Shown: piece by piece, positions 1-41,581 of the stretch
Position numbering within the stretch: the stretch's first letter is position 1
Layout: the number at the start of each line of letters is the position of its first letter
Virus record (IMG/VR): IMGVR_UViG_3300044621_000408
Location: 1 to 41,581 of that record
Strand: one strand, 5' to 3'
Source of the DNA: a virus
DNA length: 41,581 bases
Program-made: the position numbers and the translations under genes
Notes under the pieces: model-generated
Told to the model about the DNA's origin: nothing
Database searches by the model: none
What the model saw: only the letters and a program-made list of their open reading frames with translations

Positions 1-1
1 C

Positions 2-1048
2 GACGAGGGCGATGAGTCCGAGGAAGAACTCTCCGAGGACGATGACTCCGACGAGGACGAAGACTACATCGACGAGGACGAGGATGACTCGGACCTCGAG
101 GACGATGTCAGCGAGGAGTACGAGGTCGTTTCCACCAGCGACACCGACACCGACTTCGGTGGCGGCAAGATCAAGAAGTGGCAGACCACGGACGGACTCG
201 ACGGCAAGAACCGCTCGACCATCGTTCCGAAACTCCCCTTCAAGGGCAAGGCTAAGATCCCCGACAAGTCGGACTTCACCATGAGCGAGCATGTCTCTGC
301 CATGTTCGAGGGAGCCGACCTCACCGACGAATTCAAGACCAAGGCTACGGCAGTCTTCGAGGCTGCTGTCAACGAGCGTTATGATTCGATGGTAGCCCGT
401 CTTGAGGAAGCATACGAGACGGCAGTCGAGGAGAACACAGCCAAGATCCTGGACGAACTCTCCTCGCGTGTCAACGACTACATCTCGTACATCGCGGAAG
501 AGTGGCTCAAGGAGAACCGACTTGTGGCTGAGGCTGGCATCAAGACGGAGATCGCGGAGAACTTCCTCCGTGGCATCCGCGATGTCTTCGCTGAGAACTA
601 TGTCCAGGTTCCAGAGGAGAAGATCGACCTCGTCTCCGAGATGTCCGAGGAGAACGAAGTCCTCCGCAACGAGATCAACGAGAGGGCAGCGGAGGCAATC
701 GAACTCCGCAAGGAGATCCTTGCTCTCCGTTGCAACGACATCTTTGAGTCGCACTGCGAAGGTCTAGCCTCCACTCAGGTCGAGAGGCTCCGCACCCTCG
801 CTGAGGGAATCGAGTTCGACAGCGAAGAGTTGTTCGAGCAGAAACTCACGGCACTCAAGGAATCATACTTCGGTGGTTCGCGTCGAGTCAGGAAGCCTGT
901 CTCGGCAAGCACCGACCTGGTCGAGGAGATCGTCCTAGACACGGGTGACGAAGAAGAGAACCTTCAGGAACAAGAAACCACACAGACAAATCCCATCATG
1001 GAGAAGTACGCAAGCGTCCTCTCCAAGAAGGGTTTCAAGAACCGCTAA
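2..1048 (+). CDS. 22: Prohead core scaffold protein, T4 gp22-like (5' end missing)
   Basis: The frame is open from the first complete codon at position 2, so the start lies upstream of the window; 348 residues are visible. The first 45 or so residues are almost all Asp, Glu and Ser. A long charged alpha-helical region follows. The C-terminal part, with STQVERLRTLAEG and a final Glu/Lys-rich tail, resembles gp22 of T4-like phages, which forms the internal core around which the capsid assembles and is then degraded by the gp21 protease. The position directly upstream of the capsid gene matches the T4 order 21-22-23. The ATG at 281 (FTMSEHV) looks internal, because the acidic segment before it is in frame and gp22 homologues also have an N-terminal extension. 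Function rests on composition, motif resemblance and position. Confidence 0.82.
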   Translation, partial: DEGDESEEELSEDDDSDEDEDYIDEDEDDSDLEDDVSEEYEVVSTSDTDTDFGGGKIKKWQTTDGLDGKNRSTIVPKLPFKGKAKIPDKSDFTMSEHVSAMFEGADLTDEFKTKATAVFEAAVNERYDSMVARLEEAYETAVEENTAKILDELSSRVNDYISYIAEEWLKENRLVAEAGIKTEIAENFLRGIRDVFAENYVQVPEEKIDLVSEMSEENEVLRNEINERAAEAIELRKEILALRCNDIFESHCEGLASTQVERLRTLAEGIEFDSEELFEQKLTALKESYFGGSRRVRKPVSASTDLVEEIVLDTGDEEENLQEQETTQTNPIMEKYASVLSKKGFKNR

Positions 1049-1060
1049 CCAACACGGGAC

Positions 1061-1067
1061 ATAGATC
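1061..1067 (+). promoter_or_regulatory. Possible late-promoter element upstream of gp23
   Basis: ATAGATC lies 21 nt before the gp23 start and resembles the ATACATA/ATAGATA motif found before other structural genes in this window. It is inside a small inverted repeat (CGGGA 1055-1059, TCCCG 1066-1070), so it could instead be a weak hairpin after gp22. In T4 a strong late promoter lies just upstream of gene 23, which makes a promoter here expected. The match is imperfect. Confidence 0.35.
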
Positions 1068-1088
1068 CCGAACAAAAAGGAGACAGAA

Positions 1089-2576
1089 ATGGGTACATTT
1101 TCACTAGTAGAGGAACTGGAGCAGAAGTGGCAGCCCGTGCTCGAGCACGACAGCCTTTCTCCCATCAAGGACAACTACCGCAGGGCAGTCACATCGATCC
1201 TGCTTGAAAACGAGGAACAGGCACTCCGCGAGGATGCCGTCAACAATGCAGGTGGTGCAGGTGGTCTTGGATTCGCTAACAGCGGACCAATGGCTGGCTA
1301 CGACCCCATCCTCATCTCGCTCGTTCGCCGTGCCATGCCTAACCTCATGGCATACGATGTCGCATCGGTTCAGCCGATGACCGCGCCAAACGGACTCATC
1401 TTCGCGATGAAGTCCACCTACAACGACCGCACCCTCTCTCAGGGAGCCAATGCGCCTCAAGAAGCGTTCTACCGCGAGGCATACACCCGCTTCTCGGGTT
1501 CGACTGCCGTCGCTGACAAGGGTCCGACCGCCGAATTCACGTTCGTCGGTGATCCTCTCTACGGCATCGTCGGTGTCACGGGCAGCGGCGTGTCGGGCAT
1601 CAGCGGTTGGGAAGCCTACAGCGGAATGTCACGCGAAATCGGTGAAAGACTCGGTGAAGTAGCCAACGGCGACTTCAACACGATGGCATTCACCATCGAC
1701 CGCTCGACCGTCACGGCTAACACCCGTGCGCTCAAGGCAGAGTACACAATCGAACTCGCTCAGGATCTCAAGGCTATCCACGGTCTTGACGCTGAGACGG
1801 AACTCGCGAACATCCTCAGCACGGAAATCCTCGCTGAGATCAACCGCGAAGTCGTGCGTTCGATCTACTCGACAGCCAGACTCGGTGCGCAGCATTCGGA
1901 TCTCTTCTACCGCGCCGCTGGCGTGACCTACAACTTCGTCACTGGTCTCGGTGGCGCAGGTGTCACCATCGGCGTTGCATCGCCTGGCGGTGTCTACGAC
2001 CTCATCCGCGACTCGGACGGTCGTTGGTCGGCTGAGAAGTTCCGTGGTCTCATGTTCCAGATTGAGCGCGAGGCAAACACCATCGCGAAGCAGACTCGCC
2101 GTGGCAAGGGCAACTTCATCATCTGCTCTGCGGATGTTGCATCGGCTCTCGCAATGGGTGGATTCCTCAACATCAGCCCCGCGCTGAATGTCAACCTCGA
2201 TGTTGACGACACAGGCAACACCTTCGTCGGAGTCCTCAACGGCAAGATCAAGGTCTATGTCGATCCCTACTCCAGCGTTGGCGATGTCCGCGACACTGGT
2301 CAGGCTCGTGACTTCGTCTGCGTCGGATACAAGGGCGGAAGCCCCTACGATGCGGGTCTGTTCTACTGCCCGTACATCCCGCTCCAGATGGTTCGCGCAA
2401 TCGATCCAAGCACCTTCCAGCCCAAGATCGGGTTCAAGACCCGCTACGGCATGGCAGTCAATCCCTTCAACAACACGCAGAATGTGACCGTTTCGGCTAA
2501 CTACCGCAACAACATCTACTACCGCGTGTTCCGCGTGGACAACCTCCACGGCGTTCAGGGTGTGACTGGTCAGTAA
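1089..2576 (+). CDS. 23: Major capsid protein, T4 gp23-like
   Basis: This 495-residue protein forms the hexameric shell of the T4-like head. The N-terminus (FSLVEELEQKW, then a charged helix with LLENEEQALRE) resembles the gp23 propeptide region, which the prohead protease removes. The body has gp23-type segments such as DPILISLVRRAMPNLMAYD and FKTRYGMAVNPF near the C-terminus. The length is close to T4 gp23 (521 residues). The start is set by a strong AAGGAGA Shine-Dalgarno sequence 8 nt upstream. The gene follows gp22 and is followed by a strong intrinsic terminator, as expected for a very highly expressed late gene. The exact protease cleavage site was not determined. Confidence 0.95.
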   Translation: MGTFSLVEELEQKWQPVLEHDSLSPIKDNYRRAVTSILLENEEQALREDAVNNAGGAGGLGFANSGPMAGYDPILISLVRRAMPNLMAYDVASVQPMTAPNGLIFAMKSTYNDRTLSQGANAPQEAFYREAYTRFSGSTAVADKGPTAEFTFVGDPLYGIVGVTGSGVSGISGWEAYSGMSREIGERLGEVANGDFNTMAFTIDRSTVTANTRALKAEYTIELAQDLKAIHGLDAETELANILSTEILAEINREVVRSIYSTARLGAQHSDLFYRAAGVTYNFVTGLGGAGVTIGVASPGGVYDLIRDSDGRWSAEKFRGLMFQIEREANTIAKQTRRGKGNFIICSADVASALAMGGFLNISPALNVNLDVDDTGNTFVGVLNGKIKVYVDPYSSVGDVRDTGQARDFVCVGYKGGSPYDAGLFYCPYIPLQMVRAIDPSTFQPKIGFKTRYGMAVNPFNNTQNVTVSANYRNNIYYRVFRVDNLHGVQGVTGQ

Positions 2577-2603
2577 TCTGACCTGAAGGTCTGAGAAACA
2601 AGG

Positions 2604-2636
2604 GTCGGGGGGAGAAATCCCCCCGACTTTCTTTTT
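2604..2636 (+). terminator. Rho-independent terminator after gp23
   Basis: A perfect 9-bp stem, GTCGGGGGG (2604-2612) with CCCCCCGAC (2619-2627), has a 6-nt AGAAAT loop and is followed at once by TTTCTTTTT (2628-2636). This is the classic intrinsic terminator arrangement and is the clearest one in the window. It separates the capsid gene from the tube-like gene, which then has its own putative promoter element. Confidence 0.93.
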
Positions 2637-2640
2637 ACCC

Positions 2641-2647
2641 ATACATA
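2641..2647 (+). promoter_or_regulatory. Putative late-type promoter element ATACATA
   Basis: ATACATA starts just after the gp23 terminator T-tract and ends exactly 5 nt before the ATG at 2653. The same heptamer with the same 5-nt gap occurs before uvsW (4178-4184), and a one-base variant with the same gap before the fibre gene at 39250. There is no Shine-Dalgarno sequence. If this motif is placed like the T4 late element TATAAATA, transcription would begin at or beside the A of the ATG. Confidence 0.55.
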
Positions 2648-2652
2648 ACTGC

Positions 2653-3207
2653 ATGAGCCAATACTCCTTTGAACCAGATCTAGCGAATGCCATCGGTGGA
2701 AGCATCAACCCTCTTGGAAGGATGCCGAACACAGAGAATGCGATGCTGGACACGCACTTCAAGTTGACATTCGCAAGGATTCCCAATACGACATTCTGGT
2801 GCACCTCCACGAACATACCATCCCTGAGCATCGGAGAGGTGGAGGTCAGGAACAAGTTCCTCTCACTGCATGTTCCTGGATCATCCATCCGAGCGGACAG
2901 GCTGAATGTGCGGTTTCAATTGGACGAGAACTTCGCGAACTGGAACGAGATCTACACATGGATGCGTCAGGTGGTTCCCTTCGAGGACTTCTATGAAGTC
3001 CTGCGAAACGATGCAAACTACTACTCGGATGCCACCATCCATTGCCTGAACTCAGCAAAGCAGCCGAACATAAGATTCGTGTTCCATAAGTTGTTCCCCG
3101 TCTCATTGGAAGGTTTCGACCTGAACACGATGCTGGTGGACACGAACCCCGTGACGATTTCCGCTTCCTTCGCGTATGAATCGTTTTCCCTTGAGGGAAT
3201 CTCTTGA
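2653..3207 (+). CDS. Tail-tube-like structural protein
   Basis: This 184-residue protein has FKLTFARIPNTTFWC, NIPSLSIGEVEV, FQLDENFANWNEIYTWMR and a C-terminal beta-rich part ending in ASFAYESFSL. This pattern (core strand, short-loop strand, DE-NWxEIxxWM segment, final strands) is that of tail tube-like proteins annotated in many T4-like environmental phages, which stack as rings inside the contractile sheath. It follows gp23 and has its own putative late promoter. A baseplate-tube junction or tail-completion protein with the same fold cannot be excluded from sequence alone. The ATG at 2653 has no Shine-Dalgarno sequence. Confidence 0.6.
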   Translation: MSQYSFEPDLANAIGGSINPLGRMPNTENAMLDTHFKLTFARIPNTTFWCTSTNIPSLSIGEVEVRNKFLSLHVPGSSIRADRLNVRFQLDENFANWNEIYTWMRQVVPFEDFYEVLRNDANYYSDATIHCLNSAKQPNIRFVFHKLFPVSLEGFDLNTMLVDTNPVTISASFAYESFSLEGIS

Positions 3208-3231
3208 TTCCGTCTGGTTCCGTGATATACT
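3204..3231 (+). promoter_or_regulatory. Sigma70-like promoter of uvsY (leaderless start)
   Basis: TTGATT (3204-3209) and TATACT (3226-3231) are separated by 16 nt. The ATG of uvsY begins 7 nt after the last base of the -10 element, which is where transcription should start. No Shine-Dalgarno sequence lies before the ATG, so the mRNA is probably leaderless. Confidence 0.78.
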
Positions 3232-3237
3232 CCCGAC

Positions 3238-3672
3238 ATGGACATCGAAACAATCAAGAAGATGGTCGAGAAGGACATGCAGATCGACGATGTCAATCTC
3301 GACCTTGAGTCGCTCAAGACTCCCCAACTCCACGGCAAGTACCTGAACATCCTCCACGAGGAGTCCCTGTCCCTCCACAAGAGCATGATGGAGATAAAGG
3401 AACTGAGGAGGCTCAAGTGGGAATACTACCTGGGCAAACTGGATCAGGAGACCCTGGACGAGAAGGGATGGCAACCCTTCGGTCTGAAGATCCTGCGCAA
3501 CGACATAGACATCTACCTTGATTCCGACAAGGATCTCCTCCGCATGGAGGCTAGGATCCACTACCAGAAGGAGAAGGTCAAGTACCTGGAGTCGGTGCTA
3601 CAGGGGCTTGGACGGCGCGGATGGGACATCAAGTCAGCCATAGAGTGGAAGAAGTTCATGAGCGGAGCATGA
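3238..3672 (+). CDS. uvsY: Recombination mediator UvsY
   Basis: This 144-residue protein matches T4 UvsY (137 residues) across its length: an N-terminal VEKDMQID segment, a central KWEYYLGK helix (T4 has RLDYYSGR), a DSDKDLLRMEARIHYQ segment (T4 has SADKDVLKVDTSLQY) and a C-terminal RGWDIKSAIEWKKF (T4 has RGFAIKHIQDMRAF). UvsY helps load the recombinase UvsX on single-stranded DNA covered by gp32, during recombination-dependent replication. UvsX is encoded at 26888. The ATG directly follows the promoter spacing with no Shine-Dalgarno sequence, so translation probably begins at the 5' end of the mRNA. Confidence 0.9.
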   Translation: MDIETIKKMVEKDMQIDDVNLDLESLKTPQLHGKYLNILHEESLSLHKSMMEIKELRRLKWEYYLGKLDQETLDEKGWQPFGLKILRNDIDIYLDSDKDLLRMEARIHYQKEKVKYLESVLQGLGRRGWDIKSAIEWKKFMSGA

Positions 3673-3674
3673 CC

Positions 3675-4175
3675 ATGAAGACAACGACTGACGGAATACA
3701 CAGGGTCTACCTGAGGCAAGCCTACATCCATGCACAGGCAAGGAGTCAGGACAGCAGGACTCAGAACGCAGCCCTGATAGTATTCCCCTCCTCAGGCATC
3801 ATTGCCGCAGAGGCTAACCGCTACCCGTCGATGCGTGAGCCTGAGGGAAAGACCAAGTACGACTACATCGAACACGCTGAGAGGGCAGTCATATACCGAT
3901 GCGCGTTCAAGGGTCTGACCACCCTCAACACGACGATGTATTGCCCCTTCATAGCCTGTCCCGACTGCGCCAGAGCCATCGTCATGGCTGGCATAAAGTC
4001 GGTCGTTGGTCACAAGACCATATGGGATATGGTTCCCGAAAGATGGCAGGAGAAGTGCCGACTTGGCATCGACATCCTTGAGGTGTCTGGAGTCGAAGTC
4101 CTGATGTTCGAGGGGAAGGTTCTGAACGAGGGTGAGTTTACCATATCATTCAACGGAGTAAAGATCGATCCATAG
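3675..4175 (+). CDS. Deoxycytidylate deaminase-like protein
   Basis: This 166-residue zinc-dependent cytidine/dCMP deaminase-type protein has HAE at residues 67-69 (zinc ligand and catalytic Glu) and CPDC at 95-98 (two further zinc ligands), preceded by another Cys at 90. The reaction would be dCMP to dUMP, feeding thymidylate synthesis with the ThyX and dUTPase encoded later in the window. Two ATGs are possible: 3669 overlaps the uvsY stop but leaves only 1 nt after GCGGAG, whereas 3675 has normal spacing and is preferred. Substrate choice between dCMP and free cytidine is inferred from phage context. Confidence 0.85.
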   Translation: MKTTTDGIHRVYLRQAYIHAQARSQDSRTQNAALIVFPSSGIIAAEANRYPSMREPEGKTKYDYIEHAERAVIYRCAFKGLTTLNTTMYCPFIACPDCARAIVMAGIKSVVGHKTIWDMVPERWQEKCRLGIDILEVSGVEVLMFEGKVLNEGEFTISFNGVKIDP

Positions 4176-4177
4176 TC

Positions 4178-4184
4178 ATACATA
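4178..4184 (+). promoter_or_regulatory. Putative late-type promoter element ATACATA before uvsW
   Basis: ATACATA ends 5 nt before the uvsW ATG at 4190, the same geometry as at 2641-2647. No Shine-Dalgarno sequence is present between it and the start. In T4, uvsW is transcribed late from its own late promoter, which fits this motif being the late class in this phage. Confidence 0.55.
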
Positions 4185-4189
4185 CTGGC

Positions 4190-5680
4190 ATGGATACATT
4201 GGTTCTTGAAGATGTAAACTCGGTGTTCATTCGCGTCCGTTGCGAACGAGGCATCGCCAAGGAACTGAGCGACTGCTTCTCCTTCAAGGTTCCCAACCAC
4301 AAGTTCATCAATAGATTCCGCAAGTCGCGTTGGAACGGCGACATCCATCTATACAACATCGGCAAGGCTACGATCTACAGGGGTCTGAAAAACTATGTGA
4401 CCAAGTTCGCAGCAGATCGCGGCTACCGCATAGAGAGCAGCCTGACCCCCGAGACAAAGTTCCCCTTGGCTCCGGAAGAGGTGGATGCCCTGTTCGACCG
4501 ATGCGTGGGCAAGGCTTCAGGTATCCCCTCCCTGCACGACCATCAGAGGGATGCCGTGGTCAAGGCAACCAATGCGGGAAGAGTCCTTCTCGTATCCCCA
4601 ACGGGAAGCGGAAAGTCCCTCATCATCTACCTGTTGCTGCGCCATCTCCTCGAGCATGTCGAGGGGAAGGCACTCATCGTGGTTCCCACCATAGGTCTGG
4701 TGACGCAGATGGCATCGGACTTCGAGAAGTATGCGGAGGGAACGGGATGGAAGGTGGGAAAGAACTGCCATTCCATCTATGCAGGGCAGGAGAAGGAGAC
4801 GAACAAGAGGGTGGTCATCACGACATGGCAGTCCATCTTCAAGGAGCCTAGGTCGTACTTCGAGCAGTTCGACATCGTGTTTGGCGACGAATGCCACATG
4901 TTCAAGGCAAAGTCCCTGTCAGGCATCATGGAGAAGATGGTCGAGTGCCAGCACAGGATAGGAACCACGGGAACGCTTGACGGCATGCAATGCCACAAGT
5001 TGATCATCGAAGGTCTGTTCGGACCATCCTATCATGTGACATCGACCAAGAAACTCATAGACGAGAGCATCCTGTCCCGTCTCAGGATCGACACCATATT
5101 GCTTCAGTATCCCGACGAGGAACGACGGTTGATGTCGAAGCATACCTATAGTGACGAGATGCTGTGGCTGATCGCCAATCCAAAGAGGAACAGGTTCATA
5201 GTCGATCTGTCGAACAGGCTGAAGGGAAACACGCTGGTGCTCTTTCAGTATGTGGAGAAGCATGGAAAGGTTCTCTTCGACATGCTCTCCAAGGACGGTG
5301 ACCGAAAGGTGTTCTTCGTCCATGGAGGAACGGAGGCAGAGGATCGCGAGAATGTCAGGACGATACTGGAGAAGAACGATTCGTGCATCGTGGTCGCGTC
5401 ATACGGGACTTTCAGCACAGGAATCTCAATAAAGAGGCTGCACAACATCGTCTTTGCCTCTCCGACCAAGTCCCGCATCAGGGTGCTTCAGTCGATTGGA
5501 AGGCAACTCAGGGTGTCGGAACACAAGGAACTAGCCAGGCTATACGATATTGGAGATGATCTGTCATGGAAATCGAGAAAGAACCACACGCTTCGGCACT
5601 TCGCGGAACGAATGAAGATATACAGGTCGGAGAAGTTCGACTTCAGACCCGTGCTAATAAGAACGGAGAATCTCCCATGA
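4190..5680 (+). CDS. uvsW: DNA/RNA helicase UvsW
   Basis: This 496-residue superfamily 2 helicase has an N-terminal domain (residues 1-105) like that of T4 UvsW. Walker A SPTGSGKS is at 136-143, the DECH box at 233-236, a GTTGTL motif III near 258, and motif VI QSIGRQLRVSE near 447. T4 UvsW is 503 residues. It unwinds branched DNA and R-loops and helps switch from origin-dependent to recombination-dependent replication. Its stop overlaps the start of the next gene (ATGA at 5677). No Shine-Dalgarno sequence precedes the ATG, which lies 5 nt after the putative late motif. Confidence 0.93.
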   Translation: MDTLVLEDVNSVFIRVRCERGIAKELSDCFSFKVPNHKFINRFRKSRWNGDIHLYNIGKATIYRGLKNYVTKFAADRGYRIESSLTPETKFPLAPEEVDALFDRCVGKASGIPSLHDHQRDAVVKATNAGRVLLVSPTGSGKSLIIYLLLRHLLEHVEGKALIVVPTIGLVTQMASDFEKYAEGTGWKVGKNCHSIYAGQEKETNKRVVITTWQSIFKEPRSYFEQFDIVFGDECHMFKAKSLSGIMEKMVECQHRIGTTGTLDGMQCHKLIIEGLFGPSYHVTSTKKLIDESILSRLRIDTILLQYPDEERRLMSKHTYSDEMLWLIANPKRNRFIVDLSNRLKGNTLVLFQYVEKHGKVLFDMLSKDGDRKVFFVHGGTEAEDRENVRTILEKNDSCIVVASYGTFSTGISIKRLHNIVFASPTKSRIRVLQSIGRQLRVSEHKELARLYDIGDDLSWKSRKNHTLRHFAERMKIYRSEKFDFRPVLIRTENLP

Positions 5681-6441
5681 AGGAATACATACTGCTCAAG
5701 TTGCGGTCTGGCGAGGAGATAGTCGCCAGCATTATGTCCAGGAACCGCAACGGCATGAAGGTCTTCAGACCGATGCAGATACGGCAGATCCCCTTCGTGG
5801 ATCCCTTCACTGGATCTCTCAAGGCAGCGACTGTCATGGAGAACTGGATCGGAAGGACGGACACCAACGAAGTGACCATCCCCAACAACTGGGTCGGTCT
5901 CAAGATGTCTCCTTCGCAGGATGTCATCGATGTCTACGAGAAGCAGATGGTGAAGGAGGACATCCCGTCCACGCAACCAAAGCCACAAGCAGAAGCACCC
6001 CCACCCGTCGAACACGCCGAGGACAGCCGACCGTCCAATCCCCTCAAGGAGATAGAGGACGAGATGAGCAGGCTTCTTCTTGAGATGGCAGGAACGACTG
6101 GCTCCATGCCTGGATTCTTTCCTCCCATGGTCGAGCCTATGGAGAACTTCCAGGCGGGCAAGGGAGACAAGGAGATGGTCATCGTCAACTTCATGTTCCC
6201 TCCCAAGTTGTTCAAGCAGATGATGGAGGAAGGTCTGATCGAGGACTTCCTCATGGCTGGTTCGTTCATGAACGAGAACGGAGACGATTCCAAGGAAGAC
6301 GACTTCGACGACGACGAAGGCGAATCAAGGAAGGCTTCAAGTCAAATCCGAGAGAACGATGTAGACATCAGGGAGAAGGGCGACGAACCCTATGGAAACA
6401 GTTACCGTGACTGGAGTTCCAATCCAAGTGACTATCTCTAA
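5677..6441 (+). CDS. Sm-like-fold acidic protein, function unknown
   Basis: This 254-residue protein starts at an ATG overlapping the uvsW stop (ATGA). Residues 1-75 (YILLKLRSGEEIVASIM, then alternating beta strands and NNWVGLKM) look like a small Sm-type beta barrel. A related one is encoded at 26580. The middle is Pro/Glu-rich and probably disordered. Then comes a helix-rich segment (MVIVNFMFPPKLFKQMMEEG) and a very acidic stretch (DDSKEDDFDDDEGE) before a polar tail. Similar proteins appear as hypotheticals in T4-like environmental phages. RNA binding is only a possibility suggested by the fold. The longer frame starting at 5566 is mostly inside uvsW and was not used. Confidence 0.7.
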   Translation: MKEYILLKLRSGEEIVASIMSRNRNGMKVFRPMQIRQIPFVDPFTGSLKAATVMENWIGRTDTNEVTIPNNWVGLKMSPSQDVIDVYEKQMVKEDIPSTQPKPQAEAPPPVEHAEDSRPSNPLKEIEDEMSRLLLEMAGTTGSMPGFFPPMVEPMENFQAGKGDKEMVIVNFMFPPKLFKQMMEEGLIEDFLMAGSFMNENGDDSKEDDFDDDEGESRKASSQIRENDVDIREKGDEPYGNSYRDWSSNPSDYL

Positions 6442-6561
6442 GACACTATAGGAACACTTCTTGATGAAACATGACACACTCAAGTTACCATCCTCGTTTC
6501 CGGCTGTCAAGGGCATTGACATCAGAATCAAACACCGGCATGAAGAATGTAAAGTTACCTC
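6442..6561 (+). other. Intergenic segment after the Sm-like gene
   Basis: I see no gene in this stretch. It is more AT-rich than its surroundings. The octamer AAGTTACC occurs twice (6481-6488 and 6552-6559), about 70 nt apart, the second copy just upstream of the gp55 promoter. It could be an operator, but two copies are too few to claim it. Confidence 0.3.
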
Positions 6562-6589
6562 TTGCTTTCAGCCGATCATGGTGTAAGAT
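6562..6589 (+). promoter_or_regulatory. Sigma70-like promoter of gp55
   Basis: TTGCTT (6562-6567) and TAAGAT (6584-6589) are separated by 16 nt, the same spacing as the other promoters of this class. Here there is a short leader with an AAGGAG Shine-Dalgarno sequence before the ATG at 6611, so this mRNA is not leaderless. Confidence 0.7.
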
Positions 6590-6610
6590 CATCGCGAAAG
6601 CAAGGAGACG

Positions 6611-7189
6611 ATGCGAATGGAAGAAACCGACAAGAGCGGACATTACATAGACAACAAGGTCTTCTACGACGAGATGGTGAAGTGGAAGAAGGACATCAGG
6701 AAGGCTAAGAAGGAAGGTCTTCCTCCTCCACCCGTGACCGAATACATCGGTCAATGCTTCATATCAATCGCGGAGAGGCTTTCCTACAGACCGAACTTCC
6801 TGTCCCATGCGCGGTACAGGGACGAGATGATAGGGGATGGGATAGAGAACTGCCTCATGTATGCCGCGAACTTCGACCCCAAGAAGTCCAAGAATCCCTT
6901 TGCCTACTTCACGCAGATCATCTACTATGCCTTCGTGCGCAGGATACAGAAGGAAAAGAAGCAGAACTACATCAAGTTCAAGAGCATAGAGATGGCTCAT
7001 GTGCATGGGAAGATCCCCAAGTGGCTCAGTCAGGCATTCAACGACCACAACAAGGTGGACGAGTTCTTTCGCTCCCTCTCGCTTTCCGATACGGATCTGG
7101 ACAACTTCGAGGGGAGAAGGAAGAAGGCTTCCACCAACCCGTCCACGATGAAGCCGATCAAGAGCAGGAAGCCAAAGGGCGAGAAATGA
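6611..7189 (+). CDS. 55: Late-transcription sigma factor, gp55-like
   Basis: This 192-residue protein corresponds to T4 gp55 (185 residues), the small sigma-like subunit that directs host RNA polymerase to late promoters. The most telling segment is KNPFAYFTQIIYYAFVRRIQKEKKQ near the middle, the sigma region 2-like helix that binds core polymerase and the late -10 element. In T4, late transcription also needs the sliding clamp gp45, which is encoded at 13958. The start follows AAGGAG with normal spacing. The gene overlaps gp47 by ATGA. Its preferred promoter sequence is probably the ATACATA-like motif seen elsewhere here, which is an inference. Confidence 0.93.
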   Translation: MRMEETDKSGHYIDNKVFYDEMVKWKKDIRKAKKEGLPPPPVTEYIGQCFISIAERLSYRPNFLSHARYRDEMIGDGIENCLMYAANFDPKKSKNPFAYFTQIIYYAFVRRIQKEKKQNYIKFKSIEMAHVHGKIPKWLSQAFNDHNKVDEFFRSLSLSDTDLDNFEGRRKKASTNPSTMKPIKSRKPKGEK

Positions 7190-8238
7190 AGATTGCCATC
7201 ATCACAGACCTTCACCTTGGCAACAAGAACGACAATCCTGTCTTTCTTGATGCCTATCTGTCCTTCTTCGAGACCGTGTTCTTCCCATACCTGAAGCAGC
7301 ACGGGATCGACACGGTCATCAACATGGGCGACCTGCTCGACCGCAGGAAGTATGTCAACATCAACACCATGTCGAAGGTGAGGACGAGGTTCACCAAGTG
7401 GTTCTCCGACAACGGAGTGACCATGCACTGCGTCATCGGCAACCACGACTGCTACTGGAAGAACACCAACTCAGTCAACTCGCTCGTAGAGGTGTTCGGG
7501 GAGGACTTCATCATCCATGAGCATCCCAAGGATGTGGTCATCGGCGGAATGGTCTGCGGGTTCGTCCCGTGGATCACGAAGGAGAATGCGGAGGAGGTGG
7601 GTCAGTACCTACAGAGCAGCAATGCCGATGTCCTCTTCGGACACTTTGAACTGAACGGATACGAGGTCATCCGTGGCATCAGGCACGAAGGGGGGATGGA
7701 TGCCTCCGACCTCCACAGGTTCAAGAAGGTCTATTCGGGTCACTTCCACTGCAAGCAGAAGAGCGGCAATGTCGAATACCTAGGCACTCCGTATCAGATG
7801 ATGTTCTCCGAGGTGGACGAGGTCAAGGGATTCCATGTGCTGGACACGGAGACGGGTTCCCTTGAGTTCGTCGAGAATCCCGTCAGGCTCTACCGCAGGG
7901 TCTCATACGACACATCCATGGACACCTTGGGACACGGGAACTTCAACTTCTCAAAATACAGAAACTGCTATGTCCGTCTTGTGGTGACATCCAAGAAGAA
8001 CCAGGGCAAGTTCGACATGTTCTGCGACAAGTTGTTCGAGGCTGGCATCCATGACCTACAGATCGTGGAGAACTCCTCAGACGATGATACCGATCAGGAT
8101 GTCGCGATCACCGAGAAAGACCTGTCCAGAAGCACGATGGAACTCATAGACGGGTACATAGACGAACTCAAGATGGATGATGCTGCCGACCTGAAAAGCC
8201 TTCTCCGCGAGGTTTATGTCGAGTCCATCTCTTCATAG
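7186..8238 (+). CDS. 47: Recombination nuclease subunit gp47 (Mre11/SbcD-like)
   Basis: This 350-residue calcineurin-like metallophosphoesterase has the full motif set: DLHLG at residues 8-12, GDLLD at 48-52, GNHD at 85-88, GHFELNG near 148 and SGHFHC near 185. T4 gp47 is 339 residues. It pairs with the ATPase gp46 to resect DNA ends for recombination and to degrade host DNA. The ATG overlaps the gp55 stop; the longer frame that begins at 6754 is the gp55 gene in another frame. In T4 the gp46 gene lies next to gp47, whereas here about 3.4 kb of other genes separates them. Confidence 0.95.
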   Translation: MKIAIITDLHLGNKNDNPVFLDAYLSFFETVFFPYLKQHGIDTVINMGDLLDRRKYVNINTMSKVRTRFTKWFSDNGVTMHCVIGNHDCYWKNTNSVNSLVEVFGEDFIIHEHPKDVVIGGMVCGFVPWITKENAEEVGQYLQSSNADVLFGHFELNGYEVIRGIRHEGGMDASDLHRFKKVYSGHFHCKQKSGNVEYLGTPYQMMFSEVDEVKGFHVLDTETGSLEFVENPVRLYRRVSYDTSMDTLGHGNFNFSKYRNCYVRLVVTSKKNQGKFDMFCDKLFEAGIHDLQIVENSSDDDTDQDVAITEKDLSRSTMELIDGYIDELKMDDAADLKSLLREVYVESISS

Positions 8239-8255
8239 CCCCTTTCCGCGTTCTG

Positions 8256-8262
8256 ATACATA
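8256..8262 (+). promoter_or_regulatory. Possible late-type promoter element ATACATA
   Basis: ATACATA lies in the gap between gp47 and the intein-bearing gene, 21 nt before the chosen ATG at 8284. It matches the elements at 2641 and 4178 exactly but leaves room for a short leader with a GAGGG ribosome binding site. Confidence 0.45.
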
Positions 8263-8283
8263 TTGGAACAGAGGGTGCGGAGC

Positions 8284-10035
8284 ATGAAGACACTACAGGA
8301 AGACCTACGGGACTGGTTTAGCCCCACCCACCCCAAGGGTGGTTGGAAACGCATAAACTCAAAGGGCGAGGCAATAGGTCCATGCGCAAGGGAGCCTGGA
8401 GAGCCAAAGCCAAAGTGCATGTCGAATGCCAAGAGGGCTAGCCTGACCAAGAATCAGAGGGCTTCTGCCGTCCGCACCAAGAGGAAGCACGATCCGAATC
8501 CAGAGAGGAAAGGACAGCCCATCATGGTCTCAAATTACGGCAAGGGAAAGATCAGCGAGGAGTATGAGATCGATGCAGCCAACGGACTGATTGAGTCCAT
8601 GGATCTCCTCCTAGAGAAGAACAAGCCGACAAGCCCCGACCTTTGGGCAGACTGCATCAGACAGGCTAAGGCAAAGTTCGATGTGTATCCATGTGTTCCT
8701 TTGGATTCCATGGCTGTGACTCGATTTGGTCCTGCCTATAGAGATGAACTCAAGGTTGGTGATGAGATTCTCACATACAACATCGAAAAGGATAGGTTGG
8801 AATGGAAGCCTATCCTCAATCTTCACGATTTTGAAGATGCACCATTGGTTGAGATGAAGAAGCCTACTGGTTTCAAGATTCGTTGCACCCCAAACCACAA
8901 GTGGGTTGTACAATATGGCATAGATCGCGGTGAAAAGTTTGTGAAAACGGAACTTTTGGAAACACAAGAGATACTGGCTAGGAAGAACCACAAGAGAATA
9001 GTAACTTGTGCTGTCCTAGAAGATACTACTTCGTCGCAGCAACTATCCGAATGGTCTAAGAGAGATCTGTGGACGGAAAGGGTTTTGGGAATGAGCAAGG
9101 ATCAGCGTGAGGTGTTCCTTGCAAGCGCGATAGTCTATGATGGTCATGATCAGGGTGTCAGCACCAAGATCACAGGAAGACACACTCTAGGGTTTTCACA
9201 GAAGAACGAAGATCACTTCTGGTCTGCCATTCTGGCGGCTTACCTCAATGGGTATCATGTCTCATATAGAGATAAGAAGGCTGGCGATTCTGTCGGAATG
9301 AGGGGAGCGACTATCATCAGAAACAAGAAGCACCATTCTCTTCAAAATGTCAAGTTCACGCAAGTGGACAACGAAGCAGTTTGGTGTCCAGAGACAGAAA
9401 ACAATACATGGGTGATGATACAGAATGGGTTCATCACCATTACAGGAAACTCTGCCTATGCCAACGGATGGGCTGCCCAGTGCTACAAGCGCAAGGGCGG
9501 CAAGTGGAAGTCCGTCAACGAGGAGAAGAAGGTGTTCTCGGAGTTCCTGAACAAGGACTCCATCCTCCGTCAGATCAAGGAAGGCAAGACCAAGAAGGTC
9601 AACAAGCAGAAGTCCCGCGACTGGAAGGACGAGCAGTTCCTCAAGGGGCTTGAGTCAGGCAAGAAGATCTCCGAACTCCTTGGCGGCAGGAAGTTGACCA
9701 CAGCCGATGGCAAGCCCGTCCGCATGGGCAGGAAGGTCACGGAAGCCGTTGACAAGGAAAGCATGCCCTGCAACAAGCCAAGGGCTTCCACCAGTCCAGG
9801 GAAGAAGAAGATGGTGAAGGCATGCGAGGGTGGTCAGGAGAAGATCATCCACTACGGGGCTAAGGGATACGGTCACAACTATTCTCCTGCCGCAAGGAAG
9901 TCGTTCCGCGCCCGCCACTCCTGTGAAGAGAAGAAGACCAAGTTGGGTGCGCAGCATTGGGCTTGCAAAGACCTCTGGGCTGGCAAGGGTGGTTCCACGA
10001 AGTCCTGTCCTGAAGGCAGGAAGTGCAAGTATTGA
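8284..10035 (+). CDS. Cys-rich phage protein of unknown function, interrupted by an intein
   Basis: The reading frame encodes 583 residues, of which 253 are an intein (separate entry), leaving a 330-residue mature protein. The N-terminal part (GGWKRINSKGEAIGPC, AKRASLTKNQRASAVR) and C-terminal part (EKIIHYGAKGYGHNYS, RKSFRARHSCEEKKTK) recall small basic Cys-containing domains found as hypotheticals in phages and large viruses. The split motif is YP-SAYANGWAAQCYKRKGG, as in DUF5872-type proteins. The exact function is unknown. The ATG at 8284 is preferred because GAGGG lies about 9 nt upstream; an in-frame TTG at 8263 abuts the promoter-like motif. The gene lies at the front of the block separating gp47 from gp46. 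Confidence 0.75.
   Translation: MKTLQEDLRDWFSPTHPKGGWKRINSKGEAIGPCAREPGEPKPKCMSNAKRASLTKNQRASAVRTKRKHDPNPERKGQPIMVSNYGKGKISEEYEIDAANGLIESMDLLLEKNKPTSPDLWADCIRQAKAKFDVYPCVPLDSMAVTRFGPAYRDELKVGDEILTYNIEKDRLEWKPILNLHDFEDAPLVEMKKPTGFKIRCTPNHKWVVQYGIDRGEKFVKTELLETQEILARKNHKRIVTCAVLEDTTSSQQLSEWSKRDLWTERVLGMSKDQREVFLASAIVYDGHDQGVSTKITGRHTLGFSQKNEDHFWSAILAAYLNGYHVSYRDKKAGDSVGMRGATIIRNKKHHSLQNVKFTQVDNEAVWCPETENNTWVMIQNGFITITGNSAYANGWAAQCYKRKGGKWKSVNEEKKVFSEFLNKDSILRQIKEGKTKKVNKQKSRDWKDEQFLKGLESGKKISELLGGRKLTTADGKPVRMGRKVTEAVDKESMPCNKPRASTSPGKKKMVKACEGGQEKIIHYGAKGYGHNYSPAARKSFRARHSCEEKKTKLGAQHWACKDLWAGKGGSTKSCPEGRKCKY
8692..9450 (+). other. Intein in the Cys-rich protein (253 residues)
   Basis: The intein starts with Cys (CVPLDSMAVTRFG), followed by the block A/B signature LKVGDEILTYN and CTPNHKWVV (TxxH motif). 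It ends with ITITGN before extein Ser. Removing it joins FDVYP to SAYANG. The penultimate residue is Gly instead of the usual His, while the terminal Asn and the +1 Ser are present. The middle (FLASAIVYDG, then WSAILAAYLNGY) may be a degenerate LAGLIDADG-type endonuclease domain. Codons are more AT-ending here (for example GTT, TTT, GAT) than in the flanking extein, consistent with separate origin. Splicing activity is inferred, not shown. Confidence 0.88.
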
Positions 10036-10050
10036 TCCCGAGGAAAACCG

Positions 10051-10479
10051 ATGGCACTTGAGACCAGGGACTTCCGCATAGAGCAGGGGACGCATTTCAT
10101 CCTTCAGTTCGACCTGACTGAAGACGGCGGCAACTCCCTTGGCACGGTGGTCAACGATGCCATAGGCTCGTATTCGTTCGCCATGAACTGCCGCAGGAGC
10201 AAGCACAGCGGCTCCACCTTGTCACTGGTGAACATCTCCGGCGTGACGATGCTGGGAACTGGCGCGGGTGCGGACGATGGAACCACAGCCGATGGCTTCT
10301 ATGTCTTTCAGTCTCTTCCTGGGCGGGTCATGTTCGTCATGAGCGATGCCACCACATCCTTGCTCAAGCACGGGATGCTCCTTGACTACGAGATAGAGGT
10401 CAGGGACTACAAGGGATCGACCTACGAGGCTACCAAGATAATGGTCGGCAAGATAACCCCCATAGCGGATGGAGAGTGA
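10051..10479 (+). CDS. Beta-rich phage protein, paralogue of the next gene
   Basis: This 142-residue protein is mostly predicted beta strand, with FRIEQGTHFILQFDLTEDGG near the N-terminus and DYEIEVRDYKGSTYEA near the C-terminus. The next gene has the same layout (LDQGSTFVLEFKVYDDD and FYKVEMLKM), so the two are tandem paralogues. The pattern resembles immunoglobulin-like N-terminal domains of phage baseplate or receptor-binding accessory proteins, but I do not recognise a specific family. The start follows GAGGAAAA. A virion role is an inference. Confidence 0.65.
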   Translation: MALETRDFRIEQGTHFILQFDLTEDGGNSLGTVVNDAIGSYSFAMNCRRSKHSGSTLSLVNISGVTMLGTGAGADDGTTADGFYVFQSLPGRVMFVMSDATTSLLKHGMLLDYEIEVRDYKGSTYEATKIMVGKITPIADGE

Positions 10480-10482
10480 CCT

Positions 10483-10926
10483 GTGGCAAGCATGAACGCA
10501 GACTACCATCTCGACCAGGGTTCCACCTTCGTCCTTGAGTTCAAGGTCTATGATGACGACCTACAGCCGATCCCCCTTGCCAACCTGATCGGAGGCACGG
10601 GATCGACCTACGAGTTGGGCGACTACAGGTTCCGCATGAAGGCATGGAGGACGAAATACAGGTCTTCCCTCATCTACTCATGCGGTGTCACCCAGAACTT
10701 CGTCCTTCAGACAGGAACGACCCACGAAATGATTCGGGATGGATTCTTCGTCGTTGGCGGGAACACGGGATTCGTCCGCTTGGTCATTCCATGGGAATCA
10801 TCCGCTTCCTTCAAGGCGGGGATAAACTTCTACAAGGTGGAGATGCTCAAGATGGTGGCTGGTGGAGAGATAGTCTCAAAGATACTGACGGGAAAACTAG
10901 ACATAGATGCGGAGACGACCCGATGA
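10483..10926 (+). CDS. Beta-rich phage protein, paralogue of the preceding gene
   Basis: This 147-residue protein begins at GTG (10483), chosen because GGAG lies 8 nt upstream; the in-frame ATG at 10492 would be too far from it. Its layout parallels the upstream gene: a QGSTFVLEF strand, a YRFRMKAWRTKYRSS segment (compare YSFAMNCRRSKHSGS) and a FYKVEMLKM strand before a C-terminal ILTGKLDI (compare IMVGKITPI). This indicates tandem duplication with divergence. The function is unknown; a structural role is plausible. It overlaps the following small gene by ATGA. Confidence 0.65.
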   Translation: MASMNADYHLDQGSTFVLEFKVYDDDLQPIPLANLIGGTGSTYELGDYRFRMKAWRTKYRSSLIYSCGVTQNFVLQTGTTHEMIRDGFFVVGGNTGFVRLVIPWESSASFKAGINFYKVEMLKMVAGGEIVSKILTGKLDIDAETTR

Positions 10927-11075
10927 AGGTGAAGAACATCAGGCTTCTGAACAACTACAAGGTGAAACTGGTCAACAGCAGACTTTCCGGAATCGACAAG
11001 CCGCGATCCACCATCAGGGAGCCTGGAACCAGGGAAGCAATCATTCCGACACCTCCCAAGCCGAATGTCGCTTGA
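10923..11075 (+). CDS. 50-residue basic protein, unknown
   Basis: The ATG overlaps the preceding stop (ATGA), and the frame runs for 50 residues. The N-terminal half is basic (MKVKNIRLLNNYKVKLVN), and the C-terminal half is Pro-rich (TREAIIPTPPKPNVA). It has no recognised domain. Tight coupling with the two beta-rich genes suggests they are made together. Confidence 0.55.
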   Translation: MKVKNIRLLNNYKVKLVNSRLSGIDKPRSTIREPGTREAIIPTPPKPNVA

Positions 11076-11099
11076 CATCGGTCGTTTTTGCTGTATCAT
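11072..11099 (+). promoter_or_regulatory. Sigma70-like promoter (leaderless start at 11106)
   Basis: TTGACA (11072-11077) and TATCAT (11094-11099) have a 16-nt spacer. TTGACA is the consensus -35. The ATG at 11106 begins 7 nt after the -10 element, and the 6 nt between them (CCTCCT) are the opposite of a Shine-Dalgarno sequence. A leaderless mRNA is the simplest reading. Confidence 0.78.
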
Positions 11100-11105
11100 C
11101 CTCCT

Positions 11106-11597
11106 ATGAACATCTTCGTGGTCAACCGCCATCCAATCACTGCCGCCAGAGATCTGTGCGACAAGCACTGCGTCAAGATGATCCTTGAGACGGCTCAGTT
11201 GCTGTGCGCTGCCCATCCCAAGGGAACCGCTCCCTACAAGCAGACCCACATGAAGCATCCATGCACCATATGGACTTCGGCAAGCCTACAGAACTACATC
11301 TGGCTCTATAGGCATGGGATTGCCCTTGAGTACGAATACGAGAGACGCTACGGACGAACTCACAAGAGCATGGAAGTCCTTGTCTGGTGCGGCATCAACT
11401 TGCCTTCCTTGCCCGACATCGGTCTGACCCCGTTCGCACAGGCAATGCCCGAGCAGTACAAGGACGCAGATCCCGTGGTTGCGTACAGAAGGTACTACCT
11501 CGGTGACAAGAGCAGGATAGCCAAATGGAACCACTCCGATGTCCCCGAATGGTACGCTACCAAGAATCCAATGCTTGGTCTGGAAGTCATGGCATAG
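11106..11597 (+). CDS. Conserved phage protein of unknown function
   Basis: This 163-residue protein begins MNIFVVNRHPITAARDLCDKHCVKMILETAQLL, continues with a conserved THMKHPCTIW segment, and then has THKSMEVLVW and VVAYRRYYLGDK. Similar proteins are common hypotheticals in T4-like environmental phages. The His/Glu pattern (DKHCVKMILE) loosely recalls small DNA glycosylases of the T4 DenV type, but I cannot confirm that. The ATG at 11106 sits where transcription should start, so an upstream in-frame codon at 11088 lies inside the promoter and is not used. Confidence 0.7.
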   Translation: MNIFVVNRHPITAARDLCDKHCVKMILETAQLLCAAHPKGTAPYKQTHMKHPCTIWTSASLQNYIWLYRHGIALEYEYERRYGRTHKSMEVLVWCGINLPSLPDIGLTPFAQAMPEQYKDADPVVAYRRYYLGDKSRIAKWNHSDVPEWYATKNPMLGLEVMA

Positions 11598-11614
11598 ATA
11601 GGTCGGAGTGACGG

Positions 11615-13339
11615 ATGCTGATATTCAAGACGATCCGATTCAAGAACTTCCTTTCATACGGAAACTACTTCACGCAGATCTCCCTAGACAGGACGGAGAT
11701 GACCCTCATCTGCGGGGAGAACGGGGCAGGAAAGACCACTTTCCTTGATGCCTTGTGCTTTTGCCTCTTCGGCAAGCCGTACCGCAACATCAACATACCT
11801 CAGTTGCCCAACAGCATCAACGGCAAGGACTGCCTTGTCGAGTGCGAGTTCTCCATTGGCTCCAACGACTACCTGATACGCAGGGGACTCAATCCCAAGG
11901 TCTTTGAGATACACAAGAACGGGACTCTCATCGACCAGGATTCCACGACCAAGGACTATCAGAGGATGCTAGAGGAGCAGATCCTCAGGATGTCCTTCAA
12001 GACATTCTGTCAGGTGGTGATCCTTGGATCCACCAACTACATTCCATTCATGCGGCTACCTGCGGCAGACCGAAGGGCTATAGTCGAGTCCCTGCTGGAC
12101 ATCGGCGTGTTCTCTGCCATGAACCTCATCCTGAAGAACAGGGTCTCCGCGAACAGGGAGGACATCAGGAACTGCGAGACGACTATCTCCATCATCGGCA
12201 GCAAGATGGAGACACAGAGGAAATACATCGCCCTTCTGGAGGAGAAGAGCCGCTCCTCGCTGGACGAACTTCAGGTGGAAATCTCATCGACCGAGGAGAA
12301 CAGGAAGTCCCTCGATGCTGCCGTCAGGAAGGGCGGCAACATCCTCCACAGGATAAACGAGAGACGGGACATCAAGCGAAAGAAAGACCAGTCGATCACG
12401 GACATGCGCAAACTGGAAGCGTCTCTCGTCAAGAAGAAGACTTCAGTCGAGAAGGAGATCTCGAACCTGTCTTCGGGTGGCAGCATGTGTCCTTCCTGCG
12501 GCAAGCCGTTGGACAAGGATCATCTGGACAAGGAGATTTCCCACAGAATCTCCAAGATAGAGCAGATAGACTCCGCTCTGTCCGACATCGGAACCAGGAT
12601 ATCAAGGGAAGAGGCATTCATCCAAGACAACAATCTTCTTGGCGTGGATGCGGAGTTTGCGAAGATGACCGATGTGATGAACGAGCACAGGAACAAACTC
12701 TCGGTGGCTGAGAAGATGCTCGACAGGCTGCGGGCGGATGCGGATAAGATACGCAAGTCGCGTGATTCCATGCAGCAGGAGCAGGATGCCTTGGATGCGC
12801 TTGAGGGTGAGATGCTTGCCATGGAAAACGAGTTGGCAGCGAAGCAGAAGGAGCAGGGCATCCTTTCCAATGCACAGGTGGTGCTGAAGGACACGGGCAT
12901 CAAGACGAAGGTGATCCGCCACTACCTTCCCGTCATGAACAAAATGATAAACCACTACCTGTCCTCCATGGACTTCTTCGTGCAGTTCAACCTAGACGAG
13001 AACTTCGAGGAGACCATCAAGTCGAGGCACAGGGACGAGTTCACCTATTCCTCCTTCAGCGAGGGAGAGAAGATGCGCATCGACCTCTCCCTCCTTCTTG
13101 CATGGAGAGAGGTTGCACGATTGAAGAACAGCACGAACTGCAACCTTCTTGTCCTTGACGAGGTGTTCGACTCAAGTCTGGATGGAACGGGAATGGACGA
13201 GTTCATGAAGTTGCTGAAGGGACTTGGTTCCCGCTGCAACATCTTCGTGATATCGCACAAGAGCGATCAGTTGATAGACAAGTTCCAGGAAGTCCTCACC
13301 TTCAAGAAGAAGAACAACTTCTCCAGGATGATGTCGTGA
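11615..13339 (+). CDS. 46: Recombination nuclease subunit gp46 (Rad50/SbcC-like ATPase)
   Basis: This 574-residue SMC-type ATPase has Walker A GENGAGKTT at residues 34-42, long coiled-coil arms, a zinc hook CPSC at 292-295 at the coiled-coil tip, the ABC signature FSEGEKMRIDLS near 481 and Walker B LLVLDEVFDSS near 510. T4 gp46 is 560 residues. It drives the gp47 nuclease in end resection. An ATAGATA motif overlaps the stop of the preceding gene, but GGTCGGAG provides a ribosome binding site. The stop overlaps the next gene (TGATG). Confidence 0.96.
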   Translation: MLIFKTIRFKNFLSYGNYFTQISLDRTEMTLICGENGAGKTTFLDALCFCLFGKPYRNINIPQLPNSINGKDCLVECEFSIGSNDYLIRRGLNPKVFEIHKNGTLIDQDSTTKDYQRMLEEQILRMSFKTFCQVVILGSTNYIPFMRLPAADRRAIVESLLDIGVFSAMNLILKNRVSANREDIRNCETTISIIGSKMETQRKYIALLEEKSRSSLDELQVEISSTEENRKSLDAAVRKGGNILHRINERRDIKRKKDQSITDMRKLEASLVKKKTSVEKEISNLSSGGSMCPSCGKPLDKDHLDKEISHRISKIEQIDSALSDIGTRISREEAFIQDNNLLGVDAEFAKMTDVMNEHRNKLSVAEKMLDRLRADADKIRKSRDSMQQEQDALDALEGEMLAMENELAAKQKEQGILSNAQVVLKDTGIKTKVIRHYLPVMNKMINHYLSSMDFFVQFNLDENFEETIKSRHRDEFTYSSFSEGEKMRIDLSLLLAWREVARLKNSTNCNLLVLDEVFDSSLDGTGMDEFMKLLKGLGSRCNIFVISHKSDQLIDKFQEVLTFKKKNNFSRMMS

Positions 13340-13767
13340 TGGACAGGAGCAGATACCTCAAGGGGATATTTCAGAAGGCATGGCAGGTGGCAGATGCCTA
13401 TGCTTCCAGGGGGTTCCTTGGGACGAGGGTGGAGAAGGAGATCCGCGAGATACGGGACATATCGTGCCATGGATCGGAGGAACTCAGCATACCTCCATGC
13501 CCCGCAAGAAGGATCAGCGATAAGTTTCAGAAGTCATACATCTGCGACGACTGCAACTGCGGGGACTTCCGCGACACGCAACTGGTGAATCTGGATGAAA
13601 AGCACTACTCCAAACTAGACTACCCACGGGCATATTGTCCAAGGGAGATGCCTGGGTTCAGCAACTATGTTCCTCTAAAGATTTACGGAGAAGACATGAG
13701 AAAGCACTTGATCGAAGAGACATTCGGTGTAGACTACCTCTCTGACGCAGAGGAGGATGAGAAGTGA
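13339..13767 (+). CDS. Cys-rich protein, probably zinc binding
   Basis: This 142-residue protein starts at the ATG overlapping the gp46 stop (TGATG). It contains ISCHGSEELSIPPCP and CDDCNCGDF, followed by KHYSKLDYPRAYCPREMPGFSNYVP, so at least six Cys lie in patterns compatible with one or two zinc sites. The C-terminus is acidic (YLSDAEEDEK). No family is recognised with certainty. Its place between gp46 and gp45 suggests a role in the replication-recombination complex, which is only inferred. Confidence 0.65.
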   Translation: MDRSRYLKGIFQKAWQVADAYASRGFLGTRVEKEIREIRDISCHGSEELSIPPCPARRISDKFQKSYICDDCNCGDFRDTQLVNLDEKHYSKLDYPRAYCPREMPGFSNYVPLKIYGEDMRKHLIEETFGVDYLSDAEEDEK

Positions 13768-13961
13768 GCAGGGACTGGCACGACTCCGACTTCGACGGCT
13801 TCGACCGAAGGAAGATATCCCCCAACGGGAGGAAGCAGGAGAGGCAGAAGAGACGGCATGAGACCAAGCACCACCTGAGGGATCTCAAGGACATGCTGAA
13901 TGGTGGAGAAGATATCTATGACGCGATTGACGATCTTGACGATGAGGAGAAAACGAAATGA
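13764..13961 (+). CDS. 65-residue charged protein, unknown
   Basis: It starts with GTG overlapping the preceding stop (GTGA). The protein is basic in the middle (RKQERQKRRHETKHH) and acidic at the C-terminus (DAIDDLDDEEKTK). Its stop overlaps the gp45 start (ATGA), so it is translated in a coupled chain from gp46 to gp45. No domain is recognised. Confidence 0.6.
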   Translation: MSRDWHDSDFDGFDRRKISPNGRKQERQKRRHETKHHLRDLKDMLNGGEDIYDAIDDLDDEEKTK

Positions 13962-14638
13962 AGATTAGCAAGAAGACATTCGACATCCTGAAGAACTTTT
14001 CGGGCATCCGCTCGTCCATCTATGTGGACGCGGGCAACACCATACGCACAATGTCCAATGCCAGGAACATCGTGGCAGAGGTCAAGGTGGACGAGGACTT
14101 CCCGAAGCCGTTTGCCATCTTCGATCTCGGCAAGTTCATTGCCACCACAAGCCTGTTCACGGATCCCGACTACTCCTTCGACGACAAGTTCGTCTCCTTG
14201 GACTCCAAGGGAAGCGCGGTCGAGTATTACTATGCGGAGGAGAAACTGGTCGAGAAGGCTAAGTCGATCAGCCGAATGCCAGACATCGTGGCTGAGTTCC
14301 CTCTCTCATCCACGGAGATATCGGAGATTCAGAAGGCAGCGTCAGTCCTCCAACTGGACGCGCTCTGCATCAGAAACAAGAAGTCGGGAATCGAAATCGT
14401 CGCGTTCGACCGAAAGGTCGGTCTCGATAGTTCCAGCAACCGCTACAGCAAGACCATTGATCCCAACACGGGAAACGAGAAGTTCTCCGCGTTCATCGAC
14501 ATCGATCTCCTGAAGATGATTCCCGACGACTATGTGGTGCAGATCGGGATCGGTCAGATATCCGTGGCAAAGTTCACGGGAACCAAGAACGGCGTTTCAT
14601 ACTGGATCGCATTGCGCCCCGAGACATCCAAGTCCTGA
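13958..14638 (+). CDS. 45: Sliding clamp gp45
   Basis: This 226-residue protein (T4 gp45 is 228) begins MKISKKTFDILKNFSGIRSS and has the clamp pattern of alternating strands with KPFAIFDLGKFIATTSLF and, near the C-terminus, GIGQISVAKFTG. The trimeric ring tethers DNA polymerase gp43, whose C-terminus here ends in SLDGLFA, a clamp-binding-like peptide. In T4 it also activates late transcription with gp55. The gene heads the conserved order 45-44-62-regA, although an island now separates 44 from 62. Confidence 0.93.
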   Translation: MKISKKTFDILKNFSGIRSSIYVDAGNTIRTMSNARNIVAEVKVDEDFPKPFAIFDLGKFIATTSLFTDPDYSFDDKFVSLDSKGSAVEYYYAEEKLVEKAKSISRMPDIVAEFPLSSTEISEIQKAASVLQLDALCIRNKKSGIEIVAFDRKVGLDSSSNRYSKTIDPNTGNEKFSAFIDIDLLKMIPDDYVVQIGIGQISVAKFTGTKNGVSYWIALRPETSKS

Positions 14639-14651
14639 AAGGAACCATACG

Positions 14652-15602
14652 ATGCTGCTCTCAGCAGACGAATACCTGTGGTGTGAGAAATACAGACCCC
14701 GCCGAATAGCGGACTGCGTCCTTCCTCAGTCCATTCAGGAGACATTCGATGCCATGATACGGGAGGGTCAGGTTCAGAACCTCCTTCTCTGCGGTGGTCC
14801 TGGCGTGGGAAAGACCACGGTTGCCAAGGCTCTGTGCGACGAGATGGGATGCGACTGGATCCTCATCAACTGCTCCGAGGACGGAAACATCGACACCTTG
14901 CGGACGAGGATCCGCGAGTTCGCGAGTTCCGTTTCGTTCAGCGGCGGGAACAAGGTGGTGATCCTTGACGAGTTCGACTACTCCAATCCGCAGTCCATGC
15001 AGCCAGCACTCCGTGGCTTCATGGAGGAGTTCTCCAAGAACTGCCGCTTCATCCTCACCTGCAACTACAAGAACCGCATCATCCAGCCTCTGCACTCCCG
15101 ATGCACGGTGATCGACTTCCGCATTCCCGCTGCGGAGAAGCCGATCATGGCAAAGCGCATGCACAAGCGGATATGCTCCATCCTTGAGGCTGAGGACATA
15201 GAGTATGACAACAAGGTGGTGGCAGAACTCGTCATGCGCAGGTTCCCTGACTTCAGGCGAACCATCAACGACCTTCAGAAGTATGCCTTGGGTGGCAAGG
15301 TGGATGTCGGCATCCTTGGAACCACATCCTCGGAGAAGGTGAACGACCTCATCGGCTTCATGAAGAAGAGGGAGTTCGGCAACATCCGAAAGTGGGTGGC
15401 AAGCAACATCGACAACGACCATGTCGGTATGTTCCGTTCTATCTACGACTGCATCTACGATGTCCTTGAGCCGCAGTCGATCCCACAGGCTATCCTGACC
15501 TTGGCAGACTACCAGTACAAGGCTGCGTTCGCTGCGGATCAGGAGATCAACACGATGGCTTGCATCAGCGAACTGATGGTTTCGTGCGAGTTCAAGAAAT
15601 GA
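14652..15602 (+). CDS. 44: Clamp loader large subunit gp44
   Basis: This 316-residue AAA+ ATPase (T4 gp44 is 319) has Walker A GGPGVGKTT at residues 48-56, Walker B VVILDEFDY at 102-110 and the SRC arginine-finger motif at 149-151. With gp62 it opens and loads the gp45 ring at primer ends. The ATG at 14652 follows AAAGGAA; the longer frame from 14532 is inside gp45 and not used. The gene that should follow, gp62, lies about 2 kb downstream at 17581. Confidence 0.96.
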   Translation: MLLSADEYLWCEKYRPRRIADCVLPQSIQETFDAMIREGQVQNLLLCGGPGVGKTTVAKALCDEMGCDWILINCSEDGNIDTLRTRIREFASSVSFSGGNKVVILDEFDYSNPQSMQPALRGFMEEFSKNCRFILTCNYKNRIIQPLHSRCTVIDFRIPAAEKPIMAKRMHKRICSILEAEDIEYDNKVVAELVMRRFPDFRRTINDLQKYALGGKVDVGILGTTSSEKVNDLIGFMKKREFGNIRKWVASNIDNDHVGMFRSIYDCIYDVLEPQSIPQAILTLADYQYKAAFAADQEINTMACISELMVSCEFKK

Positions 15603-15703
15603 GGAATACATTCCTGACGAGATAGACGAAATGCTTCGGTCTGAGGGTATATTTCAGCAACACAAAGCGAAGAACGAGGATGCTTCCTCGAGGAGGTGCA
15701 GTC

Positions 15704-15973
15704 ATGACCGAGAATCAACGGGCGATCATTGAGGTAGGCTGCGAGATGATGGAGTCTCGTGTGGGGTCGCTGAAGTTGGGTCCAGAGTTCGTCGAGGAGT
15801 TTGCAGCGGCGATCCGTGCGGCTCTTGCCGAGCGCGACGAGGCAATCGCCGACCGCGACGAGGCGCGGCGGGAGTACTGCGAGGCGCGGGCAGATCTTCT
15901 GTCTAAGCCGACCTCGCCAGAGGTAATCGCTGCTAATCGCGGCTGGGACTGCTTCGCGAAGGAGGGGCGATGA
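15704..15973 (+). CDS. Small coiled-coil protein of the gp44-gp62 island
   Basis: This 89-residue protein starts at ATG 15704, which has GGAGG 6-10 nt upstream; the in-frame ATG at 15680 has no ribosome binding site. Residues 30-60 are a charged helix (ALAERDEAIADRDEARREY) with repeated A-x-RDEA units. The C-terminus (NRGWDCFAKEGR) is echoed by a 13-residue micro-ORF at 16308. Codons are rich in GCG, CGC and GAG, unlike the flanking replication genes. The gene overlaps its neighbour by ATGA. Function unknown. Confidence 0.65.
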   Translation: MTENQRAIIEVGCEMMESRVGSLKLGPEFVEEFAAAIRAALAERDEAIADRDEARREYCEARADLLSKPTSPEVIAANRGWDCFAKEGR

Positions 15974-16311
15974 GCGGCGAACGCACGCTGGAGGAGCAGT
16001 GCTATGGCGAGTGTTGGGCGGCGAAAGAACGAATCGCGGAACTGAATGCGAGCCTTGCGGAGGCATGGCTGACCAACGCCACGCTCCGCGCCGACCTCGC
16101 CCGCGTGACCGCCGAGCGCGACGAGGCGCGGCGGCTTCTGAAGTCTGTTGTCGATGTAGTGCAGGAAAGTATGCTCCCCACACAGCCTGTCCCAAATCAT
16201 ATTTGTGGCTATGCCCTGAGACCTGACATTGGTGTTTGCAAGGTGTGTGAGGACTTTACGGATGCTCTTGCAATGATCTACCCAGATGAGTTCAAGGAGG
16301 AGCAGCGATGA
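15970..16311 (+). CDS. Small coiled-coil protein with a Cys pair
   Basis: This 113-residue protein begins at an ATG overlapping the previous stop. It has a helical first half (KERIAELNASLAEAW, then LRADLARVTAERDEARRLL) sharing the AERDEAR unit with the previous protein. The C-terminal half has HICGYALRPDIGVCKVCEDF, with three Cys that could bind metal. No family recognised. Exact DNA repeats link it to the genes at 15704 and 16606. Confidence 0.62.
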   Translation: MSGERTLEEQCYGECWAAKERIAELNASLAEAWLTNATLRADLARVTAERDEARRLLKSVVDVVQESMLPTQPVPNHICGYALRPDIGVCKVCEDFTDALAMIYPDEFKEEQR

Positions 16312-16349
16312 GCGGCTGGCACTGCTTCAAGAAGGAGGAAAAGCGATGA
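16308..16349 (+). CDS. 13-residue micro-ORF bridging two genes
   Basis: ATG at 16308 overlaps the preceding stop, and the frame reads MSGWHCFKKEEKR before its own stop overlaps the next ATG (ATGA at 16346). The peptide matches the C-terminal tail GWDCFAKEGR encoded at the end of the 15704 gene, and both DNA copies contain the GAAGGAGG ribosome binding site for the gene that follows. It may be a real coupled peptide or a leftover of a duplicated gene end. Confidence 0.35.
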   Translation: MSGWHCFKKEEKR

Positions 16350-16609
16350 AGTTCAGGAAAAAGCCAGTCGTAGTTGAAGCCGTTCAATGGAACGCGACCC
16401 AGGTTTCGTTTGATGCGATCATGGCAATGGGTTTGACCAAATGGAAGCCAGGCAGCATGCGCGGCGACACATTCACGATTGAAACCTTAGAAGGCGATCA
16501 TCTCGTCAGCAAGGGAGACTGGGTCATTCGCGGGGTGGCTGGTGAGTTCTACCCGTGCAAGCCAGACATCTTCGCACAGACATATGACCTAGCCGAGGAT
16601 AAGCCGTGA
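16346..16609 (+). CDS. Small phage protein of the FRKKPVVVEAVQW type
   Basis: This 87-residue protein has the N-terminus MKFRKKPVVVEAVQWN, then IETLEGDHLVSKGDWVIRG and FYPCKPDIFAQTYD. This family is widespread in phages of many hosts, where it is uncharacterised; the GDWVI-G-GEFYPCKPDIF pattern is its hallmark. The ATG follows AAGGAGGAAAAGCG. It is unusual in T4-like cores, supporting import of this island. The next gene overlaps by GTGA. Confidence 0.7.
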   Translation: MKFRKKPVVVEAVQWNATQVSFDAIMAMGLTKWKPGSMRGDTFTIETLEGDHLVSKGDWVIRGVAGEFYPCKPDIFAQTYDLAEDKP

Positions 16610-17115
16610 ACGACCCAAACGACATTGTGACGAGGCTGCGGATGCGTCCAACCATCGTTCGCAAAGACCAGTTCGGCTCTTTGGAAACCGACCGCGCCGC
16701 AACCAAGTTGTTCGATGATGTCCATGCGCTCATGCGTGAAGCCGCCGACGAGATCACCCGCCTCCGCGCCGACCTCGCCGCGCTCAAGGCGCAGAGCGAC
16801 CCGCTCGCGGAGATGTGGCGCGAACTCGCGGAGTACCAGCCGTTCGCCGACCGCGATGGACACGGCGACACATGGCGAGCCATGTGCGAGGAGCGCACGT
16901 CGTGCGCGGCGGATACGGCGCGAACTGTGGCGCGGCGTGTGGCTCGGGCTGCGACGGCTGGAATAGGTCGGGAAGCGACGCGGGAGGTCGCTGCGGCATG
17001 CGCGGCGGATACGGCGTTTGATGCGTCTTGGGATGCGAAGCGGGCTGCGGCGTGGGCTGCGAACGCCATCGCCTTGATCCGCCAAGCGAAGGAGTATAAC
17101 CATGACAGCACCTAA
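16606..17115 (+). CDS. Ala/Arg-rich small protein of the gp44-gp62 island
   Basis: This 169-residue protein starts at GTG overlapping the previous stop. It has a helical N-terminal half (REAADEITRLRADLAALKAQSDPLAEMWRELAEY), then a low-complexity Ala-rich half with the repeated theme CAADTAR/CAADTAF and AAWAANAIALIR. GC content is the highest in the window, and codons such as GCG and CGC dominate. An 18-bp sequence (16762-16779) is identical to one in the 15970 gene (16084-16101). No domain recognised. Confidence 0.6.
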   Translation: MNDPNDIVTRLRMRPTIVRKDQFGSLETDRAATKLFDDVHALMREAADEITRLRADLAALKAQSDPLAEMWRELAEYQPFADRDGHGDTWRAMCEERTSCAADTARTVARRVARAATAGIGREATREVAAACAADTAFDASWDAKRAAAWAANAIALIRQAKEYNHDST

Positions 17116-17584
17116 AGACACACTGGAAATCCTGCGCGACATAATGCCGAAATTGACTCCGTTTCAACCAGAGGTCACAAGAGCCGCTGTCGAGATAGTC
17201 AGACTTCGTTCCGAGATTGCCCGTGTCAAGGGTGAGCGGGATGGACTGAAGAATACCTGCAAGACGCTCATGGAGCAGCGAGATGCGGCATTCAAGAAAT
17301 GCGATGAGCATCGGGCAGAAGTGCGAAAGTTGCACAGGCTGAACCCGCTGACGGATCCATCGATGGAGGGAGCGTTCTCCCACCTCAATGCCGAGATCGA
17401 ACGGCTGACTGCCGAGAGGGATGCGATAGCGATTTCCTGCGGGTGGTTCACGATGCGTCATGACGGATCGACGGAAGCCATCATTCCCGATGTGGGACAG
17501 GTGAAACAGGTAGTCGATCAACTGTCTGATCCGGATCACCTCCCGTTCAAGATCGCCAAGGACGAACAGAAGGATCAGCCGTGA
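17102..17584 (+). CDS. Small coiled-coil protein next to gp62
   Basis: This 160-residue protein has ATG at 17102 with an AAGGAG upstream, inside the end of the previous gene. Residues 25-75 and 95-115 are charged helices (EIVRLRSEIARVKGERDGL, LNAEIERLTAERDAIAIS), probably coiled coils. The AERDA unit is shared with other island proteins. The stop overlaps the GTG start of gp62, so the island is coupled into the clamp loader operon. Function unknown. Confidence 0.62.
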   Translation: MTAPKDTLEILRDIMPKLTPFQPEVTRAAVEIVRLRSEIARVKGERDGLKNTCKTLMEQRDAAFKKCDEHRAEVRKLHRLNPLTDPSMEGAFSHLNAEIERLTAERDAIAISCGWFTMRHDGSTEAIIPDVGQVKQVVDQLSDPDHLPFKIAKDEQKDQP

Positions 17585-17982
17585 ATGACTCCCCATTCGA
17601 CTTCATGAACAGCGTAACCCACACCAAGGTGAACCTGATGCGGGACGAGGGAAGATCGGTCTCCGACTATGCTCCCTACCTGACGAACAGGGGTCTGTCT
17701 CAGTTCGCAGACACGGTCATTCAGGCTAACATGATGAACACCCGATGGCATCTGGACAAGCAGATGCAGTACGAGTACCATCTCCACTCCATCCGTCCAC
17801 GGAAGAGGATGGGTAAGTGGGCAAAGAAGCCCGATACCGAACTGGTTCAGACCATAGTCGATCTCTTCGGATGCTCCGTGAAGAAGGCAGAGGAGATCAA
17901 GGATGTCCTTGGCAGCAGGACGATATCGCAGATACTGAAGCGCGGGGATGGCATTCGTGGAGGTGTCCAAAACACTAAATAA
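17581..17982 (+). CDS. 62: Clamp loader small subunit gp62
   Basis: This 133-residue protein starts with GTG overlapping the previous stop. Its sequence FDFMNSVTHTKVNLM, YLTNRGLSQFADTVIQANMMN and HLHSIRPRKRMGKW matches the gp62 type of T4-like phages, which serves with four gp44 subunits to load the clamp. It is shorter than T4 gp62 (187 residues) but near the size in T4-like environmental phages. Its position just before regA keeps the T4 order. A 7-bp hairpin directly follows the stop. Confidence 0.85.
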   Translation: MNDSPFDFMNSVTHTKVNLMRDEGRSVSDYAPYLTNRGLSQFADTVIQANMMNTRWHLDKQMQYEYHLHSIRPRKRMGKWAKKPDTELVQTIVDLFGCSVKKAEEIKDVLGSRTISQILKRGDGIRGGVQNTK

Positions 17983-18001
17983 CAGAATGAAAGACATTCT
18001 G
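17983..18001 (+). other. Hairpin between gp62 and regA
   Basis: CAGAATG (17983-17989) pairs perfectly with CATTCTG (17995-18001) around an AAAGA loop. It begins right after the gp62 stop and ends 19 nt before the regA ATG. There is no T-tract, so it is not a standard terminator. It could attenuate readthrough, stabilise an mRNA end, or affect regA translation. Confidence 0.5.
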
Positions 18002-18020
18002 ACTATTTGGTGAGGACACA

Positions 18021-18437
18021 ATGGACAAACGAACGCTGAAACTGGAGGTCGAAGACCTCCTGGAAATCTTCCTGAAGGCTGACGAGGACTTCCTCAAGGT
18101 GAAGGAGACACTGACCCGAATAGGAGTCTCGTCGAGGCAGGAGAAGAAACTCTATCAGAGTTGCCACATACTGCACAAGAGAGGCAAGTACTACATCGTC
18201 CACTTCAAGGAACTCTTTGCATTGGACGGGCTTCCCACGGACATAGACGACACTGACATCGGACGAAGGAACACGATTGCGAACCTCATGGACGAGTGGG
18301 GGCTTCTCACCATCGTCGATCAGAAGAAGGCATCCGATCCCATCGTCTCGCTGGCGCAGATCAAGATAATCCCCCACAGGGATAAGGCTGAATGGGAACT
18401 CATACCCAAGTACCACATCGGCAAGAGAAAGAACTGA
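18021..18437 (+). CDS. regA: Translational repressor RegA
   Basis: This 138-residue protein shares with T4 RegA (122 residues) the strings DFLKVKETLTRIG, YQSCHILHKRGKYYIVHFKE, RRNTIANLMDEWGL and the C-terminal KYHIGKRKN. RegA binds the start region of many early phage mRNAs and blocks translation. In T4 it also represses itself, so the hairpin and start region upstream are natural places to look. GAGGA precedes the ATG. Confidence 0.95.
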   Translation: MDKRTLKLEVEDLLEIFLKADEDFLKVKETLTRIGVSSRQEKKLYQSCHILHKRGKYYIVHFKELFALDGLPTDIDDTDIGRRNTIANLMDEWGLLTIVDQKKASDPIVSLAQIKIIPHRDKAEWELIPKYHIGKRKN

Positions 18438-18445
18438 GACAACCG

Positions 18446-18452
18446 ATACATA
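18446..18452 (+). promoter_or_regulatory. Possible late-type promoter element ATACATA
   Basis: ATACATA lies 24 nt before the ATG at 18477 in the short gap after regA. The leader includes AGGAG. The match is exact, but the spacing is longer than in the leaderless cases. Confidence 0.4.
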
Positions 18453-18476
18453 GATGAACAACAGGAGATCTTTGCT

Positions 18477-19796
18477 ATGCGCCCGACCGTGACCTTGTGC
18501 ATGATCGTCAAGAACGAATCGCACATCATCCTTGAATGCCTCAACTCTGTCTACAAGTACATCGACCATTGGGTCATCTGTGACACGGGTTCCACCGACA
18601 ACACCAAGCAGATAATCACCGACTTCTTCAAGGAGAAGGGGATACCAGGTGAACTCCACGACCATGAGTGGAAGGACTTCGGTCACAACCGAACCCTTGC
18701 CTTCAAGGCTGCTGAAGGCAAGGCTGACTATGCGTGGGTGATCGACGCGGACGACTACCTCGAGGGAGAACTCATACTTCCCGATGGAACGGACATGGAT
18801 AGTTTCGCACTGCGCATCAAGCGCGGTTCCTTCTTCTGGTGGAGGAACCAGGTCTTCAAACTCGATGCCAAGTGGGAGTACAAGGGAGTCCTGCACGAAT
18901 ACGCGATATGCGAGAAAGCCAATCCCAAGATCGGCAAACTCGAAGGCAACTACAACATCTGCGCAAGGACGATGGGTGGAGCCAGGAATGTAGGCATCGA
19001 TCCCGTGGAGAAGTACAGCAGGGATGCAGTCGTGCTGGAGGAAGCCATGAAGGCTGATCCGACCAACACCCGCAACCAGTTCTACCTCGCGCAGTCCTAC
19101 TTCGACTCACAGCAATGGGAAAAGTCCGCAGAGGCTTACATGAAGCGCGTGGAGATGGGTGGTTGGGAAGAGGAGGTTTTCTACTCACTGTACCGCATTG
19201 CCATGATCGCAGCCATACAGAACAAGCCGTTCGGGGAGATAAAGGAGAAGTTCCTCCTTGCATGGCGGTTCCGTCCCATCCGCGCAGAACCGATCTACCA
19301 GATCGCCAGGATGTACATGATGGTGCAGGAGCCAAGGCTTGCCTGGCTCCATGCCAAGATGGCAGCGGAGATGCCATATCCGCACTTCGACATCCTGTTC
19401 ATCGACAACGACATCTACAGGTGGCAGATGGACGACATACTGGCTTCCACATCGTTCTATCTGCACCGATATGAGGAAGGGCTTGGTGTGGCAAAACGCC
19501 TTCTCAACAACCCCTTCTATCCCGACCCGGAGAAGCAGAGGATGGCTCAGAACATACAGGCATACGAGCAGAAGTTGGTTGAGTATGCTCCGATGCTTGC
19601 AGCGATGAAGCAGAAGGATGAGGAATACAGGCAGAACCCGTTCGGAACCGACTCCGTGACGATGAGCGTTACGGCACATCCTCCTGTGCCGCCGACTCCT
19701 GTCAAGGCAGAGGTTGCCGAGACGGACGATCAGCGCAGGGAACGTCTCAAGAAGTTGCTGAACCGCAGCAAGGACAGGAAGAAGGCTAGCCGATGA
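18477..19796 (+). CDS. Family 2 glycosyltransferase with TPR-like helices
   Basis: This 439-residue protein has an N-terminal GT2 fold: TLCMIVKNESHIILECLNSV, ICDTGSTDNT and the metal-binding DXD variant VIDADDYLEG near residue 90. The remainder is helical (residues 190-380) with repeats of TPR character (RNQFYLAQSYFDSQQWEKSAEAY). The last 60 residues are Pro/Lys-rich and probably flexible. It would transfer a sugar from a nucleotide sugar to an unknown acceptor. It is separated from the main glycan cluster by about 8 kb and sits between regA and dUTPase, which is unusual for T4-like phages. Confidence 0.85.
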   Translation: MRPTVTLCMIVKNESHIILECLNSVYKYIDHWVICDTGSTDNTKQIITDFFKEKGIPGELHDHEWKDFGHNRTLAFKAAEGKADYAWVIDADDYLEGELILPDGTDMDSFALRIKRGSFFWWRNQVFKLDAKWEYKGVLHEYAICEKANPKIGKLEGNYNICARTMGGARNVGIDPVEKYSRDAVVLEEAMKADPTNTRNQFYLAQSYFDSQQWEKSAEAYMKRVEMGGWEEEVFYSLYRIAMIAAIQNKPFGEIKEKFLLAWRFRPIRAEPIYQIARMYMMVQEPRLAWLHAKMAAEMPYPHFDILFIDNDIYRWQMDDILASTSFYLHRYEEGLGVAKRLLNNPFYPDPEKQRMAQNIQAYEQKLVEYAPMLAAMKQKDEEYRQNPFGTDSVTMSVTAHPPVPPTPVKAEVAETDDQRRERLKKLLNRSKDRKKASR

Positions 19797-20302
19797 GCGT
19801 ACAGATACTTTCTGTCTTCAAGGTCAGACCAGAGGCAAGCATCCCCACCTTTGCCACGGACGGGTCTTCCTGTTTCGACCTCCATGCTTGCATCATGGGA
19901 CTTGAGAAGGTCAAGGCATACACCAGGATGAACGAGCCTGTCGAACTCTACTGCAACCACGACCATCTCAAGGTTCCAGCGGAGTTCCGCGTCCTGATAC
20001 CCACGGGTTTGATCTTCGACATCCCCAAGGGACATTCGATGAGAATCCATCCCCGTTCTGGTCTTTCCTTCAGGAATGGGATTGTAATGCAGAACGCAGA
20101 GGGCATAGTGGACTCAGACTATGTGGAGGAGTGCTTCATCCTTCTGAAGAACGATTCCCTTGTCCGGCAGAACATCACGCATGGAATGCGCATCGCTCAG
20201 GGAGAACTGGTGAGGAACGAAGAGTATGTCCTGATGGAGTCAGCCGACCGACCATCCGTCAAGACCGACAGGAACGGCGGGTTCGGCAGCACTGGTGTGT
20301 AA
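19793..20302 (+). CDS. dut: dUTPase
   Basis: This 169-residue trimeric-type dUTP pyrophosphatase has all five motifs: ATDGSSCFDLHA at 21-32, HPRSGLS at 86-92, GIVDSDY at 104-110, GMRIAQ at 131-136 and the C-terminal RNGGFGSTG at 160-168. It hydrolyses dUTP to dUMP and diphosphate, keeping uracil out of DNA and supplying ThyX. The ATG overlaps the previous stop. A segment with YTRMNEPVELYCNHDHLKVP between motifs 1 and 2 is longer than in bacterial Dut. Confidence 0.93.
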   Translation: MSVQILSVFKVRPEASIPTFATDGSSCFDLHACIMGLEKVKAYTRMNEPVELYCNHDHLKVPAEFRVLIPTGLIFDIPKGHSMRIHPRSGLSFRNGIVMQNAEGIVDSDYVEECFILLKNDSLVRQNITHGMRIAQGELVRNEEYVLMESADRPSVKTDRNGGFGSTGV

Positions 20303-20322
20303 ATCATCAACATGGAGAATAC

Positions 20323-20655
20323 ATGACACGCGACGAACTTCTGAAGTGCCACGGAGAACTCTGTGGCAAGGCATTTGAACTGATGAAGGTGAAGAACGCG
20401 GACTATGCGGGTAGGTCTGGCAAGGAGCCGTTTGCCAACTTCACCCGATGCGAGTCCATGGGAATCTGCACCACGGAGGCAGGGATGCTGGTCAGGATGA
20501 CGGACAAGTTGTCCCGCCTCTCGTCCTTCGTTGAGGCAGGGGAGTTCAAGGTCAAGGACGAGAGCCTTGAGGACACCTGCGTTGACATCATCAACTATGC
20601 GATCCTCTTCCATTCATACCTCAAGGAAAAGAAGGCTAACAATGCCAAGCGGTGA
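20323..20655 (+). CDS. Nucleotide modification associated protein (DUF1599/Nmad1-like)
   Basis: This 110-residue protein has KNADYAGRSGKEPFANFTRCE, GMLVRMTDKLSRLSSF and KDESLEDTCVDIINYAI, the hallmark pattern of the DUF1599 family. The family is linked by association to modified or unusual nucleotides in phages; the reaction is not known to me. The ATG at 20323 has GGAG upstream. It lies between dUTPase and a GroES-like gene and overlaps the latter. Context fits nucleotide metabolism. Confidence 0.8.
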   Translation: MTRDELLKCHGELCGKAFELMKVKNADYAGRSGKEPFANFTRCESMGICTTEAGMLVRMTDKLSRLSSFVEAGEFKVKDESLEDTCVDIINYAILFHSYLKEKKANNAKR

Positions 20656-20914
20656 ATTCAGACCAGTTGGAAAGAACCTTTTGCTGCTCAGGGACTTCGG
20701 GGGTCAGAAGACCACCGAGGCTGGAATCATTTACGAGGAGAAGGTCACTTGCCGCCTCGTATGGTCAAAGGTGATCGCGGTCGGAGATCAGGTGACCGAA
20801 GACATCAAGGTGGGCGACAGGGTTCTCTGGGACATCACCAAGGTCAAGGGAAACCACTACAAGGAATACGATGTCGTCCATCAGGATCATGCCTACATGG
20901 TCGAGCGAGTCTGA
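20642..20914 (+). CDS. GroES-like co-chaperonin (gp31 functional counterpart)
   Basis: This 90-residue protein starts at ATG 20642 inside the end of the previous gene. It begins GEFRPVGKNLLLLRD and then has a mobile-loop-like segment FGGQKTTEAGIIYEE, followed by VGDRVLWD and YDVVHQDHAYMVERV, as in GroES. T4 gp31 replaces host GroES so that GroEL can fold gp23, and this protein probably does likewise. It is closer to GroES than to T4 gp31. No GroEL gene is in the window. Confidence 0.85.
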   Translation: MPSGEFRPVGKNLLLLRDFGGQKTTEAGIIYEEKVTCRLVWSKVIAVGDQVTEDIKVGDRVLWDITKVKGNHYKEYDVVHQDHAYMVERV

Positions 20915-20935
20915 TTCTTTGCTGCGATAAGAATC
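20913..20935 (+). other. Hairpin overlapping the end of the co-chaperonin gene
   Basis: GATTCTT (20913-20919) pairs with AAGAATC (20929-20935) around a 9-nt loop, overlapping the stop codon. The following bases are not T-rich. It could limit readthrough or protect the mRNA 3' end ahead of the next promoter at 20951. Confidence 0.35.
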
Positions 20936-20950
20936 CCGACACCATACCCA

Positions 20951-20978
20951 TTGCATCTCGTCTCATCCGTGGTATCAT
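20951..20978 (+). promoter_or_regulatory. Sigma70-like promoter of the methyltransferase gene
   Basis: TTGCAT (20951-20956) and TATCAT (20973-20978) have a 16-nt spacer. The -10 sequence is the same as at 11094. A short leader of roughly 45 nt follows, containing an 8-codon ORF (20991-21017) and a GAGGAG site (21016-21021) before the GTG start. Confidence 0.68.
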
Positions 20979-21029
20979 TCCCTTGTGCGAATGAGCGTTG
21001 CTTCACCACATCCCTGAGGAGACAGGCTA

Positions 21030-23174
21030 GTGAACAAATACAGGATCATCGAAGGCGATTGCCGCGAGGGACTCAAGCAGATCGCGGACAACTCCGTCCA
21101 CACATGCATCACCTCACCCCCCTACTTCGGCTTGCGTTCGTACAACGGAGGTCAGAGTGAGATCGGATGCGAGAACGAAGTGCAGCAGTATGTCGATGCA
21201 ATGGTTGATGTGTTTCGTGAAGTTCGCCGTGCTCTTCGTCCTGATGGCACTCTGTGGCTGAACCTTGGCGACTCCTACATGGCTCAGTACAATGTCCCTC
21301 CTCCTCCACAGACAATCGGGGGACAGAGGGACATGCCAACCACCATTCCTGGAAACCGCAAGAAGCAGAAGGGTCTGAAGCACAAGGATCTGATCGGCAT
21401 CCCTTGGCGTGTAGCCTTTGCGCTACAGGCAGACGGGTGGTGGCTGCGTCAGGAATGCATCTGGTGTCTTAGTGGTGGAACCTGTGTTTATGTTCGCACC
21501 AAGAATAGCGGAGAGTGCGTGATGATGATTCGCGATCTCTACCGCCTTGATCCATCTACGGTACAACTTTGGAATGGAACCAGTTGGACGAATCTTCTTG
21601 GCATGAGCAAAAGTAAGAGGAGGGGGGATGAACTTGAAATAGTCCTTCGTTCGGGGGAACGCATCTCATGCACACCCACACACAAGTTTCCGACTAGTGA
21701 CGGCTTGAAGGACGCAAGTGAACTGGTAATCGGTGATACTCTTCTCTCATGTACACTACCACCACCCGAAAATCCGAGAGATTGCTTCATAGACGAGGAC
21801 GCGGCGTGGTTTGCTGGACTCTATCTCGCAGAAGGCTCCCGTAGCGGAGACACCATTCAGATATCTGGTCACTCAAAGGAAAACCACCGATGGTCGGAGA
21901 TTCAGAGGATAGCGAAGAAGTTTGGAGGAACTGCTACCATCTCGGTTGACGGAAACAACCAAGCCATCCGCGTCTATGGTAAGGTGCTCAACGCAATATT
22001 GGATGAGATGATCGTTGGAACCACCGCATACGACAAGGGTTTCAGTCCCGTGGTGTGGAGATACTCGAACAGATTCTTGGAACGAATGATGGATGGGTAT
22101 CTTTCTGGCGATGGATGCCAGACGGGCAATCGGTGGAGACTTGGGTTTTGTAGAAACTACAGGCTTGAGCAAAACATCAGAACTGCATGTGCTAGGTTGG
22201 GGTATACCCTCACGCTGAATCTCAGCCACGCCAGTTGTGGAGAAAAGTCGTTTCCTTCTTTCCGTGGAGAACTACGCAAGGAGAGAAGCGGTCATTGCAA
22301 CGAAAAGAGTCGAAATGAGATCGTGAAGATCAACAAAGCCCGCTGTAGGGAAGTCTACGATCTCGGTGTGGAGGACGAACCACATCTCTTTGCATTGGCA
22401 TCTGGTATATTGACGCACAACTCCAAGCCCAATCCCATGCCCGAGTCGGTCATGGATCGATGCACCCGAGCGCATGAATACATCTTCATGCTCACCAAGA
22501 AGTCGCACTACTACTATGACCATGAGGCAATCAAGGAGCAAGCCGTAGGCGCACCTCATGCGCCAGGAAACAAGAACAGGACTCAGCCCGAGGAAAAGGG
22601 ATCGCGTGATCCTGCCCTTGAGCCTGACAGGGTGTGGGCTTCCGATGGAAGGAAGAACAAGCGTTCCGTGTGGACGGTCAATACCAAGGGTTACAAGGGA
22701 GCGCACTTCGCGGTCTATCCCAAGAACCTCATCCTTCCATGCGTCCTTGCGGGAACCAGCGCACATGGCTGCTGCTCCAAGTGCGGTGCGCCTTGGGAGA
22801 TGGATGTCAATGTCGGCATGAGCGACTACGAGAAGCACGGGAAGCATTGGGGTGGGGATTTCGGCAGGAACGACTCCGTCCCACCCGAACGGATCTCGGG
22901 AAGGCAGACGCGGACTGCCAAGGGGACGGTTCCCTCCCTCAAGGCAGCGGAGAGGACACCCAAGGGGTGGAAGCCAACCTGCAAGTGCAAGGATGCCTCC
23001 GTGGTTCCATGCACCGTCCTGGATCCGTTCACGGGATCGGGTACGACTGCTGTCGTGGCAATGGAGAACGGACGGGACTTCGTGGGTTGCGAACTGAACC
23101 CTGAGTACATCAAGTTGGCTGAGGCAAGGATCGCTGAGGAGGTTCCAAGCGATCTAGACGACCTCATGGAATGA
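21030..23174 (+). CDS. DNA methyltransferase (N4-cytosine/N6-adenine type) with an intein
   Basis: The 714-residue frame contains a 319-residue intein; the spliced enzyme would have 395 residues. Catalytic TSPPY is at 28-32 and the SAM-binding DPFTGSGTT at 665-673, so the motif order is that of beta-class amino-methyltransferases; SPPY is more usual for N4-cytosine enzymes. Between them are WxKPNPMPESVMDR (split by the intein) and a Cys-rich zinc-ribbon-like part (CCSKCGAPW, then CKCKDASVVPC) that may take part in target recognition. No restriction endonuclease is adjacent, so it is an orphan, perhaps protecting phage DNA. The start is GTG with GAGGAG 8 nt upstream. Confidence 0.9.
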   Translation: MNKYRIIEGDCREGLKQIADNSVHTCITSPPYFGLRSYNGGQSEIGCENEVQQYVDAMVDVFREVRRALRPDGTLWLNLGDSYMAQYNVPPPPQTIGGQRDMPTTIPGNRKKQKGLKHKDLIGIPWRVAFALQADGWWLRQECIWCLSGGTCVYVRTKNSGECVMMIRDLYRLDPSTVQLWNGTSWTNLLGMSKSKRRGDELEIVLRSGERISCTPTHKFPTSDGLKDASELVIGDTLLSCTLPPPENPRDCFIDEDAAWFAGLYLAEGSRSGDTIQISGHSKENHRWSEIQRIAKKFGGTATISVDGNNQAIRVYGKVLNAILDEMIVGTTAYDKGFSPVVWRYSNRFLERMMDGYLSGDGCQTGNRWRLGFCRNYRLEQNIRTACARLGYTLTLNLSHASCGEKSFPSFRGELRKERSGHCNEKSRNEIVKINKARCREVYDLGVEDEPHLFALASGILTHNSKPNPMPESVMDRCTRAHEYIFMLTKKSHYYYDHEAIKEQAVGAPHAPGNKNRTQPEEKGSRDPALEPDRVWASDGRKNKRSVWTVNTKGYKGAHFAVYPKNLILPCVLAGTSAHGCCSKCGAPWEMDVNVGMSDYEKHGKHWGGDFGRNDSVPPERISGRQTRTAKGTVPSLKAAERTPKGWKPTCKCKDASVVPCTVLDPFTGSGTTAVVAMENGRDFVGCELNPEYIKLAEARIAEEVPSDLDDLME
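21465..22421 (+). other. Intein with LAGLIDADG endonuclease in the methyltransferase (319 residues)
   Basis: It begins with Cys (CLSGGTCVYVRT) and ends THN before extein Ser. Block B is CTPTHKF, preceded by a VQLWNGTSW segment typical of an intein family found in phage and bacterial enzymes. Two LAGLIDADG-like helices are visible, AWFAGLYLAEG and RMMDGYLSGDG, both with acidic catalytic residues, so the homing endonuclease may be active. The C-terminal block is VYDLGVEDEPHLFALASG. It is inserted in the conserved WxKPNPMPES motif of the methyltransferase. The DNA shows codon bias unlike the extein. Confidence 0.95.
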
Positions 23175-23181
23175 AAGACAA

Positions 23182-24666
23182 ATGCCCAAGTTCTACACCA
23201 ATGTCGCCATCCGTGGCAACAGGATACTCCATCGCGGCTACGAGAACGGCAAGCCGTTCGCCGAGGAGGATGTGTACAAGCCCACCCTCTTCATCCTCAG
23301 CAAGAGGAAGAGCGAGTGGAAGTCCCTCGACGGCAGACCCGTCGAACCTATGGTGTTCGACTCCATCGATTCCTCCCGCGAGTTCATGGAGAAGTACTCG
23401 GATGTCTCCTCGTTCCCCATCTTCGGGAACACGGACTATGTCTATCAGTTCATAGGCGACGAGTACAAGGGAGAGGTTGACTACGACTTCAACCAGTTGC
23501 GCATCGCCTACATCGACATAGAGACCGAGTCCGAGGCAGGATTCCCCGACATCGACACGGCAAACGAGCGGATCAATGTCATCACCATCATCTGCGGTTC
23601 CAAGAAGTACACATTTGCCCTTGGCAAGGTGGACAAGTCCAGGATGCCGCCCGATGTCCTCGTCAACCTCTACGACAACGAGGAGCAGATGCTGAGTGAC
23701 TTCCTGCTGACATGGCAGAGCCTTGGGATCGACATCGTGACGGGGTGGAATGTCGAGTTCTTCGACATCCCGTACATCGTCCACAGGATCGGAAATCTCC
23801 TCGGGGAGCAGTATGCGCGGAAACTCTCCCCTTGGGGGAAGTTGCGCAAGAGAAAGGTCGAGTTCCACGGCAAGGAGAGCGTCACCTACGAGATGGTCGG
23901 CATCAACACCATCGACTACTATCAACTCTACCGAAAGTTCACATTCGTCACGCGGGAGTCATACAAACTAGGAGACATCGCGCAGATCGAACTCGGGGAG
24001 ACCAAGTTGGATCACTCCGAGCACGACAACTTCTCGGAGTTCTATCGGAACGACTTCACCAAGTTCGTGGAGTACAACATACGGGACACCGTCCTTGTGC
24101 AGAAACTTGAGGCAAAGAAGCGGCTGCTTGAGCAAGCGGTAGCCCTTGCCTATTCAGCCAAGGTCAACATGCAGGATGTCTTCTCGCAGGTCAGGACATG
24201 GGAGCAGATCATCTACCATCACCTCAGCGAGAAGAGGATCGCGATCCCACAGAAGCGGAGGAACCGAAAGGACAAAGCGTTCAAGGGGGCATATGTCAAG
24301 CCACCTCAGGTCGGAATGCACAGATGGGTGGTGTCCTTCGACCTTGATGCCCTCTATCCGATGCTCATCTGCCACTACAACCTGAGTCCCGACACCAAGA
24401 CTTCCGATGGACTCAGGAGATCGATCACGGCATCGTCCGTGATGAAGCAGTCAAACACCTACATGGTGGAAATCGAAAAGGCACGGCACAAGAACCTTTC
24501 CCTTGCTGCCAACGGAACGACATACCGCAAGGACAAGCAGGGATTCCTTCCCGAACTCATGGAGAAGATGTACAAGCAGCGCAAGGAGTACAAGAGGCTG
24601 ATGCTTGAGACCAAGGCTAGCCTTCGTGATGTAGAAAATGAACTAAAAAAACGAGGTTTGATGTGA
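23182..24666 (+). CDS. 43: DNA polymerase gp43, N-terminal part (43A)
   Basis: This 494-residue fragment of family B polymerase holds the 3'-5' exonuclease motifs YIDIETES, GWNVEFFDIPY and YNIRDTVLV, plus polymerase motif A SFDLDALYP. It stops after ENELKKRGLM, before motif B and motif C, which lie beyond a homing endonuclease gene. From about 24625 the codon style shifts toward AT-rich codons (GAT, GTA, GAA, AAT, AAA) and stays so through the endonuclease. T4 gp43 is 898 residues; here the two halves together would give about 860. Split gene 43 with a mobile nuclease between the parts is known in some T4-like phages. The ATG at 23182 lies 8 nt after the methyltransferase stop codon. Confidence 0.92.
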   Translation: MPKFYTNVAIRGNRILHRGYENGKPFAEEDVYKPTLFILSKRKSEWKSLDGRPVEPMVFDSIDSSREFMEKYSDVSSFPIFGNTDYVYQFIGDEYKGEVDYDFNQLRIAYIDIETESEAGFPDIDTANERINVITIICGSKKYTFALGKVDKSRMPPDVLVNLYDNEEQMLSDFLLTWQSLGIDIVTGWNVEFFDIPYIVHRIGNLLGEQYARKLSPWGKLRKRKVEFHGKESVTYEMVGINTIDYYQLYRKFTFVTRESYKLGDIAQIELGETKLDHSEHDNFSEFYRNDFTKFVEYNIRDTVLVQKLEAKKRLLEQAVALAYSAKVNMQDVFSQVRTWEQIIYHHLSEKRIAIPQKRRNRKDKAFKGAYVKPPQVGMHRWVVSFDLDALYPMLICHYNLSPDTKTSDGLRRSITASSVMKQSNTYMVEIEKARHKNLSLAANGTTYRKDKQGFLPELMEKMYKQRKEYKRLMLETKASLRDVENELKKRGLM

Positions 24667-24683
24667 TTTGAGTGCGATTGGTA

Positions 24684-24717
24684 ATAGATATTTTCGGAAA
24701 GGGAGAACCCGAAAATG
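24684..24717 (+). promoter_or_regulatory. Hairpin around the ribosome binding site of the homing endonuclease
   Basis: TTTTCGG pairs with CCGAAAA around a loop holding AAGGGAGAA, the likely Shine-Dalgarno sequence; the second arm runs into the ATG at 24715. T4 intron endonuclease genes are also held back by structures at their ribosome binding sites, so translational control is plausible. Approximate ends only. Confidence 0.5.
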
Positions 24718-25413
24718 CATTACCTCGTCTACAAGACCACCAACACGAAAACATTTAGGTATTACATAGGCGCACATAGAACGGACAACCTGAACGATTC
24801 CTATCTCGGTAGTGGAGTTGAGTTGGATAGGGACATTGAGGCTTATGGTGTTGATGCCTTTAGCCGAGAGATTCTAGAAGAATGCTCTACTGCGCATGAG
24901 ATGTATGAACGGGAAAGAATCTTGATTGGAGACTTGTGGTCATCCGATCCTCTCTGCTACAATCTGAGACCTGGTGGAAAGGGCGGGTGGGATCATGTTG
25001 ATAACTCTGGAGACAGGAATCCAATGAGAAACCCAAGCAGTCTCGCTAAATGCGTAGCAGCGGGTAATAAAACTAGAGCCGCTAATCCAGAGAAATATGC
25101 TAGAGTTGCCATAGAAAATGCAAAACTGGCGACAGCCGCCATCAGAGGGAAGAAACGACCATCGCACTCGGAAGCCATGAAACAGATATCTCGGGATATA
25201 TGGTCAATCCATAGAGATAAGATGTTAGACTCACTCAACCAAAGTTACCTGGTAGTAAAGGAGGATGGAACATCTTTTGAGACAAATCGGCTGAATCAGT
25301 GGTGCAAGATACAGGGATTACCATTCACTACTCTTTGGAAATCTGCTGTTTCGGGAAAGGTCATAAAGAAAGGCAAACTGAAAGGTTGGTCATGTCGAAT
25401 TACGAGCAAATGA
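24715..25413 (+). CDS. GIY-YIG homing endonuclease splitting gene 43
   Basis: This 232-residue protein has an N-terminal GIY-YIG-type domain: YLVYKTTN, YYIGAH, SYLGSG, then a basic and acidic helix (SREILEECSTAHEMYERERILI) with the catalytic Glu region. The middle is Lys/Ala-rich linker (NPSSLAKCVAAGNKTRAA) and the C-terminus is helix-turn-helix-like (LNQWCKIQGLPFTTLWKSAVSG, KGWSCRIT), a DNA-binding module seen in phage homing nucleases. The gene is AT-richer than its surroundings. It leaves no room for a group I intron core, so it looks like a free-standing mobile gene. Its end overlaps the presumed start of the C-terminal polymerase part. Confidence 0.9.
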   Translation: MHYLVYKTTNTKTFRYYIGAHRTDNLNDSYLGSGVELDRDIEAYGVDAFSREILEECSTAHEMYERERILIGDLWSSDPLCYNLRPGGKGGWDHVDNSGDRNPMRNPSSLAKCVAAGNKTRAANPEKYARVAIENAKLATAAIRGKKRPSHSEAMKQISRDIWSIHRDKMLDSLNQSYLVVKEDGTSFETNRLNQWCKIQGLPFTTLWKSAVSGKVIKKGKLKGWSCRITSK

Positions 25414-25529
25414 GCAATGAGGACTTGCTACTGCTCCGTAAGCGGTTGATTGATGATGCATCTTTGTATCACAATCGACAACTGGTTCGTAAGATCCAGT
25501 TGAACTCCGCTTACGGCGCAGTAGGTTAG
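25392..25529 (+). pseudogene. 43: DNA polymerase gp43 middle piece with motif B, ended by a 5-nt duplication
   Basis: ATG 25392 follows AAAGG by 6 nt, and ATG 25410 overlaps the endonuclease stop. The frame encodes 45 residues including SLYHNRQLVRKIQLNSAYGAVG, polymerase motif B, then stops at TAG 25527-25529. The next conserved residues (NEYFRYYDEE) lie in another frame. The break is at TAGGTTAGG (25522-25530), a direct repeat of TAGG with a 5-nt period; removing TAGGT would restore an uninterrupted SAYGAVGNEYFRYY. Whether the duplication is real or a sequence error is not known. Confidence 0.75.
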
Positions 25530-26503
25530 GAAACGAATACTTCCGCTACTACGACGAGGAGATTGCCGAAGCCATCACTCTGTCGGGGCAACTTGCCGTG
25601 CAATGGGTCGAGCGCGACATCAACAGGTTCATCAACAAGGCAATCGGGACGGACGGAGAGGACTATGTCATCGCAATCGACACCGACTCCGTCTACCTAG
25701 ACATGGAGAAGGTCGTGGGGAAGACCCTTCCCGGCTGCAAGGACGAGCGCAAGATAGCCTTGTTCCTAGACAAGTTGTCCAAGGAAGCCATACAGAATGT
25801 CATACGGAAGTCCTACGAGCGTCTGTCGGAGACGATGAACTCCTACGCCAACCACATGAGGATGAAGCGGGAGTGCATCGCATCCAAGGGGATATGGACG
25901 GGGAAGAAGCGGTACATGCTCAATGTCAGGATAGGCGAGGAGGATGTCTACCTGCCGAAGCCAGACCTGAAGATCACGGGCATAGAGACGGTCAGGTCAT
26001 CCACTCCAGAGGTCGTCAGGAATGCCCTGAAAACAGCCATAACCATCGTGATGGACAAGGACGAGGAGGACATCCATCGGTTCGTGAAGACCTTCCGCGA
26101 GGAGTTTGCGGGGCTTCCTGCCAACAAGGTGGCTTTCCCCCGAAGTTGCAACGGCATGAAGGACTACTTGGATGCTTCCAGCATCTATTCCAAGGGGACT
26201 CCAATCGCGACCAAGGCATCGCTCGTCTACAACTGGCATCTGCGCAAGATGCGCCTGAACACCATGTATCAGGAGATCCGCGAGGGAGACAAGATCAAGT
26301 TCGTCTACCTCAAGGAACCCAATCCGCTTGGAGAGAAGGTGGTCGCATTCGTCGGAAGGATGCCCGTGGAGTTCGGACTCGACGGCTACATAGACCGCGA
26401 CATGCAGTTCGTGAAGGCATTCGTGGAGCCTCTCAGGACGATCCTTGCCGTGATCGGATGGAACGAGGAGAAGAAGAGCAGCCTCGACGGATTGTTTGCA
26501 TGA
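25529..26503 (+). CDS. 43: DNA polymerase gp43, C-terminal part
   Basis: From the GGA codon at 25529 the frame continues with NEYFRYYDEE, AITLSGQLAVQWVERDINRF, motif C DTDSVY and the KKRY motif, then the thumb domain, ending in SLDGLFA, a clamp-binding-like C-terminal peptide similar to that of T4 gp43. The first start codon in this frame is GTG 25598, too late to include the conserved NEYFRYYD segment. Alone, a product from 25598 would lack motif B, so it would not complete 43A. The codon style from 25529 on matches 43A before 24625. Confidence 0.88.
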   Translation, partial: GNEYFRYYDEEIAEAITLSGQLAVQWVERDINRFINKAIGTDGEDYVIAIDTDSVYLDMEKVVGKTLPGCKDERKIALFLDKLSKEAIQNVIRKSYERLSETMNSYANHMRMKRECIASKGIWTGKKRYMLNVRIGEEDVYLPKPDLKITGIETVRSSTPEVVRNALKTAITIVMDKDEEDIHRFVKTFREEFAGLPANKVAFPRSCNGMKDYLDASSIYSKGTPIATKASLVYNWHLRKMRLNTMYQEIREGDKIKFVYLKEPNPLGEKVVAFVGRMPVEFGLDGYIDRDMQFVKAFVEPLRTILAVIGWNEEKKSSLDGLFA

Positions 26504-26527
26504 TCGCACAGAATGAAAACAGTTGGG

Positions 26528-26555
26528 TTGACGGTCAGCCTAACTATGGTAGAGT
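26528..26555 (+). promoter_or_regulatory. Sigma70-like promoter upstream of the 26580 gene and uvsX
   Basis: TTGACG (26528-26533) and TAGAGT (26550-26555) have a 16-nt spacer. A short leader with AAAGGAGA precedes the ATG at 26580. It probably serves the 26580 gene, uvsX and perhaps the glycan genes that follow. Confidence 0.65.
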
Positions 26556-26579
26556 GTGCAACAACAAAGGAGATACAGC

Positions 26580-26882
26580 ATGAATGTGAAACTGGTCAGA
26601 CTGATGACGGGCGAGATGATCCTCGCGGACACGACTGAGAAGGGCGATTCGATCACCCTGAAGAAGCCAGCATGGATCGCACAGGTCAAGCCAGGCGAGT
26701 TTGCCCTCGTCCCGTGGCTTCCCCTTGCCAAGGATGATTCGGTGACCATCGACCGCAGCAAGTTCATCTACTGCGTCGATCCTGAGACGGGCATCCTGAA
26801 CGAATACAGCACGGCATTCGGATCGGGTCTCGTCGTTCCTAACGGAGTCAAGCCTGTCAGCCTCAAGTTGAGCGGAGAGTGA
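26580..26882 (+). CDS. Sm-like small protein, paralogous in fold to the 5677 gene
   Basis: This 100-residue protein begins [18 protein letters not shown] and has [23 protein letters not shown] and [19 protein letters not shown]. The same core (VKL-L-GE-I-A, then P-I- and a FALVPW strand) recurs in hypotheticals of T4-like environmental phages and is related to the N-terminal domain of the protein at 5677. The Sm-type beta barrel suggests RNA or nucleic acid binding, without proof. It is coupled to UvsX by overlap of the GTGA region. Confidence 0.72.
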
Positions 26883-26887
26883 ACAAC

Positions 26888-27907
26888 ATGAACTTCCTGA
26901 AGCAGATCGTGAAGGAGTCTGGCAACAAGTTTGCCAGCGTTGTTGAGGATGGAATCGACGGAGCCGATGTCGCGGGATTCGTGGACACTGGTTCCTATGC
27001 TTTCAATGCGCTACTTTCAGGATCCCTTTATGGAGGAGTGGCAGACAACAAGATCATTGCCCTTGCGGGCGAGTCTGCCACGGGAAAGACCTACTTCACC
27101 CTAGGGATCGTCGCGCAGTTCCTCAAGGACAATCCCGAGGGAATGGTACTCTACTTCGACTCTGAGCAAGCGGTGACATCCGACATGTTCAAGGGAAGGG
27201 GAGTGGACTCGCAGAGGGTGGCTGTGTTCCCCGTTGCCACCATTGAGGAGTTCAAGACGCAGTGCGTGAACATCGTTGACAAGGTTCTTGAGATGGACGA
27301 GAGCGACAGGAAGCCGATGATGATCGTCCTCGACTCGCTAGGGATGTTGTCCACCGAGAAGGAAGTCAACGACTCAGCCGAAGGCAAGAATGTCCGCGAC
27401 ATGACTAGGGCGCAGGGGGTCAAGGCTACATTCCGCGTCCTGACAATGAAGTTGGGCAAGGCAAGGATCCCCCTTGTGATGACCAACCACACCTACGATG
27501 TCGTGGGTGCGTATGTCCCCACCAAGGAGATGGGTGGCGGAAGCGGTCTGAAGTATGCCGCATCCACCATCGTCTACCTCTCCAAGAAGAAGGAGAAGAA
27601 CGCGGACGGGGATGTGATCGGCAGCATCATCCATTGCAAGTTGTACAAGTCTAGGCTCACCAAGGAGAACCAGCAGGTCGATGTGCAGTTGAACTACGAG
27701 ACTGGTCTGAACCGCTACTACGGGCTGACCGACATCGCGATCAACCACGGCATCTTCAAGAAGGTCTCAACAAGGATCGAACTTCCCGATGGCAAGACTG
27801 CCTTTGAGAAGAACATCAACGAGAACCCAGAGAAGTACTTCACCGAGGATGTGATGATGCGGCTTGAGGAAGCAGTTGCCAAGGAGTTCAAGTATGGAAC
27901 GGCATAA
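26888..27907 (+). CDS. uvsX: RecA-like recombinase UvsX
   Basis: This 339-residue protein (T4 UvsX is 391) has Walker A GESATGKT at 61-68, [10 protein letters not shown], the Walker B-like [11 protein letters not shown] near 139-149 and the DNA-binding loop region with [21 protein letters not shown]. It forms filaments on single-stranded DNA and pairs homologous duplexes, helped by UvsY (3238) and UvsW (4190). ATG 26888 is chosen over the in-frame GTG 26879 because GGAGAG has correct spacing only for the ATG. Confidence 0.95.
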
Positions 27908-28571
27908 GTTGTGCATCATCGTTCCTTTCAGGGACAGGGATGCGCACCTGAAGGAGTTCGTTCCTGCCATCAGGCAGTACCTTGCCGACAGCGGCATCGA
28001 CCATGAGATCCTTGTGGTGGAGCAGACGCACGGAAAGCCGTTCAACCGCGCCAAGTTGCTCAACATCGGGTTCCTGGAGGCATCCAAGGATTGCGACTAC
28101 TTCGTCATGCACGATGTGGACATGATTCCCTTCAGGAACCTGGTCAACAACGGTCCCGACTACTCCTACAGGGATGAACCGACCCACCTTGCAAGCGCGG
28201 CAAGTCAGTTCAACTTCACCCTGCCTTATGGGGGATACTTCGGTGGAGTCACCTTGTTCCCGCGCAAGGCATTCGATCAGGTGAACGGCTACAGCAACGA
28301 GTACTGGGGATGGGGAGCCGAGGACGACGACATGCTCTACCGCTGCCACTATGCGGGACTGAAGGCAGCGAGGATTGAGAACGGGTTCTTTCAGTCCCTC
28401 AACCACGACAGGAAGATAGACGAGCAGGACTACAGGAAGAACATAGACCGCGTCAAGGAGATGTGGGATCGGAAACTCGACTGGAAGAGCGAGGGTCTGA
28501 ACTCCTGCAAGTACGAGGTGAAGGAACGAGCCGACATGGAAGGCTACAGGAAGGTCGTGGTGGAGATTTGA
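27894..28571 (+). CDS. Galactosyltransferase-like protein (GT7 family)
   Basis: This 225-residue protein has the layout of beta-1,4-galactosyltransferases: [37 protein letters not shown], the metal-binding DVDM (MHDVDMIPF), [22 protein letters not shown] and [13 protein letters not shown] with the acceptor-binding EDDD. It would transfer galactose or a related sugar from UDP-sugar to an acceptor, often GlcNAc, though specificity cannot be read from sequence. ATG 27894 has AAGGAG upstream and overlaps the uvsX end. First gene of the glycan cluster. Confidence 0.85.
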
Positions 28572-29476
28572 GCCTGAAGGTTCTGTATGTCAACCCATGG
28601 GGTGGCTTCGATGCCGACTTCGCTAGGAACAGGTTCTTCCTGACCCATGCGCTCAAGGACATCGACCCCGACTGCGAGATATCCGTCCTTCCGCACGGAT
28701 CGGTTCAGGACATAACGAGGTACGACCTTGCCATATCCATCTACCATCCGTCTGTTTCGATGAAGTCCGTCAATGCCGCCAGGAAGATCGCCTTCACGGG
28801 AGAGAGTTACGATGTGGTCGCAAACACTCCCGACTGCGATGCCTACATCGGGTTCGACCTCGAGGAAGACCATGACGGCAGGAACTACAGGTACTTCCGC
28901 TTCCCTCTCTATGCGGGATACCACATGGACTACTGCGTGAGGCATGGCATCTCATCCTTTCAGGGTCTGCGGGAGAAGTACTCGAGGGACAAGATCGCGA
29001 AGGTGTCCGCAGTCGTGTCCAACCCATCCAATGCCATCCGCAACCAGGTTCTGAACTGGTTGATTCAGAACTCCCATTGCGATTCTGGCGGGCGTGTGCT
29101 CAACACGGTCGGCAGCGTGGATGACAAGTTGGACTTCACGGCAAACTATGCCGTGGGCATGGCATTCGAGAACCTACCAAAGAGGGCTTACATCACGGAG
29201 AAGATCTACGAGGTGTATGCGGCTGACTCCGTCCCATTCTACTTCGGCGCACCCGACATAGCCGAGGAGTTCAATCCCGACACATTCCTCTCGCTCGACA
29301 TCTCGGGAGATCCTATGCCTTCCGTGGAGAGAGTCCTATCCGTCATGCGGGATCCCACGGAGCAGAAGAGGATGAAGTCCATCGACCCATGCGAGGGGTA
29401 CAGGTCTGAGCGATACATACGGGGCGGCAGGAAGATTCTGTCTGACATCATTCGCAATGTTCTGGAGACCAAGTGA
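28568..29476 (+). CDS. Fucosyltransferase-like protein (GT10 family)
   Basis: This 302-residue protein has the GT10 (alpha-1,3/1,4-fucosyltransferase) C-terminal signature: VGMAFENLPKRAYITEKIYEVYAADSVPFYFGAPDI, FNPDTFLSLD. The conserved AFEN, TEKI and P-FYFGAP segments bind GDP-fucose. The N-terminal part (VLYVNPWGG, FFLTHALKDI) is less conserved, as is usual. The start is probably TTG 28568, overlapping the previous stop (TTGA), because no ATG lies before the conserved N-terminus. It may act on the product of the preceding GT7 enzyme. Confidence 0.85.
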   Translation: MSLKVLYVNPWGGFDADFARNRFFLTHALKDIDPDCEISVLPHGSVQDITRYDLAISIYHPSVSMKSVNAARKIAFTGESYDVVANTPDCDAYIGFDLEEDHDGRNYRYFRFPLYAGYHMDYCVRHGISSFQGLREKYSRDKIAKVSAVVSNPSNAIRNQVLNWLIQNSHCDSGGRVLNTVGSVDDKLDFTANYAVGMAFENLPKRAYITEKIYEVYAADSVPFYFGAPDIAEEFNPDTFLSLDISGDPMPSVERVLSVMRDPTEQKRMKSIDPCEGYRSERYIRGGRKILSDIIRNVLETK

Positions 29477-30270
29477 AGAACCTCATATTGTCCACATCGT
29501 CGGGATACAACTGGGAGCAGATCAAGAAGTGGAATCTGTCCGCTGCCGCAACGGGGAACGAGGTATGCAACATACTGGTGAACCCCAGCGACGAACTGTG
29601 CAAAGACATCGACCAGAATGTTCCTGAGCATGGGTGGAGGGTATTGAGGTTCGATCCCCGTTCCCTGAACAAGCCTCCCCACAACCTACGGTTCCTGTTT
29701 CAGTACAAGTACCTGATGGAAATCAAGGGCAAGCATCCATATGTCGTGGTCACCGACAGCAGGGATGTCTACTTCCACTCCGATCCCTTCCCCCGCATCA
29801 AGGAGATACTGGATGCAATGGGCAAGGACATCGTCTGTGGCAGCGAATGCATCGCATACAAGGACGAGCACTGGGGAAACGGGAACCTCATGGAGGGGTT
29901 CGGCTATGTCTACGACGATTTCTGCGGGAACGAGATCTGCAATGTCGGAGTCCTGTGCGGCAAGACGGAGGCTGTCGCGGAACTCTGCCTGATGATCTTC
30001 ACCATGTGCCACCACAATCCCGCAAGCGTCTCCGACCAGTCATCCTTCAACATCCTCATGGGAACCGATTTCGGCAGGAAGCGCATAGCGGTTACCCGCC
30101 CTTCTGATGGCGTGATGGTGCATCTCGGCACGGTAGGCGTGGACAAGTTCAGGGACAAGTTGACGGAGAAGCCTTCATGGAAGGACGGGGAGATCCCTTC
30201 GGTCGGAGGCAAGGTCATTCCGATCATCCATCAGTACGACAGGGTGGACACAAGCAAGTGGGGGATTTGA
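29473..30270 (+). CDS. Putative glycosyltransferase (DXD-type)
   Basis: This 265-residue protein starts at GTG overlapping the previous stop (GTGA). It begins NLILSTSSGYNWEQIKKW and has VVVTDSRDVYFHSDPF, where DSRD occupies the position of a metal-binding DXD motif, followed by GSECIAYKDEHWGN and CNVGVLCGKTEAVAELC. This pattern matches nucleotide-diphospho-sugar transferase-like phage and host proteins of uncertain specificity. Acceptor and donor are unknown. Tight coupling on both sides supports a shared pathway. Confidence 0.7.
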   Translation: MKNLILSTSSGYNWEQIKKWNLSAAATGNEVCNILVNPSDELCKDIDQNVPEHGWRVLRFDPRSLNKPPHNLRFLFQYKYLMEIKGKHPYVVVTDSRDVYFHSDPFPRIKEILDAMGKDIVCGSECIAYKDEHWGNGNLMEGFGYVYDDFCGNEICNVGVLCGKTEAVAELCLMIFTMCHHNPASVSDQSSFNILMGTDFGRKRIAVTRPSDGVMVHLGTVGVDKFRDKLTEKPSWKDGEIPSVGGKVIPIIHQYDRVDTSKWGI

Positions 30271-31088
30271 TGAGTGCTACCATAGTGACTGCGTTCTATG
30301 ACATCGGTCGATCCGAGTGGGAGTCACCCATGTTCCGTAGATCGGTGAATGAATACATGGAAGCCTTCTCCAATCTTCTTCGCTTCGACTATCCGATGAT
30401 AGTGTTCATCGATGCCCGTCATCACGACCGTGTCATGTCGATGGTGGAATCTTCGGAGTTCAAGCACAACAAGACTATCATACCAATCGACGAGGATTGG
30501 ATGAACCAAAACATATGGGTCTGGAGCAGACTTGGTCGAGAGCGTGAGATCATGCAATCCCAAGAATACCGATCTCTCATACCAAGAAGGATGGAGTTGC
30601 GCTATCCCGAGAATGTGAATCCCATGTACACCATACTTACCCACTCAAAGGTGGATTTTCTCTGCCATGCCATAGAGAATGATGTGTCGGATTCGCGATT
30701 CTTCATGTGGGTTGACTTTGGTTATCTCAGCAAAAAGGCGATGGCGGGGTTCGTTCCCCATCGACACATCGATTGTTCCAAGATGATTGACGGCAAAGTC
30801 ATCCTATGCTGCCTGAACGGTGGATTGAGCAGTCGGGATTTCGATGTTCTCTACACACTACAGGCAGCGCCGGAGAAAATGGCTGGTGGTGTGCTCGTCG
30901 GAGACAGGGACAGCCTGATCAAGTTCAGAGACATCAGCCACCGTTGTCTTCTCAGATACCAAGAACTGAATCTAGCAGATGACGAACAAGCAGTATGGCT
31001 GCAATGCCTGTTGCAGGATCCGTCTCTGTTCTCCGTGCATGTGTTTGATGGGTGGCATTGCAGTCTCAAGTACTTTACCAAGGAGTGA
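30270..31088 (+). CDS. HtrL/YibB-like glycosyltransferase family protein
   Basis: This 272-residue protein has TIVTAFYDIGRSEW, FDYPMIVFIDARHHDR and NPMYTILTHSKVDFLCHAIE, then FMWVDFGYL, the pattern of the HtrL/YibB family found in lipopolysaccharide and glycan gene clusters of Gram-negative bacteria. The role in sugar transfer is inferred from that association. ATG 30270 overlaps the previous stop (TGATG). The codons shift toward AT-ending forms here and stay so through 31774, suggesting a different recent source. Confidence 0.82.
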   Translation: MSATIVTAFYDIGRSEWESPMFRRSVNEYMEAFSNLLRFDYPMIVFIDARHHDRVMSMVESSEFKHNKTIIPIDEDWMNQNIWVWSRLGREREIMQSQEYRSLIPRRMELRYPENVNPMYTILTHSKVDFLCHAIENDVSDSRFFMWVDFGYLSKKAMAGFVPHRHIDCSKMIDGKVILCCLNGGLSSRDFDVLYTLQAAPEKMAGGVLVGDRDSLIKFRDISHRCLLRYQELNLADDEQAVWLQCLLQDPSLFSVHVFDGWHCSLKYFTKE

Positions 31089-31090
31089 AT

Positions 31091-31774
31091 GTGAAAACAG
31101 CCATATTGCTGGTGGGAAACCTTCGCACATGGGACATGTGCAGAGACAACTTCATCTCCGTCTTTGGTGAACATCGACCAGATGTCTTCGTCACCACCTA
31201 CGACATGCAGTATGCGTACCATCCGTACATCAAGCAGTCTCTGAACTTCTATGAGGATCAAATGCTGACCAACGACTCTATCATGTCGAAGTTCGCAGGA
31301 CTGAACCTAGTCGGGGTTAGGATCGACGAGATATCGACTTATGTGGAAAGGAATGTCAAGCCGTTCATCTCCAATAGGTTTCCAAAGGATGCATTCCTAA
31401 GCCTTTCACAGTACTTCAAACTGCACGACGGTCTGAAGATGGTGCAGGATCACGAACAGGCGATTGGAGAGAAGTACGATGTCATAGTCAAGACACGCTT
31501 CGATGTCTTGCATGACAGGTATTCCGTCCCTCCCGTCGATAAAATACACATCGACGGTTCTGGGGCTGGTGTGTTCCCATGTGACTGGATCTTCGCTTGC
31601 AGCAGGGAAAATGCACTGAAGATGGACTCCTTCATCGTCGAAGAGATGAAGGACATGAAGAACGAAACGAGCCTCGTGGATCTTCCGCACAAGTTGTTCC
31701 TGAATGGAATCGTGTCAACCAAGGCAGAACTTGTACCGATGCCTCTCATCAAGGGGATCGTGAGGGCTAGATGA
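31091..31774 (+). CDS. Putative glycosyltransferase-like protein
   Basis: This 227-residue protein starts at GTG 31091 with AAGGAG 6 nt upstream. It begins VKTAILLVGNLRTWDMC, has DVFVTTYDMQYAYHPYIKQS and, centrally, YDVIVKTRFDVLHD, where the TRFD motif resembles a DXD-type site in proteins from surface polysaccharide loci. GAGVFPCDWIFACSREN follows. I do not assign donor or acceptor. It belongs to the same AT-shifted pair as the HtrL-like gene. Confidence 0.68.
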   Translation: MKTAILLVGNLRTWDMCRDNFISVFGEHRPDVFVTTYDMQYAYHPYIKQSLNFYEDQMLTNDSIMSKFAGLNLVGVRIDEISTYVERNVKPFISNRFPKDAFLSLSQYFKLHDGLKMVQDHEQAIGEKYDVIVKTRFDVLHDRYSVPPVDKIHIDGSGAGVFPCDWIFACSRENALKMDSFIVEEMKDMKNETSLVDLPHKLFLNGIVSTKAELVPMPLIKGIVRAR

Positions 31775-32385
31775 CCATAGAAGCGGTTCTCTTTGATCTG
31801 GACGGAGTGCTTGTCGATGCCTGTGATTGGCACTACGATGCCCTGAACGGGGCATTGGTCGAGGCAGGATACACGGCAATCGACCGCGAGTCTCATCTCT
31901 CCACATACAACGGACTTCCCACTCGGGTAAAGTTGCAGATGCTTGGCATTCCCGACGATGCAGCGTCCAGGATCAACGAGCAAAAGCAGAAGCACACCCT
32001 TGACATCATACGGAAGTCGGCTAAGATCATGCCTGAGAAGATCGAACTCCACAGGTATCTCAGGGAGCGGGGAATCAAGATAGCCTGTGTGACCAACTCC
32101 ATAGAGGAGACGGCTAGGGAAATGCTCACGGCAACGGGACAGATGGAACACATCGACCTGCTTGTGACCAACGAGATGGTGAAGAGGAACAAGCCTCATC
32201 CCGATTGCTACAACCTGGCGATTGCCGAACTTGGAGTGAATCCGATCTCGTGTCTCTGCGTGGAAGACTCCCCGAAGGGAATCATGGCAGCGGTCAACAG
32301 CATGGCAGGGCATCTTTGGGCTGTGACCGATCACACGAAGGTGACCCTTGATGTATACTTGAGGTTCATGGAGAACGAACTATGA
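31771..32385 (+). CDS. HAD-superfamily hydrolase, phosphoglucomutase-like
   Basis: This 204-residue protein has the HAD motifs: DLDGVLVD at residues 8-15 (nucleophile Asp8, acid-base Asp10), CVTNS near 106, KRNKPHPDCYNLA with the conserved Lys, and CVEDSPKG near 167. A small helical cap follows motif I, as in beta-phosphoglucomutase-like and sugar phosphatase enzymes. In this context it probably removes or moves a phosphate on a sugar used by the neighbouring transferases. ATGA overlap with both neighbours. Confidence 0.85.
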   Translation: MTIEAVLFDLDGVLVDACDWHYDALNGALVEAGYTAIDRESHLSTYNGLPTRVKLQMLGIPDDAASRINEQKQKHTLDIIRKSAKIMPEKIELHRYLRERGIKIACVTNSIEETAREMLTATGQMEHIDLLVTNEMVKRNKPHPDCYNLAIAELGVNPISCLCVEDSPKGIMAAVNSMAGHLWAVTDHTKVTLDVYLRFMENEL

Positions 32386-33113
32386 AGATTCTGATACCGA
32401 TGGCAGGAGAGGGAAGCAGGTTCGCCAGCGCGGGATACACATTCCCCAAGCCCTTGATCGATGTCGAGGGCAAGCCGATGATCGAACGGGTGGTCGAGAA
32501 CTTCTCCGACTATGCATCCGAGTTCATCTTCCTTGTCCGCAAGGAGCACCTGGAGAAGTATCCAGGCATGAGATCGACCCTCCACAGGATAACCAAGGGA
32601 CGATTCCGAATCGTGGAGGTCGATAGGCTCACGGAAGGTGCTGCTTGCACCGCGCTGCTTGCCGAGGAGTACATTGACCGAGACGAAGACCTGCTCATAG
32701 CCAACTCCGATCAGATACTGGAATGCTCCATGGAGAACTTCGGCTACCTCAAGACACACTCTCCTGTGGATGGAATCGTCTTCTGCTTCAATGCCACCCA
32801 CCCCAAGTGGTCTTTCGTGGAGATTGGTGATTTTCCCGCAAGGTATGGGAGTGTGATTCGCGTGGCAGAGAAGGAACCCATCTCAGACATTGCCACCTGC
32901 GGTGTCTACTGGTATCGCAAGGGGTCGGACTTCGTGAAGGCAGCGAAGCAGATGGTCGGCAAGAACATCCGCGTCAACAACGAGTTCTACATCGCACCTG
33001 TCTACAACGAGTTGATCGGTGTCGGTGGAACGGTGATTCCCTTCTTCGTTGACGAGATGCATGGGATCGGCACACCTGAAGACCTGAATGCATACCTGAA
33101 CAGGAACAGATGA
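32382..33113 (+). CDS. Sugar-phosphate nucleotidyltransferase
   Basis: This 243-residue protein begins MKILIPMAGEGSRFASAGYTFPKPLIDVEGKPMIE, with the nucleotide-binding G-x-GSR-F-FPKPL signature, and has LIANSDQIL (metal site), FCFNATHPKWSFVEI and VNNEFYIAPVYNELI. It would join a sugar phosphate to an NTP to give an activated donor for the cluster's transferases. The sugar is not determined. It overlaps the HAD gene by ATGA and the next gene by ATGA. Confidence 0.85.
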   Translation: MKILIPMAGEGSRFASAGYTFPKPLIDVEGKPMIERVVENFSDYASEFIFLVRKEHLEKYPGMRSTLHRITKGRFRIVEVDRLTEGAACTALLAEEYIDRDEDLLIANSDQILECSMENFGYLKTHSPVDGIVFCFNATHPKWSFVEIGDFPARYGSVIRVAEKEPISDIATCGVYWYRKGSDFVKAAKQMVGKNIRVNNEFYIAPVYNELIGVGGTVIPFFVDEMHGIGTPEDLNAYLNRNR

Positions 33114-33559
33114 AGATCATATCCCACAGAGGCAACCTGACTGGCGCAAAGCCAGAGTGCGAGAACAATCCGACATACATCGATGCCGCCATCGCGGCAG
33201 GTTTCGATGTAGAGGTCGATGTGTGGTATGTCGATGGGCAGTTCTTCCTAGGACACGATGCACCGACCTACCTGGTGGAATCCACATGGATAGGCGACAG
33301 GACGAAGCGTCTTTGGTTCCACGCAAAGAACCACGATGCGCTCGTCGCCCTGAACTTCAGGTTTCACTCCACCAGGGTCTTCTGGCACGAAACCGACAGG
33401 ATGACCTTTGTCAGCGACGGAACGCTGTGGATGTATCCTGGCAACTACAGCCCGTATGGAATAACGGTGGAACTTGGCTCGGCTAGGGATATTCCTCCCG
33501 TTGCTGGAGTATGCACCGATCACCCCGTGTCTTGGTCAATGAGTTTGAGAAAAGGATAA
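33110..33559 (+). CDS. GDPD/PI-PLC-like phosphodiesterase domain protein
   Basis: This 149-residue protein has MKIISHRGNLTG, ENNPTYIDAAIAAGFDVEVDVWYVDG and FLGHDAPTY, matching the His-Arg-Gly, E-D and H-D catalytic segments of the glycerophosphodiester phosphodiesterase fold. It is shorter than a full GDPD (about 240 residues), yet the pattern WFHAKNHDALV, FWHETDRMT and a final GVCTDHP is regular, so it is a small family form instead of a truncation. Role may involve phosphodiester-linked glycans; that is speculative. Confidence 0.75.
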   Translation: MKIISHRGNLTGAKPECENNPTYIDAAIAAGFDVEVDVWYVDGQFFLGHDAPTYLVESTWIGDRTKRLWFHAKNHDALVALNFRFHSTRVFWHETDRMTFVSDGTLWMYPGNYSPYGITVELGSARDIPPVAGVCTDHPVSWSMSLRKG

Positions 33560-33563
33560 CACC

Positions 33564-34118
33564 ATGTCAACGCTTTTGCCGCATGTATTGAAGAAGTACA
33601 AGAGAAACGATGTGTTCGTGGAGACTGGCTCCTACAAAGGAAGCGGAATACAGGTAGCACTCGATGCTGGATACAAGAAGGTCATCAGCATAGAGATTCA
33701 TTCTGGATACCACGAAATCTGCAAGCAGCGGTTTTCTTCCGAGATAGAGGCGGGAATCGTGGAACTGCATCTTGGGGACTGCCTGAACAAGTTGGAGGAG
33801 ATAGTCCCGTTATTGCCGACACCAGCAACATTCTGGCTGGACGCCCATATAGATTGGGAGTGTGGTGTTTCTGGAAAGACTCCATCGCCTCTGATCTATG
33901 AACTAGGCATACTGCGCAATCTTTCGTCTGTACGAAACCACACCATCTTGATAGATGACATGCGGGTGTTCAGAACCAAGATCGGATGGGGAGTATACAA
34001 TCCCGTTGGACAGAAGGAGATAGAGGATGCGATCAGAGAGATAAACTCCTCGTACATCATCTCATACGAACCAAATGCGGTTCAGGAAGATGATGTGCTT
34101 GCTGCGTATATCCCTTGA
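33564..34118 (+). CDS. SAM-dependent methyltransferase-like protein
   Basis: This 184-residue protein has VFVETGSYKGSGIQVALDAGYKKVISIEI (a SAM-binding motif I and acidic motif II), then LHLGDCLNKLEEIV and TFWLDAHIDWECG, features of class I methyltransferases seen in glycan loci. It lacks a known substrate-recognition region. AAGGA precedes the ATG. AT-ending codons are more frequent than in neighbours. It is the last gene before the gp41 promoter. Confidence 0.72.
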   Translation: MSTLLPHVLKKYKRNDVFVETGSYKGSGIQVALDAGYKKVISIEIHSGYHEICKQRFSSEIEAGIVELHLGDCLNKLEEIVPLLPTPATFWLDAHIDWECGVSGKTPSPLIYELGILRNLSSVRNHTILIDDMRVFRTKIGWGVYNPVGQKEIEDAIREINSSYIISYEPNAVQEDDVLAAYIP

Positions 34119-34142
34119 CTTCCCTTGACCGTGCGGTATACT
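34115..34142 (+). promoter_or_regulatory. Sigma70-like promoter of gp41 (leaderless start)
   Basis: TTGACT (34115-34120) and TATACT (34137-34142) have a 16-nt spacer. ATG 34150 begins 8 nt after the -10 element, and no Shine-Dalgarno sequence fits between. This is the third sigma70-type promoter with the start codon at the predicted transcription start. It restarts transcription after the glycan cluster. Confidence 0.78.
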
Positions 34143-34149
34143 CAACATC

Positions 34150-35547
34150 ATGCTCGAACACACCATCCTCCGCGAACTGACCCGCGACGAAGGGTACTAC
34201 AGGAAAGTCCTTCCGTTCCTCAAGGAGGAGTACTTCGGGGACAAGGACACCAAGATCGTCTTCGGCATGATCTCGGAGTACCTTCAGAAGTACGACTCCA
34301 AGCCCACCAAGGGGGCGATGGAGATCGTCCTAGACTCCAGGAAGAACATCGATCCTGAGACGATCAGGCAATGCAAGGAGACACTTGCATTGGTCTTCTC
34401 CGACGAGAAGCCTCCAGCGATGGACTGGCTCGTCGAGCAGACGGAGAAGTTCTGCAAGGACAAGGCACTCTACAACGCCATCCTTGAGTCGATCCACATC
34501 ATCGACGGGAAGTCCAAGGACAAGGATGTCGGCTCCCTTCCCAAGATGCTGTCGGACGCACTCGCGGTCTCCTTCGACACGAACATCGGTCACGACTACA
34601 TCGAGGACTGCGGGAAGCGGTACGAGTTCTACCACAGGACGGAGAACCGCATACCGTTCGACATAGAGCAGTTCAACACCATCACGGGGGGAGGGGTTCC
34701 ACGGAAGAGCCTCAACATCCTGATGGCAGGTCCAGGCGTGGGCAAGTCGATGTTCCTGTGCCACTTCGCGGCATCCTGCATGACGCAGAACCTCAATGTC
34801 CTCTACATCACATGCGAGATGTCGGAGGAGAGGATCGCGGAGAGGATCGATGCCAACCTCATGGACATCCCGATGGAGGATCTGAGGAAACTTCCAGCGG
34901 ACATCTATGCCAAGAAGATGGGCAAGATCCGCAAGCAGTACACGGGAAGGCTGATCGTCAAGGAGTATCCGACATCGACTGCCAATGCCAACCACTTCAG
35001 GGCATTGCTGAACGACCTCAAGACCAAGAAGGGGTTCGTTCCCGATGTGATATTCGTGGACTACCTCAACATCTGCGCCTCAGCCAGGATCAAGATGAGC
35101 GCATCCGTGAACTCCTACACCTATGTCAAGGCAATAGCGGAGGAGATCCGCGCACTTGCGATGGAGTTCGATGTCCCGATCTTCTCTGCCACTCAGGTCA
35201 ACCGCATCGGCTTCAACAGCACCGATGTCGGTCTTGAGAACACATCGGAGTCCTTCGGTCTTCCCGCGACTGCCGACCTGATGCTTGCCCTGATTGCCAC
35301 GGAGCAACTTGAGGAGCAGGGGCAGATCATGGTCAAGCAGTTGAAGAACCGCTACAACGACATCTCCCGCAACAGGAAGTTCACGGTCGGCATCGACAGG
35401 TCGCGCATGAAGATACTTGATGTCGGCAGCGCGGTAGTGGGGGACGAGGGGTTCGGAAAGAAGGGTGAAGATCCCGTGAAGCCCAAGTTCTCCAAGAAGC
35501 AGGACATGGATGGAGAGGATAGATACTCGGACTGGAGTTTCGACTGA
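34150..35547 (+). CDS. 41: Replicative DNA helicase gp41 (DnaB-like)
   Basis: This 465-residue hexameric helicase (T4 gp41 is 475) has an N-terminal domain of about 150 residues, Walker A AGPGVGKS at 193-200, YITCEMSEERIAER, Walker B VIFVDYLNI near 305, and FSATQVNRIGF with the sensor region, followed by an arginine-finger-type KNRYNDISRNRKFTVGIDRSRM. The C-terminus is charged (EDRYSDWSFD). It unwinds the fork ahead of gp43 and pairs with primase gp61, the next gene (TGATG overlap). The start is at the promoter without a ribosome binding site. Confidence 0.96.
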   Translation: MLEHTILRELTRDEGYYRKVLPFLKEEYFGDKDTKIVFGMISEYLQKYDSKPTKGAMEIVLDSRKNIDPETIRQCKETLALVFSDEKPPAMDWLVEQTEKFCKDKALYNAILESIHIIDGKSKDKDVGSLPKMLSDALAVSFDTNIGHDYIEDCGKRYEFYHRTENRIPFDIEQFNTITGGGVPRKSLNILMAGPGVGKSMFLCHFAASCMTQNLNVLYITCEMSEERIAERIDANLMDIPMEDLRKLPADIYAKKMGKIRKQYTGRLIVKEYPTSTANANHFRALLNDLKTKKGFVPDVIFVDYLNICASARIKMSASVNSYTYVKAIAEEIRALAMEFDVPIFSATQVNRIGFNSTDVGLENTSESFGLPATADLMLALIATEQLEEQGQIMVKQLKNRYNDISRNRKFTVGIDRSRMKILDVGSAVVGDEGFGKKGEDPVKPKFSKKQDMDGEDRYSDWSFD

Positions 35548-36608
35548 TGTCGCTCTTCATCGACAAGAAGTACATCAACCTCGTTTCCCCGAGCCTCAAT
35601 CGGTTCGTGTGGAAGAGCGCAAACCTTGCGAACATGCGGTGTCCCCTCTGCGGGGATTCCAAGAAGAACAAGCACAAGGCTAGGGGATATTTCTATCAGC
35701 GGGACAACGACATGTTCTTCCGCTGCCATAACTGTGGCGCAAGCCACACGATGTACAAGTTCCTGGAACTGGTGTCTCCTGCCATGTGCAAGGAGTACTC
35801 CCTTGAGCGGTGGAGGAACGGAGAGACGGGACACTCCAACTACACCAAGCCCAAGGAGGAGGAAAGAGTGCTGGGAAGCCTGTTCAAGCCGAAGTTCAAG
35901 GTGAGCGATGATTCTCCGCTGAACGAACTCACGAAGGTCTCGGATCTTCCTGAGAACCATGTCTGCCGTTCGTTCGTGGAGACGAGGATGATTCCCAGCA
36001 AGTTCTGGAACATCCTCTACTATGCGCCCAAGTTCGGGAAGTGGGCGAAGTGCATCGATCCCACGGTGGTCGTGGAGCAGGATCCACGGCTCGTCATCCC
36101 CATCTTCGATCCCCACGGGAACATGGTGGCTGCGCAGGGAAGGACTCTGTCAATTGCCGAGGACAGGAACGCAAGGAAGACTGCCCGCTACATCACCCTC
36201 AAGGGGGACAAGACCATTGAGAAACTGTGGTACGGGATGGAGAGGCTCGACAAGGACGGGATCGTCCATGTCTTCGAGGGTCCGCTCGACTCCCTGTTCA
36301 TCCCCAACTCCGTGGCAATGATCGGCATCAACGACGGAACGAACATCCCCAAGCCGTTGCAGGGACGGAAACTGGTGTTTGCCCTTGACAACGAGCCTAG
36401 GAACCCTGCGGTGGTCAGGCAGTTGAAGAAGCACATAGACCTTGGTCATGATGTCGTGGTCTGGGACGAGTCCATCGTCCTCAAGGACATCAACGACATG
36501 GTCATGGCAGGAAGGGATCCTGCCGACATCAGGAAGACGATGGTCTCATCGACATGCCGTGGTGCTGAAGCCCTCCTGCGATTCCAGAGATGGAAGAAGG
36601 TGGACTGA
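35547..36608 (+). CDS. 61: DNA primase gp61
   Basis: This 353-residue protein (T4 gp61 is 342) has an N-terminal zinc finger with C32, C35, C60 and C63 (CPLCGD and CHNCG) and a TOPRIM-like domain with VFEGPLDSLFI and FALDNEPRN, whose acidic residues bind metal. It makes RNA primers for the lagging strand in a complex with gp41. Its ATG overlaps the gp41 stop and its own stop overlaps the following gene (TGATG). Confidence 0.95.
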   Translation: MSLFIDKKYINLVSPSLNRFVWKSANLANMRCPLCGDSKKNKHKARGYFYQRDNDMFFRCHNCGASHTMYKFLELVSPAMCKEYSLERWRNGETGHSNYTKPKEEERVLGSLFKPKFKVSDDSPLNELTKVSDLPENHVCRSFVETRMIPSKFWNILYYAPKFGKWAKCIDPTVVVEQDPRLVIPIFDPHGNMVAAQGRTLSIAEDRNARKTARYITLKGDKTIEKLWYGMERLDKDGIVHVFEGPLDSLFIPNSVAMIGINDGTNIPKPLQGRKLVFALDNEPRNPAVVRQLKKHIDLGHDVVVWDESIVLKDINDMVMAGRDPADIRKTMVSSTCRGAEALLRFQRWKKVD

Positions 36609-36826
36609 TGGGCAAGCGGAGACGAGACGATGACAGACGGGTTTTGGAAGCCTTCCTAGCCTTCCATGATGCCTTCCAATCCTATGTGAAGGAGATGGAC
36701 GAGCAACTCTGGAAGAGGGCTTTGGACTATGCGGTGACATTTACAGAAGGAGTAGAGTATGTTGATGGCGACAAGCGGCAAGCGAGTGGAAGCACAGGCA
36801 GCACCGAAGACCATACAGGTTCTTGA
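36608..36826 (+). CDS. 72-residue protein between primase and ThyX, unknown
   Basis: It starts at ATG overlapping the primase stop. The first half is helical (RRVLEAFLAFHDAFQSYVKEMDEQLW), the tail is polar (GSTGSTEDHTGS). It overlaps the thyX start by 68 nt in another frame. The AAGGAG for thyX lies within it. No family recognised. Confidence 0.55.
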   Translation: MGKRRRDDDRRVLEAFLAFHDAFQSYVKEMDEQLWKRALDYAVTFTEGVEYVDGDKRQASGSTGSTEDHTGS

Positions 36827-37466
36827 CAAGGGGTTCGTGACCTACAAAGCCCACATGGGAGACGACCTGATGGTGGTCAATGCAGCCCGTGTTTCCTTCA
36901 ACAAGGAGGTCAAGGAGTTCACCGACAAGGACGCGAAACTCATAGACTACCTTGCCAGGCACAACCATTGGACACCATTTGCCCATCCGCAGGTGAGCAT
37001 CCACATCAAGGCTCCGATTGCCATCCGAACCCAACTCTTCAAGCACAAGGTCGGTCTGGTGGAGAACGAGGTGTCCCGCCGCTATGTCAAGGATGCCCCC
37101 GAGGTCTACAACCCAAGGTGGAGGTCTGCACCGACCGATGGAGCCAAGCAGGGTAGTTCCGGATTCATGGCTGGGTCAACCTATGCGACACAGGCATACG
37201 ACGAGTCGGTGGACGATGCCCTAGAGGCATACAAGGAACTACTGAGCGATGGAGTAGCCCCCGAGCAAGCGAGGTTTGTCCTGCCGCAGGGAACATACAC
37301 CGAATGGTGGTGGACGGGATCCCTGTCCGCGTTCGCCAGGGTCTGTAAGTTGCGGAAGGATCCCCATGCCCAATGGGAGTCTCAGGAGTATGCAAAGGCT
37401 ATCGAGGCGATCATACAGCCTTTGTTCCCTGTGTCCTGGAAAGCCCTCATGGCTGATTCCAACTGA
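36759..37466 (+). CDS. thyX: Flavin-dependent thymidylate synthase ThyX
   Basis: This 235-residue protein contains NAARVSFNKE, HNHWTPFAHPQVS and the ThyX-type signature region R90-x4-KHKVGLVENEVSRRY with the conserved Ser-Arg-Arg-Tyr. It methylates dUMP to dTMP using FAD, methylenetetrahydrofolate and NADPH. With the dCMP deaminase (3675) and dUTPase (19793) it gives a complete route to dTMP. The signature reads RTQLFKHK and not the canonical RHR form, as in other phage ThyX proteins. ATG 36759 has AAGGAG upstream. Confidence 0.92.
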   Translation: MLMATSGKRVEAQAAPKTIQVLDKGFVTYKAHMGDDLMVVNAARVSFNKEVKEFTDKDAKLIDYLARHNHWTPFAHPQVSIHIKAPIAIRTQLFKHKVGLVENEVSRRYVKDAPEVYNPRWRSAPTDGAKQGSSGFMAGSTYATQAYDESVDDALEAYKELLSDGVAPEQARFVLPQGTYTEWWWTGSLSAFARVCKLRKDPHAQWESQEYAKAIEAIIQPLFPVSWKALMADSN

Positions 37467-37468
37467 AC

Positions 37469-37475
37469 ATAGATA
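37469..37475 (+). promoter_or_regulatory. Putative late-type promoter element ATAGATA
   Basis: ATAGATA ends 5 nt before the fibre gene ATG at 37481, the same geometry as ATACATA before the tube and uvsW genes. The 5 nt are GAGGG, which touch the ATG and are too close to act as a normal ribosome binding site. One base differs from ATACATA. Confidence 0.45.
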
Positions 37476-37480
37476 GAGGG

Positions 37481-39229
37481 ATGTCTGGTCACAACTTTTC
37501 TCGTTTCATTGGAGACGGATCCCTTTCTCGTTCGCGAAAAGGTGACACCTATTCACTTGTAACCACCATCAAGGACATCCCCAGGGGAACCAAGTTCCTC
37601 AGGGTGGACGAATCCGAAGCCGTCTACCCCCTCCTGTATCGCAGGGGAGAGGGAAACCACCGCATCTGCCTCTTCAACGAAGAACACGGACATGTCGTCA
37701 TCACGGGTGACCCCCTGAAGATCGACACGATGTTCTCGTTGGTGGAGAAGGCTCCAGAACCCAAGCCCAAGCCATCCGAACCCAAGCAGCCCCTGACGGA
37801 GGCTGCTGCCCCGAACCCCAACCAGCCCTTCACCGTCATCTCCGTCAAGGGAGAGAGAGGCGACAAGGGAGACAAGGGAGACCGTGGTCCAATCGGGTAT
37901 CAGGGTGAGCGTGGTCCCGTTGGTCCAAAGGGAGACAAGGGAGATCAGGGAGAGAAGGGCGACTTCGGCGGTCCTCCAGGTCCAAGAGGAGAGAAGGGAG
38001 ACCCTGGAGAGCGCGGTCCCTACGGTCCAAAGGGAGACAAGGGAGACCGTGGCGAGAAGGGTGATCTCGGAGAGGTAGGATCGAGAGGTCCAAAGGGAGA
38101 GAAGGGCGACAAGGGAGACAAGGGAGACCAGGGCGAACGCGGCATCAAGGGTCTTCGTGGAGAACGGGGTCCGCAGGGAATACAGGGACCAAAGGGCGAC
38201 CAAGGCGAACGCGGCTACATGGGACCGATTGGTGCTCAGGGCATCCAAGGTGAGCAGGGTGAGCCTGGACAGAGGGGAGCGAAGGGCGACAAGGGTGACA
38301 AGGGAGATTCCGCCATCGTCTCCGCTCAGTATCCGCTCATCCTGAGCGAAGACAATGTCATCAGCCTGGACAGCAAGAACCTTCTTGAGCGTCTTCAGAA
38401 GGTCTTCACGCCGCTCTCCAACCCAAACCTAGACCTATCCAAGTTCGACTGGCTTGCCGCATCGGGTGGTGGCGTGGGAGTCAAGTGGAACGGCAACTAT
38501 GTCCGCTCCACGATCAACGACATAGACTTCCGTGGCAACGGCATTTCCGTCAAACAGGCGGGTGGTGGTGTCATCGTAGACCTTTCGGGTCTCGTTGCCG
38601 CTGGGGGCGCGGGAGGTGGTGGTGTGACTGCCGATGTCGGCGTGTTGTACCTCAAGGGAAACACCGCTGCCACTCCCATCGGAGTCATCAACGGAAGGTC
38701 GGTGGTGGAGGGAACCTATCAGACGGGAATGCTCCATGGCTTCACCAAGGACGCGGGAACCAACTCGCTGAAGTACATCGGTGAGGGTGGACGATTCCAT
38801 GTCGTGGTCTCCTTCAACTTCTACGAGGGAAATCAGAATACATGTGGATTCTACATCGGCTGCAACCGCGACATCTCCAGCGGTCTCAGCGCGAATGGAG
38901 ACAGGATCTCCGAGTCGGAGGTCTATGCCAACTCCTCCAATCCATCCGCGCAGCCCATAGCGGCAACCATACAGACCGTCATTGACCTGAACAAGGACGA
39001 CCGTCTGTTCATGATCGCGCAGAACAAGGATGCGACCACAAGCATCACCGTCGAGTTCATGAAGATGGTTGCTGCTCCCATCACCAGGATCACGGGTGGA
39101 TATGTCGATTCCATCAACGGACTGAGCGGAGCGATTGGAATCACCGCAGGGCAGTTCATAGAGATAACGCAGAGCGGAAACACCCTGACGATATCGGGCT
39201 TGTCCGTGATACATGGAGGGGTCTTCTAG
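37481..39229 (+). CDS. Collagen-like tail fibre or head fibre protein
   Basis: This 582-residue protein has an N-terminal domain (1-123), a Gly-X-Y region (124-276) and a C-terminal beta-rich region (about 280-582). The triplets are rich in GDK, GER and GEK, predicting a trimeric collagen helix. One extra Gly near 163 shifts the register, so the helix may be bent or have a hinge. The C-terminal part shows alternating strands with GVGVKWNGNYVRS and a final SINGLSGAIGITAGQFIEITQSGNT module also found in the 41118 protein. Host binding or virion decoration is plausible. Its N-terminus (SRFIGDGSLSRS) may attach it to the virion. Confidence 0.85.
   Translation: MSGHNFSRFIGDGSLSRSRKGDTYSLVTTIKDIPRGTKFLRVDESEAVYPLLYRRGEGNHRICLFNEEHGHVVITGDPLKIDTMFSLVEKAPEPKPKPSEPKQPLTEAAAPNPNQPFTVISVKGERGDKGDKGDRGPIGYQGERGPVGPKGDKGDQGEKGDFGGPPGPRGEKGDPGERGPYGPKGDKGDRGEKGDLGEVGSRGPKGEKGDKGDKGDQGERGIKGLRGERGPQGIQGPKGDQGERGYMGPIGAQGIQGEQGEPGQRGAKGDKGDKGDSAIVSAQYPLILSEDNVISLDSKNLLERLQKVFTPLSNPNLDLSKFDWLAASGGGVGVKWNGNYVRSTINDIDFRGNGISVKQAGGGVIVDLSGLVAAGGAGGGGVTADVGVLYLKGNTAATPIGVINGRSVVEGTYQTGMLHGFTKDAGTNSLKYIGEGGRFHVVVSFNFYEGNQNTCGFYIGCNRDISSGLSANGDRISESEVYANSSNPSAQPIAATIQTVIDLNKDDRLFMIAQNKDATTSITVEFMKMVAAPITRITGGYVDSINGLSGAIGITAGQFIEITQSGNTLTISGLSVIHGGVF
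37850..38308 (+). repeat. Collagen-type Gly-X-Y coding repeats
   Basis: About 51 triplets encode G-x-y with frequent GDKGDK and GERG units, written by a recurring GGNGANAAG pattern. The array has one register shift at the codons for GDFGGPP. Repeats this regular are prone to expansion and contraction between strains. Confidence 0.9.
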
Positions 39230-39237
39230 TCAACTAG

Positions 39238-39244
39238 ATACATT
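39238..39244 (+). promoter_or_regulatory. Putative late-type promoter element ATACATT
   Basis: ATACATT ends 5 nt before the fibre gene ATG at 39250. The preceding sequence has no Shine-Dalgarno site. It differs from ATACATA by the last base and keeps the identical spacing. Confidence 0.5.
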
Positions 39245-39249
39245 GCACC

Positions 39250-40527
39250 ATGACTGACTATCAGATCATCAAGACGAAATACGGCATCACCGCAGGTGTT
39301 GTCCCACCAGGACTGACCACGGGAGAACTGGCTGTCAACATTGCCGATGCCATCCTCTTCGTCGGAGGAACGGCAGGAAATGCCATTCCAATCGTCAGCG
39401 GTGGAACCGGCGGCGGTGGTGGAAGCGGTGTGGGTGGATTCACCTATTCATCGACTCCACCCGTTTCCCCGACCGTGGGATACAGATGGATCGACGCAGA
39501 CACGGGCAAGGAATATGTCTGGGTATCCGATGGAACCAGTGACCAATGGATTCAGCCGATGGTGGATTCTGTTGTTGGAGCCACTGGAGCCACGGGTCCA
39601 CTTCCCACCAACTTCGTTCAATCGTTCAATGGAGCGACTGGTGTAGTTTCGTTCGTGAACTTCGTGTCTAGTGTGAATGGGGAAACCGGTTCTGTCACGA
39701 ACGTGGCAAGAACCAACCAAGGAAACACCTTCAGCGTCAGACAGGTCATGAATGCTGGCATCACCGCATCCGACCTGTTCGTCTCTGGTGGTGCTACATT
39801 CAACGGTGTGGTGGGATTCGCAGATGGATCTACGCAAAACACGGCATATCTTCCGTCAAACTACGGTCCAAAGATAACCGACTGGGTTGGTGGGATTACG
39901 CAGAACATCATCATCAATCCACATGGAACAGTAGCCACAGGAACATCGAATACGGTGAATTTGGGAACCACCGGCGGATATCGTATGTTCCTGCATCCAT
40001 TCTTCTTCGGTAGCGGGGCAACCATTTCGCGAATAGTAACCATGCAGGGTGGAGCCGCCTCTACTTCTGGTCATACTGGTGCTCTCAAGTTTGTCGTCTA
40101 CGGAACCAACCTAAACTCAGGTCTTCCTTTCAGAAAGATCTACGAGAGTTCTTCGCTCAACCTCACATCTACCGATTTTCAAAGATTTGAAGCAGTGCCC
40201 AGCGTTAGGATCAATCCCGGAACATACTGGATCGGGTTCATAATGGACATGACCCCAAAGGTCGGTCTGACGTATTCCTGGTCCGTCATAACAAACAGTG
40301 CCGCTGTCTGGGAAGACTATCAAAACAGATTCTTCAGCAACAACAACCTGAGTCACCTAAGATACACGTTCTCGTCCATGACGCTGGGCAATACTCTGGA
40401 GCACGGATTCACCGCAGCACTTGCCCATAGTGCCACCGTGTCGGCATCGCCAGCGGTTGGATTTGGAACTTCTGAGATGCATTCATCTTCCAGGTCACCT
40501 TGGGTGGGAGTGGCGATACAGCAATGA
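39250..40527 (+). CDS. Tail fibre-like protein
   Basis: This 425-residue protein starts IIKTKYGITAGVVPPGLTTGELAVNIADAILFVG, a phage fibre N-terminal pattern, followed by a Gly-rich linker, a DGTSDQWIQP segment and [22 protein letters not shown], a short collagen-like piece and module shared with the 41118 protein. The C-terminal part (about 240-425) is beta-rich with Phe/Tyr residues, suggesting the receptor-binding or tip region. The gene follows the fibre above and is coupled to the next gene by ATGA. Exact virion position is unknown. Confidence 0.8.
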   Translation: MTDYQIIKTKYGITAGVVPPGLTTGELAVNIADAILFVGGTAGNAIPIVSGGTGGGGGSGVGGFTYSSTPPVSPTVGYRWIDADTGKEYVWVSDGTSDQWIQPMVDSVVGATGATGPLPTNFVQSFNGATGVVSFVNFVSSVNGETGSVTNVARTNQGNTFSVRQVMNAGITASDLFVSGGATFNGVVGFADGSTQNTAYLPSNYGPKITDWVGGITQNIIINPHGTVATGTSNTVNLGTTGGYRMFLHPFFFGSGATISRIVTMQGGAASTSGHTGALKFVVYGTNLNSGLPFRKIYESSSLNLTSTDFQRFEAVPSVRINPGTYWIGFIMDMTPKVGLTYSWSVITNSAAVWEDYQNRFFSNNNLSHLRYTFSSMTLGNTLEHGFTAALAHSATVSASPAVGFGTSEMHSSSRSPWVGVAIQQ

Positions 40528-41114
40528 CGATCAGCAAAGTCCTCATTTGCGACGAAAATGGAAATGTCTTTTCCGAAGACAACAGGGTGTTTTCTCATCT
40601 CAAGGAGTTCACACTGGCTTCAATCAAGCAAGCCGCCAAGGAGGAGATTCTCTCCCGCTATCCTGAGTTCAAGCAGAGGAACCTGTCCATGGGAATCCTC
40701 ACCGCCGAAGAGGAGAGGGAGATCCGAAACGGGATAGAGAGCATACGGCTGTATGCCCACTCGCTTGAGGATAGAGTCCTAGCAGTCCAATGGAACGGTC
40801 AGGAATCCACCCGTGTAGCAGCCTGTGATGAGATATCGTCCATATCGTGGAACTATGCCGTGGAAGCACCTCCTGCTCCCGTCAGATACACCTCCTACGA
40901 GTTCCTGTTGCGGTTCACCCCGCAGGAGAGGGCTGCTTTCCGTGCTGCCGCGATGACCGATCCACTGGTCGCTGACTTTCAGCAACTGGCTACAGCCGCA
41001 CAGCAGGTCATCTCCAACGACCCCAACACTGTTGCAGGAATGAACTACCTCGTCTCGGTCGGACTCCTCGCGCAGCAGAGGGCAAACGAGATACTGGGCG
41101 TATCAGAGAAATAA
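40524..41114 (+). CDS. Fibre-associated protein, possibly an assembly or tip accessory
   Basis: This 196-residue protein starts at an ATG overlapping the previous stop. Its C-terminal part has YEFLLRFTPQERAAFRAAAMTDPLVADFQQLATAAQ and MNYLVSVGLLAQQRANEIL, a helical pattern found in phage proteins that often lie next to tail fibre genes. The N-terminal part is less familiar. A chaperone or fibre-associated role is inferred from position only. Confidence 0.62.
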   Translation: MTISKVLICDENGNVFSEDNRVFSHLKEFTLASIKQAAKEEILSRYPEFKQRNLSMGILTAEEEREIRNGIESIRLYAHSLEDRVLAVQWNGQESTRVAACDEISSISWNYAVEAPPAPVRYTSYEFLLRFTPQERAAFRAAAMTDPLVADFQQLATAAQQVISNDPNTVAGMNYLVSVGLLAQQRANEILGVSEK

Positions 41115-41117
41115 GCC

Positions 41118-41581
41118 ATGCCACTAGACTTCCCAAACTCACCATTCGTAGGTCAGGTATTCACAAGCGGATCCAGTTCTTGGATCTGGGATGGAACCGC
41201 GTGGAATGTCACATCGAATGCTCTTGCGGTTGCCACAGGTGCAACGGGAGCCACAGGTGCAACGGGAGCCACGGGTGCAACTGGTCCCGCTGGTGCTACG
41301 GGAGCAACAGGACCGACAGGTGCTACTGGTACAACAGGAGCCACAGGTGCAACAGGACCGACAGGGGCAACAGGACCGACAGGGGCAACAGGACCGACAG
41401 GGGCAACTGGTGCAACAGGAGCCACAGGTCCGCTTCCCACGAACTTCGTCTTGTCCTTCAATGGCATCACGGGTGCTATTGGGCTAACTGCTGGAACCAA
41501 CATCAGCATCACCCAAAGCGGTCAGACATTCACCATAGGGGTGACTGGCATAGTTGGTGGCGGTGGCGGTGGCGCAACTGG
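41118..41581 (+). CDS. Collagen-like (GAT repeat) fibre protein, 3' end missing
   Basis: The frame runs off the window after 154 complete codons. Residues 1-40 ([29 protein letters not shown]) form a small phage fibre entry domain. Residues 41-104 are GAT/GPT triplets predicted to form a trimeric collagen-like stalk. Then [33 protein letters not shown] gives the module shared with the two fibre genes above. No strong ribosome binding site is evident; the start follows the preceding stop after 3 nt. Confidence 0.82.
41238..41432 (+). repeat. GAT-triplet coding repeats with three perfect 18-bp units
   Basis: Gly-Ala-Thr and Gly-Pro-Thr codons alternate. An 18-bp unit (GCAACAGGACCGACAGGG) occurs three times back to back at 41349-41402. 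Such DNA is expected to vary in copy number. Confidence 0.9.

Follow-up and report, generated by a model that had tools for sequence, protein, structure and literature searches.

The subject here is a phage gene that is interrupted by an insert of 253 codons. The gene lies in a viral DNA fragment (IMG/VR record IMGVR_UViG_3300044621_000408; "the window" is the whole stretch of 41,581 nucleotides that was analysed). Judging from the neighbouring genes, which encode a head scaffold, major head proteins, a DNA helicase, a late sigma factor and a DNA polymerase, the window is a fragment of a T4-like phage, and SbcD- and SbcC-like nuclease subunit genes flank the intein gene, one on either side. 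The GC content is 45% in the intein versus 54 and 57% in the exteins. The features discussed below are located in Table 1.

Table 1 Features of the interrupted gene, in window positions.
Feature	Positions	Strand	Basis
Intein-containing precursor gene	8284-10035	+	Open frame, ATG at 8284; 583 aa, predicted to splice to 330 aa
N-extein: PHROG 727-like domain and helix 1 of the SAYAN domain, ends ..KFDVYP	8284-8691	+	PHROG 727 E 7e-18; AlphaFold2 domain model
Intein, 253 aa, Cys1...Gly252-Asn253	8692-9450	+	Intein_splicing/TIGR01445 matches, homologues, alignment, AlphaFold2 model
Cys1, putative class 1 nucleophile, block A:1	8692-8694	+	Cys in 60/60 non-identical full-length relatives
Block B, T66-P-N-H69-K-W71; W71 belongs to the class 3 WCT triad	8887-8904	+	T66, H69 and W71 unchanged in all 30 inteins of the alignment
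Middle domain, a single LAGLIDADG-like half spanning residues 121-224	9052-9363	+	Model fold; dN/dS 0.00-0.11; missing from 138-aa mini-inteins
LAGLIDADG-like motif FLASAIVYDG with Asp150	9115-9144	+	Asp150 in 26/26 domain-keeping members of alignment A1
Cys232 at block F:4, member of the WCT triad	9385-9387	+	Invariant, 30/30 and 60/60; 21 residues ahead of the final Asn
Thr251-Gly252-Asn253, block G:5-7: triad Thr, penultimate Gly, putative cyclising Asn	9442-9450	+	TGN 59/60, TSN 1/60
C-extein, from +1 Ser of SAYANGW; its Cys-containing domain at the C-terminus has relatives in PHROG 7595 / PHROG 220	9451-10035	+	All 60 relatives have S, C or T at +1

The insert is an intein

An earlier note, made from the sequence alone, had placed an intein with a GN ending at YP|SAYAN, and its boundaries proved exact: the 253 codons run from C to GN with Ser at +1, and joining the flanks without positions 8692-9450 gives an in-frame gene of 331 codons, that is, the 330 residues predicted for the spliced protein and a stop. 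The locus combines an in-frame insert, a HINT splicing fold, a C-terminal Asn, a +1 residue of the Ser/Thr/Cys type and host homologues free of the insert. Chance is excluded as an explanation for the intein identity, which follows from domain-model matches, end-to-end homologues, the structure model and the uninterrupted homologue L012. Pfam Intein_splicing matched weakly (E 3e-4, under the curated cut-off) and TIGR01445 matched as well. Over its full length of 253 residues the insert aligned (identity about 31%, E about 4e-21) to DNA polymerase inteins of Stephanstirmvirinae phages, one of which, that of Escherichia phage PaulScherrer, carries an intein annotation. The AlphaFold2 model, built with 28 related sequences, had a mean pLDDT of 86, and its best matches among solved structures were inteins. 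The best VIA match was the class 3 intein AceL NrdHF (6zgq_B, Z 18.4, rmsd 2.1, 150/154 residues), and the endonuclease-bearing TliVMA gave Z 17.0 and an rmsd of 3.7-3.8 over 237-238 residues. When profile A1 was compared with the sequences of solved structures, the matches were confined to the N-terminal half of several inteins, and a profile search of bacterial and archaeal genomes recovered only five distant relatives.

Homologues that align through YPSAYAN and lack the intein, for which the earlier note had proposed a search, turned up in L012, the cultured Synechococcus phage S-BM3 and at least 120 contigs besides. The three-part protein recurs in L012, where the site reads KFDVYPSAYANGWAAQCYKRKGG, and both L012 and S-BM3 are continuous through KFDVYPSAYANGW.

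The closest known systems include the PaulScherrer/phi92 DNA polymerase inteins (~31% end to end), which share Cys1, TxxHxW, VWCP, the ITITGN end and one LAGLIDADG-like half; unlike our intein, they are 245 aa long, lie in a DNA polymerase and are followed by Cys at +1. In the PaulScherrer record MZ501100 (L092:1501-1503) the mat_peptide is shifted by one codon at both ends: it leaves out Cys1, starting at Val2, and runs on through the +1 Cys.

The host protein and its SAYA motif

The PHROG matches of the extein were 727 for its N-terminal and 220/7595 for its C-terminal part, and Pfam gave sub-threshold matches to DUF5872 and DUF5754 only. The S-BM3 protein annotated T4-GC_119 aligned over the N-terminal domain and the SAYA domain and differs in the C-terminal domain; by this alignment the extein is related to cyanophage T4-GC_119, a hypothetical protein of a cyanophage gene cassette (PMC3037559) that the S-B43 record labels a structural protein. 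The suggestion that the protein is vital for the phage found no backing, as the extein is pieced together from small domains, many of which exist elsewhere as stand-alone proteins of 50-90 aa, and lies at differing genome positions among phages. It was also called Cys-rich; Cys residues are present, but the enrichment is mild (10 Cys per 330 extein residues). The C-terminal extein domain (window 9748-10032, MPCNKPR...ARHSC...WACKDLWAGKGG) is present in hundreds of viral contigs, in many cases as a small protein by itself, and weakly resembles DUF5754. A mixed whole-extein alignment (A3), which broke up the SAYAN fragments, was set aside.

In a separate AlphaFold2 model the SAYAN domain (~48 aa) has two predicted helices, and the intein sits in the inter-helix loop just ahead of helix 2. 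This domain, which is weakly similar to DUF5872 of algal giant viruses, also occurs as many stand-alone proteins of 50-90 aa; a viral fold search with it recovered no known function. Earlier proposed as a putative active or binding site, YPSAYAN is strongly conserved and repeatedly targeted, with three insertion points. Sister inteins interrupt WPSAYA|SGALVKC (L301-L323 and L336-L341, e.g. L301, L304 and L341) and YPSAY|SNGWAL (L325), and the occupation of three positions of one motif makes it a recurrent target. In a 69-row tree, in which some long branches, the mini-inteins among them, are uncertain, the WPSAYA group was monophyletic (100/100) and fell within the YP|SAYAN inteins (95/91). 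The T4-GC_119-type protein of S-B43 has the WPSAYASGALV form at the same place, so that one protein family is targeted by two alleles whose sites lie 12 nt apart. The sister positions look as if the insertion point had shifted inside the SAYA motif. Further members of the lineage lie in other phage proteins, e.g. DNA polymerase, these other hosts being judged from a few flanking residues only.

Splicing residues and the starting nucleophile

In a 30-row alignment T66, H69, W71, C232, T251, G252 and N253 were invariant, and Cys1 was present in every row that includes the start. All 60 non-identical full-length relatives combine Cys1 with the Trp (B:12), Cys (F:4) and Thr (G:5) of the triad, and the invariance of Cys1 reached relatives at about 25-30% identity. 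Mini-inteins of 138 aa that lack the middle domain still keep the splicing residues. Natural mini-inteins occupy the same site in L111, L127 and L131 (138 aa) and in L108 (163 aa); they have no endonuclease half, and all have Cys1 and GN.

The hallmarks of class 3 inteins are a Trp at B:12, a Cys at F:4 and a Thr at G:5, together with the absence of a position-1 nucleophile (PMC5050341, PMC5222942, PMC7664689), which they do not need (PMC5222942). Our intein resembles the class 3 inteins MchDnaB1, MsmDnaB1 and AceL NrdHF in its HINT fold and in the positions and spacing of the Trp-Cys-Thr triad (W71, C232 and T251, spaced as in MchDnaB1; PMC7664689), and differs from them in its invariant Cys1, the position-1 nucleophile that marks class 1. 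Cys is the second most common residue at F:4 among inteins generally (PMC4031507), so it alone is no mark of class 3. An outright class 3 assignment was rejected, because the published definition excludes a position-1 nucleophile; as Cys1 is present and invariant, we filed the intein only as carrying a class 3 pocket. Because of that invariance we think it more likely that splicing begins as in class 1, the class 3-type pocket serving as an aid or a relay.

A different start, at Cys232 (F:4), with Cys1 as a dispensable relic, is a serious if doubtful possibility. Besides the completeness and invariance of the WCT triad, it could account for a spacing equal to that of MchDnaB1 (His65/Trp67/Cys124/Thr143/Asn145 versus His69/Trp71/Cys232/Thr251/Asn253, with 21 from Cys to Asn in both) and for the closest structural match, AceL NrdHF, being itself class 3. 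WCT inteins that retain a position-1 nucleophile were reportedly described by Tori and Perler in 2011, and this too counts for a start at Cys232, as does the fact that class 3 inteins require no nucleophile at position 1. However, invariance in 60 relatives is unexpected of a dispensable residue, and block A (C-V-P-x-D-S-x-A-x-T-x-x-G) reads as class 1.

The Gly-Asn ending had been regarded as a peculiarity that forces a variant last splicing step. We ran a degenerate DNA pattern, xN|(S/T/C)AYAN(G/A)W with His-Asn also permitted, on viral contigs; it matched 42 stretches with an intein at the same site, and the ending was GN|S in every one (42/42). Among the 60 non-identical full-length relatives the end was TGN in 59 and TSN in 1. 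Other inteins without a penultimate His splice well. The mycobacteriophage Bethlehem gp51 (RDF) intein, a phage intein with a penultimate Gly, splices completely, and changing this Gly to His (G316H) slows its splicing (PMC5050341), and AceL NrdHF, which lacks both helper His residues, splices within minutes (PMC7891396). As the ending is lineage-wide and has precedents by experiment, a novel last step need not be invoked, and on the sequences compared here GN is a character of the lineage. What is unusual is the start of the intein's chemistry, where Cys1 and the WCT triad come together. By its published description, to which our comparison is confined, the Bethlehem intein differs from ours in being described as class 1, and an endonuclease-inactive mutant was needed owing to toxicity (PMC5050341).

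The middle domain and mobility

In the AlphaFold2 model residues 121-224 fold as helix-strand-strand-helix-strand-strand. The domain holds a single LAGLIDADG-like motif, FLASAIVYDG, with the acidic residue before Gly that is characteristic of LAGLIDADG homing endonucleases; there is one half per chain, and the first half is absent. LAGLIDADG inteins usually carry two motifs, so the finding of only one makes nuclease activity uncertain. Pfam LAGLIDADG_3 (PF14528) matched 1/30 members, weakly (E 0.084). TliVMA and PI-SceI likewise combine HINT and LAGLIDADG-like domains, and 238 residues align with TliVMA, but that type has two LAGLIDADG halves where ours has one. Two LAGLIDADG-like motifs were read by eye in more distant relatives of phages KIL1, nieznany and GMA3, suggesting that the first half was probably lost in the intein at 8692-9450. 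The polymerase inteins of KIL1 (L257) and nieznany (L264), with their two motifs, possibly represent the ancestral two-half form.

Asp150 occurs in all 26 domain-bearing members of A1, the lone E belonging to a misaligned member without the domain. Middle-domain dN/dS was 0.00-0.11 in ten pairs, several with saturated dS, and comparable to that of the splicing domain. The impression of a degenerate endonuclease-like middle is thus not borne out for the retained half, which is under purifying selection, keeps Asp150 and belongs to recently transferred inteins, though the other half is indeed missing.

Intein DNA was 95% identical between L128 and L130, 94% between L110 and L125 and 98% between L094 and L126. 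At more than 24 nt from the insertion, extein identity on either side was 54-56% for L128/L130 and L110/L125; for L094/L126 it was 65% on the C side and 91% over a short 69 nt on the N side, so that the contrast holds on the C side only. The GC content of the intein was below that of the extein in 27 of the 29 loci compared. Since intein identity is high and extein identity low, these pairs point to recent transfer; near-identical inteins in diverged exteins fit recent homing, and the intein is apparently still mobile.

One possible objection is that the intein splices but its middle is no working nuclease and has another role, the element having spread by ordinary phage recombination between conserved flanks. 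The single LAGLIDADG-like motif and the persistence of same-site mini-inteins without the domain would agree with this, and a conserved target helps recombination. We consider it rather unlikely, however, because the catalytic-type Asp150 is kept in every domain-bearing member with dN/dS of 0.00-0.11, and because intein identities of 94-98%, set against extein identities of mostly 54-65% once the 24-nt target flanks are passed, fit homing. That the insert is decayed, neither splicing nor moving, with the 253 residues retained in the protein, might be read from the missing first LAGLIDADG half and the absent penultimate His, but is hardly credible given the open frame, the intact splicing residues, the strong purifying selection in both parts, the recent transfers and the 138-aa relatives that retain only the splicing residues.

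Proposed mechanism

We conclude that the insert is probably a splicing-competent mobile phage intein of a lineage specialised on the DNA of the conserved motif Y/W-P-S-A-Y-A. After translation of the precursor, the intein would fold as a HINT domain and excise itself: most likely Cys1 forms the first thioester, the N-extein is transferred to Ser+1, and Asn253 cyclises with no penultimate His helping. Cys232 with His69, Thr251 and Trp71 would form a class 3-type pocket beside this site and may assist or be a second acyl carrier. Ligation would restore the inter-helix loop VYP-SAYAN. The half-LAGLIDADG middle is proposed to act as a homodimer that cuts intein-free alleles, whose repair would then copy the intein in.

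The target DNA is mildly palindromic around GCNTAYGC, the centre of symmetry lying 7 nt inside the C-extein (p 0.02-0.045 versus column shuffles), which is a hint only, as the protein coding of the motif constrains the DNA. A more far-reaching proposal, which we put forward tentatively and with some doubt, is that of a distinct lineage specialised on Y/W-P-S-A-Y-A of virus proteins, in which either Cys1 or the class 3 Cys could act as the starting nucleophile, with a half-size LAGLIDADG homodimer homing on the near-palindromic GCNTAYGC, and whose insertion point shifted (before SAYA, after SAY, after SAYA) while Ser was kept at +1.

If splicing works as proposed, class 1 and class 3 starting cysteines share one active site, and single mutations could probe the origin of class 3 from class 1 without loss of activity, a step that has been considered implausible (PMC7664689). 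The family would also offer protein engineering compact GN-ending inteins with natural 138-aa forms, and the SAYAN motif becomes interesting as a phage domain struck at three neighbouring positions.

The same phage carries a second intein in the window, at 21465-22421 (gene 21030-23174). It has 319 aa and lies within a DNA methyltransferase at IW|SKPNPMPESV; with Cys1, VYDLGVEDEPHLFALASGILTHN|S and two LAGLIDADG-like motifs, it is of the canonical His-Asn type.

Follow-up and report, generated by a model that had tools for sequence, protein, structure and literature searches.

An exchangeable glycan-gene cassette between uvsX and gp41 of a T4-like phage and its possible role in remodelling host LPS/LOS

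Results

A nine-gene cassette in the replication region

We analyzed a 41,581-nucleotide stretch from the genome of an aquatic T4-like phage (IMG/VR record IMGVR_UViG_3300044621_000408; hereafter the window), in which nine open reading frames, G1 to G9, overlap head to tail on the plus strand at 27894-34118. On their left is the uvsX recombinase gene (26879..27907, plus strand; phrog_97, 4e-87), which overlaps G1 by 14 bp, and on their right the gp41 replicative helicase gene (34150..35547, plus strand; phrog_19, 5e-119). The open reading frames and flanks bear out the positions given in the initial annotation of this sequence, as well as its description of near-continuous overlaps within the replication region: the spacings from uvsX through G1 to G9 and on to gp41 are -14, -4, -4, -1, +2, -4, -4, -4, +4 and +31 bp. 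Six of the nine genes belong to named families (GT7, GT10, HtrL/YibB, HAD, nucleotidyltransferase (NT) and a half-length GDPD-like phosphodiesterase (PDE)) and all but one of the nine have relatives in other phages. None of the encoded proteins contains a strongly hydrophobic segment. With 52.7% GC against 53.8% for the window, the insert shows no compositional trace of recent acquisition. A collagen-like fibre gene (37481-39229; PF01391, 3e-25) lies 3 kb downstream of the cassette. The window contains no tRNA genes and encodes a DNA methylase of the N6/N4 type with an intein.

Five known or putative transferases

G1 (27894..28571) carries both GT7 domains (Pfam GT7C, 5e-24; GT7N, 1e-21) together with the conserved motifs of that family. 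Its alignment to bovine B4GALT1 (phmmer, 4e-43) retains an 11-residue segment, PYxxYFGG and WGWGxEDDD, with a histidine at the metal position. The tyrosine of PYxxYFGG, which is Y289 in B4GALT1 and is tied to the use of Gal rather than GalNAc, is kept in G1. We predict from these motifs that G1 is an inverting beta-1,4-galactosyltransferase transferring from UDP-Gal to GlcNAc. G2 (28568..29476, TTG start) scores above the Pfam cut-off for GT10 (1.6e-8), has the GDP-Fuc-binding C-terminal motif and catalytic glutamate of the family, and aligns to Helicobacter pylori FucT (1.8e-16) across IRN, FEN...YITEKI (Y-(I/V)-TEKI) and FTGE; it is a predicted alpha-1,3-fucosyltransferase. Taken as a pair, the galactosyl- and fucosyltransferase motifs would fit the synthesis of a Lewis-x-like branch. 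No GT7 relatives were found in 50,697 phage records, and our literature search found no account of Lewis-type phage genes combining GT7 and FucT.

G3 (29473..30270, GTG start) has no sequence family; a search against PF05704 gave no match, but no control matched either. Its AF2 model (pLDDT 88.8, pTM 0.90) is closest by Foldseek to a GT6 alpha-1,3-GalT (4.8e-10, TM 0.55), and by this predicted structure G3 is a GT-A-fold glycosyltransferase. The initial annotation had called it a DXD-type transferase, but the metal motif is D95-x-x-D98; the invariant residues are D95, D98, E125, D188-Q189 and HQYDR. G4 (30270..31088), a putative glycan enzyme, belongs to the HtrL_YibB family (PF09612, 7.4e-33; 114.7 bits against a cut-off of 24.1, over profile positions 2-263 of 267), with a score under the NCBI equivalog cut-off. 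The gene htrL adjoins rfaD-waaF-waaC-waaL in Escherichia coli K-12 and is also found within an LOS outer-core locus of Acinetobacter baumannii (PMC4172580). G5 (31091..31774, GTG start), previously described as a further transferase, is a putative glycosyltransferase on weak matches (phrog_13607, 2.6e-5; DUF7796, 4e-4), with homologues at three other loci (L026, L067 and L079).

A conserved HAD-NT-PDE core

G6 (31771..32385; HAD_2, 3e-30) is a beta-phosphoglucomutase-like HAD hydrolase in which D9, D11, H21, K72, K141 and E165-D166 are invariant across 86 sequences. The first four of these, candidates for the nucleophile and acid Asp and the cap His and Lys of the mutase, can be aligned to beta-phosphoglucomutase (bPGM), although the score of 73.5 falls below the bPGM equivalog cut-off of 189.4 and phosphatases are equally near. 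G7 (32382..33113) is a sugar-1-phosphate nucleotidyltransferase by both signature and Pfam (7e-7; PF00483, 29.5 against a cut-off of 21.2; PDB 4evw, 5e-25; phrog_3980, 8e-62), with an invariant G9-x-G11-S-R-F...PKPL motif. Family matches agree with the earlier calls for G1, G2, G4, G6 (as a HAD enzyme) and G7.

The remaining two calls need qualification. G8 (33110..33559), annotated as a small GDPD-like enzyme, has the GDPD motif residues HR, ExD and HD as H6-R7, E35-x-D37 and G48-H49-D50, invariant in 34 sequences, and matches phrog_34507 (1e-33). Its nearest structures by profile and Foldseek are GDPD enzymes (target TM ~0.4), but at 149 aa it is about half the normal GDPD length and has no Pfam GDPD match. 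G9 (33564..34118), annotated as methyltransferase-like, is a putative class I SAM methyltransferase with the motifs FVETGSYxGxG, IE, LGD, DAH and DD in common with homologues from locus L016 and cyanophage S-SM2; the family search returned no match, FtsJ (0.14) being below cut-off, and the viral contigs yielded relatives only from the same virus.

G6, G7 and G8 form a recurring module. A HAD gene lies within 2.5 kb of the NT gene at all 80 viral NT loci (27 of 27 once NTs are collapsed at 90%), and a PDE gene is present at 58 of the 80. HAD and NT form a single fused gene in cyanophages S-CAM9, DSL-LC03 and B23, and also on the complete Methylophilaceae LSUCC0401 chromosome. There the fused gene lies downstream of rml genes and precedes PDE and genes for a GalE-type epimerase, a Wzx-type flippase, a GT2 and a WecA-type enzyme, a bacterial O-antigen context seen gene by gene in this one copy. 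Searches and papers gave no link between HAD+NT+GDPD and a named pathway (heptose, CDP-glycerol and phosphocholine were considered). We regard HAD-NT-PDE as a widespread, uncharacterised sugar-activation unit common to viruses, SAR11 and Methylophilaceae.

Insertion, turnover and a second slot

Among close relatives, 12 show both ends of the uvsX-gp41 slot, and every one of them holds 6-13 kb of differing glycan genes there; not all of these inserts include the HAD-NT-PDE core. In 38 loci of other clades the gap is only 8-889 bp. The existence of relatives whose site is empty shows that the cassette was inserted, as had been proposed. The same cassette recurs at ~99-100% identity in separate IMG/VR assemblies (L114 and L131, and partly L132) and is therefore not a chimera. 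Cassette genes differ even among phages whose UvsX proteins are 92-95% identical, a mosaic turnover that, by analogy, resembles that of LPS loci. A nucleotide search with the cassette against the 50,697 phage records found no match.

Elsewhere, at four loci from other phages (L002, L007, L009 and L013), a related glycan cassette of 10.5-11.1 kb that includes HAD-NT-PDE occupies a second slot, between regA and a GT2 gene. In the window this slot (18437..18477) is empty, as it is throughout the window's clade (23-43 bp), and is bounded by regA (18021-18437; Pfam, 5e-41) and a lone GT2-type glycosyltransferase gene (18477..19796, plus strand; phrog_13126, 9.5e-22; Pfam GT2, 4e-14). We interpret the cassette as swappable and horizontally exchanged. 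No psbA was found in seven large relatives, so the host is probably not cyanobacterial.

Discussion

Proposed remodelling of host LPS/LOS

A role in glycan assembly, put forward in the initial annotation, is well supported, and of the three targets suggested there, context speaks most strongly for LPS/LOS on the host surface. We think it probable, with considerable room for doubt, that the operon remodels host LPS/LOS in the cytosol and excludes competing phages. G6, as phosphomutase or phosphatase, would act with G7 to turn a sugar phosphate into one NDP-sugar, with G8 as a putative accessory phosphodiesterase. G1 to G5 would be cytosolic glycosyltransferases. A Lewis-x-like branch may arise if G1 places beta-1,4-Gal on a GlcNAc-like terminus and G2 attaches alpha-1,3-Fuc next to it; G3 to G5 may contribute more sugars, and G9 may methylate. 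The likeliest acceptor would be the host LPS/LOS core or a lipid-carrier-linked O-chain, made in the cytosol, with host UDP-Gal and GDP-Fuc as donors and export through host Wzx/MsbA/WaaL. Expressed early, together with the replication genes, the enzymes would then alter the infected cell surface and block re-adsorption by sibling or rival phages.

We favor this reading because the HAD-NT pairing is constant across the viral NT loci, occurs in fused forms and has an O-antigen context; because HtrL adjoins waa genes in E. coli K-12 and an LOS locus in A. baumannii; because the GT7 and GT10 motifs are intact and none of the nine proteins has a strongly hydrophobic segment; and because genes turn over, in the manner of an LPS locus, between phages with 92-95% identical UvsX. 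Similar proposals have been made for pelagimyophages and cyanophages (PMC7029224, PMC7824862). The pathway is less complete than the initial annotation, which judged it close to self-contained, had supposed: at most one activated sugar would be made, and genes for UDP-Gal or GDP-Fuc synthesis, a lipid carrier and Wzx, WecA or a ligase are lacking. Wzx (PF01943) and WecA-type (PF00953) domains, found in a bacterial control, are absent from the window and from 146-157 kb relatives, so the locus is not a complete O-antigen or capsule locus.

The enzymes could instead glycosylate virion proteins such as the collagen-like fibre and so tune adsorption, which we consider rather unlikely. The fibre gene is conserved in cassette-bearing relatives, cytosolic transferases are what virion glycosylation would require, and the collagen-modifying enzyme LH3 is among the fold matches of G3, albeit as one of many GT-A enzymes. 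Yet collagen-like genes also occur in empty-slot relatives (L160, L166, L172 and L175), the HAD-NT-PDE core is shared with an O-antigen locus in a bacterium, where there is no virion to modify, and the PF13640 2OG-Fe(II) hydroxylase that hydroxylysine-linked glycans would require is absent from the window and a 156 kb relative. Glycosylation of modified phage DNA bases, as by the T4 beta-gt near uvsX, is highly improbable. DNA-glucosylating phages such as T4 carry glycosyltransferases in the replication cluster near uvsX, and the cassette has that position, but GT7 and GT10 enzymes work on sugars, not bases, and insert content varies among close relatives. Moreover, PF00303, the dCMP hydroxymethylase family that provides 5-hmC in the T4-type system, is missing from the incomplete window genome and three 146-157 kb relatives, the DNA methylase is of the N6/N4 type, and six records gave no TET/JBP match in a search without a positive control.

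A secreted or cell-bound polysaccharide (capsule or EPS), made for host protection or dispersal rather than by LPS editing, would also use many glycosyltransferases and sugar-activation genes, and capsule/LPS-type clusters have been described in jumbo cyanophages (PMC7824862). This seems distinctly unlikely, since the flippase and initiating transferase (PF01943 and PF00953) are absent from the window and the 146-157 kb relatives and the host would have to supply an entire capsule system.

In a bolder reading, the clade might practice a two-slot, serotype-like exchange in which a constant HAD-NT-PDE core is combined with swappable, otherwise eukaryote-typical transferase blocks (GT7+GT10+GT-A, or GDP-mannose dehydratase+GT15), yielding a phage-specific surface glycan, here Lewis-x-like, that marks the cell as taken. 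We offer this as a speculation more likely wrong than right by a wide measure.

Relation to known systems

LPS-type glycan clusters are already known from aquatic phages, both cyano- and pelagimyophages. To our knowledge, the uvsX-gp41 slot, the conserved three-gene core and the animal-type galactosyl/fucosyltransferase pair have not been described before. The slot marks a hotspot for glycan cassettes within the best-conserved region of a T4-like genome, where empty and filled sites allow a clean comparison and a second slot exists. The old conjecture that T4-like phages of aquatic habitats remodel the LPS of their hosts to keep competitors out thereby becomes directly testable gene by gene, with a sharp chemical prediction from G1 and G2: Gal-beta-1,4-(Fuc-alpha-1,3)-GlcNAc.

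The nearest isolate by gp41 (58%), Methylophilales phage Melnitz, has the same flanks, but its recA/uvsX-gp41 gap holds just two genes, one small and one for a 2OG-Fe oxygenase, and no glycan cassette. The LPS-type clusters of cyanophages P-SSM2, S-SM2, Bellamy, S-CAM9, DSL-LC03 and B23 are likewise in T4-like genomes, combine mosaic glycosyltransferases with sugar activation, and share the NT and PDE families, with HAD-NT fused in three. They differ in lying, in the isolates examined, in the tRNA/psbA-side plastic region rather than between uvsX and gp41, and in frequently carrying epimerases and heptose/aldolase genes. Pelagimyophage glycosyltransferases share with our reading of the cassette their hypervariability and a proposed role in modifying the host O-chain against co-infection, but they are mostly GT8 and occur with tail-fibre genes in the host-recognition cluster, outside the replication operon (PMC7029224). 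The LSUCC0401 O-antigen locus has the same order of HAD-NT and short PDE as the cassette, but adds rml, Wzx and WecA-type genes where the phage has the core and glycosyltransferases only. At the level of single enzymes, G2 aligns to the FucT of H. pylori Lewis-antigen LPS and G1 to the animal beta-4-galactosyltransferase B4GALT1, each with its active-site motifs kept; in H. pylori the Gal step is carried out by a different GT family.

The uvsX-gp41 cassette is an insert

The window, a virus record of 41,581 bp, encodes a T4-type set of proteins that includes the major head protein, a clamp loader, DNA polymerase, UvsX, gp41, primase and thymidylate synthase. It also carries nine genes (G1-G9, 27894-34118, plus strand) between uvsX (26879-27907) and gp41 (34150-35547). 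All nine lie on one strand with spacings of -14 to +4 bp, the last ending 31 bp from gp41. This is the layout of a single translationally coupled operon continuing out of uvsX, bearing out the near-continuous overlaps described in the initial annotation.

The cassette is an insert. Among IMG/VR loci retrieved by UvsX and gp41, with larger gaps calculated from contig coordinates, the uvsX-gp41 slot is filled with 6.2-13.1 kb in all 12 contigs that have UvsX at least 84% identical and both ends visible, and spans only 8-889 bp in 38 loci of other clades (UvsX 30-79%; some loci non-independent). It is filled again in more distant clades (12-17 kb in loci G010, G016 and G017; about 10 kb in L015). 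The same cassette was recovered, at about 99-100% identity, from independent contigs in other assemblies (L114/L131, L132), evidence against an assembly chimera. Inserts at or near this slot in two other loci (L016:2147-4039, L140:9163-11037) have heptose-kinase-like and cytidylyltransferase-like genes, by sequence resembling an HldE pathway in two parts.

Elsewhere in the window, the DNA polymerase gene (gp43) is in two pieces (23182-24666 and 25598-26503) separated by a GIY-YIG/SegE-like homing-endonuclease ORF (24715-25413), making 23182-26503 a candidate intron or split gene. A 714-aa N6/N4 DNA methylase (21030-23174) carries an intein (Intein_splicing 7e-9; LAGLIDADG_3 5e-4). Window GC is 54%, against 41-48% in close relatives L158, L133 and L119 despite UvsX being 92-95% identical, perhaps reflecting a different host.

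Gene identities

Family searches agreed with the initial labels GT7 (G1), GT10 (G2), HtrL/YibB (G4), HAD (G6), nucleotidyltransferase (NT, G7) and GDPD-like phosphodiesterase (PDE, G8), matched G5 weakly, and gave no family for G3 or G9. G1 aligns full-length with B4GALT1 (4e-43), including UDP-Gal and GlcNAc site motifs; bacterial relatives of it are rare (one among 399 Pseudomonadota genomes), and tblastn found none in the phage collection. G2 retains the FucT GDP-Fuc motif and catalytic Glu, and G7 the nucleotidyltransferase signature. G3 is predicted to be a GT-A glycosyltransferase because its confident AF2 model (pLDDT 88.8) finds GT-A enzymes as best PDB matches; the first is a GT6 alpha-1,3-galactosyltransferase (TM 0.55), though G3 is not assigned to GT6 itself. 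The G8 model, also confident (pLDDT 95.4), is closest to GDPDs, at about half their length.

A mosaic around a constant core

The cassette is a mosaic around a constant HAD-NT-PDE core. The 18 inserts of the window's clade include relatives of GT7 in 10, GT10 in 9, G3 in 9, HAD in 7, NT in 9 and PDE in 8. Seven have a different leading block, six of these with GDP-mannose 4,6-dehydratase-type epimerases, and a fungal-type GT15 (PF01793, 2e-44) occurs in four inserts with the alternative block. In type-B inserts, which in this clade also have GDP-mannose 4,6-dehydratase-type genes, the fungal-type GT15 alpha-mannosyltransferase lies at L138:6704-7657 (the source of the PF01793 match), L187:19489-20448 and L190:18269-19228, the latter two 56-58% identical to the first.

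HAD lies within 2.5 kb of NT in all 80 viral NT loci, immediately upstream in 73, with PDE in 58; after collapsing NTs at 90%, the counts are 27/27, 23/27 and 21/27. Three cyanophages (S-CAM9, DSL-LC03 and B23) have HAD and NT fused, as does Methylophilaceae LSUCC0401. In the latter, the fusion is followed by the short PDE and then by genes for a GalE-type epimerase, a Wzx-type flippase, a GT2 and a WecA-type enzyme, all within an O-antigen locus that contains rml genes. A HAD-NT-PDE cassette also stands beside phage-like neighbours and GDP-fucose-type genes in L087 (NHDW01000006.1, labelled a Methylococcaceae MAG), a contig that may be viral, not bacterial.

A second slot lies between regA and a GT2 gene (18477-19796 in the window). 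In L002 (duplicated by L003), L007, L009 and L013, whose uvsX-gp41 slot is outside view, it is filled by 10.5-11.1 kb of glycan genes that include HAD-NT-PDE; in the window and six relatives from its clade it measures just 23-43 bp. The NT from this slot in L002 shares 95% identity with the NT from the uvsX-gp41 slot in L119, so the core module moves between the two sites.

Proposed mechanism and target

HAD catalytic residues and the beta-phosphoglucomutase cap His/Lys pair are kept in 86/86 G6-type sequences, which makes a mutase supplying G7 attractive, with a phosphatase as the alternative. From family activities, G1 would form Gal-beta-1,4-GlcNAc and G2 would then attach Fuc-alpha-1,3, yielding a Lewis-x-like branch. 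No strongly hydrophobic segment was found in the nine proteins. Neither the window nor a 156-kb relative has a Wzx- or WecA-type gene, so the phage must depend on host donors and export.

We favour host LPS/LOS as the probable target, because the core occurs in a bacterial O-antigen locus, HtrL adjoins waa genes in E. coli and sits within an A. baumannii LOS locus (PMC4172580), gene turnover among near-identical phages is like that of surface loci, and comparable ideas have been put forward for both pelagimyophages (PMC7029224) and cyanophages (PMC7824862). Glycosylation of the virion itself is a less likely alternative, suggested by a collagen-like fibre gene close by. Downstream of that gene lies a 425-aa ORF (39250-40527), without Pfam or PHROG match and with relatives in many related phages (41-74% identity), a possible fibre or receptor-binding protein. 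Glycosylation of phage DNA is very improbable: the required base-modifying enzyme was not found in the window or in 146-157 kb relatives, and the window's DNA methylase is of N6/N4 type.

Earlier publications already describe glycan clusters in aquatic phages of the T4-like type and propose the link to superinfection. Within reach of the searches made, what appears to be new is the slot between uvsX and gp41, for which both empty and filled comparators exist, together with the alternative slot between regA and GT2, the core of HAD, NT and PDE, and the block that combines GT7, GT10 and GT-A.
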